Assembly: GCF_018449435.1 (NCBI RefSeq)
Contig: NZ_JAHCMU010000002.1
Span: forward strand, 186,001-250,000
Origin: Flagellimonas sp. 389
GTDB lineage: Bacteria; Bacteroidota; Bacteroidia; Flavobacteriales; Flavobacteriaceae
Direction: 5' to 3'
DNA length: 64,000 nucleotides
Below are positions 1 through 64,000 of the stretch, in pieces; positions within the stretch are counted from its first letter, which is position 1, and every line of letters begins with the position of its first letter. The notes beneath the pieces were generated by a model. That model searched no databases, was not told the DNA's origin, and saw only the letters and a program-made list of their open reading frames with translations. The position numbers were made by a program, and so were the translations under genes.

Positions 1-604
1 CAATCTCGACCACATCTTCAAACGTTCTTCCCAATATATTGGCCGTATGTATAAAAGCTACTTCTCGTTCTGCATCATCCTTCTCTTCGTTCTGGACAAA
101 TTCTGCCAATTTCGTCCAGTCCCTTATGGTATCATTGCCTTCTTCGACCAAGACACGTTTGCATATTTTACCTGATTCGATAAACAGAAAGGTAAGGTGG
201 GTAAGTATATCGTAAATATCGCTTCTACCACGGGTAATCTCAATGTTCATCTGCTCATCATCGATACGATAGCAGTTTCTTCTCCGTTTTGGTGGTACTA
301 TTGCCTTTAGATGCGACTTAGAAAACCCTTCGTCCGAAGTCAAGTTAATGAACCTACACTCCTCAATGCCTTCTGGCAAACGTTCCAATACATATATAAG
401 CCCGTTGAGCTCTGCTTTATCTTCGGCCACCGAGCCGTAGATTTCTGGTCTTAATAGGAGCAAGGCATTACGCAATGCGTTCCCCGAAACACCCGAAGGC
501 TTATAAAATCCACGGTTGAGCAAGTGCCGCATGGTAATGTATAACCGTTCAATTGCGTTGGTAGACTCTTGGGCCCTGGTTGTTTGTTTTACTTTGTTTG
601 CCAT
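1..604 (-). CDS. DUF6909 family protein (3' end beyond window)
   Basis: The reading frame runs leftward from an ATG at 604 and stays open for 201 codons to the window edge, so the C-terminus is missing. The visible part starts MANKVKQTTRAQESTNAIER and is soluble, with no signal peptide or membrane segment. The stretch ITMRHLLNRGFYKPSGVSG and the later RGRSDIYDILTHLTFLFIESG resemble a conserved Bacteroidota protein that I know as DUF6909; its function is unknown. A perfect -7 box (TATTTTTG, minus strand, 619-626) lies 14 bases upstream of the ATG and supports this start. The GH3-like gene upstream ends at 664, so the two genes may be transcribed separately. Confidence 0.75.
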   Translation of the reverse strand, partial: MANKVKQTTRAQESTNAIERLYITMRHLLNRGFYKPSGVSGNALRNALLLLRPEIYGSVAEDKAELNGLIYVLERLPEGIEECRFINLTSDEGFSKSHLKAIVPPKRRRNCYRIDDEQMNIEITRGRSDIYDILTHLTFLFIESGKICKRVLVEEGNDTIRDWTKLAEFVQNEEKDDAEREVAFIHTANILGRTFEDVVEI

Positions 605-618
605 AATTAACTTCTTGA

Positions 619-626
619 CAAAAATA
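619..626 (-). promoter_or_regulatory. -7 box of the DUF6909 gene promoter
   Basis: Reading leftward the sequence is TATTTTTG, a full match to the Bacteroidota -7 consensus TAnnTTTG, 14 bases before the ATG at 604. I see no well-placed -33 TTG. Confidence 0.5.
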
Positions 627-663
627 CACGAATTCAAACGAAAGAAAACAGTTTGTCCAAAGT

Positions 664-2160
664 CTAAATCTGAAACTTGGCGAGACCATCAGCAACTTTT
701 CGGTCATTGGAAAGCCGCTGTACCTTATTTTGTCCGCCCAGCTTGCCAATAGACTTCATATAGTCTTGAAAACCACCTAATTTTATTTGAGTGATTTTTA
801 AAGGCTGAAGTATATTCCCTTCGATCAAATCCAAATAATAACTATTCTGTTGCAGCATACTTTGTTCTATGCATTCTGAAAATTTGGAAATTTCCGATGG
901 AGGTCTTTCAAATTCTATAAACCACTCATGGTAGGGTAGTTCACCATCTTCAGGAGAAGTTTGCGGGGCAACGGTAAACTCGTTTACCAAGGCATCTGTA
1001 TTTGAAACCGCTATTTTTAAAGCCTCTTCCACTTCTTTTGCTATAACATGTTCTCCAAATGCCGATATAAAATGTTTTATCCTTCCAGAAACAATAATTT
1101 TGTAAGGCTTCAACGAAATAAACTGAATGGTATCTCCAATGTTATAGGCCCAGAGCCCAGCATCCGTGGAAATAATGAGCACATAATCCACCTTCAATTC
1201 CACATCGGCTATGGTCAAACGTTTTACATCCTCATCAAAGAATTCGTCCGCTTTAATAAATTCATAAAATATTCCCGAATTGAGCAACAGTAGCATTCCC
1301 AATTCTTTTTGGGAATCTTGGTAGGCAAAAAAACCTTCACTCGCAGGAAATAGCTCAATACTATCCACCTTGCGTCCAATCAAATTCTCAAACTTGGCCC
1401 TATACGGTTCATAGTTTACACCTCCATATATAAAAAGTTGGAAATTTCTAAAAAGTTCACCAACCTTTTTTCCTGATTTTGTGTTGAGCTTTTCAAAATA
1501 CATTTGAACCCATGAAGGAATTCCCGCAATTACGGTCATATTCTCATTTTCAGTCTCTTCCACTACCTTTTCCACTTTGGTCTCCCAATCTTCGATACAA
1601 TTGGTTTCCCAACTTGGCAGTCTGTTTTTCTGAAGATAATTAGGAACGTAGTGCGCGGAAATACCCGAAAGGCGGCCTAATTTAATCCCTCCTTTTTCTT
1701 CCAGAATAGGACTCCCTTGAAGAAAAATCATCTTGCCATTAACAAAATCGGCATTGCCCGTTTCATGGATGTAATTTAAAATTGCGTTACGAGATGCCTC
1801 AACTTGGTGCTTTATGGATTCTTTGGTAATTGGAATATACTTTGCTCCAGAAGTTGTACCTGATGTTTTTGCAAAATATATAGGCTTTTCTGGCCAAAGA
1901 ACATCATCCTGTCCCGCAATTATGTTTTCAACATATCCCTTTAATGCTTCGTAATCTCTAACTGGTACTTTTTTCGCAAAATCAGCAAAGGTTTTAATAG
2001 CCGAAAAGTCATGGTCTTTACCAAATTGCGTTTCTTTTGCTTTGGTAATAAGGTGCTCAAAAACTTTTTGTTGTGTCCTTATGGGATTATCTGCCCATTT
2101 CGTTGTTTTTCTAACAATGTTCTTGGCGAAAAGTTTTGCGGCAAACGCTTTTAATGACAT
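664..2160 (-). CDS. GH3-family acyl-adenylating protein
   Basis: A 498-residue protein of the GH3 group of adenylate-forming enzymes, which activate a carboxylic acid with ATP and in plants conjugate it to an amino acid. The ATP-binding motif FAKTSGTTSGAK is at residues 96-107, followed by YGGVNYEPY, the LFPASEG motif in the middle and TDAGLWAYNIGDTIQF later, all typical of the fold. There is no signal peptide, so it should act in the cytosol. The start codon directly abuts the stop of the upstream M23 peptidase gene, so the two are co-transcribed. Bacterial GH3 proteins are common in Bacteroidota but their substrates are not established; a carboxylate-amine ligase role is inference. Confidence 0.88.
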   Translation of the reverse strand: MSLKAFAAKLFAKNIVRKTTKWADNPIRTQQKVFEHLITKAKETQFGKDHDFSAIKTFADFAKKVPVRDYEALKGYVENIIAGQDDVLWPEKPIYFAKTSGTTSGAKYIPITKESIKHQVEASRNAILNYIHETGNADFVNGKMIFLQGSPILEEKGGIKLGRLSGISAHYVPNYLQKNRLPSWETNCIEDWETKVEKVVEETENENMTVIAGIPSWVQMYFEKLNTKSGKKVGELFRNFQLFIYGGVNYEPYRAKFENLIGRKVDSIELFPASEGFFAYQDSQKELGMLLLLNSGIFYEFIKADEFFDEDVKRLTIADVELKVDYVLIISTDAGLWAYNIGDTIQFISLKPYKIIVSGRIKHFISAFGEHVIAKEVEEALKIAVSNTDALVNEFTVAPQTSPEDGELPYHEWFIEFERPPSEISKFSECIEQSMLQQNSYYLDLIEGNILQPLKITQIKLGGFQDYMKSIGKLGGQNKVQRLSNDRKVADGLAKFQI

Positions 2161-3030
2161 TTATTTAAAATCAAAATAATTCAAAGGGTCTACTGGTTTT
2201 CCAGCTTTCCATAATTCAAAATGAAGGTGTGGGCCTGTGGTCAATTTGCCTGTATTACCAATTGATGCAATAACTTCTCCTGCACGCACCAAATCCCCTT
2301 GCGACTTGGTCAAAGAGCCATTGTGCTTATAAACAGAGGTAAGATTATCTTGATGCTTTACAATGATAACATAACCTGTTTCTGTAGTCCATTCGGAAAA
2401 CAAAACGGTGCCATTAGCTATTGATTTTACTGGGGAATCTTTAGGTGCGACCACATCAACGGCAAAGTGCTTGTTCTTTGGGTCGAATTTTTGTGAGACC
2501 GTTCCATTAATGGGAGAAAACAACAAGGTCTCCACATTTTCGATATTTCTTTCAAAAAGATTGTATTTATCTTCTAATTCAACCTCTTCGCGCAAGAGCA
2601 AGTCTTCTCTTATGGGGGTTAAGTCTATAGTGGATGGATCTAGTTTAAATTTTTCAAACAGTGAATCACGATTCGTTTCATTATTTTCAATATCTCCTCG
2701 CAATACTAGACGAACGTTATCTAAATACCTATTGGTATAATTCAAAACAGTGACCAATGAATCCGTTTTATAGGTAAGTTCCGTGGCCTGTCTTTTCAAT
2801 CTTGTAGAAGAGTACCCCGGTATGTATTCTCTAAGCGGTGTAAATGCAATGAAGAGTGTGGTAAGCCCTATCAATACAATAATAAAAAGAGTTCCTGTGA
2901 CAAAAACGTTCAATCTGCTTAGTTTAAAAGATATCTTTTCTTCAAAAGTATTCTCGTTGAGTATGACCAAGCGATACTTGTGCAATAACTTGCGTTTTAT
3001 CTCTTTTCTCTTTCTCTTGTCCTTTCCCAT
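2161..3030 (-). CDS. M23 family metallopeptidase, membrane-anchored
   Basis: A peptidoglycan endopeptidase of the LytM/M23 family, 289 residues from the chosen ATG at 3030. A basic N-terminus (MGKDKRKRKEIKRK) precedes one membrane segment at about residues 40-63, a helical stalk, and a C-terminal M23 domain. The zinc ligands are visible as HFAVD (about 188-192) and the HLHFELW motif (HLH about 268-270), so the enzyme looks active. The frame is open up to 3039, but an upstream -7 box at 3037-3044 overlaps that earlier ATG, so 3030 is preferred. It probably remodels cell wall cross-links from the periplasmic side. The GH3-like gene follows without a gap. Confidence 0.9.
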   Translation of the reverse strand: MGKDKRKRKEIKRKLLHKYRLVILNENTFEEKISFKLSRLNVFVTGTLFIIVLIGLTTLFIAFTPLREYIPGYSSTRLKRQATELTYKTDSLVTVLNYTNRYLDNVRLVLRGDIENNETNRDSLFEKFKLDPSTIDLTPIREDLLLREEVELEDKYNLFERNIENVETLLFSPINGTVSQKFDPKNKHFAVDVVAPKDSPVKSIANGTVLFSEWTTETGYVIIVKHQDNLTSVYKHNGSLTKSQGDLVRAGEVIASIGNTGKLTTGPHLHFELWKAGKPVDPLNYFDFK

Positions 3031-3036
3031 AATGAA

Positions 3037-3044
3037 CAAAGATA
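3037..3044 (-). promoter_or_regulatory. -7 box of the M23/GH3 operon
   Basis: TATCTTTG on the minus strand matches TAnnTTTG exactly. Only six bases separate it from the ATG at 3030, so the message may be nearly leaderless; this decides against the in-frame ATG at 3039. Confidence 0.5.
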
Positions 3045-3310
3045 ACTTTAGATTTTAATTTTGGTGTTAAGCTTTTTACAATGAACTAACCTTGAGTCGT
3101 TCTTTTCTATATGAATTTCGCATTTTATACTATAATTTCACCTTTTTTTACTTTTCTTGCCTTTGCTATGTCTATAAATAATGGGTTAAATACACAACAA
3201 AGGTTTTCTATGAAGGCCATAAACAATCTTAGACACTAATTTTCGTTAATACCTAGAGCCTTAAGGTTCTTTTTAGTAATTTTACCTTTCACTTTAAAAG
3301 TATTGATACT

Positions 3311-3505
3311 ATGATTGCTCAAACTATTTATCTTGGTATGCTTGGCCCATGGCAAATTGTACTTATCGTACTGGTAGTTCTTTTGCTTTTTGGAGGAAAA
3401 AAGATTCCCGAACTTATGAGAGGTTTGGGCAGTGGTATAAAAGAGTTTAAAGACGCATCAAAAGAAGAGGAGAAATTGGAGGGCGGCAAAGAGTCCGAAT
3501 CTTAA
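3311..3505 (+). CDS. tatA: Sec-independent translocase subunit TatA/TatE
   Basis: A 64-residue protein with the TatA plan: a short periplasmic N-terminus, one membrane helix ([20 protein letters not shown]), the conserved [13 protein letters not shown] hinge, an amphipathic helix, and a charged acidic/lysine tail rich in glutamate. TatA oligomers form the pore of the twin-arginine system, which exports folded proteins across the inner membrane. It stands alone, without tatB or tatC next to it, as is common in Bacteroidota where tatC is elsewhere. A one-mismatch -7 box (TACCTTTC, 3283-3290) lies upstream. Confidence 0.93.
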
Positions 3506-3740
3506 TTCCCGCACCACAAGTAATCCCTTTCCAATTCCAGTGTCTTGTGTCTTGTGTCTACAGGCATTACTGCGTATAACCTTATTTATACTGCCTACAC
3601 GCTACAAATACACCCTTTCACAACAAAAAGTTATTTTAGGTACGTCGTTGTTCTATTTTAGCGTTTGAAACTTACGTTAAATGCAGATTGCCCCGTTTAA
3701 AACTGGTTTTTCTTACGAGGCACTGTTCAGATGGAGTATT

Positions 3741-5810
3741 ATGAAATATCTGATATCAACCTTATCTCTTTTGCTTGTAACAGGATTACAGGCGCAATCT
3801 ATTTCCTTTTTGCAGTTCGATGACGAAGAGGCTTCAAATGATGCATTTGTTGAATCTTCCAGAACAAAACTTATTCAACAACTAGATAACGTTGAAGACA
3901 AAAAATTAGCACGATTTATACGTAAAAAAGGAGCTTCGGAAAGGTTGATCAAAAAAGCGGATGCGCTTTTTGAAAAAATGTGGTATGCCGAAGCTGCTAA
4001 AATTTATGATATTGTTCTAGAAAAAAGTAATGAAGTACATACCTTCAAGTTGCTTTCTAAAGCAGGTGATTCCCATTATTACAGTGGCAACTTGGAAAAA
4101 TCCTATAAGTGGTACCATGAACTTTACGAATCCTATACTGATCGCATAACCGAAGAAACATTTTTTAAATATGCACATGCCCTTAAGGGTACTGGCCGTT
4201 ATAGAAGGGCCGCTAAACTCACCAAGGAGTTCAAGGAAAAAAGAGAAATGACCGAGAAAGAGTTCGAAAAAGAAATTAAGGCTTTAAACGGAAGAGCCTT
4301 GGTCGATATAAAAAATGTGTCGATAAATTCTGAATATTCCGATTTCTCTCCAATGTTCTACAATGGTAACGAGGTCATCTTTACATCGGCCAAAGATTCT
4401 TCTTTCCTGACCACAAGAAATTATAAATGGAACAATCAACCTTTTCTTGACCTGTACACGGCCAAGAAAAATGAAGCTGATGGAGATTTAATGAACGCCA
4501 AAAAGTTTTCTAAAAATATCAATACAAAATATCACGAGGCTTCTACCTCTTTTTCACCTGACCACAAAACTATCTATTTCACCAGAAATAATTATGGAAA
4601 AAAACTAAAGCGTGGAAAGAATGGCATCAATCACCTTAAAATTTATCAATCTAGTTTTATCGATAATATATGGACCAAGGCTAAAAGTGTCTCTTTTAAC
4701 AGTGAAAACTATTCCAACGGACATCCAGCTATAAGCCCAGACGGAAAAAGAATGTATTTTGTGTCGGACAGGCCAGGTGGTTATGGGCTTACAGATGTTT
4801 ATGTAGTAGATATTCTGGAAGATGGTACGTTCTCAGAACCAAAAAATCTAGGTCGAAACATCAATACCGATAAAAAGGAAATGTTTCCTTTTATTACGGA
4901 AAACGCACTTTATTTCTCATCCGATAGAGTCATGGGCGTTGGTGGACTGGACGTGTACAAAGCAGACTATGCTAACGATGTTTTTGGAACGGCCACGAAT
5001 TTGGGCACGCCAATTAATAGTACACGGGACGACTTCTCTTATATCATTAATGAAGAAACTCAACAGGGCTACTTCGCTTCCAACAGAGAAGGTGGTAAAG
5101 GAGATGACGACATTTACTCCTTTAAAAACATAGTCAATCTAAATGCTATTTCTGGGGTTATTAAAGATGTAGAGACTGGAGAAGCCCTTTCAGAAGCGAC
5201 CGTTACCTTAATTGATAGAGATAATGTCTGGGTAGCCGAAACCACGACAGCACTCGATGGCTCTTTTGTATTTGAAAACCTTGACCCGCTTTCTAAATAC
5301 ACTATAAACACAGTTAAAAAAGAGTATGAAGAACAAAGCACATTAGTTTCCACAAGGGACAATGAAGGTGTTACTGTAACACAATCCTTAAAACCAATGG
5401 AAATCTTAATTGCTAAGGAAAATGATGTGCTTGTAGAGGAGAAGGGTGTACTTAAATTTGAAACCGAGACCATCTATTTTGATTTTGATAGGTTTACGAT
5501 TAAAAAACAAGCTGCCTCGGAATTGGATAAGCTTGTCGAGGTCATGAAGGAAAATCCAAGCATGGTCATCAAGATTGAATCCCATACCGATGCTATAGGA
5601 AATCGCAGCTACAACAAATACCTCTCTGACAAACGTGCCAAATCTACTAAAGCCTATATTGTATCTCAAGGGATAGATACTTCCAGAATAGAAAGCGCAA
5701 TAGGATATGGAGAAGAAAAACTATTGAACGGCTGTGAGGATGGAACACCATGTGCCGCCGCCGAACATAGAAAAAACAGACGCTCAGAGTTTATTATTGT
5801 AGAAATGTAG
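3741..5810 (+). CDS. OmpA family protein with PD40 repeats
   Basis: An outer-membrane-associated protein of 689 residues from the ATG at 3741, which opens a signal peptide (MKYLISTLSLLLVTGLQAQ); the open frame 60 bases longer lacks one at its start. An N-terminal helical TPR-like part is followed by PD40/WD40-like beta-propeller strands (ISPDGKRMYFVSDRPGG and relatives), a carboxypeptidase-regulatory-like beta domain (ISGVIKDVETGEALSEATVT), and a C-terminal OmpA domain with the peptidoglycan-binding core (IESHTDAIGNRSYNKYLSDKRA). The order is that of flavobacterial OmpA/PD40 proteins, which often occur with PorP/SprF proteins; here it is monocistronic. It probably links the outer membrane to peptidoglycan. 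Confidence 0.88.
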   Translation: MKYLISTLSLLLVTGLQAQSISFLQFDDEEASNDAFVESSRTKLIQQLDNVEDKKLARFIRKKGASERLIKKADALFEKMWYAEAAKIYDIVLEKSNEVHTFKLLSKAGDSHYYSGNLEKSYKWYHELYESYTDRITEETFFKYAHALKGTGRYRRAAKLTKEFKEKREMTEKEFEKEIKALNGRALVDIKNVSINSEYSDFSPMFYNGNEVIFTSAKDSSFLTTRNYKWNNQPFLDLYTAKKNEADGDLMNAKKFSKNINTKYHEASTSFSPDHKTIYFTRNNYGKKLKRGKNGINHLKIYQSSFIDNIWTKAKSVSFNSENYSNGHPAISPDGKRMYFVSDRPGGYGLTDVYVVDILEDGTFSEPKNLGRNINTDKKEMFPFITENALYFSSDRVMGVGGLDVYKADYANDVFGTATNLGTPINSTRDDFSYIINEETQQGYFASNREGGKGDDDIYSFKNIVNLNAISGVIKDVETGEALSEATVTLIDRDNVWVAETTTALDGSFVFENLDPLSKYTINTVKKEYEEQSTLVSTRDNEGVTVTQSLKPMEILIAKENDVLVEEKGVLKFETETIYFDFDRFTIKKQAASELDKLVEVMKENPSMVIKIESHTDAIGNRSYNKYLSDKRAKSTKAYIVSQGIDTSRIESAIGYGEEKLLNGCEDGTPCAAAEHRKNRRSEFIIVEM

Positions 5811-6464
5811 GTTCGTTGTTCAAAATTGCTTTTTTACACCGGTATCCTTCATCTTGTAATTGAAAACTTTGTGCCCAGAGCTATTCGCTTCATGCCGAAC
5901 CTTTCTATCAGTAATAGAACACAAACGTTCAAAACCTTCACCTTTTACCTATCCACAAAAAACTTTGCCCCTCATACTTCAAATCACCCGCCGTCGGTCA
6001 TCCGTCAAAAAAACTTCCCACTTCGTATTTCGTAACTCGTACTTCGAATCATGTAAAACCCCTCAACCAATAACTAATTCCCTTATCCTAACCCCTAAAA
6101 CCTCCATTCGTCAACTCAAAAGGGGCATTCGTCAATTTAAGGTATTTATAAACCTGAAGTCTTCTTTACTTTAGCCTCATACATTACCAATTTTTTCATG
6201 TGATTGCTTAATATGACGAACCCTTGGCTCCTTGGCCGGGGGTTTGTTTTTTATATAATAAGCTTAAAAAGCAGCAAAACGGATTTTATATCGACATATT
6301 GTAAATCAACAGTTGTATTTTATCGATAAAACCCTGTGGTTCGTGGGTTTTTCAATAAAGCCGTCGGCTTTCATCACAATTTTTTTGCCTTTCATCTTAT
6401 AGTTTTCTCACCACACAATGAAAACTTAATCTTTGCCCTGTCTTTAAATCTTAAATGCATACAT
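5811..6464. other. 650-base intergenic spacer
   Basis: No convincing coding frame; short open frames here have no signal, domain or composition support. The stretch 6000-6130 is low-complexity, with short reiterated words such as acttcgtatttcg and cctaacccctaaa. A terminator-like hairpin sits at 6219-6250 and a weaker CCC/GGG hairpin with a T run at 6328-6352. Confidence 0.5.
6219..6250 (+). terminator. Terminator-like hairpin in the spacer
   Basis: Arms AACCCTTGGC (6219-6228) and GCCGGGGGTT (6235-6244) pair over ten positions including two G-T pairs, with a six-base loop, followed by TGTTTTTT. It lies 400 bases beyond the OmpA-like gene, so it may end a long 3' UTR or a separate small RNA. 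Confidence 0.4.
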
Positions 6465-6635
6465 ATGAAAAATTTACTACTTGTTAAAGAGATATATCTA
6501 GAAGGTTTCCGTAACCTTGGACATATTCTAATAAAAAAATATTTTAAGGTATTTGCATGGTTCAGTTTTGTCATGTTCTTTATCGTACTTTATGCTTTTG
6601 TCTACCGGATTGCAACAGGATTCGCTTTTGACTAG
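6465..6635 (+). CDS. Small conserved membrane protein (DUF6747-like)
   Basis: A 56-residue protein from the ATG at 6465, preceded by an AT-rich leader. It starts MKNLLLVKEIYLEGFRNLGH, a basic amphipathic N-terminus, then has one membrane helix (FAWFSFVMFFIVLYAFVYRI) and the end ATGFAFD. It resembles a short flavobacterial protein that I recall as DUF6747, of unknown function; the family name is from memory. The open frame extends upstream to 6336 but that part is not protein-like. A strong hairpin terminator follows 18 bases after the stop. Confidence 0.65.
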   Translation: MKNLLLVKEIYLEGFRNLGHILIKKYFKVFAWFSFVMFFIVLYAFVYRIATGFAFD

Positions 6636-6653
6636 GAAACAATTAGCAGCAAC

Positions 6654-6687
6654 AAAAAGCCCGGTTCATTTACGAACCGGGCTTTTT
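6654..6687. terminator. Bidirectional intrinsic terminator
   Basis: A perfect 14-base stem, AAAAAGCCCGGTTC / GAACCGGGCTTTTT, with a six-base loop, bounded by A and T runs. It lies between two convergent genes (stop at 6635, stop at 6713) and can serve both strands. Confidence 0.9.
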
Positions 6688-6712
6688 GTTTTATCAGAAA
6701 TAGTTGTTGACT

Positions 6713-7711
6713 CTAGGATCCTTGATCAAATTCCACAGTTTTTAAAATGGCCTCCAATTCAAACATATAATCACGTTTTTCTGCGGAGGGAGCAAATGTA
6801 AATCCTTCTAAAACAAGCTTTCTATTGTTTTGCTTATCATTGATAATATAGGTCAAAAAAGGCCCTGCCATTGGATATCCGTTGATTTCCCAAATTCCTC
6901 TAACTTCTGCTGCTTTCTTGCCTCCAATTTCTACCGGAGCAATATAGGGAGCAAAGGCTTTTTCGGTCATCATATAGGTTTTCTTTCCTGGCACATCTGG
7001 TCCGGGAATATACTTTCTACCAATGGAATCCCTCATTTTGACGATATCATCAACAAAAGTGGAGTCGTTGTCAAAAGCATTCCATGGCATTTCATATGCA
7101 ATGATATTCATATATCCTTTGGGAATCTGTATGTCCATCCATATGAAGTTTTTTTCACGCTTCCCTACTTTATATAAAGAGGGTACTTTTAAAACTATAT
7201 TGAATTCCTTGTTAAGCGCGTCATCCTTGCTCAAAGAGCGCATAAACCTGTTTTGAGCTTCTGAAATTTCCACTCCTTTAAAGGCTTCTATAGCCTTATC
7301 CGCCAAAGCATCAATATTCCCCGCAAGGTCATTATAGGTTTCACCTTTGACCACTGCTATTCTTTGGGGTTTAGCGTATACATCGGACTTTATATGAGCG
7401 AGTGACAGTGTATCCTGTTCTACATATAGTACCGATCTGGAATATGCGGTCGCTCCTTTAAAAACTTGAGTTGGAATATGGGTTATGGTAAACTTGGGTT
7501 CTCCCTGCGGCAACCCTAGTACAGGTGCGGCAAAATGCTCCCTAATCTTGTCACCGACACCGCCTTTCCATAGTTCAGTGTCCATTACGACCATAAGGGA
7601 ATTAATCCCCCCTGTAGAGGGTGGAAGAAATCGCTCCTTTGGTCCCGTATCTTTACATGATAATAGCATCACCATACAAATGGTGAACAATAGTGGTCCT
7701 GATTTTTTCAT
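6713..7711 (-). CDS. DUF4837 family lipoprotein
   Basis: A 332-residue lipoprotein: a short signal peptide (MKKSGPLLFTICMVMLL) ends in a lipobox with cysteine at SCKD. The mature part contains GGINSLMVVMDTELWKGGVGD and REHFAAPVLGLPQGEPKF, the conserved start of the Bacteroidota DUF4837 family, whose role is unknown. It is the last gene of a leftward group with pgk and the LysM transglycosylase, 12 bases after the latter, which hints at an envelope role. A shared terminator lies just downstream. Confidence 0.88.
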   Translation of the reverse strand: MKKSGPLLFTICMVMLLSCKDTGPKERFLPPSTGGINSLMVVMDTELWKGGVGDKIREHFAAPVLGLPQGEPKFTITHIPTQVFKGATAYSRSVLYVEQDTLSLAHIKSDVYAKPQRIAVVKGETYNDLAGNIDALADKAIEAFKGVEISEAQNRFMRSLSKDDALNKEFNIVLKVPSLYKVGKREKNFIWMDIQIPKGYMNIIAYEMPWNAFDNDSTFVDDIVKMRDSIGRKYIPGPDVPGKKTYMMTEKAFAPYIAPVEIGGKKAAEVRGIWEINGYPMAGPFLTYIINDKQNNRKLVLEGFTFAPSAEKRDYMFELEAILKTVEFDQGS

Positions 7712-7723
7712 CTTGTGTTAAAT

Positions 7724-9367
7724 TTACGAAGAACAATCGCACAATTTTAGTTTTGTGCCTGGTTTTAGATTGTTACCACTAAGACCGTTCCATTCTCGTA
7801 AATTATCAATAGAAATACCTGGATATTTTCTTGAAATAGTCCAGAGTGAATCGCCTTCCTTTACAGTATGTACTTTTGAACCATCTGCTAGCGTTACTGA
7901 AGATGTTGATTTTGACGTTTTGGTTTTGGCCGTTACTTGTTTGGCAACGTATGGTTTTCTAGGGAAAATAGTAAGCCGTTGCCCTACCCTTAAATTATTG
8001 CTCCGTAAACCGTTCCATCTTTTTATCTGACTCACACCAACACCATACCGCTCTGCAATTTTTCCTAAGTAATCCCCACTTCTAACCTTATACCTAACCT
8101 GATTTTTTGCTACGGTCAATTGTGGAAGGGGTTTCTCCAGAGAATCCAGTTCTTTTTTCGCATAGGCATAGATAGCATCTTCATTGCTCACAAATTTTCC
8201 GATTTTGGTCACTGGCAATCGAAGCGTGTACGTCTTACCTTCTATTTTTGGGATGATATTAAGCTTATACGCAGGATTCAGCATTTCCAGCTCTTCCGTA
8301 CTGATATCCACTAATTTTGAAATTTGGTCAAAAGTGATAAAATTTTTTACATGTACGGTGTCCGTTTCAAAATAAGGTCTATCTGCTTTTTTGTATTGGA
8401 GTCCATGTTCTTCGGCATATTCGAAAATATACATCGTTGCCAAAAACGCCGGCAAATATCCTGCTGTTTCACGTGGAAGATTTCTACGGATATTCCAATA
8501 ATTTTTATAGCCGCCAGAACGCCTGATTGCCTTGTTTACATTACCTGGGCCAGAGTTATATGCGGCAAGGGCCAAATCCCAATCGTTAAAAATGTTATGT
8601 AGTTTTGACAAATATTTACTGGCCGCCTTGGTAGCTAAGATGGGGTCGTTTCGCTCATCCACGTAACTGCTAACATCCAAATTGTACATTTTTCCTGTAC
8701 TGTACATAAACTGCCAAAGGCCCTTGGCACCAACCCGTGACTTGGCGCGTGGGTTTAACGCTGATTCTATTATCGCCAAATATTTTATTTCCAGTGGAAT
8801 ATTATGGTTGTCCAGTTCTTGTTCAAAAAGTGGGAAATAAAACTGGCTGGCCGTTAGCATCCGCTGCATTAAATCCTTTTTCCTTGTCAAGAATGATTTT
8901 ATGACACTTTCCAACGATGGGTTGTAGGCAATATTAAAAGGTGTTTTCTCATCGATTCTGGCCAATCGTGCTTTTAAAGTATCTGTTGGTAAATCCAACA
9001 ACGTAGTCTCTTCGTTATTTGGGTTTTGAACCTCCAAGAGCATTTCACTGAACAATTGTGCGCTATTGTGCAACTCCTTTAGCCACAAACTGTCGTATCT
9101 TCTGGCTTCTTCTAAATCTTGCAATTTAAATCCTTCTTCCCCTTTTAATTCAACTAAGCCCTTCTCACCATCGATTGTATTTTCCGTTGCTTTTAGTTGT
9201 AAGGGCACTATCTCCTTTGCAGAAACAGAATCGCTCTGAGCATTCGTTATTTTTAATGTTGTATTGCCCGTTTGTTTTACTCCAATGGAATCTTGTACTT
9301 GTGCTACGAGCAATTGTATTGAAAGAAGAAGAGCTACTATTGTAACCGTTTTTAAGTTTTGATTCAT
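7724..9367 (-). CDS. MltD-like lytic transglycosylase with two LysM domains
   Basis: A secreted peptidoglycan lyase of 547 residues from the ATG at 9367, chosen because it opens a signal peptide (MNQNLKTVTIVALLLSIQLLVAQ); 29 more codons upstream are open but unlike a leader. The SLT domain shows the catalytic glutamate in YLAIIESALNPRA, then GAKGLWQFM, LALAAYNSGPGNV and LPRETAGY, the MltD signature series. Two LysM domains follow at the C-terminus (VRSGDYLGKIAERYGV and VKEGDSLWTISRKYPG), which bind glycan chains. The gene sits between pgk and the DUF4837 lipoprotein on one strand. The codons for LPRETAGY overlap a parS-like word at 8465-8480. Confidence 0.92.
   Translation of the reverse strand: MNQNLKTVTIVALLLSIQLLVAQVQDSIGVKQTGNTTLKITNAQSDSVSAKEIVPLQLKATENTIDGEKGLVELKGEEGFKLQDLEEARRYDSLWLKELHNSAQLFSEMLLEVQNPNNEETTLLDLPTDTLKARLARIDEKTPFNIAYNPSLESVIKSFLTRKKDLMQRMLTASQFYFPLFEQELDNHNIPLEIKYLAIIESALNPRAKSRVGAKGLWQFMYSTGKMYNLDVSSYVDERNDPILATKAASKYLSKLHNIFNDWDLALAAYNSGPGNVNKAIRRSGGYKNYWNIRRNLPRETAGYLPAFLATMYIFEYAEEHGLQYKKADRPYFETDTVHVKNFITFDQISKLVDISTEELEMLNPAYKLNIIPKIEGKTYTLRLPVTKIGKFVSNEDAIYAYAKKELDSLEKPLPQLTVAKNQVRYKVRSGDYLGKIAERYGVGVSQIKRWNGLRSNNLRVGQRLTIFPRKPYVAKQVTAKTKTSKSTSSVTLADGSKVHTVKEGDSLWTISRKYPGISIDNLREWNGLSGNNLKPGTKLKLCDCSS
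8465..8480. other. parS-like word within the transglycosylase gene
   Basis: TGTTTCACGTGGAAGA differs at one inner-arm base from the parS form TGTTTCACGTGGAACA. It lies in codons of a highly conserved protein motif (LPRETAGY), so protein selection alone could explain it; weak candidate. Confidence 0.25.
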
Positions 9368-9490
9368 TTTGGAAAACGCTTTTTTTATTTTTGGGGCAAA
9401 CGAAAATGGCGTTTTTTTCTGAAATAATAAAGCTTTCAGTTCAAAACATACCACTCTTAGGATTTCTCCTATTAAATCATAACGTGCTAA

Positions 9491-10681
9491 TTAGTCCAAT
9501 ATTGCAGCTATGCCAGGGAGTGTTCTTCCTTCTAAACTTTCTAACATTGCTCCTCCTCCGGTAGAGACATAACTTACCTTATCTTCAAAACCAAATTGTT
9601 TAACAGCAGCAACGGAATCTCCTCCTCCCACAAGTGAGAAAGCACCATTTTGGGTCGCTTCATCAATAAAGTTGCCAACTGAGATAGTTCCCTTTGCAAA
9701 GCTTTCCATTTCAAAAACGCCAACTGGGCCGTTCCAAAGTATAGTCTTGGAGTTTAAGATTGCCTGCTTAAAGATTTCCAAGGTTTCTGGCCCTGCATCC
9801 AAGCCTTGCCATCCATCAGGAATCTCATCTACCTTCACAAACTGAGTCTTTGCTGCATTATCAAATGCATCCGCTGCCAGAACATCTACAGGCAAATGAA
9901 TTTTAACTCCTTTTTCTTCCGCTTGTTTTAAAATGTCCATAGCCAGGTCCATCTTATCGTCTTCGCAAATGGAATCCCCTATTTGACCACCCTGCGCTTT
10001 TATGAACGTATAGGTCATTCCTCCACCGATAATCAGATTATCGACCTTGTCCAAAATGTTCTCAATAATCGTAATCTTGGATGAAACTTTTGCACCTCCT
10101 AAAATAGCGGTTACAGGTTTTTCACCTGTCTGCATGACCTTTTCTATGGCCTTTATTTCTTTTGCCAAAAGATATCCAAAGCATTTGTTCCCATCAAAAT
10201 AATTGGCAACCACAGTGGTGGAGGCGTGAGCTCTATGCGCTGTTCCAAAGGCATCGTTTACATAAATATCACCATGTTTGGAAAGTTTCTCGGAAAAAGC
10301 GGCATCTCCAGAGGTTTCTTCAGCATAAAAACGAAGGTTTTCCAACAATAATACCTCTCCATCCTCTAATTCTGATACGGCTTTTGTAGCGGCATCCCCA
10401 ATACAATCATCCACAAACTTTACTTGAACTCCAATAATTTCCGATACCTTCTCACAAATATGGGATAATGACATGTCTGGATTCACTTGGCCTTTTGGTC
10501 TTCCCAAATGACTCATTAAAACAGCAGATCCCCCGTCTTCCAAAACTTTTAAAATGCTAGGTTTTGCTGCTTCGATCCTGCTGGTATCGGTTACATTGAA
10601 ATCATCGTTTAAAGGCACATTAAAGTCTACACGGATCAATGCTTTTTTTCCTTTAAAGTTATAATCGTCTATGGTCTTCAT
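9491..10681 (-). CDS. pgk: Phosphoglycerate kinase
   Basis: A 396-residue cytosolic glycolytic enzyme that moves phosphate between 1,3-bisphosphoglycerate and ADP. Typical motifs are present in order: [10 protein letters not shown] near the N-terminus, MSHLGRPKG, the hinge region [14 protein letters not shown], the nucleotide-domain [19 protein letters not shown] and the C-terminal [13 protein letters not shown]. The length is normal for the family. A -7 box lies about 22 bases upstream of the start. The transglycosylase gene follows after 123 bases on the same strand. Confidence 0.98.
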
Positions 10682-10703
10682 GTATATCTATTTTAGGTAC
10701 GTT

Positions 10704-10711
10704 CAAAAGTA
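10704..10711 (-). promoter_or_regulatory. -7 box of the pgk promoter
   Basis: TACTTTTG on the minus strand, an exact TAnnTTTG match, 22 bases before the ATG. A TTG lies 24 bases upstream of it, slightly beyond the usual 17-23 spacing. Confidence 0.55.
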
Positions 10712-10758
10712 AAGATTTCCTTCTTTTTGTAGGGGCAACACTTGTCATATTTTTAAGG

Positions 10759-10893
10759 TTTAATTTCCCAAAGCTTACCCCATCCTTTTTATTGGGATTG
10801 AAGGACACGAATTACACAAATTTGCACGAATTATTTAGTGATTTGGTGCTTGGAGTTTTAATGTCTTATGGGTTTGCTCTGAGGATATCCACT
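10759..10893. repeat. Dispersed intergenic repeat, copy 1
   Basis: About 135 bases resembling 59526-59664 along their whole length, with the shared cores GGACACGAATTACACAAATT and GGATAT. No frame is open through it. Both copies lie in intergenic DNA with divergence and small indels, as expected of a decayed repeat family. The flank of holB begins right after it. Confidence 0.65.
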
Positions 10894-10930
10894 TAAAAAC
10901 ACAGCTCAACTTTTCAGAACCTAAAAAATG

Positions 10931-10938
10931 TATCTTTG
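10931..10938 (+). promoter_or_regulatory. -7 box of the holB promoter
   Basis: TATCTTTG matches TAnnTTTG exactly and stands only four bases before the ATG at 10943, so transcription should start at or inside the start codon (leaderless message). Confidence 0.5.
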
Positions 10939-10942
10939 AAAC

Positions 10943-12094
10943 ATGCTTTTTAAAGATGTTTTAGGGCTTGGACATATCAAAAACCATCTTGCCGCTACTG
11001 CCAATTCCGGTAGGGTTGCCCATGCGCAGTTATTTATTGGTCCTGAAGGGTCTGGCACATTACCAATGGCCATTGCCTACGCCCAGTATTTACTTTGCAA
11101 CAACCAAAACGCGGAAAACAATGGGGAAAACCTTGTCTGCAATACCAAATGCAATACGCTAAGCCATCCTGATCTGCATTTTGCTTTCCCGGTTTCCAAT
11201 TCGGATAAAGTGAAGTCACATGCGGTGAGCGATCATTATCTGCAAGATTGGCGGCAGTTTGTAAAAGAACAACCCTATGGCAATCTCTTTGATTGGTACA
11301 GATTGATTGGAATCGAAAAAAAACAAGGGCAGATTGGGGTTGATGAAGCCCAGGATATTGTAAAAAAGCTTTCTTTAAAATCATATGAAGGAGGTTATAA
11401 GGTATTGCTTATTTGGATGGCGGAAAAAATGAATATTTCGGCTTCCAACAAACTTTTAAAACTTATTGAAGAGCCCCCAAATAAAACTGTTTTGCTCTTA
11501 ATTGCGGAAGAAGAGGAACAAATCATAAACACGATTAAATCGCGTTGTCAAATTCTACATTTCCCGCCCTTGGGGGAAGATGCCATAACCCAAGGATTAA
11601 TAGAGCGTGGGGGCGCCGAAAATGAAGCACGTTCCATCGCCCAAGAAGCTAATGGCAACTTTAACAAAGCGTTGGACCTACTTAACAAAGATTCTGAAGA
11701 TTTGGTATTTGAGCGCTGGTTTGTGCAATGGGTCCGTAGTGCATTTAAGGCCAAAGGCAATAAAGGCGCCATACAAGAATTGATTCTATGGAGTGATGAA
11801 GTCGCCAAAACGGGAAGAGAAGTACAAAAACAATTCTTAAGTTATTGCCTAACAATGATGCGCCAAGCGCTCTTACTAAATTACAAGGTGGACAGCTTGG
11901 TATACGCCAAAATACATTTAGAAGGTTTTGACCTATGCAAGTTCGCCCCATTTGTACACGAAAACAATATTCAGAATATTGTAAAAGAACTTGAAAAAGC
12001 AATTTTTCACATAGAACGCAATGGCAACTCTAAAATTATTTTTACTGATCTCTCTATAAAACTTACACGACTGCTTCATACCAAAGCGGCTTAA
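10943..12094 (+). CDS. holB: DNA polymerase III subunit delta'
   Basis: A 383-residue AAA+ clamp-loader subunit of the replicative polymerase. The N-terminus (LGHIKNHLAATANSGRVAHA) is typical of delta'/DnaX proteins. The phosphate loop is degenerate: GPEGSGT lacks the usual lysine, as expected because delta' does not hydrolyse ATP. A cysteine cluster (CNTKCNTLSHPD) follows, then the sensor region NISASNKLLKLIEEPP and SRCQILHFPP. The 14-base gap to the DoxX gene suggests co-transcription. The promoter touches the start codon. Confidence 0.92.
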   Translation: MLFKDVLGLGHIKNHLAATANSGRVAHAQLFIGPEGSGTLPMAIAYAQYLLCNNQNAENNGENLVCNTKCNTLSHPDLHFAFPVSNSDKVKSHAVSDHYLQDWRQFVKEQPYGNLFDWYRLIGIEKKQGQIGVDEAQDIVKKLSLKSYEGGYKVLLIWMAEKMNISASNKLLKLIEEPPNKTVLLLIAEEEEQIINTIKSRCQILHFPPLGEDAITQGLIERGGAENEARSIAQEANGNFNKALDLLNKDSEDLVFERWFVQWVRSAFKAKGNKGAIQELILWSDEVAKTGREVQKQFLSYCLTMMRQALLLNYKVDSLVYAKIHLEGFDLCKFAPFVHENNIQNIVKELEKAIFHIERNGNSKIIFTDLSIKLTRLLHTKAA

Positions 12095-12107
12095 AAACTA
12101 CCCTATT

Positions 12108-12506
12108 ATGGACAACATTTTTAGTTACCCTGTACAAATTCTTCTTTTCGTTTTTTTAGCGATTACGTTTTTACAGAGCGGTATCGATAAAATTATGGAT
12201 TGGAAAGGAAATTTGTCATGGCTCACAGGTCATTTTTCCAAGACTTTTTTAAAGAACTCTGTTCCGTTGCTTTTGGGCATTATTTTGTTGTTGGAGTTGG
12301 TTTCTGGTGTTTTATCAGTAGTAGGAGTCGTCCAATTTATTACTTCTGGTGAGAGTGTTCCTGGTTTTTATGGTTCAATTCTTTCGGCGATAACCCTTTT
12401 AATGTTATTGTTTGGGCAGCGTGTTGCAAAAGATTATGAGGGAGCTAAGACCATCGTCATTTACTTTGTACCTACCATGTTTCTGGTTTATTTATTGCAT
12501 CAGTAA
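12108..12506 (+). CDS. DoxX-like membrane protein
   Basis: A 132-residue inner membrane protein with four predicted helices; the first includes VQILLFVFLAITFLQSGIDKI, and the phrase FLQSGIDKIMDWKGNLSWL is characteristic of DoxX relatives in Flavobacteriaceae. DoxX proteins are small integral membrane proteins of uncertain role, in part linked to redox functions. It follows holB by 14 bases and precedes the DUF5946 gene by 90. Confidence 0.78.
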   Translation: MDNIFSYPVQILLFVFLAITFLQSGIDKIMDWKGNLSWLTGHFSKTFLKNSVPLLLGIILLLELVSGVLSVVGVVQFITSGESVPGFYGSILSAITLLMLLFGQRVAKDYEGAKTIVIYFVPTMFLVYLLHQ

Positions 12507-12596
12507 GTTACCTTGGGAAAATCTATCATTTCACATTATTATTTTTAGGGAAGGTTTGTTTTTACATTCTTTATTCGGGAATTCAGTCATCAAAAA

Positions 12597-13172
12597 ATGC
12601 AAGATTATATCTCCTTTGCCGAAAAGAACGGGGTTACACTAGACAGTGAGGGTTCCTGTCAATTTTGTGGGGCGAAGACCGCTAAGGGTGTACATGAGTG
12701 CGTCGAGATTTTCAATCTTGGATTTTCAATGATAGATTATTCTAAAAAAGAAAATCATTTTTACCGTTTTCTGGCTGTTGATGCCCACACGCTTCAGCAT
12801 TCAGAGATTCATGGACGATGGAACAATCATTTTCATTTGACCAGACAACATTTAATTTTTGAATATGGCGTTTTCTGGGATTACAATCTTTCCGCATTGC
12901 TTAGCGACTGCCTAAAAGTTTATAAAACCAAAAACCCTAATGAAGTCCTGATTGCCCCTTCGTTACTGCAAAGAGGAAAAAGTACCGTACTTGATGTTAA
13001 AAACAATACTGTGGATGAAATATCGTGCAAAAAAAGCATTAAAACCTGGGGAAGGGATGTCTATCAAGTATGGAATGCATATCATCAAATTGTAGATGTA
13101 ATCGCTAAGAGGTTTATGGATAAAAACAAAAACCTCCATAAAAATGGAGGTTTTATACAGGATGAGCATTAA
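12597..13172 (+). CDS. DUF5946 family protein
   Basis: A 191-residue soluble protein. A CxxC pair (CQFCGA) near residue 22 and histidines in VDAHTLQHSEIHGRW and FHLTRQHLIFEYG match the layout of the DUF5946 family, which looks like a metal-binding enzyme of unknown reaction. No signal peptide. The last codons (around KNLHKNGGFIQDEH) are formed by a transcription terminator hairpin, so the C-terminal tail is probably not conserved. It converges with the Skp-like gene, stops being 10 bases apart. Confidence 0.72.
   Translation: MQDYISFAEKNGVTLDSEGSCQFCGAKTAKGVHECVEIFNLGFSMIDYSKKENHFYRFLAVDAHTLQHSEIHGRWNNHFHLTRQHLIFEYGVFWDYNLSALLSDCLKVYKTKNPNEVLIAPSLLQRGKSTVLDVKNNTVDEISCKKSIKTWGRDVYQVWNAYHQIVDVIAKRFMDKNKNLHKNGGFIQDEH
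13129..13154. terminator. Terminator hairpin inside the DUF5946 3' end
   Basis: AAAACCTCCAT (13129-13139) pairs perfectly with ATGGAGGTTTT (13144-13154) around four A bases. It lies 18 bases before the DUF5946 stop codon and can serve the convergent Skp-like gene on the other strand as well. Confidence 0.8.
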
Positions 13173-13182
13173 TTAGATACTC

Positions 13183-13689
13183 CTACTTTTTGTACTTGTC
13201 GTTCAAGATTTTCAATACTGCTTCCGTTAGGTTTTGGGCATCTTCTCCATACAATACCGCTCCTCCATCGCCACCACCTAGAATATAAGTATAGCCATTA
13301 GCTTTACCATAAGCTTTGATTTCGTCCTTTACTTTGCCTACCAAAGAATCCATTTCCGTTTGGCTGCTCTGTTGTAGTAATTGTTCTTCTTGTTGCAATT
13401 GTTGGCCCACGAACTGTCCCTTTTGTTGTAGGACGCCATATTCTTCCTGTGCATTTTTTTGGGACATTTTTTGTGCTTTAGCCTGAAATGCTTGAAGCTC
13501 TATTTGAAATGCTTGTGAAATACTATCTCTTTTCTTGGTCAAAGCATCTACTTTAGTTTTGAACTTTGCCTCAACATCTATTTTTTCTTGATAGCCGTCC
13601 ATGAGCTTTACATTGTCAACGTAACCTATTTTGTTTTGTTGACACGCAACAGCGGTTAGAGCAATCACAAATACTATAATTTTTTTCAT
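13183..13689 (-). CDS. Skp/OmpH family periplasmic chaperone-like lipoprotein
   Basis: 168 residues from the ATG at 13689, which opens MKKIIVFVIALTAVACQQ, a lipoprotein signal with the cysteine at residue 17; the eight codons upstream are within the promoter region. The mature part has IGYVDNVKLMDGYQEK, the OmpH start, a long glutamine-rich coiled coil (about residues 40-115), and a C-terminal strand segment with YILGGGDGGAVLYGEDAQNLTE. Skp proteins hold unfolded outer-membrane proteins in the periplasm; the lipid anchor is a variation seen in Bacteroidota. Its promoter box is at 13711-13718. Confidence 0.85.
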   Translation of the reverse strand: MKKIIVFVIALTAVACQQNKIGYVDNVKLMDGYQEKIDVEAKFKTKVDALTKKRDSISQAFQIELQAFQAKAQKMSQKNAQEEYGVLQQKGQFVGQQLQQEEQLLQQSSQTEMDSLVGKVKDEIKAYGKANGYTYILGGGDGGAVLYGEDAQNLTEAVLKILNDKYKK

Positions 13690-13710
13690 TTTTATTTTTT
13701 TAATGATGCG

Positions 13711-13718
13711 CAAAAATA
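13711..13718 (-). promoter_or_regulatory. -7 box of the Skp-like gene
   Basis: TATTTTTG on the minus strand, exact TAnnTTTG match, 21 bases before the ATG at 13689. It overlaps the longer open frame, which argues for the internal start. Confidence 0.5.
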
Positions 13719-13929
13719 GAAAAGCTTTTTGAATGACTGTTATCTTATTTTTATGAATCTATGTTGCTGTCCTTTAAAGTATAAGAGATTTCTATTTTAA
13801 AGCTATAATCCCATCAGAGTTTCTTATTCTTAGTGGCCTTCAGAAACATGCCTTAGAAAGCATTTCCTTTATTCGAAACGGTATTGCAAGACTGGACTAA
13901 AGAATGGCGCTCAAAAGCTTTGAAAACAA

Positions 13930-14760
13930 CTAATCCTTCTTTTTTATGATGTAAATTAGAGAAGAATGCTCTTTTGAAAAAAAAGCACTGATATTCGACC
14001 ACAATCCAATGAAAAAAGCACTGATCAAATAAAACGGATTGCCCTTGTACTTTTCGGAAAGTAGTGAAACATAAAAAGAATCGAACAACATTGGTTTTAT
14101 GGAAACAACCTCCATGTTCTCTTTTTCAAAAAGCCTTTGGATAGATAGTCTTGAAAAGTGCCATAAATGCCGAGGCACATCAAAAGCTGCCCAATGGGTT
14201 CTATAATATTTTGCGTCGAACGATTTATAATTTGGAACCGCAATGAACAGCTTTCCATTAGGTTCAAGTAGTTTTGCTATTTGTTTTATTTGTTCTTGCA
14301 GATTTGGCAAGTGTTCCAACACATGCCACATGGTGATCACTTGAAATTTATGTTCTTTTACATCTGCCAAATCTTGATGAAGTGTGATTCCCTTCTGCTC
14401 TGCATTTGTTCTCGCTTTTTCATTTGGCTCGATTCCCGCTGCCTTAAATCCTTTTGAAATCGCACTCTTTAAAAAATCACCCGTTCCAGCTCCAATATCA
14501 AGCAGCGAACTTCTTTTATCTATCTGATTATCAATTATTTGAATCTTTTTTTTGAGGCTATAGCCCTTAATCCACTGGTACAATCTATCGACCAAGGATA
14601 TTTTAGCGTCTGTATGTGAAATATAGACCTCGCTATCGTAGTATTTAGCTAAATTCTCAGGTTGGGGATGTGTAATGAGCATGTCAAATTCTTCATCTCG
14701 ACGTAGCTCAAAGGATTCTCCAGAAACAGAAAAGTCTTTAGTTTTTAAAAACAACTTCAT
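13930..14760 (-). CDS. Class I SAM-dependent methyltransferase
   Basis: A 276-residue enzyme of the Methyltransf_23 type. The SAM-binding motif I is SLLDIGAGTGDFLKSA, the acidic motif II lies in AAGIEPNEKA, and the post-II part is ITMWHVLEHLPN. A C-terminal hydrophobic segment (FYLISAFFIGLWSNISAFF) may attach it to the membrane. Substrate unknown; relatives often sit near mnmG in Flavobacteriaceae. The start overlaps the 3' end of the upstream lipoprotein gene by 23 bases, suggesting coupled translation. Confidence 0.85.
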   Translation of the reverse strand: MKLFLKTKDFSVSGESFELRRDEEFDMLITHPQPENLAKYYDSEVYISHTDAKISLVDRLYQWIKGYSLKKKIQIIDNQIDKRSSLLDIGAGTGDFLKSAISKGFKAAGIEPNEKARTNAEQKGITLHQDLADVKEHKFQVITMWHVLEHLPNLQEQIKQIAKLLEPNGKLFIAVPNYKSFDAKYYRTHWAAFDVPRHLWHFSRLSIQRLFEKENMEVVSIKPMLFDSFYVSLLSEKYKGNPFYLISAFFIGLWSNISAFFSKEHSSLIYIIKKKD

Positions 14761-15289
14761 TGTAGTTGACCGTATTCAAGTACTCTTTTTTCAGTTGTCC
14801 AAGATACGGCAAAACCTTGGTTCTAGATTCGGAATCTTCATGAAGGCAATCCTTTTCTTTATTGTTAAAAACTTCAATGGCAATGTACCAATTTCCAATT
14901 CTTGATGCATGTGCATCTTCCAAAAATGGGTCCATATCGGTTGTCTGACTTAAAACACCATCAATAAACAAAGGGATAAGATTAATTGTTTTTGTTGGAA
15001 TTTCCACTTCATAAAAAGAGAAATAGTATTTTTCATTTTCAAGCTCAAATGGAACTTCCACATCTACATAATAATCTTGAAGCTGAAATTTAGTATTGAC
15101 GTAATTATAGAACTCATCTTCATTCTTAGGGTCTTCAAAAATAAACATGGTCTTTTTGGGCAAACCCTTTTTGAATCGTTTGCCTTTTGTTACTTTGTGG
15201 TCTTTGATATTTGGAGCAATTCTAATTGGAATGCATGAGGTCAAAACAATAACGGAAAGTAACAGGACTATTATTTTCTTCATTGGCAT
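14738..15289 (-). CDS. Putative lipoprotein, paralogue A of a tandem pair
   Basis: 183 residues; the first two residues may be absent because a second ATG lies at 15283 (MKKIIVLLLSVIVLTSC). The lipobox cysteine is in LTSCIPIR. The mature part shares with the next gene upstream (15345-15860) the words IAPNIKDHKVTKG, FEDPKNEDEFYNYVNTKF, YYVDVEVPFEL and YIAIEVF, so the two are tandem duplicates. I do not recognise the family. It is presumably anchored in the outer or inner membrane facing the periplasm. It overlaps the methyltransferase gene. Confidence 0.8.
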   Translation of the reverse strand: MPMKKIIVLLLSVIVLTSCIPIRIAPNIKDHKVTKGKRFKKGLPKKTMFIFEDPKNEDEFYNYVNTKFQLQDYYVDVEVPFELENEKYYFSFYEVEIPTKTINLIPLFIDGVLSQTTDMDPFLEDAHASRIGNWYIAIEVFNNKEKDCLHEDSESRTKVLPYLGQLKKEYLNTVNYNEVVFKN

Positions 15290-15344
15290 TGGATTGATGA
15301 AATAAAACCATCAAAAATCAAGCCATTGGTTGTTGCCAATTATT

Positions 15345-15860
15345 TCATCGTACCAGTCTGTTCCAGTTTCTTCCGTTTAAATATTCATTTTTTAAAATAT
15401 TAAGGTGCGTTACTATACTTTCCCTTGATGGATATGTTTCCTTTAAACAGTCATTCTCGATGGAACTAAAAACTTCGATGGCGATATAATGTTTAAACTC
15501 CTCTGGTTCTTCTTCTAGTTCTTCACCAGCTATAATTCCTAAAACAGTACCAAAAGTATCCACTGTTCTATCTAGCATTTCTACCTCGTAAAACGACAAA
15601 AAGTAGTTTCTCCCATCAAGATTAAAAGGCACTTCTACATCTACATAATAGTTTTCTAAATTAAATTTTGTGTTGATATAGTTATAAAACTCATTTGCGT
15701 CTTTTGGGTCTTCGAACACAAATAAGTTCTTTTCGGGAAGGCCTTCTTTTAATTGTGCTCCTTTGGTAATTTGATAATCATCTATTGTTGGGGCCGTTTG
15801 GAAAGGAGTACAGGAACATACTACTAAAATCAATAGAAATGGTACGGTTATTTTATACAT
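15345..15860 (-). CDS. Putative lipoprotein, paralogue B of a tandem pair
   Basis: 171 residues with a lipoprotein signal (MYKITVPFLLILVVCSC; the lipid-bearing cysteine is the one before TPFQTAP). It shares TAPTIDDYQITKGAQ, VFEDPKDANEFYNYINTKF and NYYVDVEVPF with paralogue A, 55 bases downstream. The middle part (after LSFYEVE) differs and is acidic (GEELEEEPEEF). No known function. The pair lies between mnmG and the methyltransferase. Confidence 0.78.
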   Translation of the reverse strand: MYKITVPFLLILVVCSCTPFQTAPTIDDYQITKGAQLKEGLPEKNLFVFEDPKDANEFYNYINTKFNLENYYVDVEVPFNLDGRNYFLSFYEVEMLDRTVDTFGTVLGIIAGEELEEEPEEFKHYIAIEVFSSIENDCLKETYPSRESIVTHLNILKNEYLNGRNWNRLVR

Positions 15861-15924
15861 CGTTAAGGTTGTTTTTGATAAGAAGATGGAATCAAAAACT
15901 AAACCAAACCAAAATTTAAGGCAA

Positions 15925-15966
15925 AGAGAATAGATTTTGTTCCACGTGGAACAAAATCTATTCTCT
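15925..15966. other. parS: parS-like centromere site in a 42-base perfect palindrome
   Basis: Bases 15938-15953 read TGTTCCACGTGGAACA, which fits the ParB-binding consensus TGTTnCACGTGnAACA at every fixed position and is a form described in Pseudomonas. The dyad continues perfectly on both sides to 15925 and 15966, giving 21-base arms. The left part covers the stop codon of the 15958-16434 gene read from the minus strand. A second site lies at 18306-18321 beyond mnmG. The long arms may additionally form a transcript hairpin. Confidence 0.75.
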
Positions 15967-16434
15967 GATTTTTACTTCAACATTAAGCATTATACCAAGT
16001 CGTTTGGCTTTATCAGAAATCGTTTGAAACGAATTTGATTTAAAAACAGTTAAGTGTCCGCTTTCATTGAACAATCGGATAATATAGCTCTTGTTTTCCG
16101 TAGTTTTTCCAAGAGCAGCGATAGGGCCCCATTCAGCATTTTTTTTAAATAGCGCAGGGAAAACACTTATATAATCTGGAGAAAAAGAAAATTCTTTATG
16201 CTTGAAAAGTGATATTCCAAATAATTTGAAATGTTTGAAAATCTTAAAATCATCATCAAGTCGATATGAAGTTGAATATGCCAATAGCACTGTTCCAATA
16301 ATTGCCATTATTAGTATTTGATCCAACTTGGCAGCTCCTTCATAAATCAAAAACAATGTCAAGGCTAGCGTGAAAACCCCTAAAATAATAACCGTGCTCG
16401 GTTTCTGCTGTTTAAAAGAAATTGATTGCTTCAT
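15958..16434 (-). CDS. Hypothetical membrane protein
   Basis: 158 residues with two adjacent N-terminal membrane helices (about residues 14-31 and 38-55), followed by a soluble domain of alternating strands with KLFGISLFKHKEFSFSPDYIS and SYIIRLFNESGHLTVFKS, reminiscent in layout of small PH-like or signal-relay domains, but I cannot assign it. The ATG overlaps the end of mnmG by four bases (ATGA), so translation is coupled. The stop codon lies inside the parS palindrome. Confidence 0.75.
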   Translation of the reverse strand: MKQSISFKQQKPSTVIILGVFTLALTLFLIYEGAAKLDQILIMAIIGTVLLAYSTSYRLDDDFKIFKHFKLFGISLFKHKEFSFSPDYISVFPALFKKNAEWGPIAALGKTTENKSYIIRLFNESGHLTVFKSNSFQTISDKAKRLGIMLNVEVKIRE

Positions 16435-18299
16435 CTTCCCAAAAACACTAACAACACACTAACGTCTGAGGGAGAAACCCCGCTTATTCTTGAAGCTTGT
16501 GAAATAGTGACCGGTCTTATGGCTTCGAGCTTTTCCCTGGCCTCATAAGACAATGACTTTAGCTTTGAGTAATCAAAATTATCTGGGATTTTTACATTTT
16601 CAAGACGGTGCAGTTTGTCCGCATTATTCTTTTCTTTGGCTATATATCCAGAATATTTGACTTGAATCTCTGCTTGCTCCAGTACTTCGGAATTAAATTC
16701 GTGTTCGTTAACAAACGATGAGACAGATTCTAGCTGAAGCATATGCTCCATAGTCACTTTTGGTCTGGAAAAAACTTTAAAAAGCTTATCGGATTGGCGT
16801 ACTGGTGAAGAAGAAACAGATTCCAAAATAGGGTTGATCTCTTCTGGGGTAAAGCTCGTTTTTCTAAAAAAATGTACAAAGCTGTTGGACTTATGATGCT
16901 TGTCCTCCATTTTTTTTAAACGTTCTTTACTGGCCAAGCCTATATCAAAGCTTTTTGGTGTCAGCCTTAAATCGGCATTGTCTTGTCTTAGCAGCGTTCT
17001 ATACTCAGCCCTTGAAGTAAACATTCGGTACGGTTCTTCTGTACCCTTGGTAATCAAATCGTCGACCAAGACACCTATATATGCTTCATCTCTTTTTAGG
17101 ATAAAAGGTTCTCTCTCGTTGATTTTTAGATGCGCATTTATTCCCGCCATCAACCCTTGAGAGGCAGCCTCTTCATATCCCGTAGTACCATTTATCTGGC
17201 CTGCAAAATATAAATTGTTTAAGAGTTTAGTTTCTAGTGTATGTTTTAGTTGTGTAGGTGGAAAGTAGTCGTATTCTATAGCATAACCAGGTCTAAAAAA
17301 CTTAACCTTTTCAAAACCCTTTACAGATTTTAATGCGTTGTACTGAATATCTTCCGGAAGTGAAGTTGAGAATCCATTTACATAAACTTCCACAGTATGC
17401 CATCCTTCTGGTTCCACAAATATTTGATGGGAGTCCTTATCTGAGAAACGGTTTATTTTATCCTCTATTGAAGGACAATATCGCGGCCCTATACTTTTAA
17501 TCCGACCGTTGAACATTGGAGAACGGTCAAAGCCTTCACGCAACAAATCATGAACCAAAGCACTTGTATGGGTCATGTGACAATCGCGCTGTGTTTTTAG
17601 AATGTCCGTATTCAAATAAGAAAACTTCTCTGGATTTTCATCCCCTGGTTGGGGAATCATTTTATCATAATCCAAAGAACGACCATCAACTCGTGGTGGC
17701 GTTCCAGTTTTCATTCTTCCACTATCAAAACCAAAATCCACTAACTGCTCTGTGATTCCCGTCGCTGCCTTTTCACCGGCCCTGCCTCCTCCAAACTGTT
17801 TTTCACCTATATGAATGAGTCCGTTTAAAAAAGTTCCGTTCGTTAAAACAACCGCTTTGGCCCTAATGTCAATTCCCAAAGATGTTCTTACGCCAACAAT
17901 GGTATCACCTTCAACCAACAAACCGGAAACCATTTCCTGATAAAAATCTACATTTGGCGTATTCTCCAAAGCCAACCTCCACTCTTCCGCGAAGCGCATT
18001 CTGTCGTTCTGAGCACGCGGACTCCACATGGCAGGACCTTTGGATTTATTCAGCATCTTAAACTGGATTGCCGATTTATCAGTAACAATGCCGCTATAAC
18101 CTCCAAGTGCATCGATTTCACGCACTATCTGCCCTTTGGCGATTCCGCCCATAGCTGGGTTGCATGACATCTGTCCAATATTTTGAAGGTTCATGGTGAC
18201 CAACAACGTTTTGGAGCCCATATTTGCGGACGCTGCTGCGGCTTCTGCTCCTGCATGACCGCCGCCAACAACTATTACATCATAATCTTTCTCAAACAT
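16431..18299 (-). CDS. mnmG: tRNA uridine-5-carboxymethylaminomethyl modification enzyme MnmG
   Basis: A 622-residue FAD protein (GidA) that, with MnmE, modifies the wobble uridine of several tRNAs. The FAD-binding motif is VIVVGGGHAGAEAA at the N-terminus; the family signatures GPRYCPSIEDKI, PEGWHTVEVYVNGFSTS and FAGQINGTTGYEEAA are all intact, and the C-terminal helical domain ends SRISGVSPSDVSVLLVFLGR. Normal length. It follows ybeY with only two bases between and overlaps the next gene by four. Two parS-like sites flank it, in line with the frequent placement of gidA near the chromosome origin. Confidence 0.98.
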   Translation of the reverse strand: MFEKDYDVIVVGGGHAGAEAAAASANMGSKTLLVTMNLQNIGQMSCNPAMGGIAKGQIVREIDALGGYSGIVTDKSAIQFKMLNKSKGPAMWSPRAQNDRMRFAEEWRLALENTPNVDFYQEMVSGLLVEGDTIVGVRTSLGIDIRAKAVVLTNGTFLNGLIHIGEKQFGGGRAGEKAATGITEQLVDFGFDSGRMKTGTPPRVDGRSLDYDKMIPQPGDENPEKFSYLNTDILKTQRDCHMTHTSALVHDLLREGFDRSPMFNGRIKSIGPRYCPSIEDKINRFSDKDSHQIFVEPEGWHTVEVYVNGFSTSLPEDIQYNALKSVKGFEKVKFFRPGYAIEYDYFPPTQLKHTLETKLLNNLYFAGQINGTTGYEEAASQGLMAGINAHLKINEREPFILKRDEAYIGVLVDDLITKGTEEPYRMFTSRAEYRTLLRQDNADLRLTPKSFDIGLASKERLKKMEDKHHKSNSFVHFFRKTSFTPEEINPILESVSSSPVRQSDKLFKVFSRPKVTMEHMLQLESVSSFVNEHEFNSEVLEQAEIQVKYSGYIAKEKNNADKLHRLENVKIPDNFDYSKLKSLSYEAREKLEAIRPVTISQASRISGVSPSDVSVLLVFLGR

Positions 18300-18301
18300 A
18301 A

Positions 18302-18721
18302 CTAAGGTTCCACGTGGAACATTTTTATCTTTTCCTCTTCCTTTAACCTCATCTGCAGTTTCCCGTTTTCAGACTTGTCACCATAGCCAACCAAGTGCAA
18401 AATACCGTGACACATTACTCTTAATAATTCGACATTAAAATCGACTCCATACAAACCCGCATTATCAGCAACCCTCTCCGTAGAGATAAAAATATCGCCA
18501 GAAATACATTTGCCTTCTGAATAATCAAAAGTGATAATATCTGTAAGTGTGTTGTGTTGTAAATATTCCCTGTTGATTTCTAAAAGATAATCATCGTCAC
18601 AAAAGATGTAATCAATATCCCCTAAACTATAATGCTCACTTTGAATTACTCTAGTTATCCAATCGGAATATTTCTCTTTATCTTCTAAAATTAAATCCGA
18701 CTTAAAATGGAAGTCAATCAT
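18302..18721 (-). CDS. ybeY: Endoribonuclease YbeY (rRNA maturation)
   Basis: A 139-residue metal-dependent RNase acting in 16S rRNA 3' maturation and ribosome quality control. The metal-site motif reads HGILHLVGYGD (residues 105-115): the first two histidines are present, while the third ligand, histidine in E. coli, is aspartate here, a form I recall as usual in Bacteroidota. The last residues MFHVEP are encoded by the second parS-like site. The start overlaps DUF4175 by eight bases. Confidence 0.94.
   Translation of the reverse strand: MIDFHFKSDLILEDKEKYSDWITRVIQSEHYSLGDIDYIFCDDDYLLEINREYLQHNTLTDIITFDYSEGKCISGDIFISTERVADNAGLYGVDFNVELLRVMCHGILHLVGYGDKSENGKLQMRLKEEEKIKMFHVEP
18306..18321. 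other. parS: parS-like site in the 3' end of ybeY
   Basis: GGTTCCACGTGGAACA holds the 14-base perfect palindrome GTTCCACGTGGAAC (18307-18320), identical to the core of the site at 15938-15953, with only the outermost base off consensus. It forms the codons for the C-terminal FHVEP of YbeY. The two sites are 2.37 kb apart. Confidence 0.72.
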
Positions 18722-21700
18722 TATTGAAATACCTCTTTACCTTCTCTTCGTAATTTTGGCGCAAAGGTAATGCTTGTCTATTTAATATTTCAATGTCGTT
18801 CTGATAATCCTTTAGCAGTTCAGGTTTTGTAATGATAGGATTGGTAAAGTTCCTTTTGACCCTGCTACTCTCGCGCTCGTTCTTCTTTCCTTGTTTTAAG
18901 GTCGCGTTCTTTAGCTTCAATAATTCATGCTGAATTGTATTCACTTTGTTCTGGGTTCGTTGGGTAATTCCATTTTCCAACAGATCATTCTCAAAATCCT
19001 CCATTTGTTGAATCAACTTTCTCGCTAGATTTTTATCCGAATTATTGATTAAGTCCTCTAGCTGCTTTTCCAATTGTTGTCGCAAAAATTGCTGCTCCTT
19101 ATAGATTTCATAAATTTCGCTTAGGCCCATTTCGTCTGTCCCGTTAGAGCCGCCTGTTCCATTTTTACCTTCTTTACCTTCTGCCTTGCCTTCACCTTCC
19201 CCGTTTCCATCTTTGCCTTGACCCTCTGCTTGCCCCTGTTTCCCTTTTCCTTTTCCTTCTTGTTCTCCTTCGCCATCTTCACCTTTTCCATTTTCTCCAT
19301 CTTGCTGCTCTCCCTGCTCACCTTGTTGACCCTTTCCACTCTGCTTGCCAGAATTTCCCATCTTTTCTTGAATACTCTCTTGCCCCTCAATAATATCAGG
19401 CAACTGAAAATCGGAACCCTGTCCGTTTCCCTGACCTGATTGCATGCTTTGCTGCATATTGTCCAAAATATTCGCTAGAAAGTCCGCTAACTTATTCGTA
19501 GCATTGATAACATATTGTTGGTATGAAGCACTTTGATATACTTGACTCTCCGCTATACTCTCCAAGGATTTATCAATATTATAGTACACTTCCGTAATCT
19601 GTTCGTTCACAAATTCAGATAGCTCGGCCCTCCGTAGCGACAATGCAAAAAGACTGTCATCTACGTGTTCGAACAATCGTCTTAATTCCTTTTGGTCCCT
19701 TACCGATTTTGAAAACTGCGAAACATCCAAGTTAGCGTTCTCTGTTCCTTCAAATAGCTTTTCCTGTTTAAAGGAAAATGTAATCAAATTGTCCAGAATC
19801 TGACGTAACATTTCCGCATCTTCGGTTATTGAAGAACCTCCGCCTCCCATACTGCTCTGCTGTAAAGATTTGCTCATTTCCTTCATTTTCTGAGAAGCTG
19901 ATTTCTGTTTTTGAGATGCTTTTTGTTTTGAATTAGAATTTTTCGAATCTGATTGCTCGGAATTCTCTCCCTCATTGTTATTTAGCTCCTCCAAAGCATC
20001 CTTCTGATCTTTCTTTATAGCATCTTGTTCCTTTTTTGACACACCAACTTGCATCGGCTTTTTTAAATCATCATTGTCATTTTTTAACTCATCCAACTCA
20101 TCCGAAAGCTTATTGAATTCTTCATTCAATTTTTCCTGATTATCGTTTGCTTTTCCGTCTGTTTCGGACAATTGCTCCTGCTCTTTGGAAAGCTCATCCA
20201 ACTCTCTTGATAATTGAGCCATTTTTTCCGTAACATAATACCGTTTAGTGAGCTCAAGAATCTGCTCTAGGTTACGAGCACCTTTACTTTGGCTTTTGCC
20301 CAACTCGTCAAGCTTCTTTTTAAGCTCCTCTTTGTTTATCTTATCTGCAAGCTTGTTTAATTCCTCAAGCAGCTTCTCATTTTTCTTCGCCTCTTGTTCT
20401 TGACGTTCCAACCGCTCCTGAAGCATTTTCTTCATCTCGCTGTTTTCATCATCCTTGCTCAAGCTCTCGTTAAGTTGTTTACTGAATTTTTCCATCAGCA
20501 TTTCCTGTTCTTCCTGCTTTTGTAAAAAATCCTTTATCTGGTTCTTATCCTCAAAATTCAGGTTCTTTTCTTCTTTCTGTTTGGTATTGATTTTGGACAA
20601 TGTTTCTTGCTGCTTCCTATAGTTGTCCAAAGTCTCTCCCATCCTGTCCATCACAGTATTCTGAAACTCTAACTCCTTGCTTTTCAGTTCATTATCATTC
20701 AATAATGTAGCGTCAAACACTTGACTTTTAATTACTTTTCCTCCTCTAATTCCGTCATTATCAACAATTTCGAAAAATAGTTTATAGTTCTTCCCTTCCT
20801 GCAAATCCAATCCCGAAGGAAAGGTGTAATAGAACTGATGAACGTTTGTATTGGGCGATTCAAGCAACACCCGTTGCACATTTTCTTGGTCATCTGACGA
20901 ATAACATACGACCCTTATTTGGTTAAGGCCATAATCATCCGCGGCCTGTCCCGTGAAAAAGGATTGATTGGGATTAATAGAATCTAAAATCTGTTCTACT
21001 TTAACAGTGGGACTTTGGTCCTTGATTACGTCCAGGGTATAGGCCAACTTCTCAAAATCCCGCACATGCGCATTTGATGTCTTGAGTTCGTAAGCCAGAT
21101 TTTTATAGATATTGTTCTTGTATGTAAAGCTATTTCCCTCCTTTCGAAAAAGCTGAACCGTATCCAAAGTAACCATGGATATATTCGCTACGTTATCTCC
21201 TTCTATTTGCCAAGATATTTTTGTCCCTTCGGGAACAACGGCGTTTCCTGTTCCTGTAATTTCTTCATTTTTCCTTCCCAGATAATTCGGGAAATCAAGC
21301 TTCATTTTAAAATCTACCAAAACTGGGGTCTTATAGCTTTTAATGGTATAGCTTTTCGAATCCCACCCATTGGCGGTTAAATAAAAACTGCTTTCTTCCA
21401 CGGGTGCTTCAAATGTCTGCGTATATATTCCTTGTGATCGCTTTAAAAGTAATTCCTCTCCATTCACGACCATATATACATTCTCTGGCTTAACATCGCC
21501 TACAACCGAAACGGTAACGACTAAAGGTTCGTTGTCCAAAACCTCCAGCTTATCGTTCAATACTTGAAACTTAAATGGAGCTGGTTGCTCAAACGCCAAA
21601 TCATAATTGACTATTCTTTTATGGGAATTGAAAAACGAAGCAATATTGCCCGACAACCAAATAAAGCCAAGGAGCAACAAGGGAATAACTACATATTTTG

Positions 21701-22157
21701 CGTATTTATAGCTTTCCTTAAAATTGATAGCTTCAGTGAAGGGAACCACGCCAAGACTTTCAGCTTTCTGCTCAATACTTGCAAGCAATAGTTCTGACGC
21801 TGTCTGGTTTTCCGATAGTTCCAATAAATTATAAAGCTTATCATCTACTTGTGGAAAATGTTTGCCGATAAGACGGGAAGCTTCCTTGTTGGAAATTCCA
21901 TTTTTAATTTGGAACAAGTAGAACAATGGCATCAAAATAAACCGATACAACAAGAACAACTCCACTAGAACAAATACCGAGAACAGGGCAAGCCGCCATT
22001 CCTGACTGAGCCATAATACATATTCCAAGGACAGAATCGCCATCCAAAAAAGCAGGCCTAGCGTTACAAAAAGGAGTCCTCCTTTGATCAATTGCTTGGT
22101 ATAATACTTCTTTATAAAACGATTTAGCTTCTCGAGTATCTTATGATAACTGTTCAA
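18714..22157 (-). CDS. DUF4175 family membrane protein with long coiled coil
   Basis: 1147 residues starting at TTG; no ATG precedes it in frame and the N-terminus (KLNRFIKKYYTKQLIKGGLL) fits flavobacterial DUF4175 proteins. Two membrane helices lie near residues 25-45 and 55-78 and a third near 155-175. Beta-rich domains follow (about 190-480), then charged coiled coils (about 490-800) and a low-complexity tail dominated by G, Q, E and K (about 930-1020). The function is unknown; topology suggests an inner-membrane protein with a large periplasmic part. First gene of the ybeY-mnmG group. Confidence 0.88.
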   Translation of the reverse strand: MNSYHKILEKLNRFIKKYYTKQLIKGGLLFVTLGLLFWMAILSLEYVLWLSQEWRLALFSVFVLVELFLLYRFILMPLFYLFQIKNGISNKEASRLIGKHFPQVDDKLYNLLELSENQTASELLLASIEQKAESLGVVPFTEAINFKESYKYAKYVVIPLLLLGFIWLSGNIASFFNSHKRIVNYDLAFEQPAPFKFQVLNDKLEVLDNEPLVVTVSVVGDVKPENVYMVVNGEELLLKRSQGIYTQTFEAPVEESSFYLTANGWDSKSYTIKSYKTPVLVDFKMKLDFPNYLGRKNEEITGTGNAVVPEGTKISWQIEGDNVANISMVTLDTVQLFRKEGNSFTYKNNIYKNLAYELKTSNAHVRDFEKLAYTLDVIKDQSPTVKVEQILDSINPNQSFFTGQAADDYGLNQIRVVCYSSDDQENVQRVLLESPNTNVHQFYYTFPSGLDLQEGKNYKLFFEIVDNDGIRGGKVIKSQVFDATLLNDNELKSKELEFQNTVMDRMGETLDNYRKQQETLSKINTKQKEEKNLNFEDKNQIKDFLQKQEEQEMLMEKFSKQLNESLSKDDENSEMKKMLQERLERQEQEAKKNEKLLEELNKLADKINKEELKKKLDELGKSQSKGARNLEQILELTKRYYVTEKMAQLSRELDELSKEQEQLSETDGKANDNQEKLNEEFNKLSDELDELKNDNDDLKKPMQVGVSKKEQDAIKKDQKDALEELNNNEGENSEQSDSKNSNSKQKASQKQKSASQKMKEMSKSLQQSSMGGGGSSITEDAEMLRQILDNLITFSFKQEKLFEGTENANLDVSQFSKSVRDQKELRRLFEHVDDSLFALSLRRAELSEFVNEQITEVYYNIDKSLESIAESQVYQSASYQQYVINATNKLADFLANILDNMQQSMQSGQGNGQGSDFQLPDIIEGQESIQEKMGNSGKQSGKGQQGEQGEQQDGENGKGEDGEGEQEGKGKGKQGQAEGQGKDGNGEGEGKAEGKEGKNGTGGSNGTDEMGLSEIYEIYKEQQFLRQQLEKQLEDLINNSDKNLARKLIQQMEDFENDLLENGITQRTQNKVNTIQHELLKLKNATLKQGKKNERESSRVKRNFTNPIITKPELLKDYQNDIEILNRQALPLRQNYEEKVKRYFNND

Positions 22158-22231
22158 AATCCGTTATATTTATTACCAAGATACCTGATACCAAGGGATT
22201 GCGCTGAAAATTTTTTGTTAAAACCGTTCAT

Positions 22232-23281
22232 ATGAAAGATTTTAAATACCTAGCCGCTATGACGATTCCGCTTTCTGCCGTCATCAGTATTTATTTTAAA
22301 GGGTATTGGAGTTTCTTCACGCCTTTCTATGCTTTTGCTATTATTCCGTTTTTGGAAGTGTTGCTTCCACAAGACTCCACCAACTTATCCGAAGAGGAGC
22401 GTTTTGAAAAGAAAAAGAGCAAGTTCTTCGATTGGCTGCTCTATTTGAACATTCCCATCGTTTTTGGTTTTCTGAGCTATACCCTTTGGGGCCTTTCCAC
22501 AACGACCTACGCACTATATGAAATTATAGGATTAGTGTTTTCCGTGGGAATCGTCTTTGGTGTCAATGGTATTAATGTGGCACATGAACTCGGTCACAGA
22601 CAGGCAAGCTTTGAGCGTTATTTGGGAAAGCTTTTACTGTTGCCATCCTTCTATATGCACTTTTATATTGAACACAATTTTGGACACCATGCCAATGCGG
22701 CCACAAAGGAAGATCCTGCTACGGCTAAATACAATCAAAGCCTCTATTCCTTTTGGTTCAGTTCTACGATTCGCCAGTATTTTAGTGCATGGAAGCTTCA
22801 ATCTAAATTGCTTAAAAATGAAAAGCGGTCTTTTTTTAGTTTGAAAAATGACATGCTTTGGTATACGCTATTTCAAATCGCCTATTTAGGGCTTGTTCTC
22901 TATCTGTTCGATTTGAATGGATTGTTCTTTGCTCTGGCAACTGGAATCGTTGGATTTCTGCTATTGGAAACCGTAAACTATATTGAGCACTATGGTTTGA
23001 TCAGAAAGAAACTACCATCTGGAAGGTACGAACGTGTTCGCGAAAGCCATTCTTGGAATAGCAACCATGTCATTGGAAGAATTGTGCTTTACGAACTCAC
23101 AAGGCACAGCGACCACCATTACAAATCATCCAAAAAATACCAGTTGTTGGATTATCATGATATCTCGCCCCAAATGCCTTATGGCTACCCCACTTCCATG
23201 GTGTTGTCATTTTTGCCTCCTTTGTGGTTCAGCATTATGAACCCTAGGATTCCAACCGAAATGAAAAAGACGTATTCCTAA
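22232..23281 (+). CDS. AlkB-like alkane 1-monooxygenase / fatty acid hydroxylase
   Basis: A 349-residue integral membrane di-iron enzyme. All histidine boxes of AlkB are present: HELGHRQ (about residue 117), EHNFGHHANAATKEDPATA (about 147), NYIEHYGL (about 246) and RHSDHHYKSSKKYQ (about 289). About six membrane helices surround them. AlkB proteins hydroxylate terminal carbons of alkanes using rubredoxin electrons, but related flavobacterial enzymes may act on lipids; no rubredoxin gene is adjacent, so the substrate is open. Divergent from the DUF4175 gene and 54 bases before gltX. Confidence 0.88.
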   Translation: MKDFKYLAAMTIPLSAVISIYFKGYWSFFTPFYAFAIIPFLEVLLPQDSTNLSEEERFEKKKSKFFDWLLYLNIPIVFGFLSYTLWGLSTTTYALYEIIGLVFSVGIVFGVNGINVAHELGHRQASFERYLGKLLLLPSFYMHFYIEHNFGHHANAATKEDPATAKYNQSLYSFWFSSTIRQYFSAWKLQSKLLKNEKRSFFSLKNDMLWYTLFQIAYLGLVLYLFDLNGLFFALATGIVGFLLLETVNYIEHYGLIRKKLPSGRYERVRESHSWNSNHVIGRIVLYELTRHSDHHYKSSKKYQLLDYHDISPQMPYGYPTSMVLSFLPPLWFSIMNPRIPTEMKKTYS

Positions 23282-23308
23282 ACTCTTTTTTACCGTTTTA
23301 ATGCACCG

Positions 23309-23316
23309 TATCTTTG
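23309..23316 (+). promoter_or_regulatory. -7 box of the gltX promoter
   Basis: TATCTTTG, exact TAnnTTTG match, 19 bases before the gltX ATG. Confidence 0.55.
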
Positions 23317-23335
23317 CGGCTCAATTTAATATCCC

Positions 23336-24868
23336 ATGAGTCAGAAAGTTCGGGTTCGTTTTGCCCCAAGTCCAACAGGGCCATTGCATATAGGAGGTGT
23401 TCGCACTGCGTTGTTCAATTATTTGTTTGCAAAAAAACATGGTGGTGATTTTATACTACGGATTGAGGATACCGACCAGAACCGCTACGTAGAAGGTGCG
23501 GAAGAATATATTGTAGAAGCATTGAACTGGTGTGGAATTCCTTTTGATGAAGGACCTACTTCGACTTCTTCTGGTACATTATCAAAAGATGGGGGCTTTG
23601 GACCTTATCGTCAGAGTGAGCGTAAGCACTTGTACGAGGCCTACGCCATGGAACTTATTGAAAAAGGTCATGCGTATTATGCTTTTGATACTGCTGAAAA
23701 ATTGGGTTTTCATCGAAAAGACCATGAGGCCAAAGGCAAGACCTTTATCTATAATTGGCATAACCGTTTAAAACTTTCCAATTCACTTTCCTTAACTTCA
23801 GAAGAAGTAAAACGAAAACTGGATGCTGGTGAGGATTATGTAATTCGTTTTAAATCGCCCCAAGATGAGGAATTGTTGTTGCACGACATCATTCGCGGTG
23901 AAATAAAAATAGATACCAATGTTTTAGATGATAAGGTTTTGTTCAAAAGTGACGGAATGCCTACCTATCATCTGGCCAATATTGTGGACGACCACTTAAT
24001 GGAAATAAGCCATGTAATCCGTGGTGAAGAGTGGTTGCCCTCTTTGGCGTTGCATCAATTGCTCTACGATGCATTTGGATGGAAAGCTCCCGAGTTTGCA
24101 CATCTTCCGCTTATCATGAAGCCTGTTGGCAAAGGAAAACTGAGCAAACGCGATGGTGAAAAAGGAGGTTTTCCTGTTTTTCCGTTATCGTGGAACGAAT
24201 CGGAAGGATATCGTGAGGCTGGGTTTTTTCCAGAAGCTGTTGTCAACTTTTTGGCCTTATTGGGATGGAATCCAGGTACGGAACAAGAACTGTTCAGCCT
24301 AGAAGAACTTGTAGAGGTCTTTACTTTGGAGCGTGTAAATAAATCAGGTGCGCGTTTCGATCCTGACAAGACCAAGTGGTATAATCACCAATATCTTCAG
24401 CAGAAAAGTGATGCTGAATTGGCCAGCTTATTTGGTTCGATGTTAATCAGCAAAGAGGTTCCTCGCGAAGCTCGGAGTGCTGACTATCTTGAAAAAGTAG
24501 TCTCCCTAACAAAAGAACGCGCCAATTTTGTCACTGATTTCTGGGAATTGGGCAGTTACTTTTTCGAAGCACCCACTTCCTACAATGAAAAAGCAGTTAA
24601 AAAACAATGGAAAGAGGGTACACCAGAATTGATGCTACACGTATTGGATATTGTAAAAACTACTGAAGATTTCAATTCTGCAACCATTGAAACCAATGTA
24701 AAATCCTGGATTACCGACAACGAGCTTTCCTTTGGAAAAGTGATGGGCCCCCTACGCCTTATCATTGTTGGTGACATGAAAGGCCCCCATATTTTTGATA
24801 TTTTGGCTTTGTTGGGGAAAGAAGAAAGTGTTGCTAGGATTAAGAAGGCGTTGGAGGTTTTAAGTTAG
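23336..24868 (+). CDS. gltX: Glutamate--tRNA ligase
   Basis: A 510-residue class I aminoacyl-tRNA synthetase. The ATP-site motifs are RFAPSPTGPLHIGGVRTALF (HIGH class) and GKLSKRDG (KMSKS class). Between them LRIEDTDQNR is the glutamate-binding segment, and FPVFPLSW follows KLSKRDG as is typical in Bacteroidota. The C-terminal anticodon-binding domain ends at LIIVGDMKGPHIFDILALLG. No signs of damage. It has its own -7 box. Confidence 0.98.
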   Translation: MSQKVRVRFAPSPTGPLHIGGVRTALFNYLFAKKHGGDFILRIEDTDQNRYVEGAEEYIVEALNWCGIPFDEGPTSTSSGTLSKDGGFGPYRQSERKHLYEAYAMELIEKGHAYYAFDTAEKLGFHRKDHEAKGKTFIYNWHNRLKLSNSLSLTSEEVKRKLDAGEDYVIRFKSPQDEELLLHDIIRGEIKIDTNVLDDKVLFKSDGMPTYHLANIVDDHLMEISHVIRGEEWLPSLALHQLLYDAFGWKAPEFAHLPLIMKPVGKGKLSKRDGEKGGFPVFPLSWNESEGYREAGFFPEAVVNFLALLGWNPGTEQELFSLEELVEVFTLERVNKSGARFDPDKTKWYNHQYLQQKSDAELASLFGSMLISKEVPREARSADYLEKVVSLTKERANFVTDFWELGSYFFEAPTSYNEKAVKKQWKEGTPELMLHVLDIVKTTEDFNSATIETNVKSWITDNELSFGKVMGPLRLIIVGDMKGPHIFDILALLGKEESVARIKKALEVLS

Positions 24869-25097
24869 CAATGTGAATCTAGGTGTTTGAAAGGCATTCA
24901 ATGTCATTGGAATATAACCTTTCTTTATTTTGTTAAACTGTTAAGACCAATTCTGTATAAACACAAGATAAGAAAACTCCTATTTCCTATCAACTAACCC
25001 CCAATTCCTAAAACACATGTAACAATTCCTTCTTAAAACCTACTTATCTCATACAGTCTTTTTGTAATTTAACCTGGTAACTTAAAATTCTTATACT

Positions 25098-26024
25098 ATG
25101 AACTTTTTCCTAATACCGATCATTCTTTTTGGTCTTGTCATTCTTTTTTCATCCTTCTTTATTGTGAAGCAACAAACTGCCGTTGCCATTGAGCGTTTTG
25201 GGCGTTTTCATGGCATTCGACAATCTGGCTTGCAAATGAAAATTCCATTGGTAGATCGTATTGCAGGTCGACTGACCCTAAAAATCCAACAGTTGGATGT
25301 TATGATAGAAACCAAAACCTTGGACGATGTATTCGTGAAAATCAAGGTTTCCGTGCAATTTGTGGTCATCCGTGAAAAAGTCTACGACGCCTTTTACAAG
25401 TTGGAATACCCACATGATCAAATCACTTCCTTTGTTTTTGATGTGGTACGCGCCGAAGTCCCAAAAATGAAATTGGATGATGTTTTTGTGAAAAAGGATG
25501 ATATCGCCATTGCAGTAAAACGTGAGCTTCAGGAATACATGTCGGAATATGGCTATGATATTATAAAAACCCTGGTTACCGATATTGACCCAGATGCCCA
25601 AGTAAAAGAGGCCATGAACCGAATCAATGCATCGGAACGTGAAAAAATTGCAGCACAGTTTGAAGGGGATGCCGCTAGAATCCTTATCGTAGAAAAAGCA
25701 AAGGCCGAAGCGGAAAGCAAGCGGTTACAAGGACAAGGTATTGCGGACCAGCGTAGGGAAATTGCAAGGGGCTTGGAAGAGTCCGTTGAGGTCTTGAACA
25801 AAGTGGGCATCAATTCGCAAGAGGCTTCTGCCCTTATTGTAGTGACACAACATTACGATACGCTGCAATCCATTGGAGAGGAAACCAACACCAACCTGAT
25901 CTTGCTTCCAAATTCTCCACAAGCGGGCAGCGATATGCTGAACAACATGGTTGCTTCCTTTACGGCGAGCAATATGATAGGGGAATCCATGAAAAAAACA
26001 AATGTGGAAAAGGACAAGAAATAG
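25098..26024 (+). CDS. SPFH/stomatin-like membrane protein
   Basis: A 308-residue protein with one N-terminal membrane helix (about residues 2-24), the stomatin/prohibitin domain beginning VKQQTAVAIERFGRFHGIR and continuing through DIDPDAQVKEAMNRINAS, and an alanine/glutamate-rich coiled coil (AEAESKRLQGQGIADQRREIA). Its layout is that of QmcA-like proteins that form oligomers in membrane microdomains and associate with proteases. No NfeD partner gene is adjacent. Confidence 0.9.
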   Translation: MNFFLIPIILFGLVILFSSFFIVKQQTAVAIERFGRFHGIRQSGLQMKIPLVDRIAGRLTLKIQQLDVMIETKTLDDVFVKIKVSVQFVVIREKVYDAFYKLEYPHDQITSFVFDVVRAEVPKMKLDDVFVKKDDIAIAVKRELQEYMSEYGYDIIKTLVTDIDPDAQVKEAMNRINASEREKIAAQFEGDAARILIVEKAKAEAESKRLQGQGIADQRREIARGLEESVEVLNKVGINSQEASALIVVTQHYDTLQSIGEETNTNLILLPNSPQAGSDMLNNMVASFTASNMIGESMKKTNVEKDKK

Positions 26025-26032
26025 GTCTTAGT

Positions 26033-26107
26033 TGTCAGGTTGGGCCTGTCGAAACCGTATATCTATTACACGGTTATCAAGCATTTCGACAAGCTCAATG
26101 TGACATG
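26033..26107. repeat. REP-like imperfect inverted repeat, copy 1
   Basis: The left arm TGTCAGGTTGGGCCTGTCGAAA and the right arm, whose complement reads TGTCACATTGAGCTTGTCGAAA, pair at most positions; an inner stem AACCGT/ACGGTT closes the dyad. The same element follows the second BspA paralogue. It looks like a short palindromic intergenic repeat of the REP kind. Confidence 0.65.
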
Positions 26108-26191
26108 GAGTATTGTTTTTACGTTCTTTTTCGCCCAAACAAATAATCCCTGCTTTTTATTTGGGCATTTTTACATCAGAAAAGGCACAAA

Positions 26192-26225
26192 AAAACCGCT
26201 CTTAAAAATTTTTAAGGGCGGTTTT
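26192..26225. terminator. Terminator after BspA-repeat gene 1
   Basis: AAAACCGCTCTTAAAAA (26192-26208) pairs with TTTTTAAGGGCGGTTTT (26209-26225) except for one G-T pair. On the minus strand it ends in a run of seven T bases. It may also stop the SPFH transcript. Confidence 0.85.
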
Positions 26226-26247
26226 ATAAGATCTTACCGACCAGACT

Positions 26248-27663
26248 TTACTGGCAATTACCAACAGGAGATAATCCTTCCAGCTCCCAATCAACACCTT
26301 CACTCTCGAGATAAGCAATTGCATTAAAAACTTCATTAATTTCAAAACAGGCAATCATACCCTCCATACCACAATTAATTCCAAATGGTCCGTCATTATT
26401 TTCTACAAAATTGGACCAATCGATCACTGTGTTGTTCATCCTTATTATGTCCATTCCACTGTTATCGAACATGTTCTCCATGTTGGTTATGTTGCCAATG
26501 TCCCAACCCCCTATATCCTGGTTGAACACGGAAGCCCCAGAGAACATTCCAGACATGAAGATGACTTTTTCTGTATTCCATCCACCAATATCCTGATTGA
26601 ACGAGGATGCCCCAAAGAACATGGAACCCATCTGTGTAACGCTCGACACATTCCACATACTTATATCTTGGTTGAACAAAATTGCCCCTCCAAACATTCC
26701 AGACATGCTGGTGACGTTTTCCGTATTCCAATCACCAATATCCTGATTGAACGAGGATGCACCATTGAACATAAAAGGCATGTTGGTGACGTTTTCCGTA
26801 TTCCAATTACTAATATCACCATTGAAGGACGATGCGCCAAGAAACATAGATTTCATATCCGTAATATTGCCTACATCCCAATTGCCGATATCCCCGTTAA
26901 ATTGTTTGGCACTTGTGAACATACCTGCAAGGGAAGAGAGCTGTGACAGGTCGGGCACATCGGTCGCTTTATAGACCATATTCTCGCAACTCGCAAAAGC
27001 ACTTTCCAAGCTCTCCCATTTGTTATTGCCCCATTGGTCTATACTCATAAGTTTAGGCGCACTTGCGAGAAGAGACATTATCATACCGGGAAAATTTCCC
27101 TGGATCGCCACAACATGATCCCCTGCCGTTGCATACGAATGTTCTATATTCTCATCTTTGGTAATATTCTCAATGGTGCCATCTCCCCAATCGATCATAA
27201 AATCATATGCCAAACCTTCTACTAAGCCTATCTCTATACTTTCCCCATCCGTAACGGTCTTCCAGGTGGTGACAAAAGTGTCGTTCACATCTTGGACAGT
27301 GACCGTAACTTTCGCATTTGTTTCCTCTACGCCATCATAAGCGCTCACAAAAAGGGTATGTGCCGTTTTGGTCTCAAAATCCAGGGATTTTCCGGTAGTT
27401 AAACTAAGTACACCGGCCTCGGTAATGTCAAAAAGCCCGTCATCATCGGATTCTATGGAAAATGTAAGGCTGTCCCCGTCCGGGTCACTCGCGGTTACCG
27501 TTCCAATGGCCTGGGCATCGGTGATATCCTCGGCAACGGTAAAGGACTGTTCCGCTATGACCGGGGCCTTGTTCTCTTCCTCTGGTACCTTGGGCGAATC
27601 ATCTTTGCCGCAGGAGAACATAAAAAGAGAAAGGCTAAAAAATAAGTACATGTTCTTTTTCAT
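26248..27663 (-). CDS. BspA-repeat (DUF285) surface lipoprotein 1
   Basis: 471 residues: lipoprotein signal with cysteine in [10 protein letters not shown], a cadherin-like domain (about 32-130, [20 protein letters not shown]), a PKD-like domain with [12 protein letters not shown] (about 135-190), then six full 25-residue BspA/DUF285 units of the form MF.GASSFN.DI..WNTENVT.M, and a C-terminal part with cysteines at CGMEGMIAC. BspA-type proteins sit on the cell surface and can bind other cells or matrix; the exact partner is unknown. It is the younger or older twin of the next gene, 390 bases apart. A palindrome AACTTGTACAAGTT lies 20 bases upstream. Confidence 0.88.
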
Positions 27664-27683
27664 CTTTATTGAATTTTAAATTG

Positions 27684-27697
27684 AACTTGTACAAGTT
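27684..27697. promoter_or_regulatory. Perfect palindrome upstream of BspA-repeat gene 1
   Basis: AACTTGTACAAGTT is a 14-base perfect dyad 20 bases before the start codon, repeated at 29409-29422 before the paralogue. It could be an operator or an element of the 5' leader. No TAnnTTTG box is seen near it. Confidence 0.35.
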
Positions 27698-27869
27698 GGG
27701 ATTTCTTGGCGATGGTTAAGCCGTTAAATGAACGGATGCCCCCATTCGTTTGATGGATGGCCATTCTGGGTTGACGGATTTTTATGGAACCGTCCTAAAA
27801 AAAGCTATACAGTTGGACCGGACCAAGATCTTCCATAATAGCTCCATTAGGCTATTTTAGGTGTTGGGA

Positions 27870-27945
27870 TGTCAGGTTGGGCCTGTCGAAACCGTATATC
27901 TATTACATGGTTATCAAGCATTTCGACAAGCTCAATGTGACATGG
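27870..27945. repeat. REP-like imperfect inverted repeat, copy 2
   Basis: Nearly identical to 26033-26107; one change (ACACGG to ACATGG) breaks a pair of the inner stem. It sits at the 3' end of the second BspA gene's unit. Confidence 0.65.
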
Positions 27946-28000
27946 AGTATCACTTTACGCTTTTTTATTTGAGCATTTTCACATCAGAAATGGTATATAA

Positions 28001-28029
28001 AACCGCCCTTAAAAAATTTAAGGGCGGTT
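28001..28029. terminator. Terminator after BspA-repeat gene 2
   Basis: AACCGCCCTTAAA pairs perfectly with TTTAAGGGCGGTT around three A bases; on the minus strand TTTATATA follows. It is the counterpart of 26192-26225. Confidence 0.8.
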
Positions 28030-28053
28030 CTATAAGATCTCAGCGATCAGGCT

Positions 28054-29388
28054 TTACTGGCATCCATTGGTAGCTAATCCGTCCAATTCCCAGCCATTAC
28101 CAGCTTCGAGAAAATCAATGGCTTCACCAACTGCAAAAATATTAGAACAAGCCACCATACCTACCATACCACATTTTATATCTTTTGGTTTGTCATTATT
28201 TTCTACAAAACTGGACCAATCGACCAAGGTGGCATTTATGCTTTCTTCTGACATTCCGCTGTTATCGAACATGCTCTCCATATTGGTTATGCTGCCAATG
28301 TTCCAATCCCCCAAATCTTGATCGAAGGAAGAGGCCCCACTAAACATTCCGCTCATGGAGGTGACGTTTTCCGTGTTCCACCCACCAATATCACCGTTAA
28401 AGGAAGAAGCATCGAAGAACATGCTGGACATGCTAGTGACGTTTTCCGTGTTCCACCCACCAATATCACTGTTAAAGGAAGAAGCACCATAGAACATGCT
28501 GAACATGTCGGTGACGTTTTCCGTGTTCCATCCACCAATATCACCGTTAAAGGAAGAAGCGTTTTGGAACATGCCACTCATATCCCCAATAGTACTTACG
28601 TCCCAATCGCCGATATCCCCGTTAAATTGTTTCGCACCATAGAACATGCTATTAAGGGAAGAGACCTGTGACAGGTCGGGCACATCGGTCGCTTTGTAGA
28701 CCATGTTCTCACAGCCCGCAAATGCCGTTAACATGTACTCCCATTTGTTATTGCCCCATTGGTCCAAGCTCATAAGCTTGGGCGCACTTGAAAGCGCTAT
28801 CATTTCTATACCGGGAAAATTTCCCTGGATCGCCACAACATGATCCCCTGCCGTTGCGTACGAATGTTCTATATTCTCATCTTTGGTAATATTCTCAATG
28901 GTGCCATCTCCCCAATCGATCGTAAAATTGTATGCAAAGCCTTCTACTAAGCCTATCGTTATGCTTTCCCCATCCGTAACGGTCTTCCAGGTGGTGACAA
29001 AAGTGTCGTTCACATCTTGGACAGTGACCGTAACTTTCGCATTTGTTTCCTCTACGCCATCATAAGCGCTCACAAAAAGGGTATGTGCCGTTTTGGTCTC
29101 AAAATCCAGGGATTTTCCGGTAGTTAAACTAAGTACACCGGCCTCGGTAATGTCAAAAAGTCCGTCATCATCGGATTCTATGGAAAACGTAAGGCTGTCC
29201 CCGTCCGGGTCGCTCGCGGTTACCGTTCCAATGGCCTGGGCATCGGTGATATCCTCGGCAACGGTAAAGGACTGTTCCGCTATGATCGGGGCCCTGTTCT
29301 CTTCCTCTGGTACCTTGGGCGAATCATCTTTGCCGCAGGAGAATATAAAAAGAGAAAGGCTAAAAAATAAGTACATGTTCTTTTTCAT
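28054..29388 (-). CDS. BspA-repeat (DUF285) surface lipoprotein 2
   Basis: 444 residues with the same order of parts as its neighbour: lipobox [10 protein letters not shown], cadherin-like domain, PKD-like domain, then five full 25-residue BspA/DUF285 units, one fewer than the twin, and a C-terminal part with CGMVGMVAC. The first 190 residues differ from the twin by only a few substitutions (for example [10 protein letters not shown] versus EENRAPIIAE), while the repeats differ at many positions. This suggests recent duplication with faster change or unequal exchange in the repeats. Confidence 0.88.
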   Translation of the reverse strand: MKKNMYLFFSLSLFIFSCGKDDSPKVPEEENRAPIIAEQSFTVAEDITDAQAIGTVTASDPDGDSLTFSIESDDDGLFDITEAGVLSLTTGKSLDFETKTAHTLFVSAYDGVEETNAKVTVTVQDVNDTFVTTWKTVTDGESITIGLVEGFAYNFTIDWGDGTIENITKDENIEHSYATAGDHVVAIQGNFPGIEMIALSSAPKLMSLDQWGNNKWEYMLTAFAGCENMVYKATDVPDLSQVSSLNSMFYGAKQFNGDIGDWDVSTIGDMSGMFQNASSFNGDIGGWNTENVTDMFSMFYGASSFNSDIGGWNTENVTSMSSMFFDASSFNGDIGGWNTENVTSMSGMFSGASSFDQDLGDWNIGSITNMESMFDNSGMSEESINATLVDWSSFVENNDKPKDIKCGMVGMVACSNIFAVGEAIDFLEAGNGWELDGLATNGCQ

Positions 29389-29745
29389 CTTTATTGAATT
29401 TTAAATTGAACTTGTACAAGTTGGGATTTCTTGGTGATGGTCAAACTGTTAAATGAACGGATGCCCCCATTCGTTTGATGGATGGCCATTCTGGGTTGAC
29501 GGATTTTTTGGAACCGTCCTAAAAAAAGCGATACAGATGGACCGGACCAAGATCTTCCATAATAGCTCCATTAGGCTATTTAGGGGTTGGGGTTTGGGTG
29601 TTAGGGGTTAGTCTAAGATCAAAGGAACAAAGCCATTTTGCGTTTTTCGCCAAATAGGGAATTTCAGGAACAAGGAATGCAGATCTATTGGTGTTGTAAG
29701 GACTTAACCTATTCCTGAATATCCCTAATTAGGTTGAACAGGTAT
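29389..29745. other. Intergenic region upstream of the BspA pair
   Basis: The first 190 bases repeat the region 27664-27856. From 29580 a short G-rich low-complexity stretch (ggggttggggtttgggtgttaggggttag) follows. No gene or RNA is recognisable. Confidence 0.5.
29409..29422. promoter_or_regulatory. Perfect palindrome upstream of BspA-repeat gene 2
   Basis: AACTTGTACAAGTT, the same dyad as 27684-27697, again 20 bases before the start codon. Conservation may only reflect the recent duplication. Confidence 0.35.
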
Positions 29746-31023
29746 CTAGAAGTATTGCCCTATGCCAAAGACAATCCCATTTGTGGATTCATTGGAAATA
29801 CCAAAACCATAATCCAACCGGAATACCGCATTGAAAATCCGTTTGTGAATCAATCGAAACCCCACACCCGAATATAAACGCGTAGATGTTCCATCGAACA
29901 ACTGCCCGAAGTTCTCTCCAGGTTCTCGCCAAGATCCTGCGTCTATAAAAGCATTTCCCTGTATGGCAAACCATCCTTTTTCATAGAACGTATGCCTGTA
30001 TTCCGTATTCAGCACCAAGGCAGCTGTTCCTCTGTCCACTGTATTGCCAACACCTCGTATATTCAATTGGTTGTCCAGGGTAAATGGTGCAAAGGGGGAA
30101 TCTTCGTTCCCAAAAGCGGCGGCAAAACGCAATCTACTTGCCCAATTTCCTTTGGTTCCCAGTTTTCTGTAGTGAATCAAATCATTCCTAAAAGAGACAA
30201 AATCCCCTAAAAATTCTGTTCCCGGCTCATCTCCGTTTAGGAAACTGATATACTGTGTTGTGAATTCATTGATCGTACCATCCACATATTGATAATCTAT
30301 GTCCAAATCCACATAACGGTATTGCCCTCTGTATATCAATTTATCTGCCTCTAGAGAAAGAGGTCTCCCCAGCAAAGGTTCATCCCCAAAAAAGTCATAG
30401 CTTTCTTTAACAAACGAAACCCCAAGCTCTGCTTCATTCTTAAAATCGAAGAAGAACAATAGATTTCCTTCTGCACTTCTTGCATTGAAACGATAATCTT
30501 TTATCCCTTCCTCAAAAAATACGGGCTCCTGTGTTGTGTTGTCCTGATAACTGAATCCAATGCCCCATTTATCACTGAACAGAAAAGGATGCTCCCAGAA
30601 AACACCGTAAGAATCGAAGACATTGCGCTCGTAAAAGCCTCCTAGAAGCTGATTGTTCCCAAATAAATTGAACTCAAATGCTGAGATTCTATAGGCAAAT
30701 TCACCATTGTTCGCCGTTGCAATCCGTAAGCCCGGAATTATGGTAAAATTTTCCTCTATTCGATAGACCAATGTTTTTTCATTGCCTAGAGTATAAACGC
30801 TATCTTTTGCGTTCGCTATTCCGGGCAATCGTTTTAACCGCTCAATATCTTGCTTTACCAAAACGGAATCATAAACTGTATTTGCCCTAACTTTTACCAA
30901 CCTTCTTAAAAAAGACTCTTTGGTACGTTTTAGACCTTCAAATTCCAGCTTGGTTATTTTTTGTTCTTGTGAAAATCCAAATAGGCAACAAAATAGAAGA
31001 CAGGGTAGCAGTAACTTTTTCAC
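29746..31023 (-). CDS. BamA/TamA-like outer membrane barrel protein
   Basis: A protein with a signal peptide (MKKLLLPCLLFCCLFGFSQ), one POTRA-like domain (ITKLEFEGLKRTKESFLRRL to YRIEENF), and a 16-strand-type C-terminal barrel ending FGIGQYF with an aromatic last residue. It is shorter (425 residues) than BamA, which has five POTRA domains, so it is a relative with a role in surface or outer-membrane protein handling rather than BamA itself. The start is uncertain: no ATG is available; I chose GTG at 31023, the frame is also open to a TTG at 31041. Confidence 0.82.
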   Translation of the reverse strand: MKKLLLPCLLFCCLFGFSQEQKITKLEFEGLKRTKESFLRRLVKVRANTVYDSVLVKQDIERLKRLPGIANAKDSVYTLGNEKTLVYRIEENFTIIPGLRIATANNGEFAYRISAFEFNLFGNNQLLGGFYERNVFDSYGVFWEHPFLFSDKWGIGFSYQDNTTQEPVFFEEGIKDYRFNARSAEGNLLFFFDFKNEAELGVSFVKESYDFFGDEPLLGRPLSLEADKLIYRGQYRYVDLDIDYQYVDGTINEFTTQYISFLNGDEPGTEFLGDFVSFRNDLIHYRKLGTKGNWASRLRFAAAFGNEDSPFAPFTLDNQLNIRGVGNTVDRGTAALVLNTEYRHTFYEKGWFAIQGNAFIDAGSWREPGENFGQLFDGTSTRLYSGVGFRLIHKRIFNAVFRLDYGFGISNESTNGIVFGIGQYF

Positions 31024-31170
31024 TGAATGCAAATTTTTCAATATCAGACGAAAAACTATCGTAAACCCTACAGTAAAAATCGATTTTTACGTTTAAAACG
31101 CTCTAAAGGCTTTTTGAATCATAGGCTATAGCTAAACATTGATTATGTAAAAAGTGTTCGTAAAACCATT

Positions 31171-31188
31171 AAAAACCAATTGGTTTTT
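31171..31188. terminator. Probable terminator downstream of glnS
   Basis: AAAAACCAATTGGTTTTT is an 18-base palindrome able to form a seven-base-pair hairpin with AATT loop and T tail, 42 bases after the glnS stop. Confidence 0.5.
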
Positions 31189-31230
31189 ATAGTTCAAGCC
31201 TATACTATATGCTTTAATGATAAGTGAAAG

Positions 31231-32922
31231 TTATTGCTTGGTTTTTTGTTCCAATTTCGCCCAAGTATCTCGTAAGGTTACCGTTCTGTTGAAAACAAGG
31301 TTTCCTTCTGAGGAATCTGAATCAACATTAAAATAGCCCAATCGTTGAAATTGAAATCTGTCACCAACTTTTACATCTTTTAGACTTGGTTCCAAATATC
31401 CTGTAACTTTTTGAAAGGAATCCTTATTTACAAATTCCATAAAATCTTTGTCCTTGTGACCGTCTGGTGTCGCATCTGTAAAAAGTCTGTCGTAAACCCT
31501 TACCTCAGCTTCAATGGCATGTTGTACAGAAACCCAATGTAAGGTGCCTTTTACTTTTCGCAAGCTTTCTTCGGTACCACTGCCACTCTTACTCTTTGGG
31601 TCATACGTACATTGTACTTCTGTAATATTCCCATCGGTATCTTTTGTGCAGCTTTCCGCTTTGATGATGTAGCCGTTCTTTAAACGAACCTCGCCGCCCA
31701 GCTTTAGTCTAAAAAATTTACGATTTGCCTCTTCCCTAAAATCTTCTTTCTCTATAAAGATTTCTCTTGAAAAAGGAACCTTTCTATTTCCTGCTGATTC
31801 GTCTTCGGGGTTGTTTTCTGCATCCAACCACTCTTCTTTTCCTTCATCGTAATTGGTGATGACTACTTTCAAAGGGTTAAGAACGGCCATTACCCTTGGA
31901 GCAATTTTATTGAGATGCTCGCGTACGTGAAATTCTAACAAAGAAACGTCAACCACATTTTCGCGTTTAGCGATTCCAATGGTTTCGGAAAAATTACGAA
32001 TGGATTCCGGGGTATAGCCTCTTCGTCGTAATCCTGAAATTGTTGGCATTCTTGGGTCATCCCATCCATTAACAACTCCACTTTCCACCAATTGCAATAA
32101 TTTTCGCTTACTTACTACGGTATGACTTAGGTTTCTTCGTGCAAATTCTCGTTGTTTGGGCCGTAATTTATCAGTAGCTACCAATTGATCTAAAAACCAA
32201 TTGTACAGCTCTCTATGTGGCAAGAATTCTAGTGTGCACAAGGAGTGCGAAACCTGTTCTATATAATCGCTCTCGCCATGAGTCCAATCGTACATTGGAT
32301 AAATACACCAATCGGTATTTGTTCTGTGGTGTGGTTTGTGCAACACGCGATACATGATAGGGTCGCGCATCAACATATTTGAAGAGGTCATATCTATTTT
32401 AGCGCGCAGAACATGCTTTCCTTCTTCAAACTCTCCATTTTTCATGCCCTCAAAAAGGCGCAAATTTTCCTCAACGGTTCTGTTTCTATGGGGGCTTTCC
32501 TTGCCGGGTTCAGTGGGAGTGCCTTTTTGCTCCGCCATTTCTTCAGAAGTCTGACTATCCACATAGGCTTTACCTTCTTTTATCAACTGCTTTGCCCAAT
32601 CGTAAAGTTGTTGAAAATAATCTGAAGCATACCTTTCGGTATCCCATTTAAAACCCAGCCATTCCACATCCTTTTTTATGGCTTCAACATACTCTTTTTC
32701 CTCTTTAGCGGGGTTGGTGTCATCAAAGCGCAAGTTTACAGGAGCGTTGTACCTTAGTCCAAGCCCAAAATTTAAGCAAATGGAACTGGCATGACCAATA
32801 TGTAAGTAGCCATTGGGTTCTGGCGGAAAACGGAAACGCAGTTCGTTTTTCCCATAGCCATTCTCCAAATCCTCTTCGATAATGTGCTCAATAAAATTAA
32901 GTGATTTAGCATCTTCTCCCAT
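31231..32922 (-). CDS. glnS: Glutamine--tRNA ligase
   Basis: A class I synthetase of 563 residues from the ATG at 32922 (the frame is open to a TTG two codons earlier). The HIGH-class motif is FPPEPNGYLHIGHASSICLN and the KMSKS-class motif is VVSKRKLLQLV; the GlnRS-specific segment WGWDDPRM-like NGWDDPRMPTISGLRRRGYT is present, as is the DTNPAKE part. The two beta-barrel anticodon domains follow with intact ends. A -7 box lies 17 bases upstream. Confidence 0.97.
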   Translation of the reverse strand: MGEDAKSLNFIEHIIEEDLENGYGKNELRFRFPPEPNGYLHIGHASSICLNFGLGLRYNAPVNLRFDDTNPAKEEKEYVEAIKKDVEWLGFKWDTERYASDYFQQLYDWAKQLIKEGKAYVDSQTSEEMAEQKGTPTEPGKESPHRNRTVEENLRLFEGMKNGEFEEGKHVLRAKIDMTSSNMLMRDPIMYRVLHKPHHRTNTDWCIYPMYDWTHGESDYIEQVSHSLCTLEFLPHRELYNWFLDQLVATDKLRPKQREFARRNLSHTVVSKRKLLQLVESGVVNGWDDPRMPTISGLRRRGYTPESIRNFSETIGIAKRENVVDVSLLEFHVREHLNKIAPRVMAVLNPLKVVITNYDEGKEEWLDAENNPEDESAGNRKVPFSREIFIEKEDFREEANRKFFRLKLGGEVRLKNGYIIKAESCTKDTDGNITEVQCTYDPKSKSGSGTEESLRKVKGTLHWVSVQHAIEAEVRVYDRLFTDATPDGHKDKDFMEFVNKDSFQKVTGYLEPSLKDVKVGDRFQFQRLGYFNVDSDSSEGNLVFNRTVTLRDTWAKLEQKTKQ

Positions 32923-32939
32923 ACCCAAAATTTGAAGCG

Positions 32940-32947
32940 CAAATGTA
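32940..32947 (-). promoter_or_regulatory. -7 box of the glnS promoter
   Basis: TACATTTG on the minus strand, exact TAnnTTTG match, 17 bases before the ATG at 32922. Confidence 0.5.
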
Positions 32948-33188
32948 ATGAAATCCAGCGTTTAAAGCTATAAATCATAATTTGGTGTATACAAAGAAAG
33001 CCGTTTCACAACACTTTTGGTATACCCTACAACAATATCTTTCCATTCCTCCAAAATAAAATCATATTTGTTATTAGAATGTTATATGAAAATAGAGGTG
33101 TTTACGAACGCCTTTAAGAACTGAATAAAATTAAGGGGCACAATTTTAATAGGGCATTATTGCCTAAAACCTCTTAAAACTAACTCTG

Positions 33189-35420
33189 ATGAAGACAATT
33201 GGTTCACATTTTAGCATTCTTCTTATTGCATGTGCAATGACATTACTTGGGGCTAATTCGCTACATTCTCAAGTATTGAACAAACCAACTACTGTTTGGA
33301 CAGCAGCATGTGCATCTGCAAGCTTTAACGAATATGATGTTAGTTTCAGGTGGAACCCTCCTTTGGTAGATTCCAACAATGAGTTTATTCTAGAACTATC
33401 CGACTCCAATGGAAATTTTGGGTCTCCCAGAGAGCTTTCAAGGCTTTCGGACAAAAACGCGGTCTTTAATTTTGATTTCACTTTTGCAGTGCCTACCGAT
33501 GTGAACGGCGAAAGCTTTAAACTTAGAGTTCGTAGTACAAGCCCGGCAAAAACAAGCCCAGCAACTGATGCTTACCCCATGTATTTTGTAGATTACAACT
33601 CACCATTGCTTATAAGCGAAAATGGTAGTGGATCTATTCCACCGGGTGGTACGATTGAAATCTGTGGCAGTGGTTCCGTGACACTGTCTCCACATAACAT
33701 ACCCAACCCAAACAACTACAGTTATAATTGGTATCGTAGTGGTACGCTTCTTAGCGAGAAATCAAAAGACTTAACGGTATCCACTACTGGAATGTATTAT
33801 GTAGAATTGGACTACGGATCTGTATGTTCTGGTTCCGCAAATACGTTATCCAACACCATAGAAATATCGACAGGAACAAGTCAAGGAATTGCCATTAACG
33901 GCTCTAGTGATGTTGGCCTTTGTCCCGGTGATCCATATACCTTAACCGCTAATATTAGCGGTAGCGGACTTACCTATACTTGGTATAAAGACGGTGCTGT
34001 AGTATCTGGACCAACCATCAACGCACATACTTATGCTGTCAACTCTAGTGCTTCTGGTTATGAAGGTGACTATGAGGTTGAAATCAGTGGGGCAGGCGCT
34101 TGTCAAGAACGTTCAGCTCCTGTGGCTATAAGAAATCTTAGTGGTTTTGATATAACAAGAGAAAATGAAGCCAATATTGTACTGCTGCCTTCACAAACAA
34201 AAACATTATCGGTAACGACCACAGCTACCACACCAACGTACCAATGGTTTAAAGATGGTTCGGCAATTACCGGTGCAGATCAAAGCAATGTAGAGATTAG
34301 TGATGTAGGAGTATATTTTGTTAGAGTTACAGAAACAGGCGGAAGTTGTTCTGCTGCCCCTATCGATTCTGAAAGCACAACGATTGTTTCCCCGAGTTCG
34401 TTTGAGTTCGTTATTGATTTCGCTGGCACTTATGCTTCTTGTGAAAACACCGAAGCTACCCTTAATCTATCTACGATAAATGCGGTGAGTAGTTCAGGAA
34501 CAAAAACTGATGTTACTTCCGATTTGCTTTCTTCCTTCTCATATCAATGGAGCAAAGACGGTAATACCATTGGTGGAGAGACTTCGAGAACGATAACCGT
34601 TCCAGATTTTAACGAAAATGGCGCTTACAGTTTAGAAGGTACATTAAACACCTTTACTGCTTCTTCCAATGATTTAGATGTAAAACTTGCCGCAGATGAG
34701 GTGTTGGCCATTACTTCTAACGAAACCGTATTATGTGAGGGGTCCGACCCTATAGTTTTGGAAAGCTCTAAAAGCTTGAGCGGTGAAACCTTTGAGTGGG
34801 TAAGGGATGGCCAAGTAATAGATACTACAACAGAAAATCTAGTCGCGACAGAAATAGGAACATATCAATTGATCGTAAAAACCAATGATTGTCCAATAGT
34901 TTCCAATGAAATAACCATTGTAAGTTTTGATGAGTCCCTACTTGTTCTAGATAGACCACAAGACCTTATTGTTATAGAAGGCGAAACGGTAACGATAACC
35001 GCAAGTGGAGCAACCTCTTATGAATGGTTTAATTCAGACAATACCCTTTTGGGTTCGCTAAATTCTTTCGGTTTTAATCAAGAAGGAGAATTTCTTTTAG
35101 TAGCAAGCTTTGGAAGCTGCACCGTTAGCAGGGTAATCACCGTAACGTTCAGAGATACCTTTGCCATACCCAATGTTATTACGACCAATGGTGACGGAAT
35201 CAACGATTTATGGGTGCTGCCAAACACGTATTCTAGAGATCAAGAAACACTTGTAACGATTTTCGATGAAAGAGGAAGAGAAGTGTTCAGTCAAACAAAT
35301 TATGAAAACAACTGGCCCCAATCCACTACTATGTTTAACCAACAAAGTATGATTTTCTATTATAGAATCAGTAAAGGTGGGGAAAGTTTAAAACAAGGAA
35401 CCATAACGGTGATTAAATAA
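33189..35420 (+). CDS. sprC: SprC-like gliding motility protein, T9SS type B cargo
   Basis: A 743-residue secreted protein. A signal peptide (MKTIGSHFSILLIACAMTLLGANSLHSQ) leads into a fibronectin-like stretch and several Ig/PKD-like domains (YNWYRSGTLLSEKSKDLTVS, TYTWYKDGAVVSG, YQWFKDGSAITG, EWVRDGQVIDTT, YEWFNSDNTLLGS). The last 90 residues (NVITTNGDGINDLWVLPNTY to the end KQGTITVIK) form a type B (CHU_C) C-terminal signal for type IX secretion. Position first in a four-gene row with SprD, SprB and SprF matches the F. johnsoniae operon; the gene name rests on this order. The next gene is 5 bases downstream. Confidence 0.82.
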   Translation: MKTIGSHFSILLIACAMTLLGANSLHSQVLNKPTTVWTAACASASFNEYDVSFRWNPPLVDSNNEFILELSDSNGNFGSPRELSRLSDKNAVFNFDFTFAVPTDVNGESFKLRVRSTSPAKTSPATDAYPMYFVDYNSPLLISENGSGSIPPGGTIEICGSGSVTLSPHNIPNPNNYSYNWYRSGTLLSEKSKDLTVSTTGMYYVELDYGSVCSGSANTLSNTIEISTGTSQGIAINGSSDVGLCPGDPYTLTANISGSGLTYTWYKDGAVVSGPTINAHTYAVNSSASGYEGDYEVEISGAGACQERSAPVAIRNLSGFDITRENEANIVLLPSQTKTLSVTTTATTPTYQWFKDGSAITGADQSNVEISDVGVYFVRVTETGGSCSAAPIDSESTTIVSPSSFEFVIDFAGTYASCENTEATLNLSTINAVSSSGTKTDVTSDLLSSFSYQWSKDGNTIGGETSRTITVPDFNENGAYSLEGTLNTFTASSNDLDVKLAADEVLAITSNETVLCEGSDPIVLESSKSLSGETFEWVRDGQVIDTTTENLVATEIGTYQLIVKTNDCPIVSNEITIVSFDESLLVLDRPQDLIVIEGETVTITASGATSYEWFNSDNTLLGSLNSFGFNQEGEFLLVASFGSCTVSRVITVTFRDTFAIPNVITTNGDGINDLWVLPNTYSRDQETLVTIFDERGREVFSQTNYENNWPQSTTMFNQQSMIFYYRISKGGESLKQGTITVIK

Positions 35421-35425
35421 ACAGA

Positions 35426-37495
35426 ATGTACAAAAACAAACCTCTACTACTGTTCATAATCCTAATCCTCTCTTTTTCTGGAGTACGCGCCCAGGAAGAG
35501 ACCCAATTTGTGGAATACGATGTCCCTTCCCAAAACCTACTCAAGTTCAACAGGTTTTTGATAAACCCGACATTCTCAACAGTTAGAGAGGACAAGTCCT
35601 ATATCAATCTATTTCATAGAAACCAGTCGGTCTCTTTTAATGATAATAATCAAGTCTACTTTTTGAGTTATAGTGGTAGAGTTGGTGATAGAAGTGGTGT
35701 AGGCTTGAGTCTATTCACGAATCGTGAAGGATTGTTCAACAATTTTGGTGTACATACCAACTATGCTTATGGGATTAAATTGAGTGAAAAAAGTAACTTT
35801 ACATTCGGGGCAAATTTTTCCTATTATCAAAGTGCCTTTAATCAGGATAGGGCAAATGCACTGGATGATGACCCACTTTTAAATAGTTTGGAAAGTAGCT
35901 CTTTGATCACCTTTCAACCTGGTTTCAATATTTCTTACGGAAAATTTGATTTTGGTGCTTTTGCCGAAAATCTTTTTGACTACAACCTTAAGAACAGTGA
36001 ATCGATTACCGATTTCAATGAAAAAACATATTCTGGCCACCTACAATATACCCATCAGTTTGAAAATGCTTCTGGAATATTGGAACAGGCAAGATTGATG
36101 CCTTTGGCTAGGGTTCGTCAAGTTGGGCAGGAAGACCTTGTTTTAGGCGGAAGTCTTCTTTTGGATCTTCCCAAACTTGGATGGATTCAAGCTGGATATG
36201 ATGATTTTTATGGGGCGGCAGCAGGACTTGGTTTTAATTTGAACAGAAACCTTTCTTTAGGTTACACCATTGAAAAAGGTTTGACCAACAACTTTGAAAA
36301 TTTTGGGGTCAGCCATGAAATTTCTTTAGCTTATTCCTTCACACCAAACTTAACAGAAGATCGAGTGATGCTCGAAAAAGAAGATGAAAGTTTGGTCGAG
36401 AATGAAACTACACCCGAAGAAGAGCTTACCATTTCAGAAAAAGACCTTAAAATAGCATATCTAGAAGAAAAATTGGCGGAAAACGATGTCATCTTAGACG
36501 AACTACTTTTACGCCAAGACTCCATTGAAACTACTAGAACAAGTGACCTTGAAAGGCGATTTGAGACCGTAATGAAAATGGTGCGAAGAGAAACTCGAGG
36601 ACAAATGCCCGAGTTGGAAGAAAAAGCAAAGGAGGTCTATTTTGCCAACATGGATAGCGTGGATATCAAATCCAGTAAACAAACCGAGCCTGCCTTAGCA
36701 GAAAACGGACTATCTAACACAACGGCAGCAAAAAAAGTAATTCGTCTTAATGAAAGCAGACCCACCAATCTAGCTGAAAACACTACTGCAAAAAGAGATA
36801 GAACCAATCGGTATAATACTAAAAAAGTTGGTCGATTTAAAAGGTTTTCGATTCCCAACGTAGAAAGTGGCCATTACCTCATAGCAAATGTTTTTAAAGA
36901 CGAAAACAACGTGGATTCCTTTCTCGAAGAATTACAGGCACAAGGTATTGATGCTGGCTATTTTGAAAACCCAAAAAACAGTCTTAACTACGTATATCTT
37001 AAAGGTTACAGAAGTAAGCAAGATGCTGTAGATGCATATCACTCGCAACTTAATGGCGCTTATCAAGGAGACGCATGGGTCATGAACGTAAACGGAGTTG
37101 ACTCCAGTTCTAACAATAGATTCAGTTCGATTGCTACAAACAACGGTTCAAACCAAAAGAATAATAACACCCTACACAATAACATAACCAAAACCAAGCG
37201 CAAAGGTTCTCAAGTATCATACACCAATTATGATATTGATGGCTTAGGCTCCGGTTTTTATCTCATTGCCAATGTTTTTGAAAAAGCCTCAAATGCAAAC
37301 CGCTTTGTGAAAAAGCTGAAAGCCCAAGGATTAAACGCAGGTTACTTCGTTAATCCAGAAAACAACTATAGGTACGTGTACATTAAAAGACATGATACAT
37401 GGACCAACGCGCTGACCTCTTATTACACCAAACTTAATGCTTCGTATGATGACAAAATGTGGATCATGCGAGTAAAACCAAACCTCAATAGTTAG
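35426..37495 (+). CDS. sprD: SprD-like: PorP/SprF-type barrel with coiled coil and two SPOR-like repeats
   Basis: 689 residues. After a signal peptide (MYKNKPLLLFIILILSFSGVRAQ) comes a PorP/SprF-like outer membrane domain (about 25-310; FLINPTFSTV, GRVGDRSGVGLSLFTN, FTFGANFSYY), then a coiled coil (about 315-420), a linker rich in N, T, K and R, and two related modules at about 475-556 and 600-685. Both modules share the plan YLIANVF, LQAQGIDAGYF or LKAQGLNAGYF, NPKN or NPEN, and YVYLKGY or YVYIKRH, resembling SPOR domains that bind denuded peptidoglycan. It precedes sprB without a gap. Identity with SprD is inferred from operon order. Confidence 0.8.
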   Translation: MYKNKPLLLFIILILSFSGVRAQEETQFVEYDVPSQNLLKFNRFLINPTFSTVREDKSYINLFHRNQSVSFNDNNQVYFLSYSGRVGDRSGVGLSLFTNREGLFNNFGVHTNYAYGIKLSEKSNFTFGANFSYYQSAFNQDRANALDDDPLLNSLESSSLITFQPGFNISYGKFDFGAFAENLFDYNLKNSESITDFNEKTYSGHLQYTHQFENASGILEQARLMPLARVRQVGQEDLVLGGSLLLDLPKLGWIQAGYDDFYGAAAGLGFNLNRNLSLGYTIEKGLTNNFENFGVSHEISLAYSFTPNLTEDRVMLEKEDESLVENETTPEEELTISEKDLKIAYLEEKLAENDVILDELLLRQDSIETTRTSDLERRFETVMKMVRRETRGQMPELEEKAKEVYFANMDSVDIKSSKQTEPALAENGLSNTTAAKKVIRLNESRPTNLAENTTAKRDRTNRYNTKKVGRFKRFSIPNVESGHYLIANVFKDENNVDSFLEELQAQGIDAGYFENPKNSLNYVYLKGYRSKQDAVDAYHSQLNGAYQGDAWVMNVNGVDSSSNNRFSSIATNNGSNQKNNNTLHNNITKTKRKGSQVSYTNYDIDGLGSGFYLIANVFEKASNANRFVKKLKAQGLNAGYFVNPENNYRYVYIKRHDTWTNALTSYYTKLNASYDDKMWIMRVKPNLNS

Positions 37496-40400
37496 ATGAC
37501 CAATCGATTTATTAGAACAGTTCTATGCCTAATAGGCATATGGTTTATAGGCTCTAGAGTTAATGCTCAAGTAGAAGTTCCGTTTACCCCAAGACTGACA
37601 GATTCTTATATAAATATTAAGGGAGATTACACCTTTTTGTCCAATAGTATCATTAATAGGGTTGATGGGAGCAACACTGCAAACGACCCCTATAATGGTG
37701 GTTCAAACAACAATGGGTTCCATAGGGATTATATTGATGTGGACTCTGATCCTTCCACCTTTAGTTCGAGCAGTTCCACGCTTACGGTCCCTTTTTGTTC
37801 AAGGATATATTGGGCAGGATTATACTGGTCCGCCAACTACCAACAAGAAGTTGTTAGTAATACTCAGATTCCTACTCTTCCACAGAATGATACCAGAAGG
37901 TTGGACTTTACACGAATAAAATTTAGAGTGCCCGGTGGTAGCTACATTGACCTTGTTGCCGATAACGACCCCGATCCGGTTGGAGAAGAAGATGCCATTA
38001 TACATGATGATGTTTCGTTTAAAGATTCCCCCTATACCTGTTTTAAAAATGTAACCAATGAGTTACAGGCACTTGCGGACCCATCTGGAGAATATTTTGT
38101 GGGCAATGTAAGAGCAACCCGTGGTAGAAGTGTTGGTGGGGCAGGTGGTTGGACTCTAGTCGTTATTTACGAAAACCCAACATTGACCGGAAAGTACATC
38201 TCTGTTTTTGATGGCTATGCCGGTGTAAGTGGAAGTTCAAGTGCCGATATCAATGTATCTGGTTTCAATTCTATTCCTTCAGGGCCCGTAAGGGCAAGAT
38301 TAGGAGCTAGTGTTGTGGAAGGGGACAGGGGTATTACAGGTGATCAATTTAGAATACAGACTCCTTTAAACCCTGGCTTTACGAATCTTTCAAACGGAGC
38401 AAATCCAGCAAACAATTTTTTCAACTCCAATATTACTATTGATGGTGTCAACGTAACGTCCCGAAACATTACGGCGACGAATACTCTTGGATACGATTCT
38501 GATATTTTTGAGATAAGTAACCCCGCGAACAGTGTTATCGCCAATGAAGAAACCGATGCCACTTTAAGGCTTCGGACACAGGGCGATGGCTTTGGAGCCT
38601 TTTTGGTGACTTTTGGTATAGAAATCATAGAGCCAAATATTGTACTTGAGAAAAAAGTAGAAGATATTGGAGGAAATGACATTACCGGTCAAGGCGTAAA
38701 CCTTGGGCAAAGTTTAGATTATGTGCTCTCCTTTATCAATACAGGAAACGACGATGCCACCAATTACACGATTAGGGATATTCTTCCTGCAAACGTTACA
38801 TTGGATAACACCACCATAACAGTACCCACAGGTGTCACTTATACGTATAATGCCGCCACACAAGAAATCATTTTCAATGTTCCAGATAATCTGGTAGAGG
38901 AAGGTGATCCTATTTCTGAAATACGAATGCGAGTACAAGTCGCCGAAAACTGTTTTGACTTTGTGGATGCTTGTACCGATATTATAGAAAACGTTGCATT
39001 TTCTACATACGAAGGAGTTATAAACGATAACCAAATTAGTGATGACCCCAGTGTATCCGACTTCGATGATTGCGGATTTACAACGCCTGGTGCCACTAAC
39101 TTTCTTCTGGACGATCTAACGGCATGTAATTTTACAAGAACGGTACTGCTTTGTGGTGCCAATGTGGTGCTCGATGCCGGTGATGGTTTTGACAATTATA
39201 TCTGGTACCGTGATGAAAATGGAAATAACCAGATTGATGCTGGCGACACTGTTTTAAACGATGGTAACCCAGATTCCGATTTAAGTACGTTAATCGTTGA
39301 TGAAGCAGCCACTTTCATCGTAGATAAGCAAGTAGCCGATCCATGTAAGGATTTTAGGGAAATCATTGTTGTTGAGCGTTTTGGTGCAACACAATCAAAC
39401 CCAATTTCAGCATTGATCAACGATACTTCGAATACAGTTGATGGTGAAGTTGTAATCTGTCCCAATGATGGTAGCGAACTTCCAGAAATCTTTTTATGTG
39501 GATTAAATGATACCGAGCTCGTACAGATAAACATACCAGATGCAGACAGCATCGTTTGGGAAAGGCTTGACGAAGCAAGCTGTGGCGTTTCTACCCCAGA
39601 TTGTGCCAATACCAATAATTCATGTACTTGGAATTCTGCTGGTTCGGGAAGTGATTTTCTAGCTTCCGATGCTGGTGAATATCGATTGGTCATCAATTAT
39701 CAAAATGGATGTTTTAGCCGTTTTTACTTCAACATTTTCAAAAACCCACTAGACCCTCAATACACCACAAGTGACATTATTTGTAATACTGATGGAAACA
39801 TTACAGTAACCAATATGCCCATAAACTATGAGTATCGATTGATAGATCAAGATACGGGCAGTGAAGTGGTTGCATACAATTCCAACCCTAGCTTTAATAT
39901 TACGACCAATGGTGCCTATACTGTTGAAATGAGACAACAAGGCGTAACGGATGGTTGTGTCTTTGTTTTGGATAACATTGGTATACTGGATAGGGACTTC
40001 CAAGTTGATGTCGACACCAAGGATACGGACTGTAACGGTCTGGGCGAAATAGCCATTTCCATTCTTAATGTTGAAGCCCAATACTACTATGAAGTTGCTC
40101 AAGGAGGGACCACCATTGACACCTTTGGCCCTTCAAACGACAACAACTATACTTTCGAAAACCTTAATGATGGTGTTTACGACATCTCTGTCTCTACGGA
40201 TGATGGCTGTACCTATACGGAACAAGTGACCATAAACGATGTTACCGATTTAGCGGTGACTGCATTGACCACTAAAAATATTGACTGTACCGAAGGAGTA
40301 ATTACCGTTACGGGTACAGGCGGTTTCCCAAACCCTGAGTACGCTTACGCCATTTGGAGCTACAATGGTGTTGATTTATATACTACTGTAGGTGACATTC

Positions 40401-43400
40401 CTGGAAGTGCGTATCAAGTTGAGAACGATTTTTTGTTTGTTAACGGTGAAGAAGGCGATTATGAGTTTATAGTGGTCGATGGTAACAACTGTTCCTTTAT
40501 TTCGAACAGCGTGTCCATTGCAGTTGCACCTTCTGCAGTTTATACAACTGCTACAACGGATGAAACATGTTTTGGAGCTGCTGACGGAACTTTTGAAGTG
40601 AATGTTTCCAATTCAAACGGATATGCTTTATCCTACACGTTAACGTATCCGGACACATCTACCTCATCAAACACCTCTGGACTATTTACAGGGTTGCCTC
40701 AAGGCAATTATTCCCTGACCATAACACAGACCCAAGGAGCGGTTTCATGTGATTTTATCGAAACCTTTACTATTGGAGGGCAGGCATCAGCAGTAACAGC
40801 CGATGCAGACCCAGTGGTAGTACAAGATTATACGTGTTTACAAAATGGTAGTATTGAAGTTCAGAACGTATCGGGGGGCGTTGCACCTTATGAGTATAGT
40901 ATTGATGGAGTAACCTTTGTCAATGGAGTAGGAGCGGAACGCTTTTCCAACCTAGCGGACGGAACATATACTATTACCGTTAGGGATGCCAATAATTGTA
41001 CGTTCACAACAAATCAGGTCGTTTTTGAAACTGACCCACCAACCAATTTAGACTTTACCGCATCAACGCCTACTTGTCCTGCATTAACTGCTGATGTAAC
41101 AGTAACGGTAACCGATGGTATTGCACCTTTCGTTTTTGAAATTACAGCACCTTCTGCTGTACCAGCAACAACAATCACAGGAAACGCTGCAGATTTTGAT
41201 GGTCTTGCCCCGGGAACGTATACTTTCAGGGTAACTGATAGTAAGGACTGCTCTTATGAAGAAACCTTTACGGTAGACCCTATCTCCGAAATTAATGTTA
41301 CCGGACAATTAATAAGCAACATCACTTGTTTTACGGACACCGATGGAGAAATAACATTTACCGTTTCGGATTTTAATACCGACTACAATTATACGGTAAC
41401 AGGACCTTCAAACTTTTCAGCCAATAACCAAACCAATACTTCTATTCCTTTAACCGGACTAGATGATGGAACTTACGATATTACAGTAACGGACAATGTT
41501 ACAAACTGTACCGCTACAGCAAGTGTTATTGTAAATGCTCCCGCCGCCGCGTTGACTATAGCTGCTTCGGAAACACAACCGACCTGTACAACAGATGGTG
41601 GTGTAACATTGACCTCTACTGGAGGATGGGGCGGTAATACATTTACACTTGCCAATCCAGATGCAACTGCTTTTGGAACAAACAGTACAGGTGCTTTCAC
41701 TGGACTTTCACAGACAGGAACTTACACAGCATCTGTAACCGATGCAAATGGATGTGTAGTTACAACAACATTCAACTTGAATGCCGCTGTCGCTCCTGTT
41801 TTGGCCATTGTTCCCAACGATACTTGTTTCGATGATGCCGTTGGTTTGACATTAACGGCAAATGTTACTTCAGGCGGAGATGGAAACTATGAATACAGCT
41901 TAAATGGAAGTGCCTTTGGAACCAACAATGTATTCTCTGGACTGACCTCAGGAACATATACCATTAATGTAAGGGATGGTAACAATTGTACAGATTCCGA
42001 ATCCATAACCATAAATCCTGAGCTCAATGTAATAGCTTCCGCACCTAATATTACTGCTTGTGGAACGGCAACCAATGTTGATATCTCTGCTGTTGGTGGT
42101 GATGGGAATTATGTATATGCAATTGTTGCTGATGGTGCTACTGCAACCGGTTTTTCAACAACCAACCCAATTAATGTTACTGGAACAGGTGATTATGATG
42201 TTTATGTAAGGGACAATGGAGGTGCTTCCGGGTTCTGTGAAGCTTCATTCGACTTAACCATTGTGCAAGATGCGCCTTTGGCATTGGCCATTTCTGATAC
42301 GGGAATCCAATGTAGTGGAGAATCGCAGGCTACAATTACTATTACAGCATCTGGTGGAGAAGCTCCTTTTCAATATAGCATTAACAACGGAGGAACATTT
42401 CAAGCATCGAACACCTTCGTAAACCAACCTGCTGGAAGCTACAATATACGTGTGAGGGATGCCAATAACTGTACCATAAATCAAATTTATAATATATCCG
42501 AGCCGCTCACGCTTTCAGCTTCTGCAGCCGTTACACAGTTAGCGGAATGTAACCCAGGCGTTGGTGCCGAAGTTAGAATTACCAATGAAATTGGCGGAAC
42601 CGCTCCCTATGAATATAGTTTTGATGGCGGAACCAATTATGGTTCCAGTTCCATAGGCTTTCTTTTACCAGGAACACATACCCTGTACCTAAGGGATGCC
42701 AACAATTGTACCTTCGAAATGACAGTTACCATAGAGCCGGAACCTACCCCTCCTGGAGTTACGGCAACAATAGACTATGCATGTGATGGCGAGGGCATTA
42801 TTACCGTTACACCTGATAATGCAGGTTATAGCTACACTTATGAAATTGATGCAACACCAAATACACCAAATACTTCAAATGTATTTGACAATGTTGCGGT
42901 AGGGTCTCATACGATTACCGTTAATTATATCAATAATACACCACCTTCTCCAAGTGTAATCTTACTGGAGAACTTTGGTACTGGACCTAATACACCTATA
43001 AGTGAAATCGATGGGGACTATTATTGCTACGAACCACAAGATGGAAGCGCAACGGCATGTGCTGCTATAAATGGACGAACTACAAACAGTGCCAACAGTC
43101 GTATCAATGATTTGGAATATTCCGTAACCCAAGTGGTGACGTTACCTTTTAATTCTTGGTTAAGCCCTAATGATGCCTCATTGACGCCTTCTGGCCGATT
43201 TTTGGCAATTAATGTTGGTAATCCAGGTGTAAATACTGTAGTTTACGCAAAACGAGGTGTAGAAGTTGTACCCAACCTTGATATAGAAGTTTCTTTGGCC
43301 GTATTCAATTTCCTAAGACAAGGTAGATCTGGTCTCGACCCAGATATTCTAATTGAATTGGTAGATGGCTCAAACAATGTTATAGCTAGTGCTACTACCG

Positions 43401-46400
43401 GATTAGTCCCAAAAAATAACGGTGCCAACGATTGGTTCCGCCCTCCACCAATTTCATTAAACCCAGGTGCCAACAACAATATCGATATCGTAATTAGAAC
43501 TGTTGCCTCTGGAAATAATGGAAATGATATCGCAATAGATGATATACAAGCCGTACAAATACCCGAGGTCTGTGAAGGTAGTGAAACACTTAATGTAGTA
43601 ATTGAAGCAGGCAATGCGTTCGGTTCAAATATCACAGCATTTTCAGATATTTCTTGTAATACAGGAACAGATGGAAGTATCACTTTTGAAGTAGAAAATT
43701 TTGATACAACCAACGGTTTTGAATATAGGATTGGTTCTACCGGTTCCTTTACCACCTCAACAACAAGCCCCGTAGTTCTTAACGGACTAGCTGCCGGGTC
43801 TTATGTTATTGAAGTAAGGGATGTCTTGGACAATTCCTGTTCTATAACTTTAAACCAAACGTTATCAGAACCTAATGCCCTTGTCACAACGGCTTCGGTC
43901 ACTGAAGTTGCGACTTGTTCCAACGGCGGTGCAACGATTACTGCGTCAGTAACGGGAGGTACCCCTGCATATGAATATCAGCTAGAAGATAATGTAGGTG
44001 GTATTATTACGGCATATCAGGCCTCAACCGTTTTTTCTGGTCTAGGAGCAGGCGATTACATTGTAAGGGCTAGGGACACAAACTCTTGTGAAGACCCTAT
44101 CGATACTGCTATTACCGTAGCGCCTTTCGCATCTATTGCGTTTACCTCCACAGCCTGCTATGGAGGAAACAATGATGGAACCATACAAGTTGATATTACC
44201 TCTGGTAATAGTGATTACGAATTTAGTCTTAACGGTGGCCCTTGGGTAACTCCAAGTCCAACTACGGCTACAACATACACCTTTACTGGACTTGCTAACG
44301 GAAACTATACCGTTAATGTTAGAGATGGTTTTGGCTGTGAAGGAACATTGCAGAATGTAACTATTTACAGTGCTCCAACAATAGATGTTGTAGATATTAG
44401 TACATGTGCCGATGGTAGCATAACCGTAACCGCTCCAGCAGCTTTAACGAACTTGGAATATGCCTTTGTTCCCACGACTACCAGCCCTTCCGGATTGTTT
44501 TCAGGCAGTAATACGTTTGCGGTAACTACAGGAAACGATGGTGATTATGATGTATATGTAAGAGATGCTTCTGTAACAAATGCCTATTGTGATTTTATGG
44601 AGACCGTAACGGTTGGCCCTGCTACTCCTTTGACAGTGACTAATACCCCAACTGACCCACAATGTCATGATGGAGTAGGGTCAATTCAAGTTGATATCAC
44701 ATCGGGTATTGCTCCATACACAATTGAAATCATCGATTTGGATAATGGCGGAGCATCCAATCAAACCAATACCAACCAACTAACAACGATCAGGACTTAT
44801 TTTAACCTAATGCCTGGTAACTATACAATTAACGTAACTGATGCAACAGGATGTGTTGTATCTGAAACTCCAGTTACCCTGAACAACCCAGATGAGCTTA
44901 CAGCAGATATTCTGCCTATTCTTCCTCCTGATTGTGACCCAGATATAAATCTTACTGGATTTGAATTCGATAATTACCCATTAACGCTCTCTGGCACGTT
45001 AGAGTTTAGTGCCAATGGAGGTATAGACTGGCAAACCAGTGATACTTTTACTGGAATGGACCCTGTAAATGGAACCATATATGCTTCAGGCACAGTAATA
45101 AACCCTTCTATTCGGACTAGAGATGCTTCTAACAATACTTTGTGTCAGATAGACTTACCCGAATACATTATACCCTATCCTCTTGATGACTTGAATATCA
45201 CGATTTCAGCCATTATTGTGGATTGTAATGACCTTCAAGTAACAGTACAGGGAACCCAAGGTTCTCCAGGTTATGAATATACGTATTCTGATGACCCAGC
45301 CAATTTTGATGAAGGACTGGCAACTTGGACTGCGCCAACCGCTGGAAATCATGTCTTTACGGGATTAGTTCCAGGAAGAACCTATGTTTTCTATGTAAGG
45401 GATTCAAGTCCTTGTGTGCGACAAAGTACGGTTAATGTAAATGCCGTAGCCCCTCCTCCAGTGGAAATAACCGCAGATGTAACCCCTAGCTGTTTTGGCT
45501 CTAACAATGGTCAAATCACCTATACGGTAACAGAAACAAATCCCGGAGAGCTGGGAGGTACGTTCACTTGGAATTTATACGAACTTTCAAATCCAGCGGT
45601 TTCCATTAATTCCGGAACCGAAGCTGGGTTTACTTCTGGTGATTCGTTCACCGTTCCAGTGGCTCCAGTTCTAGGACTTGCCGCAGGAACATATTTTGTG
45701 GAGATTCAAGGTGCTGCCCCCAATAATTGTATGATTGGTAGCGAAAATGCCATTCTACTGGAACTGGACCAACTTACGGGAACACCTGCAGTGCTTCAAG
45801 ATATAAGTTGTGATAATCCCGGATTAATCCAAATTCAAAATCCAAATGGCGGTGGCGGAATATATACCTATACTTTGTATCATGATATTAACAATACACC
45901 TGCCAACATAGCTGATGATGTAACAATTACAACAACAACGGATAATCCGATTGAAGTTCCAGCAAATTCTGCCGCAGGAAGTTATAGAGTGTCGGTTGAA
46001 GACCAATACAGTTGTTCAAACGAACTGGGATTTGTTTCCTTAACATTGACACCAAATCCGACAATCGGAGTCATAACAGTTGATAATTGTAGTGACCCTG
46101 CAACGGTTACAATTCCTGCATCAACTACTGCAGCCCAGTTATTCTACTCTTTGGATGGCGGTACGACCTATGTGGATAATGGAGGAATTTTTAACAATGT
46201 TACTCCCGGAAGCTACAGTGTTTCTGTTCGAGATAGCAATGGATGTACTGCTTCTGCAGGGCCTGTTGTGGTTCACCCTGTACTTCAAGCAAGTGCAACA
46301 TTAACTAAGCTATTGGATTGTTCTGGTACTCCAGATGCTCAAATTACGATAGAGGTTTCAGATGGTTCAGGATTATATCACTATGAGATTTCTGATGGTT

Positions 46401-49400
46401 CAGGAATCGTAACGGCCAAGCAAGTATTGCCGAGCAATCCATTTATCTTTAATACTTCGACTGTAGAAAACTACACTATTACCGTATATGATGAAAATAC
46501 ATCGAGCCCAGCATGTACAAGAGTGTTTAATATAGCAGTAGACCCTGCTATTACTCCTACCTTCAGTGTAACGTCGCATACCGATGCGAGCTGTAATGGT
46601 GTTTCTGATGGAACCATCTCCGTAAGTGCTACGGACAACGGAATTGGCCCATACACTTTTGAAATTACTGCAGCAACCGGAATCACTCCGGCTCCTAGTT
46701 TGCCTATTGCGCCAACCACGTCAAGTAATGTCAATGCTACATTTACAGGTCTGGTAGGAAATGCTACCGGAGTAACTTACACTATAGAAGTAACAGCGGC
46801 GAATGGTTGTACAACTACCCAAACACAGGTAATCTCACAGCCAGATGCTATTGCCAATATCAATGCTACAATTGTTGAGTTTGGATGTACTTCTGGGAAC
46901 AATGGGGACAATGCTTCCATTACAATTGACGGAGCTTCCATTACAGGAGGTAGCGGAAATTACGTAATCTATGAATTTATCGAAGAAGATGACCCAAATA
47001 CCGGTGCTATTGAACCTCCAACAATCGTTCAATCTGGAAATAATCAAACTTTTATAGAAACTGATATAGCAGGTGGTGTTTACACTATAAATGTTTACGA
47101 CGAAAATGGCTGTGTTGGAACCATTTCAGAAACCATAAATCCTTTTGATGAATTGGTATCTGCAAGTGTGACCATCGATACTCCTGCAACCTGTGTTACG
47201 GGGGAAGAAATCACGATAACGGCCACTGGTTCTATAACTAACTCAACTGGAACGCCAGCTAATTACGAGTTTAGATTATTGCCTGGAGGAACGTTCCAAG
47301 CTTCTGGTAGTTTTACTGGTCTGCCTGTTGGAACCAACAACTTTGAGGTTCGGAATACAGTGACTGGATGTATCATTACAACGTCCCATGACGTTGCAGA
47401 CCCAGAAGTATTGGATTTAGATGTCGTGAGTACCACAAACATTACCTGTTTTGGTGATGCCAACGGTGAGGTGGAACTAAATCTTCAAGATGCCAGTAGC
47501 GTAACATATAGTAATGCTACTAGCTATACTTTATATTATGATGTAAACAACACACCAACAGATTTATTGGATGATGTAACCTCAACAGGAAGTGATGCTG
47601 ATGGAAGTTTTACCATAACCGGGCTTTTAGCTGGAACGTACTATGTTGAGGTTGTGGACACAAATCCACCAGGCTCTGCGTGTACGTATGGAGAATCGTT
47701 TACCATTGCCGGTCCTAATGTTGGTATCTCGGCAAGCACACAAGTTACCGAAGTTACCTGTAATTTAAATGATGGAAGTATCGAAGTAATCAATGCTGCA
47801 GGTGGATGGGGCGGATATTCCTACTATGTGGGAACAACGGCACCTTCTGCACCAGCAGACTATGTAGCTTCTCCATTATTCGAGAATCTTTCGGGCGGTG
47901 CAACCCCAGGAACAACATATCAGGTTTGGGTAAAAGATCAGTTTGATTGTGAACATCAGTTACCAAATGTAATCTTGGTTGACCCAACACCCATAACGGC
48001 AACGTTACAAATCAATGTGGAAAACTGTACCAACCTACAGGGTGAAATAGAAGTTGTTGGAACAAGTGGTGGTCAAAATAGCAACTTTACCTATCAGCTT
48101 ATCCGAAATGGAAGTACTGTTGGTTCCCCACAACCAAGTACTGTATTCTCTGGCTTAGGCGCAGGTTCTTATGAAGTATTGATTGCAGATCAATGGTCAT
48201 GTACCACAACAATTGGAACTGCAATTCTTTATGATGAAATGATTGCTACACCTACAGTTGTAAAACCGATTGATTGTACCGTAGATCCAGGAGGTCAAGT
48301 AACCATTACCGTTACCGGAGGTTCTTCTAATCTTGATTATGAAGTATTGTTCCCAGATGCAGTTACAACGGCAAATAATACTACTGGAGTGTTTACAGGT
48401 CTTACACAAATTGGAACATATACGTTTACTGTAACGGATACCGATACAGCTACACCTTGTACCGCAACAACAACACAGATTTTAGAGGATAAAGTAGATC
48501 CTATAATTTCGAATGTAGTAATGGGTCCTGTAAGCTGTAATAGTGGAACAGATGGAAGTTTAACCGTTGAGTTAGATCCTGCAACCGTGACAGACCCAAC
48601 GTATACGTACGAGCTTTATGAAATGTCGGACTTAGTGAATCCGTTTAGGTTTGCGCAAACGAGCGCTACGTTCGATAACCTTCCTGCAGGGGATTACCGT
48701 GTACGCGTAATTTCTTCAAAATCTTGTGATGATTTTTACGATGAAACCGTTACGGAACCAACACTGTTGAATGTTTCTGCTATAGCTACGCCTTTTGCTT
48801 GTAATGCAAGTAATACTGTAAACGTTTCCACTATAACAGTTACTGCTTCAGGAGGAACTGGACCTTACTTATATAGTATCGACAATGTAAATTTCCAAAC
48901 ATCGAATACATTCGATATTACGGACAACGGTTCGGTTCAAAATATTACGGTATACGTGACCGATGGGAACTCCTGTCCACAAACCGATGTAGTGGCACCA
49001 ATTCAACCCATAAATGTATTTACTGCCGCGGTGACACGCGATAACGCCATTAGCTGTAACAATGCTGAAGAAATATTGATTACAGTCACTGACAATGGAG
49101 ATCCTTCAAATACATATACCTATGAACTATTGCCTACGGGGAATCCATCTGGAACCCAAACGGGCACACCTTCAAATATCGAAGCGGAGTTCGATTTAAC
49201 AGCTCCCGGCAGCTACACGTTTAGAGTAACGGATACCAATACAGGTTGCTATTTTGATACAGCTCCTTACGAAATATTGCCTTTCGACTTGATTCAGGTT
49301 ACAGCTACGGCAACTGCACCGGCAGTTTGTTTTGGAGGTGCTGGTACTTTGGAAATAGATATTACCGGATATTCCGGTCCTTATGACTACGAAGTGTTCA

Positions 49401-51841
49401 ATGCTGATGGTACTACAACTACCATTTCCAATAGTGGAAACACATCTACCAATCCATTGTCCATAACCGACCCATTGTTGGTAGGCGGCAATTACTTTGT
49501 GAGAGTAACACAAACCAGTAATCCACTGTGTGTTGAAGATTCAAATACGATTACCATTGTTTCTCCGGACAGGCCATTGACCGCAACTCCTGTTGAAGTT
49601 GCTAATGTAACCTGTACAAATGATCAGGGTGAAATAGAAGTGTCTCCTGATGGTGGATATCCACCGTATGACATTCAGTTGACCAATACGACCACAACCC
49701 AAGTGTACAATGCTACCAATGTGGCCAGCTTTGTGTTCTCTGGGCTTTCGGCAGGCTCCTATACTGTACAGATTACAGACGATATTGGTTGTGTTATTAC
49801 CCCAGCTGTGCCTACCTTAGTTGCTCCTACGCCAATTACCGCAACAATTGCGGGTAGTCCGGCAGTACTTACTTGTTTTGGAGATACCAATGGTAGTGTA
49901 ACCGCGACAGCTACGGACGGTAGTGGAAACTATCAATACCAATTGAATGTTTTTGAAAACCTGTCAGATACCACACCTGTTTCAAGTTCTGGTTTCCAAA
50001 CCGGTGACACCTTTAACAATCTTGGTGCGGGCATTTACAGTATAACTGTCGCTGATGGTTGGAACTGTGATGACGAAACGCCAAAATTTGAGATTCGACC
50101 CACTGATGAAGTCGAGGCTTCATTGATACAGACCGCCCAAGCCACATGTGGCACAAATGGAAGTCTATTGCTAACGGCTATAGGTGGAAATACAGGTGGA
50201 ACTTATCAGTATTTTGATACCAGTACGTCTACCTGGACAAATTTTGATAGTGGAAATACCCATGCCTTTACCAATATGGTTCCTGATACATATCAATTTT
50301 TAGTAAGGGATTCCAATGGCTGTGAGGCGATGATATCAAACCAGATTAGCATAGATCCTGTTATTCCTTTGGATGCTATTATTGACGACAGTGCCGCAAT
50401 TATTAATTGTGCGGGTGAAGCTTCTGCTACGATTCGTGCTACAGCTACGGGCGGATTGGGAAGTTATTCTTATGAACTGTTTACAGATGCTGGTTTGACG
50501 AATTCAGTTACAGGAAGTTCTCAGCCTTCAGGTGAATTTAATGGATTGCTTGCGGGAACCTATTTTGTGCACATTACCAGTATGGATTGTACATATACCA
50601 GTACTGTAATAAACATTATAGATCCTGCTCCATTACAAATAGATAGACAAGAATCTACCAATGTAACTTGTTCAGGTCTTGAAGATGGTACTATAACTGT
50701 TGAGGTTTCCGGTGGAACAGGTGATATCGTTTATGCCATTACGCCAAACTTAAACCAGTTTGATTCGGTAAGCACCTTTACAGACCTTGCTCCAGGTATT
50801 TATGATGTAATAGCTCAAGATAGCAATGGTTGTTTTGAAGTATTCCAATTCGAGATAGAGCCCGCAACGCCAATTGAAGCAAATGCTATCAATGTAATGG
50901 ACGAAGTTTGTTTTAATAGCGAAGATGGTTCCTTTGAGGTAAATATTACCGGAGGTACAGCTCCATACGAAACAGCCCTTAACTCTAATTTGGATTCAGA
51001 TTATGTATTGGGAAGAACATTGTTCGAAAATCTTCCCGCTGGTACACACGTTGTGTTTGTAAGAGATGCCCAGGGATGTGAATCGAATGTATTTGTGGAA
51101 ATAAATCCTGGTGTAAACTTAGCGGCTACCGTAACTCCAATCTATGAGTGTTCAGGTAATTTACCTACCAATCGTTTAGAGATTGTATTTGAGGACCCAA
51201 CGGTTGCAAGTGAAGTGCTGTACGGAATGGATACAACAGATCCTGCTGCAATGCAATTGGCACCTGATTTCAGCAATATTGCTCCTGGTGAACATAGTCT
51301 TACTATTTTACATTCCAATGGTTGTCCTAATACGATTACTTTCAGCATAACTGCATTTGAACCTCTAGAATTGGTATTGGAAAATAGCAATATTAATGAA
51401 ATCACCGCTACCGCTACCGGAGGATTGGAAGACTATACCTTCTATTTTGGTGATATAGATAATGGTGATGACAATACTTTTATTATCAATAAAACTGATA
51501 CCTATACGGTTAGAGTAGTAGACCAGAACGGATGTGAGACAACAGCAGAGATATTTTTGGAGTTCATAGACATTGAAATTCCTAATTTCTTTACCCCAGA
51601 TGGCGACGGATTGAACGATACTTGGATACCAGAAAATCTTGAAGCATTCCCCAACGTACTAATGATCATTTTTGATCGTTATGGTAGAGAGCTCTATCGC
51701 ATGGGATATGGCGATAACGGATGGGACGGAGCATATCAAAATAGTGACCTTCCCACAGGAGATTACTGGCACATCATAAAGCTCCAGGGCGAGACTGATG
51801 ACCGTGAATTTATTGGACATTTTACCCTATATCGACAATGA
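37496..51841 (+). CDS. sprB: SprB-like giant gliding adhesin, T9SS type B cargo
   Basis: 4781 residues. Signal peptide (MTNRFIRTVLCLIGIWFIGSRVNA), an N-terminal globular part (about 30-375, with GLYWSANYQ), a DUF11-like domain (about 378-500, VNLGQSLDYVLSFINTG), then about forty SprB-type repeats of 80-100 residues, most with the plan C.G..DG.I.V...GG..PY.Y then AG.YT..V.D.NGC, so two cysteines per repeat. A different 215-residue domain interrupts them at about 1820-2036. The C-terminus (IPNFFTPDGDGLNDTWIPEN to FTLYRQ) is a type B T9SS signal. SprB of F. johnsoniae moves along the cell surface to drive gliding; this homologue is shorter than the roughly 6500 residues there. sprF follows by 19 bases. 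Confidence 0.9.
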   Translation: MTNRFIRTVLCLIGIWFIGSRVNAQVEVPFTPRLTDSYINIKGDYTFLSNSIINRVDGSNTANDPYNGGSNNNGFHRDYIDVDSDPSTFSSSSSTLTVPFCSRIYWAGLYWSANYQQEVVSNTQIPTLPQNDTRRLDFTRIKFRVPGGSYIDLVADNDPDPVGEEDAIIHDDVSFKDSPYTCFKNVTNELQALADPSGEYFVGNVRATRGRSVGGAGGWTLVVIYENPTLTGKYISVFDGYAGVSGSSSADINVSGFNSIPSGPVRARLGASVVEGDRGITGDQFRIQTPLNPGFTNLSNGANPANNFFNSNITIDGVNVTSRNITATNTLGYDSDIFEISNPANSVIANEETDATLRLRTQGDGFGAFLVTFGIEIIEPNIVLEKKVEDIGGNDITGQGVNLGQSLDYVLSFINTGNDDATNYTIRDILPANVTLDNTTITVPTGVTYTYNAATQEIIFNVPDNLVEEGDPISEIRMRVQVAENCFDFVDACTDIIENVAFSTYEGVINDNQISDDPSVSDFDDCGFTTPGATNFLLDDLTACNFTRTVLLCGANVVLDAGDGFDNYIWYRDENGNNQIDAGDTVLNDGNPDSDLSTLIVDEAATFIVDKQVADPCKDFREIIVVERFGATQSNPISALINDTSNTVDGEVVICPNDGSELPEIFLCGLNDTELVQINIPDADSIVWERLDEASCGVSTPDCANTNNSCTWNSAGSGSDFLASDAGEYRLVINYQNGCFSRFYFNIFKNPLDPQYTTSDIICNTDGNITVTNMPINYEYRLIDQDTGSEVVAYNSNPSFNITTNGAYTVEMRQQGVTDGCVFVLDNIGILDRDFQVDVDTKDTDCNGLGEIAISILNVEAQYYYEVAQGGTTIDTFGPSNDNNYTFENLNDGVYDISVSTDDGCTYTEQVTINDVTDLAVTALTTKNIDCTEGVITVTGTGGFPNPEYAYAIWSYNGVDLYTTVGDIPGSAYQVENDFLFVNGEEGDYEFIVVDGNNCSFISNSVSIAVAPSAVYTTATTDETCFGAADGTFEVNVSNSNGYALSYTLTYPDTSTSSNTSGLFTGLPQGNYSLTITQTQGAVSCDFIETFTIGGQASAVTADADPVVVQDYTCLQNGSIEVQNVSGGVAPYEYSIDGVTFVNGVGAERFSNLADGTYTITVRDANNCTFTTNQVVFETDPPTNLDFTASTPTCPALTADVTVTVTDGIAPFVFEITAPSAVPATTITGNAADFDGLAPGTYTFRVTDSKDCSYEETFTVDPISEINVTGQLISNITCFTDTDGEITFTVSDFNTDYNYTVTGPSNFSANNQTNTSIPLTGLDDGTYDITVTDNVTNCTATASVIVNAPAAALTIAASETQPTCTTDGGVTLTSTGGWGGNTFTLANPDATAFGTNSTGAFTGLSQTGTYTASVTDANGCVVTTTFNLNAAVAPVLAIVPNDTCFDDAVGLTLTANVTSGGDGNYEYSLNGSAFGTNNVFSGLTSGTYTINVRDGNNCTDSESITINPELNVIASAPNITACGTATNVDISAVGGDGNYVYAIVADGATATGFSTTNPINVTGTGDYDVYVRDNGGASGFCEASFDLTIVQDAPLALAISDTGIQCSGESQATITITASGGEAPFQYSINNGGTFQASNTFVNQPAGSYNIRVRDANNCTINQIYNISEPLTLSASAAVTQLAECNPGVGAEVRITNEIGGTAPYEYSFDGGTNYGSSSIGFLLPGTHTLYLRDANNCTFEMTVTIEPEPTPPGVTATIDYACDGEGIITVTPDNAGYSYTYEIDATPNTPNTSNVFDNVAVGSHTITVNYINNTPPSPSVILLENFGTGPNTPISEIDGDYYCYEPQDGSATACAAINGRTTNSANSRINDLEYSVTQVVTLPFNSWLSPNDASLTPSGRFLAINVGNPGVNTVVYAKRGVEVVPNLDIEVSLAVFNFLRQGRSGLDPDILIELVDGSNNVIASATTGLVPKNNGANDWFRPPPISLNPGANNNIDIVIRTVASGNNGNDIAIDDIQAVQIPEVCEGSETLNVVIEAGNAFGSNITAFSDISCNTGTDGSITFEVENFDTTNGFEYRIGSTGSFTTSTTSPVVLNGLAAGSYVIEVRDVLDNSCSITLNQTLSEPNALVTTASVTEVATCSNGGATITASVTGGTPAYEYQLEDNVGGIITAYQASTVFSGLGAGDYIVRARDTNSCEDPIDTAITVAPFASIAFTSTACYGGNNDGTIQVDITSGNSDYEFSLNGGPWVTPSPTTATTYTFTGLANGNYTVNVRDGFGCEGTLQNVTIYSAPTIDVVDISTCADGSITVTAPAALTNLEYAFVPTTTSPSGLFSGSNTFAVTTGNDGDYDVYVRDASVTNAYCDFMETVTVGPATPLTVTNTPTDPQCHDGVGSIQVDITSGIAPYTIEIIDLDNGGASNQTNTNQLTTIRTYFNLMPGNYTINVTDATGCVVSETPVTLNNPDELTADILPILPPDCDPDINLTGFEFDNYPLTLSGTLEFSANGGIDWQTSDTFTGMDPVNGTIYASGTVINPSIRTRDASNNTLCQIDLPEYIIPYPLDDLNITISAIIVDCNDLQVTVQGTQGSPGYEYTYSDDPANFDEGLATWTAPTAGNHVFTGLVPGRTYVFYVRDSSPCVRQSTVNVNAVAPPPVEITADVTPSCFGSNNGQITYTVTETNPGELGGTFTWNLYELSNPAVSINSGTEAGFTSGDSFTVPVAPVLGLAAGTYFVEIQGAAPNNCMIGSENAILLELDQLTGTPAVLQDISCDNPGLIQIQNPNGGGGIYTYTLYHDINNTPANIADDVTITTTTDNPIEVPANSAAGSYRVSVEDQYSCSNELGFVSLTLTPNPTIGVITVDNCSDPATVTIPASTTAAQLFYSLDGGTTYVDNGGIFNNVTPGSYSVSVRDSNGCTASAGPVVVHPVLQASATLTKLLDCSGTPDAQITIEVSDGSGLYHYEISDGSGIVTAKQVLPSNPFIFNTSTVENYTITVYDENTSSPACTRVFNIAVDPAITPTFSVTSHTDASCNGVSDGTISVSATDNGIGPYTFEITAATGITPAPSLPIAPTTSSNVNATFTGLVGNATGVTYTIEVTAANGCTTTQTQVISQPDAIANINATIVEFGCTSGNNGDNASITIDGASITGGSGNYVIYEFIEEDDPNTGAIEPPTIVQSGNNQTFIETDIAGGVYTINVYDENGCVGTISETINPFDELVSASVTIDTPATCVTGEEITITATGSITNSTGTPANYEFRLLPGGTFQASGSFTGLPVGTNNFEVRNTVTGCIITTSHDVADPEVLDLDVVSTTNITCFGDANGEVELNLQDASSVTYSNATSYTLYYDVNNTPTDLLDDVTSTGSDADGSFTITGLLAGTYYVEVVDTNPPGSACTYGESFTIAGPNVGISASTQVTEVTCNLNDGSIEVINAAGGWGGYSYYVGTTAPSAPADYVASPLFENLSGGATPGTTYQVWVKDQFDCEHQLPNVILVDPTPITATLQINVENCTNLQGEIEVVGTSGGQNSNFTYQLIRNGSTVGSPQPSTVFSGLGAGSYEVLIADQWSCTTTIGTAILYDEMIATPTVVKPIDCTVDPGGQVTITVTGGSSNLDYEVLFPDAVTTANNTTGVFTGLTQIGTYTFTVTDTDTATPCTATTTQILEDKVDPIISNVVMGPVSCNSGTDGSLTVELDPATVTDPTYTYELYEMSDLVNPFRFAQTSATFDNLPAGDYRVRVISSKSCDDFYDETVTEPTLLNVSAIATPFACNASNTVNVSTITVTASGGTGPYLYSIDNVNFQTSNTFDITDNGSVQNITVYVTDGNSCPQTDVVAPIQPINVFTAAVTRDNAISCNNAEEILITVTDNGDPSNTYTYELLPTGNPSGTQTGTPSNIEAEFDLTAPGSYTFRVTDTNTGCYFDTAPYEILPFDLIQVTATATAPAVCFGGAGTLEIDITGYSGPYDYEVFNADGTTTTISNSGNTSTNPLSITDPLLVGGNYFVRVTQTSNPLCVEDSNTITIVSPDRPLTATPVEVANVTCTNDQGEIEVSPDGGYPPYDIQLTNTTTTQVYNATNVASFVFSGLSAGSYTVQITDDIGCVITPAVPTLVAPTPITATIAGSPAVLTCFGDTNGSVTATATDGSGNYQYQLNVFENLSDTTPVSSSGFQTGDTFNNLGAGIYSITVADGWNCDDETPKFEIRPTDEVEASLIQTAQATCGTNGSLLLTAIGGNTGGTYQYFDTSTSTWTNFDSGNTHAFTNMVPDTYQFLVRDSNGCEAMISNQISIDPVIPLDAIIDDSAAIINCAGEASATIRATATGGLGSYSYELFTDAGLTNSVTGSSQPSGEFNGLLAGTYFVHITSMDCTYTSTVINIIDPAPLQIDRQESTNVTCSGLEDGTITVEVSGGTGDIVYAITPNLNQFDSVSTFTDLAPGIYDVIAQDSNGCFEVFQFEIEPATPIEANAINVMDEVCFNSEDGSFEVNITGGTAPYETALNSNLDSDYVLGRTLFENLPAGTHVVFVRDAQGCESNVFVEINPGVNLAATVTPIYECSGNLPTNRLEIVFEDPTVASEVLYGMDTTDPAAMQLAPDFSNIAPGEHSLTILHSNGCPNTITFSITAFEPLELVLENSNINEITATATGGLEDYTFYFGDIDNGDDNTFIINKTDTYTVRVVDQNGCETTAEIFLEFIDIEIPNFFTPDGDGLNDTWIPENLEAFPNVLMIIFDRYGRELYRMGYGDNGWDGAYQNSDLPTGDYWHIIKLQGETDDREFIGHFTLYRQ

Positions 51842-51860
51842 TAGCTTAACCTACAGCAGC

Positions 51861-52811
51861 ATGTTTAAAAACCTCTATACCCCAATTTTTACTCTTTTGC
51901 TCACCCTTGGTGTTTCAGCGCAGGAGTTGACCATTCCCCAACTGTCACAGTACATTGCGGATAACCCTTTCATAATGTCCCCTACCTATGCTGGAATCGG
52001 TGACCATATAAAGGTTAGACTTACAGGCCTTACCCAATGGGTGGGTATAGAAGATGCCCCTGATACTCAAACTTTAGCAGCGGATGCTAGAATTGGTAAC
52101 CGATCTGGTATTGGAATGTTATTGTACAATGATAGTAATGGTGAAACAAAGCAAAGGGGATCTAGACTTACTTTTGCCCATCACCTTACGCTAAATCGAT
52201 ACGATGATATCTTTCTTTCTTTTGGAATCTCTTACAACTTTAACCAGTTTAGGATAGATGTCGAAAACTTTAGGGATAGCAATGGACAGCTCCCAACGGA
52301 TGATAAATCGACTACCAACCATAACTTTGACCTTGGTTTTTTATATCGATACAATAAATTTTATATCACCTTAAATGCATCCAATATTCTGAACAAGAAC
52401 TTGGAGCAGTTCAATCCTGTTTTTGAACCCAACACGTTAAGAAATTACTATGCCTATGCAGGTTATAGTATTTCTAAAAGTAAAAACAGTAAACTTGAAA
52501 TAGAACCTTCCGTGTTTTTCCAATGGTTTGAAAGTGATGGCCGTTCGGTAACAGATTTAAATACGAAATTCAGGTTTCATGATTTTGAGGATTATTACTA
52601 TGTAGGACTTACTTACCGTTTTTTGAATGACCAGATAGGAAAGCCATTATACATAGCACCTATTGCCGGTCTGAAGAAAAGTAACTTTTATTTTGGATAT
52701 TCGTATCAAGTAATTACCAATGAAATCCTGGGGTATAGTTCAGGAACACATGTACTGACTGTAGGTATGGATCTGTTCCAAGGTCTAAGCAATTGTAGGT
52801 GTATGTACTAA
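51861..52811 (+). CDS. sprF: SprF/PorP family T9SS membrane protein
   Basis: A 316-residue outer membrane barrel protein from the ATG at 51861, chosen because it opens a signal peptide (MFKNLYTPIFTLLLTLGVSAQ); the longer open frame overlaps sprB. The family start is seen in LSQYIADNPFIMSPTYAGIGD and RIGNRSGIGMLLYND. The end lies at LFQGLSNCRCMY. SprF-type proteins work with one cognate type B cargo, and F. johnsoniae SprF is needed to export SprB, so this one probably serves the giant adhesin next to it. Confidence 0.92.
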   Translation: MFKNLYTPIFTLLLTLGVSAQELTIPQLSQYIADNPFIMSPTYAGIGDHIKVRLTGLTQWVGIEDAPDTQTLAADARIGNRSGIGMLLYNDSNGETKQRGSRLTFAHHLTLNRYDDIFLSFGISYNFNQFRIDVENFRDSNGQLPTDDKSTTNHNFDLGFLYRYNKFYITLNASNILNKNLEQFNPVFEPNTLRNYYAYAGYSISKSKNSKLEIEPSVFFQWFESDGRSVTDLNTKFRFHDFEDYYYVGLTYRFLNDQIGKPLYIAPIAGLKKSNFYFGYSYQVITNEILGYSSGTHVLTVGMDLFQGLSNCRCMY

Positions 52812-52826
52812 TTATTTGATTTGAAC

Positions 52827-52834
52827 TATTTTTG
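52827..52834 (+). promoter_or_regulatory. -7 box of the folB promoter
   Basis: TATTTTTG, exact TAnnTTTG match, 20 bases before the GTG start of folB; it indicates that folB has its own promoter apart from the spr operon. Confidence 0.45.
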
Positions 52835-52854
52835 TCCGTCTTAATTTAAGGATA

Positions 52855-53211
52855 GTGGGTAAAATTAGATTGAACAACATTAGGGTACACTCCAATCACG
52901 GATGTCTCAAAGAAGAAATGCTTATTGGTAGCGATTATAGGGTAGATTTAGAAGTAACGGCTGATTTATCAAAACCGGCTCAATCCGATAAACTTAACGA
53001 AACCGTTGACTACGTTCATTTAAACAATATTGTGAAAGAAGAAATGGGTATACGTTCCAACCTTTTGGAACATGTCGCCAAACGTATCATCGATAGAATA
53101 TTTTCGGAATTGCCCGCTGTTAACAATGCAGAAATAGAGGTATCAAAAATAAATCCACCTATTGGTGGCGATGTGGAAAGCGTTTCGGTGAAAGTTGAAT
53201 ATACTCGGTAA
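52855..53211 (+). CDS. folB: Dihydroneopterin aldolase
   Basis: A 118-residue folate-pathway enzyme that cleaves dihydroneopterin to hydroxymethyl-dihydropterin. Family features are IRVHSNHGCLKEE (the conserved His-Gly-Cys/Phe region), IGSDYRVDLEVTADLS, and ETVDYVHLNNIVKEEM, and the end KINPPIGGDVESVSVKVEY with the conserved IGG. The start is GTG at 52855; no ATG precedes it in frame and the family N-terminus (MGKIRLNNI) fits it exactly. Probably a cytosolic oligomer. Confidence 0.93.
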   Translation: MGKIRLNNIRVHSNHGCLKEEMLIGSDYRVDLEVTADLSKPAQSDKLNETVDYVHLNNIVKEEMGIRSNLLEHVAKRIIDRIFSELPAVNNAEIEVSKINPPIGGDVESVSVKVEYTR

Positions 53212-53251
53212 ATAGCTGTATGCGAACAGCGTATTAGTATTACGCTTTTAT

Positions 53252-53259
53252 TAAATTTG
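53252..53259 (+). promoter_or_regulatory. -7 box of the first tRNA-Cys gene
   Basis: TAAATTTG, exact TAnnTTTG match, ending 11 bases before the tRNA 5' end. Confidence 0.45.
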
Positions 53260-53270
53260 CGTTATCAAAT

Positions 53271-53342
53271 GGCATTGTGGTCGAATTGGATAGACAAGGT
53301 CCTGCAAGGACTTTTATGGTGGTTCAAGTCCACCCGATGCCT
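53271..53342 (+). tRNA. tRNA-Cys (GCA), isodecoder 1
   Basis: A 72-base cloverleaf. Acceptor arms GGCATTG and CGATGCC pair with one G-T; the anticodon loop CTGCAAG shows GCA; the T arm GGTGG/CCACC encloses TTCAAGT. The discriminator base is T, as required for cysteine. The 3' CCA is not encoded. It differs from the second copy at many stem positions. Confidence 0.88.
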
Positions 53343-53410
53343 CTAAGTTGTTTCAAAATTAAGAAACTTACTTTTACATCAGTTCCCGAAGGTATTTCAT
53401 AAATTATTTA

Positions 53411-53418
53411 TAGATTTG
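53411..53418 (+). promoter_or_regulatory. -7 box of the second tRNA-Cys gene
   Basis: TAGATTTG, exact TAnnTTTG match, ending 13 bases before the tRNA 5' end, so this tRNA can be transcribed on its own. Confidence 0.45.
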
Positions 53419-53431
53419 CTCCACTTAAATT

Positions 53432-53502
53432 GGCATCGTGGCCGAGTGGCTAGGCACAGCTCTGCAAAAGCTTGTACAGCGGTTCGAATCCGCTCGATGC
53501 CT
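53432..53502 (+). tRNA. tRNA-Cys (GCA), isodecoder 2
   Basis: A 71-base cloverleaf with perfect acceptor stem GGCATCG/CGATGCC, anticodon loop CTGCAAA (GCA), T arm AGCGG/CCGCT with TTCGAAT, and discriminator T at 53502. The discriminator base overlaps the stop codon of the convergent LysE gene. The 3' CCA is not encoded. Confidence 0.93.
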
Positions 53503-54191
53503 CAAAAAAAGCTCAACAGACTTGTTGGGCTTTTTTCATTTATTCTATCTATTCCGTCTTGTATATTGAATTTCTCTTTGGGCAAAAATCCTTTGGTTAT
53601 CAAAACAATTCCACAAACAATGATAACGATTCCCAATCCTTTTTTTATCAAAACTATTCTCTCTTGGGTCAAATATCTCTTTAACTGTTTTGCAAGAATA
53701 ATTTTTATCAAATCCGTTATAAAATAGAAGATGATAACGGTACCAAAAAAGACCATAATCCGGTTACCATCATTATCTAGGCTTGGACCTACTATCACAA
53801 TTAATCCCAACCAAAAAGCCAGTACTCCTATGTTGATAAAGTTCAATAAAAACCCTTTTACCATAAGACCTAGATACGTACCTGTAGATGCTTTTATGTT
53901 TGCCTTTTTTTTGGTCTTCTTTATAAAAATTACTAATCCATAGACAAGTAAAATCGTTCCACCAAAAACAAACAGACCTGGCTGGTTGCTCAAATTTTCC
54001 AATAATTGAAAACTACTAAAGTACGCTATGACCAAAAATACAACATCCGCTATGATAACGCCTATATCAAAAGCAACCGCCGCTCTAAAACCTTTGATTG
54101 CACTGGTTTCCAACAGCACAAAGAAAACAGGCCCTATCATAAAGCTCAATAGGAACCCCAGAGGAATCGCTGCCTGAATGTCATCTATCAT
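53502..54191 (-). CDS. LysE family translocator
   Basis: A 229-residue inner membrane protein with six helices. The N-terminus IPLGFLLSFMIGPVFFVLLETSAIKGFRAA is the LysE/RhtB exporter signature, and a second conserved region is FLLNFINIGVLAFWLGLIV. These proteins export amino acids or related molecules; the substrate is unknown. The last ten residues (KSPTSLLSFF) are encoded by the tRNA terminator hairpin and the stop codon touches the tRNA 3' end. It follows the GIN-domain gene by five bases. Confidence 0.88.
   Translation of the reverse strand: MIDDIQAAIPLGFLLSFMIGPVFFVLLETSAIKGFRAAVAFDIGVIIADVVFLVIAYFSSFQLLENLSNQPGLFVFGGTILLVYGLVIFIKKTKKKANIKASTGTYLGLMVKGFLLNFINIGVLAFWLGLIVIVGPSLDNDGNRIMVFFGTVIIFYFITDLIKIILAKQLKRYLTQERIVLIKKGLGIVIIVCGIVLITKGFLPKEKFNIQDGIDRINEKSPTSLLSFF
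53504..53536. terminator. Terminator shared by tRNA-Cys and the rnr-LysE operon
   Basis: An A7 run, GCTCAACA, a four-base loop GACT, TGTTGGGC and T6 form an eight-pair G-C containing stem flanked by A/T runs, usable on both strands. It lies within the last LysE codons. Confidence 0.85.
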
Positions 54192-54196
54192 TTTCC

Positions 54197-54877
54197 TTAA
54201 TCTAAGCGTTTTATTTTTCCACCAAAAACAGTTTTTTCATCCATTTTCTGTGGATTTCCATATACCAATACTTCTCCACCTGCCTTAACATCTGCCTTAA
54301 CATAGTCAGTTGCATAAATTTTTGCATTTCCTCCTGCATTCACAGATACTGTTGTTAGCCTTGTTTTAAATTCTTTTCCATCATATGTTCCTCCGGTATT
54401 GATACGTACATCTTGATTATCTGAGAAACCCTTCGCGGTAATATCTCCTCCTGTAACTGATTTTATCAACAATTGTTCTGTTTGACAACTGATCAAAAGT
54501 TCTCCCCCTTCTTGTGCTTTCAGTTCTAATACATCCTGAATTATCAGTTCTTCAGATGATATTCTCGCATCTTCATTAACATCGATTACTTTTACTTCTT
54601 CGGTATGGTACAAATCAATAAATGTTCTGTATCCACTGAAAATCTTGTCTATTTCCATTCGCAATTTCAATACTCCAGCATTATTGACGATTGCAACTTT
54701 CTTGGTGTTCGCTCCTGTTATGACAGCCCTATTTACATCTGATTTGATAAGGTTAATAGAAAGTCCATCAAATCCCTTCACCTCAGTAAATTTTTTGAGT
54801 TCCTGTGTTATCTTTTCATCTTGTGCATACAATGCTTGGAGCGAGACAACCAACAATAAAATCTTTACTACTTTCAT
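54197..54877 (-). CDS. GIN-domain (DUF2807) exported protein
   Basis: 226 residues with a signal peptide (MKVVKILLLVVSLQALYAQ), followed by a beta-helix-like DUF2807 'head GIN' domain: FDGLSINLIKSDVNRAVITG at the start and repeated short strands with glycine turns such as VNAGGNAKIYATDYVKADVKAGGEVLVYGNP. Such proteins are abundant in Bacteroidota and presumed to be surface or periplasmic; the function is not established. Between rnr (35 bases) and the LysE gene (5 bases) on the minus strand. Confidence 0.88.
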   Translation of the reverse strand: MKVVKILLLVVSLQALYAQDEKITQELKKFTEVKGFDGLSINLIKSDVNRAVITGANTKKVAIVNNAGVLKLRMEIDKIFSGYRTFIDLYHTEEVKVIDVNEDARISSEELIIQDVLELKAQEGGELLISCQTEQLLIKSVTGGDITAKGFSDNQDVRINTGGTYDGKEFKTRLTTVSVNAGGNAKIYATDYVKADVKAGGEVLVYGNPQKMDEKTVFGGKIKRLD

Positions 54878-54912
54878 CTGTTAAAATTTGATTCTCAAAA
54901 GAATAACACGTT

Positions 54913-57111
54913 TTATTCCAAAATAGTATTACTTTTCCTACCGATCAACGAAAAATCTAAATGCCGTTTTACCAAATCTGTATGCTTTACCATTACATAA
55001 ACTTCATCACCTAATTGGTACATACGTTTTGTTCGCTCGCCTATGATGGCATATTGTCTTTCATCAAATGTATAATAGTCATCTTTAATATCGCGTATTC
55101 GTACCATACCTTCACATTTATTTTCGACTATTTCCACATAAATGCCCCATTCTGTGACTCCGGATATGACACCCAGAAATTCTGAGTCCTTATGGTCCTC
55201 CATGAACTTGATCTGCATGTATTTTATAGAATCCCGTTCTGCGCTTGCCGCAAGAATCTCCATACTGGAGGAATGTTTACATTTTTCTTCGTAGACCATT
55301 TCTTTTGGCGGTTTTCCACCATCTAAATAATGCTGTAACAGTCTATGTACCATTACGTCTGGATATCTTCTTATGGGCGATGTAAAATGCGTATAGTATT
55401 CAAATCCCAAACCGTAGTGCCCTATATTTTCTGTGGTATAGGTTGCCTTGCTCATACTTCTAATGGTAAGGGTATCCACAAGGTTTTGCTCTTTCTTTCC
55501 CTTTACGTCCTTCAAGAGTTGATTTAAAGAGCTGTTAAGACTCTTTTTGTCCCTAAGGTTTATACTATGACCAAATCTTGAAATAACTCCGTTTAGCGCC
55601 ATTAATTTTTCTTCGTCTGGCTCATCATGAATACGGTAGACAAAGGTTTTCTTTTGTTTACCTATAAATTCTGCGACTTTTTTATTTGCCAAAAGCATGA
55701 ACTCTTCAATCAATTTATTGGCATCTTTTGCTTCTTTAAAATAAACACCTTCTGGTTCATTGTTTTCGGATAAATTGAATCTTACCTCAATTTTATCAAA
55801 AGAGATGGCACCATCGTCCATGCGTTGTTTTCGCATTATTTTGGCCAATCTATCAAAAGTCAATGTTGCTTCCACAACTTCGTCAGAGACTTTATAACCC
55901 GACTCCCTAATAGAGATATCGTCTGGAATTGTTCCTTTTCCTGTCTCTATAATGTGCTGTGCTTCTTCGTAGGCAAATCGTTCGTTGGAATCAATTACCG
56001 TTCTCCCAAACCATTGCCCTATCAAATTTGCTTTGGAGTCCATTTCAAAAACAGCGGAAAATGTATATTTATCTTCGTTTGGTCGAAGGGAACACGCATT
56101 ATTGGACAACACCTCGGGCAACATGGGAACCACTCTATCCACAAGATAAACTGAAGTTGCCCTTTCATATGCTTCGTCTTCCAAAACTGTATTTGGTTGT
56201 AAATAATGAGAAACATCCGCAATATGTATACCTATTTCATAATTACCGTTTTCCATTTTTTGAAAGGAAAGCGCATCATCAAAATCCTTGGCATCTTTGG
56301 GATCTATGGTAAATGTGAGCACATCCCGCATATCCCTTCTTTTTGCAATTTCAGATTCCTTAATGGAGGTATCCAACGTATTGGCAAATTGCTCGACTTC
56401 ATACGGAAATTCATAAGGCAGTCCGTACTCTGCCAAAATGGAGTGTATTTCGGTATTGTGTTCTCCTGGTTTGCCAAGAATTTGTGTTACCTCTCCGTAA
56501 GGTGAATCTGTATTATCCGGCCATTCTCCTAAATCTACCAACACTTTATCCCCGTCTTCCGCTTTTTTTAGCTTTTCCATGGGCACAAAAATATCTGTAT
56601 ACATTTTTGGGTCGGACGGTCTTATAAACGCGAACGTCTTTTGTTTGTCAACAATTCCAACATAGGAGTTTTTTTTGCGCTCAATAACTTTTGATATTTC
56701 TCCCTCCGCTTTTTTTCCTTTGCGTTTAGGTTTAAGAAAAACTTCAACAGTATCGCCGTGCAATGCTTTGTTCAATCTATTGTAAGGAACAAAAACGTCA
56801 TCATCCAAATCATCAACTACAATGTAGGCGTTTCCACTGGTAGTCAAATCAACCTTTCCTGTAAAATACGTGTGGAGTGAAGGTTTCTTCTTAAACTTTC
56901 CTTTCTCTTCCTCTATAATTCTATCACTTGCTTTGAGCTGACCCAAACGCTTAATAAGTTCGTTACGCCCTTGTGTATCGGTAATACCAAGCTTTGCACT
57001 GATCTGTTTATAATTAAAGGTTTTTGAAGGTTCTTTTTCAAGTACTGTAAAAATGCCTCTGGTAATCTCGTTCTTTCGCTGACTTCTGGTCCTCTTCTTT
57101 TTTTTTGACAT
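54913..57111 (-). CDS. rnr: Ribonuclease R
   Basis: A 732-residue processive 3'-5' exoribonuclease (RNB family) that degrades structured RNA. The N-terminus has a winged-helix region (FNYKQISAKLGITDTQGRNEL), then cold-shock/OB domains, the RNB catalytic core with the acidic cluster FTIDPKDAKDFDDALSF and YCHFTSPIRRYPD-like THFTSPIRRYPDVMVHRLL, and a C-terminal S1 domain (GVTEWGIYVEIVENKCEGMV). Complete and typical in length. It heads a leftward group with the GIN-domain and LysE genes; the unusual AT-rich spacer lies upstream. Confidence 0.96.
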   Translation of the reverse strand: MSKKKKRTRSQRKNEITRGIFTVLEKEPSKTFNYKQISAKLGITDTQGRNELIKRLGQLKASDRIIEEEKGKFKKKPSLHTYFTGKVDLTTSGNAYIVVDDLDDDVFVPYNRLNKALHGDTVEVFLKPKRKGKKAEGEISKVIERKKNSYVGIVDKQKTFAFIRPSDPKMYTDIFVPMEKLKKAEDGDKVLVDLGEWPDNTDSPYGEVTQILGKPGEHNTEIHSILAEYGLPYEFPYEVEQFANTLDTSIKESEIAKRRDMRDVLTFTIDPKDAKDFDDALSFQKMENGNYEIGIHIADVSHYLQPNTVLEDEAYERATSVYLVDRVVPMLPEVLSNNACSLRPNEDKYTFSAVFEMDSKANLIGQWFGRTVIDSNERFAYEEAQHIIETGKGTIPDDISIRESGYKVSDEVVEATLTFDRLAKIMRKQRMDDGAISFDKIEVRFNLSENNEPEGVYFKEAKDANKLIEEFMLLANKKVAEFIGKQKKTFVYRIHDEPDEEKLMALNGVISRFGHSINLRDKKSLNSSLNQLLKDVKGKKEQNLVDTLTIRSMSKATYTTENIGHYGLGFEYYTHFTSPIRRYPDVMVHRLLQHYLDGGKPPKEMVYEEKCKHSSSMEILAASAERDSIKYMQIKFMEDHKDSEFLGVISGVTEWGIYVEIVENKCEGMVRIRDIKDDYYTFDERQYAIIGERTKRMYQLGDEVYVMVKHTDLVKRHLDFSLIGRKSNTILE

Positions 57112-57706
57112 TTATAATTTTAATTTTTCGAAAAGTACAAATTATAATCCTTGACCTTAGTACGAACAGAAACTAATCGCAAATGAAAACTGATTTTATC
57201 AACAATACATATTATTACTATTTTTCTTTTTTAAAAATTTAAATAAAAATGGTGATTATGATAGTGTGTTGAAATGTGGAATAAATTATCTGAAGAAAAG
57301 TTGCTCTGAACATAGAAAAGTTTTTGTTCACAATTTGTCACATGGAATAAAATGTATAAATCAAATAGTTACGTTTTTTATAAACCATATTTGATAAGTG
57401 TTTTCAACATGGATTTATTGAAAAGTAAATGTATTTTTAATGTTAACTAGTGTTATAAAATGTTTCTTAAGTGTTGATTAATTTTTAATTGAATAGTGGT
57501 TAACGATTACCAAAAAAATCTTATTGACATTATTTTTCTAAAAATCAAAATTTAGTTGCTGCTATTTCTTTTAAAAAGATCAACAAAAACAGGGATTTTG
57601 CAATTGTCTGTGTTCTAACGTAATAAAGGTACTTAATAGTTTTTATCAACATGGCTCCATAAAAAGAATTGTACTTTTGTAATGTACCCCAATTAAAACA
57701 ATATAT
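57112..57706. other. AT-rich divergent spacer with six TCAACA-core 9-mers
   Basis: Almost 600 bases between divergent rnr and rpiB without a credible gene. It holds TTATCAACA (57196, 57643), TTTTCAACA (57401), and on either strand ATTTCAACA (57267), TAATCAACA (57472) and AGATCAACA (57577). These differ from the DnaA box TTATCCACA by one to three bases. The region is the most AT-rich of the window. It may be just a double promoter region; an origin role is a weak inference. Confidence 0.35.
57672..57679 (+). promoter_or_regulatory. -7 box of the rpiB operon
   Basis: TACTTTTG, exact TAnnTTTG match, 27 bases before the rpiB ATG. Confidence 0.5.
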
Positions 57707-58138
57707 ATGAAAATAGCCATTGGTAATGACCATGCAGGAACAGAATATAAACTTGCCATAATAGGATTGCTAAAGTCGAAAGGAATAGAAGTTATCAATT
57801 ATGGTACGGACGGAACTGAAAGTGTAGATTACCCAGATTTTGTGCATCCTGTTGCAACGGACGTTGAAGAAGGGAATGTAGATATGGGGATTGTGGTTTG
57901 CGGTAGTGGAAATGGTGCAAGTATGACCATCAACAAACACCAAAACATACGAGGTGCCCTTTGCTGGACAAAAGAGATTACAGCTTTGGCACGAGAGCAT
58001 AATGATGCTAATATTTTAAGTCTCCCTGCACGTTTTATAGCACTTTCACAAGCATTGGATATGGTAGAAACGTTTTTAAATACAAAGTTTGAAGGTGGGA
58101 GACATGAGAGAAGAATCGAAAAGATTCCATGTAGGTAA
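57707..58138 (+). CDS. rpiB: Ribose 5-phosphate isomerase B
   Basis: A 143-residue enzyme of the LacAB/RpiB family that interconverts ribose 5-phosphate and ribulose 5-phosphate. Signatures are MKIAIGNDHAGTEYK, the active-site cysteine loop GIVVCGSGNGASMTINK, AREHNDANILSLPARF and GGRHERRI. It starts a three-gene rightward group with the CDF transporter (10 bases on) and the acetyltransferase. Confidence 0.95.
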   Translation: MKIAIGNDHAGTEYKLAIIGLLKSKGIEVINYGTDGTESVDYPDFVHPVATDVEEGNVDMGIVVCGSGNGASMTINKHQNIRGALCWTKEITALAREHNDANILSLPARFIALSQALDMVETFLNTKFEGGRHERRIEKIPCR

Positions 58139-58148
58139 ATAAAAATAC

Positions 58149-59069
58149 ATGGGGCACCACCATCACCATCATGGCCACTCACATTCCCACGGAGATTTAA
58201 AAGGAAGAAACTTACTCATCTCCATTTTTCTCAATATAGCTATTACAGTATCTCAAGTAATAGGTGGAATAATCTCTGGGAGTCTTGCGCTATTGTCAGA
58301 TGCATTGCATAATTTTAGTGATGTTCTTTCCTTGATCATAAGTTACATTGCCACTCGTTTAGGAAAAAAGAAAGCGTCTTCCCTTAAAACATTTGGGTAT
58401 AAAAGAGCAGAAATAATGGCTGCATTTATTAATGCGGCAACATTGGTAGTGGTTGCTATCTTTCTTATGGTCGAAGCGGTTGAAAGACTCATTGAACCTA
58501 AGGAAATAGCATCGGATTTAGTGATTTGGCTTTCTCTATTAGGTATTGCTGCCAATGGATTTAGTGTTCTATTGTTAAAAAAGGATGCTAAGGATAATAT
58601 GAACATGAAGTCTGCTTATTTGCACCTATTGACAGATATGATGGCTTCGGTCGCTGTGCTTATTGGTGGAATTTTAATGAAGTTTTACCAAGTTTTTTGG
58701 ATTGATGCAGTTTTGACCATGGCCATTGGTATCTATCTAATTTATATGGGGTATGATCTATTGAAAGAATCCACTAAAGTATTAATGTTGTTCACACCAA
58801 AATCAATCGTGGTGAAGGATATTGTAACTTCTATTTGTACTATTGAGCCTATCAAAAATGTACATCACGTCCATATTTGGCAATTGAATGATGACGAAAT
58901 CCATTTAGAAGCTCACATAGATTTCAAAGATGACATCAAACTTTCCGAATTTGATGAAATCTTGGAAAAAATAGAAGAACACGTTTACCATAAACATGGA
59001 ATCAATCATGTGAACATTCAGCCAGAATTTGACAAATGCGATTCTAAAAATATCATTGTTCAGGATTAA
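58149..59069 (+). CDS. Cation diffusion facilitator (zinc-type) transporter
   Basis: A 306-residue inner membrane metal/proton antiporter. The N-terminus MGHHHHHHGHSHSHGD is a natural metal-binding histidine run. Six helices follow; the transport site is visible in helix II (SLALLSDALHNFSDVLSL) and helix V (YLHLLTDMMASVAVL) as HxxxD-type pairs, which fits zinc rather than manganese selectivity. The C-terminal cytosolic domain has VHHVHIWQLNDDEIHLEAHI. Its stop codon overlaps the start of the acetyltransferase by one base. Confidence 0.93.
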   Translation: MGHHHHHHGHSHSHGDLKGRNLLISIFLNIAITVSQVIGGIISGSLALLSDALHNFSDVLSLIISYIATRLGKKKASSLKTFGYKRAEIMAAFINAATLVVVAIFLMVEAVERLIEPKEIASDLVIWLSLLGIAANGFSVLLLKKDAKDNMNMKSAYLHLLTDMMASVAVLIGGILMKFYQVFWIDAVLTMAIGIYLIYMGYDLLKESTKVLMLFTPKSIVVKDIVTSICTIEPIKNVHHVHIWQLNDDEIHLEAHIDFKDDIKLSEFDEILEKIEEHVYHKHGINHVNIQPEFDKCDSKNIIVQD

Positions 59070-59509
59070 TGAAAGTAGGTAGCAAAACATTTAATGAACT
59101 TTCCAACAAGGAGCTCTACGATATCATGCGGTTACGGAGCGAAGTATTTGTTGTTGAGCAAAACTGCATTTATCAGGACTTGGATGATAAAGACCAAAAA
59201 GCGCTGCACGTCTTTGGTAAAAAAGATGAAAAGATCGTTGCGTATACCAGAATTTTTAAACCAGGGGATTATTTTGATGCTACAAGCATAGGAAGGGTAG
59301 TGGTCGCCAAAGAGGAAAGGAAATATGGTTACGGTAAACTGATTATGGAAGCATCTCTAGCAGAAATAAGCAAAAGGTTTTCGGATGTGGCTGTTGAGCT
59401 ATCGGCACAGACCTATCTTGTAAAGTTTTACACCGATTTAGGTTTTGCTTCGTATGGAGAAGAATATTTAGAGGACGGTATTCCCCACATTAGAATGAAG
59501 AAAAGTTAG
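59069..59509 (+). CDS. GNAT family N-acetyltransferase, ElaA-like
   Basis: A 146-residue GNAT-fold protein. The ElaA-type start ELYDIMRLRSEVFVVEQNCIYQDLDDKD and the acetyl-CoA loop IGRVVVAKEERKYGYGKLIM are clear, followed by LSAQTYLVKFYTDLGF. The substrate is unknown. Translationally coupled to the CDF gene (TAATG). Confidence 0.9.
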   Translation: MKVGSKTFNELSNKELYDIMRLRSEVFVVEQNCIYQDLDDKDQKALHVFGKKDEKIVAYTRIFKPGDYFDATSIGRVVVAKEERKYGYGKLIMEASLAEISKRFSDVAVELSAQTYLVKFYTDLGFASYGEEYLEDGIPHIRMKKS

Positions 59510-59525
59510 AATTTAATCTCACTGT

Positions 59526-59664
59526 TTTTAATTTTCCAAGGTTTGCTTTTTCCATTTTGGGATTAATGGACACGAATTACACAAATTGTCTCTATTTTTT
59601 GATGAATTCTTTTTGGCACTCGAAATATTAATGCTTCTTAGGGCTGGTTCTAGGATATTTACTC
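59526..59664. repeat. Dispersed intergenic repeat, copy 2
   Basis: Matches 10759-10893 along about 135 bases, including GGACACGAATTACACAAATT and the end AGGATAT, with indels in between. It fills the space between the convergent GNAT and lipoprotein genes. Confidence 0.65.
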
Positions 59665-59666
59665 AA

Positions 59667-60218
59667 TTAGCGATTTTTATACAATTCAATGGCGTTCATA
59701 TAATCTTTGGATCCTTTCATGCTTAAATCGTGAATGAATCCATCAAGTTCGGGATGGTTGTCCTTAATCCACTTGACCAGGGAGTCCCTTTCTTTTTCCC
59801 ATATTTCCCAATTAGCATCAATACATTCCAAGTTTTCAATTTTAATTATTTTTCCCGATTTAAAATAAAACCTGTGTTTACAAGTGAGCGGATTGTTTTT
59901 CAAAAATTCAAATCGTAGGGAGTTTACGGATACAGTAGCTACAATCTGTTCGTCTTCGTTTTCCAACGTTATCAAACTATAATCAGGTTTAAAAACAGAA
60001 TCCCATTTAAATTGTTCATAAAAACTTTCACGGGTAAAGGCCATTGTATAATCACCTTCGGTAATGGTTAAACTATCGCTGATCAAAGCTCTTATCTGGT
60101 TGTACTTTGAATTTTTAAATCCTTCATAGTATTTCTTTACCTGATCTGATGCCATATCTTTTTTCTTGGAACAACTAGAAATTGCGAGTACAAGGAAAAG
60201 GAGTAAAACTTTTTTCAT
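59667..60218 (-). CDS. Hypothetical lipoprotein
   Basis: 183 residues from the ATG at 60218, which opens MKKVLLLFLVLAISSCSKKKD, a lipoprotein signal; six more codons upstream are open but add a non-signal start. The mature part (VKKYYEGFKNSKYNQIRALISDSLTI, AFTRESFYEQFKWDSVFKPDYSLI) resembles SnoaL/NTF2-like folds in pattern, but I cannot confirm it. Monocistronic, after the restriction-modification genes. Confidence 0.75.
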   Translation of the reverse strand: MKKVLLLFLVLAISSCSKKKDMASDQVKKYYEGFKNSKYNQIRALISDSLTITEGDYTMAFTRESFYEQFKWDSVFKPDYSLITLENEDEQIVATVSVNSLRFEFLKNNPLTCKHRFYFKSGKIIKIENLECIDANWEIWEKERDSLVKWIKDNHPELDGFIHDLSMKGSKDYMNAIELYKNR

Positions 60219-60275
60219 GGGTTTTGGTATTACCATACTGTCTTGGATAAAATTAACCTATTTTAAAGGATATCA

Positions 60276-60887
60276 TCAATGCTGTAATTTTTTTGCGACG
60301 CCTATTTCAATTAAGAAATCCAATCGCAAAATGAGGTTTACGGGTTGCTCCACTTTATTTTTTCTAGAAAAAAATAAATACCCTTCACGCCATGAATCGA
60401 TTGCTTCCAATTGCATTTTTCCATGGAAACTCCTCGAAACTTCTGTCAAATGTTCAAAATGTTCATGGGTAAGCCCTAGGGAATTTAAATAGTCAATCAA
60501 TTTTTCCCGATTGACAAGTGTAATATAGCAGGAAGTAAAAACGCCAATTGCGTCTGTGTATATTCCCGTTATTAGCGCATAAAATTGAGTTTTCTTGTTT
60601 TTATCGAACAACCAGCCCTGTTTTTGTTTCCCATTGATTTCATAGAAAAGTTCGAAGGCAAAAGTGGGGAGATTATCGTTGAGGTAGTCTAGTTGGGCCT
60701 TTTCATCAATATAGAATTGTGAATCGTTTTTTCTGCTCTTAAAAACAACATCAACACCAGCTTTTTGTTCTTCTAGATCATGAACACGTTCAAAATCATA
60801 GTAGCGCAGGTGTTTTTTATAATACGTGTCCAGAAGCTTGGAAAGCTTTTTTTCTTTTGATAAATCCGATAGAAAACTACGCTTCAA
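60276..60887 (-). CDS. Putative type II restriction endonuclease
   Basis: 203 residues. GVDVVF (Asp46) followed by FYIDEKAQ (Asp61, Lys63) fits a PD-(D/E)xK nuclease core, and the location right behind a cytosine-5 methyltransferase gene, overlapping it by 11 bases, supports a restriction role. I do not recognise the specificity. The only plausible start is TTG at 60887; no ATG, and no other start that would leave the N-terminus (KRSFLSDLSKEKKLSKLLD) intact, is in frame. The weak start in the 3' end of the methyltransferase gene should keep nuclease levels low relative to the methylase. Confidence 0.75.
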   Translation of the reverse strand: MKRSFLSDLSKEKKLSKLLDTYYKKHLRYYDFERVHDLEEQKAGVDVVFKSRKNDSQFYIDEKAQLDYLNDNLPTFAFELFYEINGKQKQGWLFDKNKKTQFYALITGIYTDAIGVFTSCYITLVNREKLIDYLNSLGLTHEHFEHLTEVSRSFHGKMQLEAIDSWREGYLFFSRKNKVEQPVNLILRLDFLIEIGVAKKLQH

Positions 60888-62112
60888 GTTTTTTTATTTT
60901 TTTGACCAAGGCATCACCAATTTTATCGACCACACCAACAACAAGCGCATTTCCCATAAAGAAGGCTCTTTTTGCATCGGAAATACCTTCCAATTTCGTA
61001 TGGTCATCAGGAAACATGTTCAACCGCTCCAGCTCTATTGGGGATAGTCTTCTAAGTCCTTTTTTTGTTGAAACCACATGTTTGAACCTTGAAGGGGATT
61101 TACCCCCCTCACCTGTAATGATGGTGCGTGATGGCTGATTTACCGCGTCAGGAAAAACCATGCTACCTTCGCTATAGTTGTATTCAAACCCTTCTTTGGT
61201 TTTCCGCATTTCTTTCTTGGCGCCTTTTAAATATTCCCATTTTGGGAGGTCTTCTTCAGAAATAAAAAGCTCTGAACTGGCCGAACCGTTTTCGAGAATA
61301 TTGGAAAGAACCGTTATATCGCCATCATACGACGGGCTGGTTTTAACTGTTGAAACTTCACCATTTATACAGACCCCAGAATTTAAAAATGGAGAAATCC
61401 CTTTGGTGGTATTGAAGGAATCGGACAAGGTGACCAAATCACCCTCCAAATTAAAATGGGAACTATTTTGAGCTATTGTATTAATAGGAAAAGCAGAAGA
61501 AAGAACGCCTTTTTTTTCTATCCAGTTATTTGCGTTGGAGCTTTTAAGTGCCTGATAGATAGCAGTCGACTTATGGTATCCCAAAAAGAAAACCCGTCTT
61601 CTACGCTGCGGCATACCGTAGTCCGCAGCATTGATAACACGCCATTCAATGGCATAGCCCAAATCAGAAAGGCTTTTTAACATTAGGGCAAAGTCACGCC
61701 CTCTTTGGCTGGAGGGTGATTTCAACAACCGATCTACATTCTCAAGAAGAAGGTATTTAGGCTTATTTATTTTTTCTGATAAAATACGGTGAATGGACCA
61801 CCAGAGGACACCTTTTTTACCAATTAACCCTTTCGAATTTTTGAGCGTGGTAGCTACGGAATAATCTTGACAAGGGAATCCGCCCACCAACATATCATGA
61901 TCAGGAATTTCTGATGTTGGAACGTCTTCGATGCTTACGTTTGAATGGTTTCTAGCACCAAAACGGGCTTCGTACACCAGGGAAGCATGTTGTTTTTTTG
62001 TAGAAGGTTCCCATTGGTTGCTCCAGATAACCCTGAATTTCTCCGTGTTTTCCAACCCTAATCGAAACCCTCCTACACCTGCAAAAAGTTCACAAACGGT
62101 AAGTTGTTGCAT
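60877..62112 (-). CDS. DNA (cytosine-5-)-methyltransferase
   Basis: 411 residues with all conserved motifs in order: I, CELFAGVGGFRLGL (7-20); IV, GGFPCQDYS with catalytic Cys81; VI, LLLENVDRLL (Glu124); VIII, QRRRRVFFLG (169-178); a variable target-recognition region (about 185-330); IX, RRLSPIELERLNMFP; X, FFMGNALVVGVVDKI. It methylates one cytosine in a site I cannot deduce and protects the cell from the nuclease encoded directly downstream. A -7 box four bases before the ATG suggests a leaderless message. Confidence 0.95.
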   Translation of the reverse strand: MQQLTVCELFAGVGGFRLGLENTEKFRVIWSNQWEPSTKKQHASLVYEARFGARNHSNVSIEDVPTSEIPDHDMLVGGFPCQDYSVATTLKNSKGLIGKKGVLWWSIHRILSEKINKPKYLLLENVDRLLKSPSSQRGRDFALMLKSLSDLGYAIEWRVINAADYGMPQRRRRVFFLGYHKSTAIYQALKSSNANNWIEKKGVLSSAFPINTIAQNSSHFNLEGDLVTLSDSFNTTKGISPFLNSGVCINGEVSTVKTSPSYDGDITVLSNILENGSASSELFISEEDLPKWEYLKGAKKEMRKTKEGFEYNYSEGSMVFPDAVNQPSRTIITGEGGKSPSRFKHVVSTKKGLRRLSPIELERLNMFPDDHTKLEGISDAKRAFFMGNALVVGVVDKIGDALVKKIKKLEA

Positions 62113-62116
62113 GTTT

Positions 62117-62124
62117 CAAAAGTA
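62117..62124 (-). promoter_or_regulatory. -7 box of the restriction-modification operon
   Basis: TACTTTTG on the minus strand, exact TAnnTTTG match, separated by four bases (AAAC) from the ATG at 62112. The stretch TTTGAAACATG is the same as at the holB start. Confidence 0.5.
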
Positions 62125-62187
62125 AGATTTGTTTATGGGGTTATCAAAAACAATAAAGTTATGACAGTCAAAAAGACTACTTCCAAA

Positions 62188-62532
62188 TTATTCTGTTATT
62201 TGTTCCAGAAAAGTATCCTTATCTCCATTTTGGATCAAAAGCACAGAGCCTATTGCCGCCAGAGACAAACCACCAGCTAATTTTAAAGCAGATAGTTTTT
62301 TTCGCTTGACTGTTGCAATCCTCGAAGTGGGTAATTCCATCACCTTCCTGTTTATAGCTAAAGAAATGCTCTGCTCATTTACCTTTTCGCATTTTGATTG
62401 AAAACTTTGCCCATTTTTTAAGGTAAGCTCGTAGGTTCTTCCTTTCTCAATTTCAGAAATGGCAACGGTTTTGTAGGTATGGCAGCTCTGTAAAAGAAAA
62501 GCCAATAGAATAAGCGGGGTTATTTTTTTCAT
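62188..62532 (-). CDS. Hypothetical small lipoprotein
   Basis: 114 residues: lipoprotein signal MKKITPLILLAFLLQSCHTY with the cysteine at 17, a short beta domain (GRTYELTLKNGQSFQSKCEKVNEQSISLAI, LPTSRIATVKRKK) and a C-terminal hydrophobic segment (LKLAGGLSLAAIGSVLLI). The beta part recalls small SH3- or Sm-like membrane-associated domains but the family is not identified. It lies between the methyltransferase and HAEPLYID genes. Confidence 0.75.
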   Translation of the reverse strand: MKKITPLILLAFLLQSCHTYKTVAISEIEKGRTYELTLKNGQSFQSKCEKVNEQSISLAINRKVMELPTSRIATVKRKKLSALKLAGGLSLAAIGSVLLIQNGDKDTFLEQITE

Positions 62533-62661
62533 ACACTTTACGGTAGCATTAAAGCCCTTATACTTTTATTATGCACAATTTGGTATGAAAGTTATAAAAT
62601 ATATGACACAACGATTGATGTATATTATCTAAACGCACAGAAAAGATAAAGAAGCTACTCA

Positions 62662-62725
62662 TTAAAATATGGTCAATGGCAAACATATAAGCGTAGTACA
62701 AAAATGACCATTGACCATATTTTAA
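62662..62725. repeat. 18-base perfect inverted repeat with 28-base spacer
   Basis: TTAAAATATGGTCAATGG (62662-62679) and CCATTGACCATATTTTAA (62708-62725) are exact complements. It begins 7 bases after the stop of the HAEPLYID gene on the minus strand. No T run follows, so it is not a canonical terminator. It may be an mRNA-stabilising hairpin or remnant of a mobile palindrome. Confidence 0.7.
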
Positions 62726-62732
62726 GGGTGCT

Positions 62733-63584
62733 TTAGTGTCCAGGTTCCCATATAAGTCTAACGAATGAACTAAATCGTTCATTCTCTCTGCTTACGGGAA
62801 TGCCCGCCACAATACCGATGAGTAAATTATCGGCGATTCCTAAACGCATTTGAGGACGAATAGTCATGTCAAAATCACTCTTATCAAGCGTTTTATTGAA
62901 TTCGACGCCGAGAAAATTTCTGGTCCCTGTAATCATATAATGAAAACTTGTATTGATGTCATACGTCATATTAATATCGTTGGTGCTAAAATTATGGTCA
63001 AGCATTGGGCCAGTATACATCAAGGAATGAAAGTTATTTCCCCAACGCTTGGCAACAACCAAGAACGGATTATACACATTTCCCTTTATAAAAGGACTCC
63101 CAAAGTTTCTAAAATCTGAAAGTTCAAATTCGTTTATATACCCTATTGCCATTGATGTAGCGCTGGGTTCATTTACCAAGAATGTCCATTGAGCGGCAAC
63201 TTTTATGCTATTTAATTGATTGGAGGGGACAGATTCTCTTCCAGTTCCGTTTAATGGGGAATAAAAGGTGAAAGGAAGCTCAACTTCTAACCCCAAACGG
63301 TCAATGGGAGCCCATTCATATTCAATTAACGCCTCATAAGAATCAAATCTTAAGTTATCGGTCAAGCCCAAACCTATGTTCCATTCTTTTTCTCCTTTTC
63401 TTGCGCCCAAGTCACGTATAAGGTCAATGTAGATTGGTTCGGCATGTAATACTTTACTTGGTTCTTTATGGCTCTCTACTTGTTGTATGTAAAGACTATC
63501 TTTTTTTGAATCTGTAATTTGAGCAATGGAATGTATGGATGATGCCAATAGAATAACGGACATCAAATGTTTTTTGATATTCAT
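62733..63584 (-). CDS. HAEPLYID family protein
   Basis: 283 residues. A signal peptide (MNIKKHLMSVILLASSIHSIAQ) is followed by the motif LHAEPIYIDLIRDLGARKG, which names the Bacteroidota HAEPLYID family, then IGLGLTDNLRFDSYEALIEYEWAPIDRLGLEVELPF and further alternating amphipathic strands ending in RLIWEPGH. The pattern fits an outer-membrane beta-barrel, function unknown. A perfect inverted repeat lies just after the stop codon. Confidence 0.85.
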   Translation of the reverse strand: MNIKKHLMSVILLASSIHSIAQITDSKKDSLYIQQVESHKEPSKVLHAEPIYIDLIRDLGARKGEKEWNIGLGLTDNLRFDSYEALIEYEWAPIDRLGLEVELPFTFYSPLNGTGRESVPSNQLNSIKVAAQWTFLVNEPSATSMAIGYINEFELSDFRNFGSPFIKGNVYNPFLVVAKRWGNNFHSLMYTGPMLDHNFSTNDINMTYDINTSFHYMITGTRNFLGVEFNKTLDKSDFDMTIRPQMRLGIADNLLIGIVAGIPVSRENERFSSFVRLIWEPGH

Positions 63585-63661
63585 TTTTGATTTATTTTTT
63601 AGAAATAAGAAATTTTAGACGTGTAGTTTAAGCGCCTAAATAGGTTTCGTAGAAAAATAAA

Positions 63662-64000
63662 TCAGATTTTGGGCGGAGGAGTGTTGATTTGATAAAAACC
63701 CCTTGTTAAGACTGATTCAAAATCAGGATACTTTTGTCTTCTGGTCTTAAAGAGGGATTGGGAATCGCTAGAAATATCCGCATAATACACGGTTAAGTCT
63801 ATTTTGACATTACCTTTTTTGTTGTGATCTTCATGATCGGGATCATCGTATTCTGGAATGGCATCTTCAAATCCCAATAGTTTTTCTAAAGCAATTTCAA
63901 TAATACTCTCCTGATCATTAATGGTTAGGTCTTCAGGTATGTGTTCAGGGTTAGGGTCTGCGGTATCTACGCTGATGTTGAGAAGATAGGCTCCCATCAA
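63662..64000 (-). CDS. Conserved hypothetical protein (5' end at or beyond window edge)
   Basis: 111 residues from an ATG at 63997 (GAYLLNISVDTADPNPEHI), or longer if the start is beyond the edge. It is acidic, with IPEDLTINDQESIIEIALEKLLGFEDAIPEYDDPD and a basic end RRQKYPDFESVLTRGFYQI. It recalls a small protein that I remember in other Flavobacteriaceae but the name and role are unknown. It lies 77 bases upstream of the HAEPLYID gene on the same strand, so the two may be co-transcribed. Confidence 0.65.
   Translation of the reverse strand: MMGAYLLNISVDTADPNPEHIPEDLTINDQESIIEIALEKLLGFEDAIPEYDDPDHEDHNKKGNVKIDLTVYYADISSDSQSLFKTRRQKYPDFESVLTRGFYQINTPPPKI

Follow-up and report, generated by a model that had tools for sequence, protein, structure and literature searches.

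The region around mnmG in Flagellimonas sp. 389 raises two questions: are the two parS-like palindromes on either side of this gene centromere sites of the chromosome, and do they mark the side on which replication begins? We addressed them with the 64,000-nucleotide stretch that holds the pair (called the window below; contig C12:186001-250000), the rest of the draft genome (4,157,274 bp in 46 contigs), and relatives from the same family and phylum.

A rare pair of sites around mnmG

Throughout the draft genome, the exact 14-mer GTTCCACGTGGAAC has two copies only, at 15939-15952 and 18307-18320 of the window, 2.4 kb apart, and 100 dinucleotide-preserving shuffles of the window gave no copy of it at up to one mismatch. 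The pair is thus rare and clustered rather than scattered over the chromosome, as is the case for chromosomal parS sites. Measured against TGTTNCACGTGNAACA, the left site (15938) has no mismatch and the right site (18306) has one; against the 16-bp parS consensus TGTTTCACGTGAAACA, they have two and three mismatches, which places the left site within, and the right site outside, the two-mismatch limit taken from the available part of PMC10197239. The first-pass annotation had described two parS-like sites around mnmG, and their positions as well as the single outer mismatch of the 18306 copy are borne out. The features concerned are listed in Table 1.

Table 1. Features of the window, with positions counted from its first nucleotide
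Feature	Position	Strand	Remarks
Near-parS sequence	8465..8480	-	TCTTCCACGTGAAACA, coding LPRET, inside transglycosylase/LysM gene (7724-9454, -)
Methyltransferase gene	13930..14760	-	Usual next gene past the 3'-side parS in relatives
Perfect 42-bp palindrome	15925..15966	.	Centred on the 3'-side site
parS-like site, 3' side of mnmG	15938..15953	.	TGTTCCACGTGGAACA, full match to TGTTNCACGTGNAACA
158-aa ORF	15958..16434	-	Separates mnmG from the 3'-side site; no Pfam match
mnmG (gidA), tRNA modification enzyme	16431..18299	-	Between the two sites; Pfam GIDA 6.1e-163
ybeY	18302..18721	-	Upstream neighbour of mnmG; Pfam YbeY 5.5e-25
parS-like site, 5' side of mnmG	18306..18321	.	GGTTCCACGTGGAACA, one outer mismatch
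rnr (RNase R)	54913..57111	-	Left of candidate origin
Candidate replication origin	57112..57706	.	AT-rich rnr-rpiB gap; corrected GC-skew minimum, two TTATCAACA boxes
rpiB (ribose-5-phosphate isomerase B family)	57707..58138	+	Right of candidate origin

The placement of the sites was also as annotated, one in the coding end of ybeY and the other in a 42-base palindrome. The 18306 copy overlaps the final codons of ybeY (FHVEP-stop), and its 14-mer stops 7 bp short of the mnmG start codon. The statement that the sites flank mnmG holds for both sides but has to be qualified for the left one, which is kept from contact with the gene by the intervening 158-aa ORF.

A ParB protein with parS-type recognition residues

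The genome contains a single ParB_N match, on a contig (C23) other than that of the window. It belongs to a parA-parB operon, in which a ParA-type gene, whose P-loop KGGVGKTTTT can be read directly, lies upstream of parB; the absence of a ParB gene, which had been named beforehand as a possible objection, is therefore no longer a concern. The PDB sequence relatives of this protein are ParB/Spo0J (best 3.4e-50). A match to the ParB helix-turn-helix family was found in all of 24 family genomes and all 12 genomes of a second set, genome G099 being in both.

In the numbering of PMC7383237, as given in the part of that paper available to us, the helix-turn-helix of this ParB carries Q162, G170, K171, R173, N178, G201 and R204, and has K in place of S at position 172, Y at 179 and K at 184. 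The same part describes R173 and G201 as touching parS and conserved in ParB, with Q and R being found there in Noc; positions 179 and 184 vary, and K at 184 is termed permissive for Noc-site binding. Five of the six residues that it lists as common to ParB and Noc are present, the exception being the K at 172. Within this partial account, the genome encodes a cognate ParB with parS-type recognition residues, plus a ParA. Noc and its binding sites (NBS), known from nucleoid occlusion, offer a related DNA-binding fold and similarly shaped sites, but in the available text Noc requires the equivalents of Q173 and R201, where ParB here has R and G; the residues expected of a protein cognate to an NBS are thus not those found.

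Conservation of the arrangement in relatives

The family survey covered 149 genomes of the same family, one per genus. The motif GTTNCACGTGNAAC was present in 148 of them, in exactly two copies in 123 of the 149, and the reversed-pattern control had matches at 17 places in 16 of the 149 genomes. Among the 34 genomes with listed places, two sites are 1.9-2.4 kb apart in all except G017, described further below. Distances to mnmG were measured on 98 loci (80 named and 18 from survey genomes). After removal of one locus truncated at the edge of its contig, 97 remained; the genome of the window is among them, and several of the 18 were included as exceptions. A site lies within 600 bp of mnmG on the 5' side in 90 of these 97 loci, on the 3' side in 85, and on both sides in 81; for the named loci only, the last figure is 67 of 80. 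The phylum sample gave the motif in 111 of 118 genomes, and mnmG was present in 52 of the 56 motif loci fetched from the two surveys. Outside the family, some mnmG loci have tandem 5'-side sites instead of one site per side. Arrays of at least five parS-like sites upstream of mnmG were seen in the Flavobacterium-type loci L062, L064 and L065 and genome G102.

The neighbouring genes are kept as well. Among 67 relative loci of at least 15 kb, ybeY is present in 66 and the methyltransferase gene in 64, so that the sites belong to a conserved neighbourhood; a homologue of the 158-aa ORF was found in one of these 67 loci, plus L113 and L126. The named relatives of MnmG are from Flavobacteriaceae, the closest being that of Flagellimonas amoyensis (89% identity). 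Two loci with metagenome-assembled genome titles of Limnohabitans (L049) and Chitinophaga pinensis (L072) carry a flavobacterial-type mnmG, at 76% identity, and are probably mislabelled bins. Arms of 21 nt, as in the window, are rare among the surveyed 3'-side sites (three cases), and parS is centred in perfect palindromes of 42-46 bp in four loci (L039, L101, L145 and L154), at unrelated positions.

The exact motif was absent from eight genomes, G099 of the family set and seven of the phylum sample, and ParB was found in all eight. Paired one-mismatch sites lie beside mnmG in G178, G192, G199, G221 and G226, which are without the exact motif. Taken by itself, a one-mismatch match carries little weight, because in motif-lacking genomes the reversed control yields comparable counts; in these five, it is the pairing beside mnmG that counts. 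For G235, which has ParB and a full mnmG, the exact motif is missing and the vicinity of mnmG lacks even a one-mismatch site. No full-length mnmG match was found in the assemblies of G099 and G258; the former is a single-contig genome in which ParB is present, with neither an exact parS nor a full-length mnmG match. Motif and mnmG are on separate contigs in G182 and G208, and the loci of Capnocytophaga (L086) and Raineya (L108) had no site within the locus DNA searched. In Tenacibaculum and Polaribacter loci, the 5'-side site is kept, and several 3'-side sites have a changed core.

Position of the replication origin

The window had been annotated as origin-proximal, and the corrected skew minima on its own contig agree on this with the sampled skew of five complete relatives. 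On the contig, the cumulative minima fall at window positions 58274 for third-position skew and 57226 for skew corrected for gene orientation, some 39 kb from mnmG; without correction, the minimum falls beyond the window, at contig position 267686. The segment 220001-240000 of the contig, which holds a 4781-aa ORF (window 37496-51841), has an extreme third-position skew of -0.254.

For the five complete relatives (G115, G062, G017, G120 and G148), twenty 20-kb stretches each were sampled and gene orientation was regressed out. The best-fit origins lie, in this order, at -31, -107, +162, +23 and +80 kb from parS, and an origin placed at parS explains 0.72, 0.45, 0.16, 0.67 and 0.72 of the remaining variance. 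Placing the origin at dnaA gives the wrong sign of skew in all five. Rotations scoring at least as well as parS numbered 9, 20, 29, 9 and 9 out of 200, so that the sampled skew has to be regarded as coarse; at this resolution parS is origin-proximal, more weakly in G017 and G062.

In these five genomes, parS is separated from dnaA by 0.34-0.49 of the chromosome and from parB by 0.29-0.47. The assumed closeness to dnaA and parB therefore needs correcting: both genes are a long way from parS and the skew origin. This fits statements in the accessible parts of two papers, namely that oriC is commonly far from dnaA in Bacteroidetes (PMC4755523), and that the origin of gut species is marked by parS clusters and not by dnaA (PMC10197239). 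A search near parS for clusters of strict DnaA boxes (TTATNCACA) gave none that were striking.

A candidate oriC in the window is the gap between the divergent genes rnr and rpiB, where the GC content over 500 bp drops to 0.22, lower than anywhere else on the 365-kb contig. Its TTATCAACA boxes, only two in number, are a one-base variant of TTATCCACA, and it holds two copies of TTTTATCAACA. Such a gap lies 5.3-9.0 kb from mnmG in nine relatives with rnr and rpiB, three of which are Tenacibaculum, and in L079, for which the DNA upstream of rnr was used and rpiB was not found in it. Seven more loci (Chryseobacterium, Kaistella) have rnr and rpiB near mnmG in the same orientation. The word TTAT(C/T)AACA occurs 33 times in 10.3 kb of gaps versus 27 times in 252 kb, an enrichment that is not an independent test since the word was chosen from the same gaps and then counted there; it is absent from two of 11 gaps. 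As far as the available part of PMC4755523 describes it, the oriC of Prevotella intermedia is likewise AT-rich, carries boxes and lies at the skew origin, at a distance from dnaA. A gene for a C-5 cytosine DNA methylase is found close by, at 60877-62112 of the window.

A genome in which mnmG and parS are apart

In G017, mnmG is at 1,277,027 with no site near it, and three exact sites are found at 997,144-998,780, beside the methyltransferase gene. The distance between mnmG and parS is about 280 kb, and the 20-kb stretch that contains parS also holds rnr. The lowest-GC 500 bp of this stretch is just upstream of rnr, 5-6 kb from the first parS, and four TTAT(C/T)AACA boxes lie within or close to it. 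Here parS remains with an origin-like region though mnmG is elsewhere, which argues that parS tracks the origin and not mnmG. The coarse skew fit, however, puts the origin of this genome 142-162 kb from parS, which counts against a tight match.

Possible roles of the sites

On the basis of these sequence comparisons, the two sites flanking mnmG are very probably parS, the centromere sites at which a chromosomal ParABS system acts. Each 16-bp palindrome would be recognised by ParB dimers, which would load as CTP-dependent sliding clamps and spread across the ybeY-mnmG region, and ParA would pull the ParB-bound sister origins apart once the neighbouring origin has replicated. That ParB binds, loads as a clamp and spreads, and that segregation depends on this, is established for ParABS elsewhere; for the present genome, we infer ParB loading around mnmG from the site sequences, the ParB recognition residues and conservation. 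We propose that the pair is found on the side of the chromosome near the origin because this is where segregation begins, and that its place in short gaps beside mnmG may be owed to long-conserved ancestry.

The palindromes might instead function in RNA, terminating transcription downstream of mnmG and forming a hairpin in front of its start codon. The terminator-like score of the 42-bp palindrome, the 21-nt arms at three 3'-side sites and the 5'-side site ending 7 bp ahead of the start codon would suit such a role, but no clear T-tract is seen: the 10 nt that follow contain on average 3.69 T after 3'-side sites (n = 87) versus 3.52 after 5'-side sites (n = 133), and TTTT follows 17 of 87 versus 18 of 133. 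Many palindromes are moreover imperfect, with arms of only 3 in 43 of 134 5'-side and 37 of 87 3'-side sites, and the arms differ at N positions of the consensus, where a hairpin would need pairing and ParB would not. The tandem arrays among the 5'-side copies (L062, L064) also speak against hairpins, which leave the retention of parS without mnmG in G017 unexplained. With the T-tract signal unclear and the arms often imperfect, we rejected the terminator or hairpin as highly improbable. Binding by another transcription factor, controlling mnmG or its operon, is scarcely credible. The sites do sit tight against the gene, and many palindromic sites share the core CACGTG, but they have few copies per genome and the full parS consensus, a parS-type ParB is present in all the 24 and 12 genomes examined (G099 counted in both), and in G017 they stay near rnr with mnmG 280 kb off.

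It could also be argued that ParB binds the sites as relics of an ancestral gidA-parAB neighbourhood, the main centromere and the start of segregation being elsewhere. mnmG and parAB adjoin in many other bacteria, and the 0.29-0.47 of the chromosome that separates parAB from parS in the five complete relatives would be in keeping with a relic. Against this, the draft genome has no further exact site, and the core is kept in 148 of 149 genera; we consider a relic very unlikely.

As parS, the sites themselves are ordinary; what is of interest is how long they have stayed anchored to mnmG. The 16-bp palindrome, the ParA-ParB pair, the parS-type ParB residues and the few origin-proximal sites are shared with the ParABS systems of Bacillus subtilis and Caulobacter, from which the present case differs in that typically two sites flank mnmG, and parAB and dnaA are far off. 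The gut Bacteroidetes of PMC10197239 are similar in having a parS cluster at the skew and Hi-C origin, which is not tied to dnaA; they are not Flavobacteriaceae, however, and the sections of that paper available to us give no link to mnmG. We found no description in the literature of parS sites next to mnmG in Bacteroidota; they may be listed in Livny 2007, the principal survey of parS. The mnmG-flanking parS may serve as a DNA marker of the centromere and origin region for a large group where dnaA fails to mark the origin, and it can be used on draft genomes; that the sites go with the origin region is illustrated by G017, where mnmG has parted from them. ParB loading in flavobacteria becomes testable at two defined sites, and the rnr-rpiB gap can be named as an origin candidate.

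Weaker matches in the window

Searching the draft genome for GTTNCACGTGNAAC with one mismatch gave six more places, with a total equal to that of the reversed-pattern control; of these further places, two (8466 and 33343) fall in the window. At up to two mismatches, the window has five matches versus 2.15 expected, and eight of 100 shuffles reach five. The match at 33343, which has the changed core CAGGTG and lies within a secreted-protein gene, was taken as due to chance.

The sequence at 8465-8480 is possibly a weak third parS site, and the evidence is suggestive. Among 30 loci with LPRE, 11 encode it with precisely the TCTTCCACGTGAAACA codons, compared to 0.29 expected from codon usage, and the LPRE window ranks first of 66 four-residue windows in the gene. 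Its excess is 0.36; another window reaches 0.26, so that shared descent may account for part of the codon excess. The selection of parS-mnmG-parS as a unit, in which ParB clamps would tie mnmG expression or centromere transcription to origin copying and segregation, with a third, weaker site kept through codon choice in the cell-wall hydrolase gene, is a rather unlikely extension of the centromere reading. The 14-mer of the 8466 site is present in 24 of the 149 family genomes, the reversed-pattern control being found in one, and the changes of this type of site are spread over the MnmG tree, with a minimum of seven. In all eight of these 24 genomes for which a place of parS or mnmG was available, the 14-mer lies 4-12 kb away on the 3' side of mnmG.
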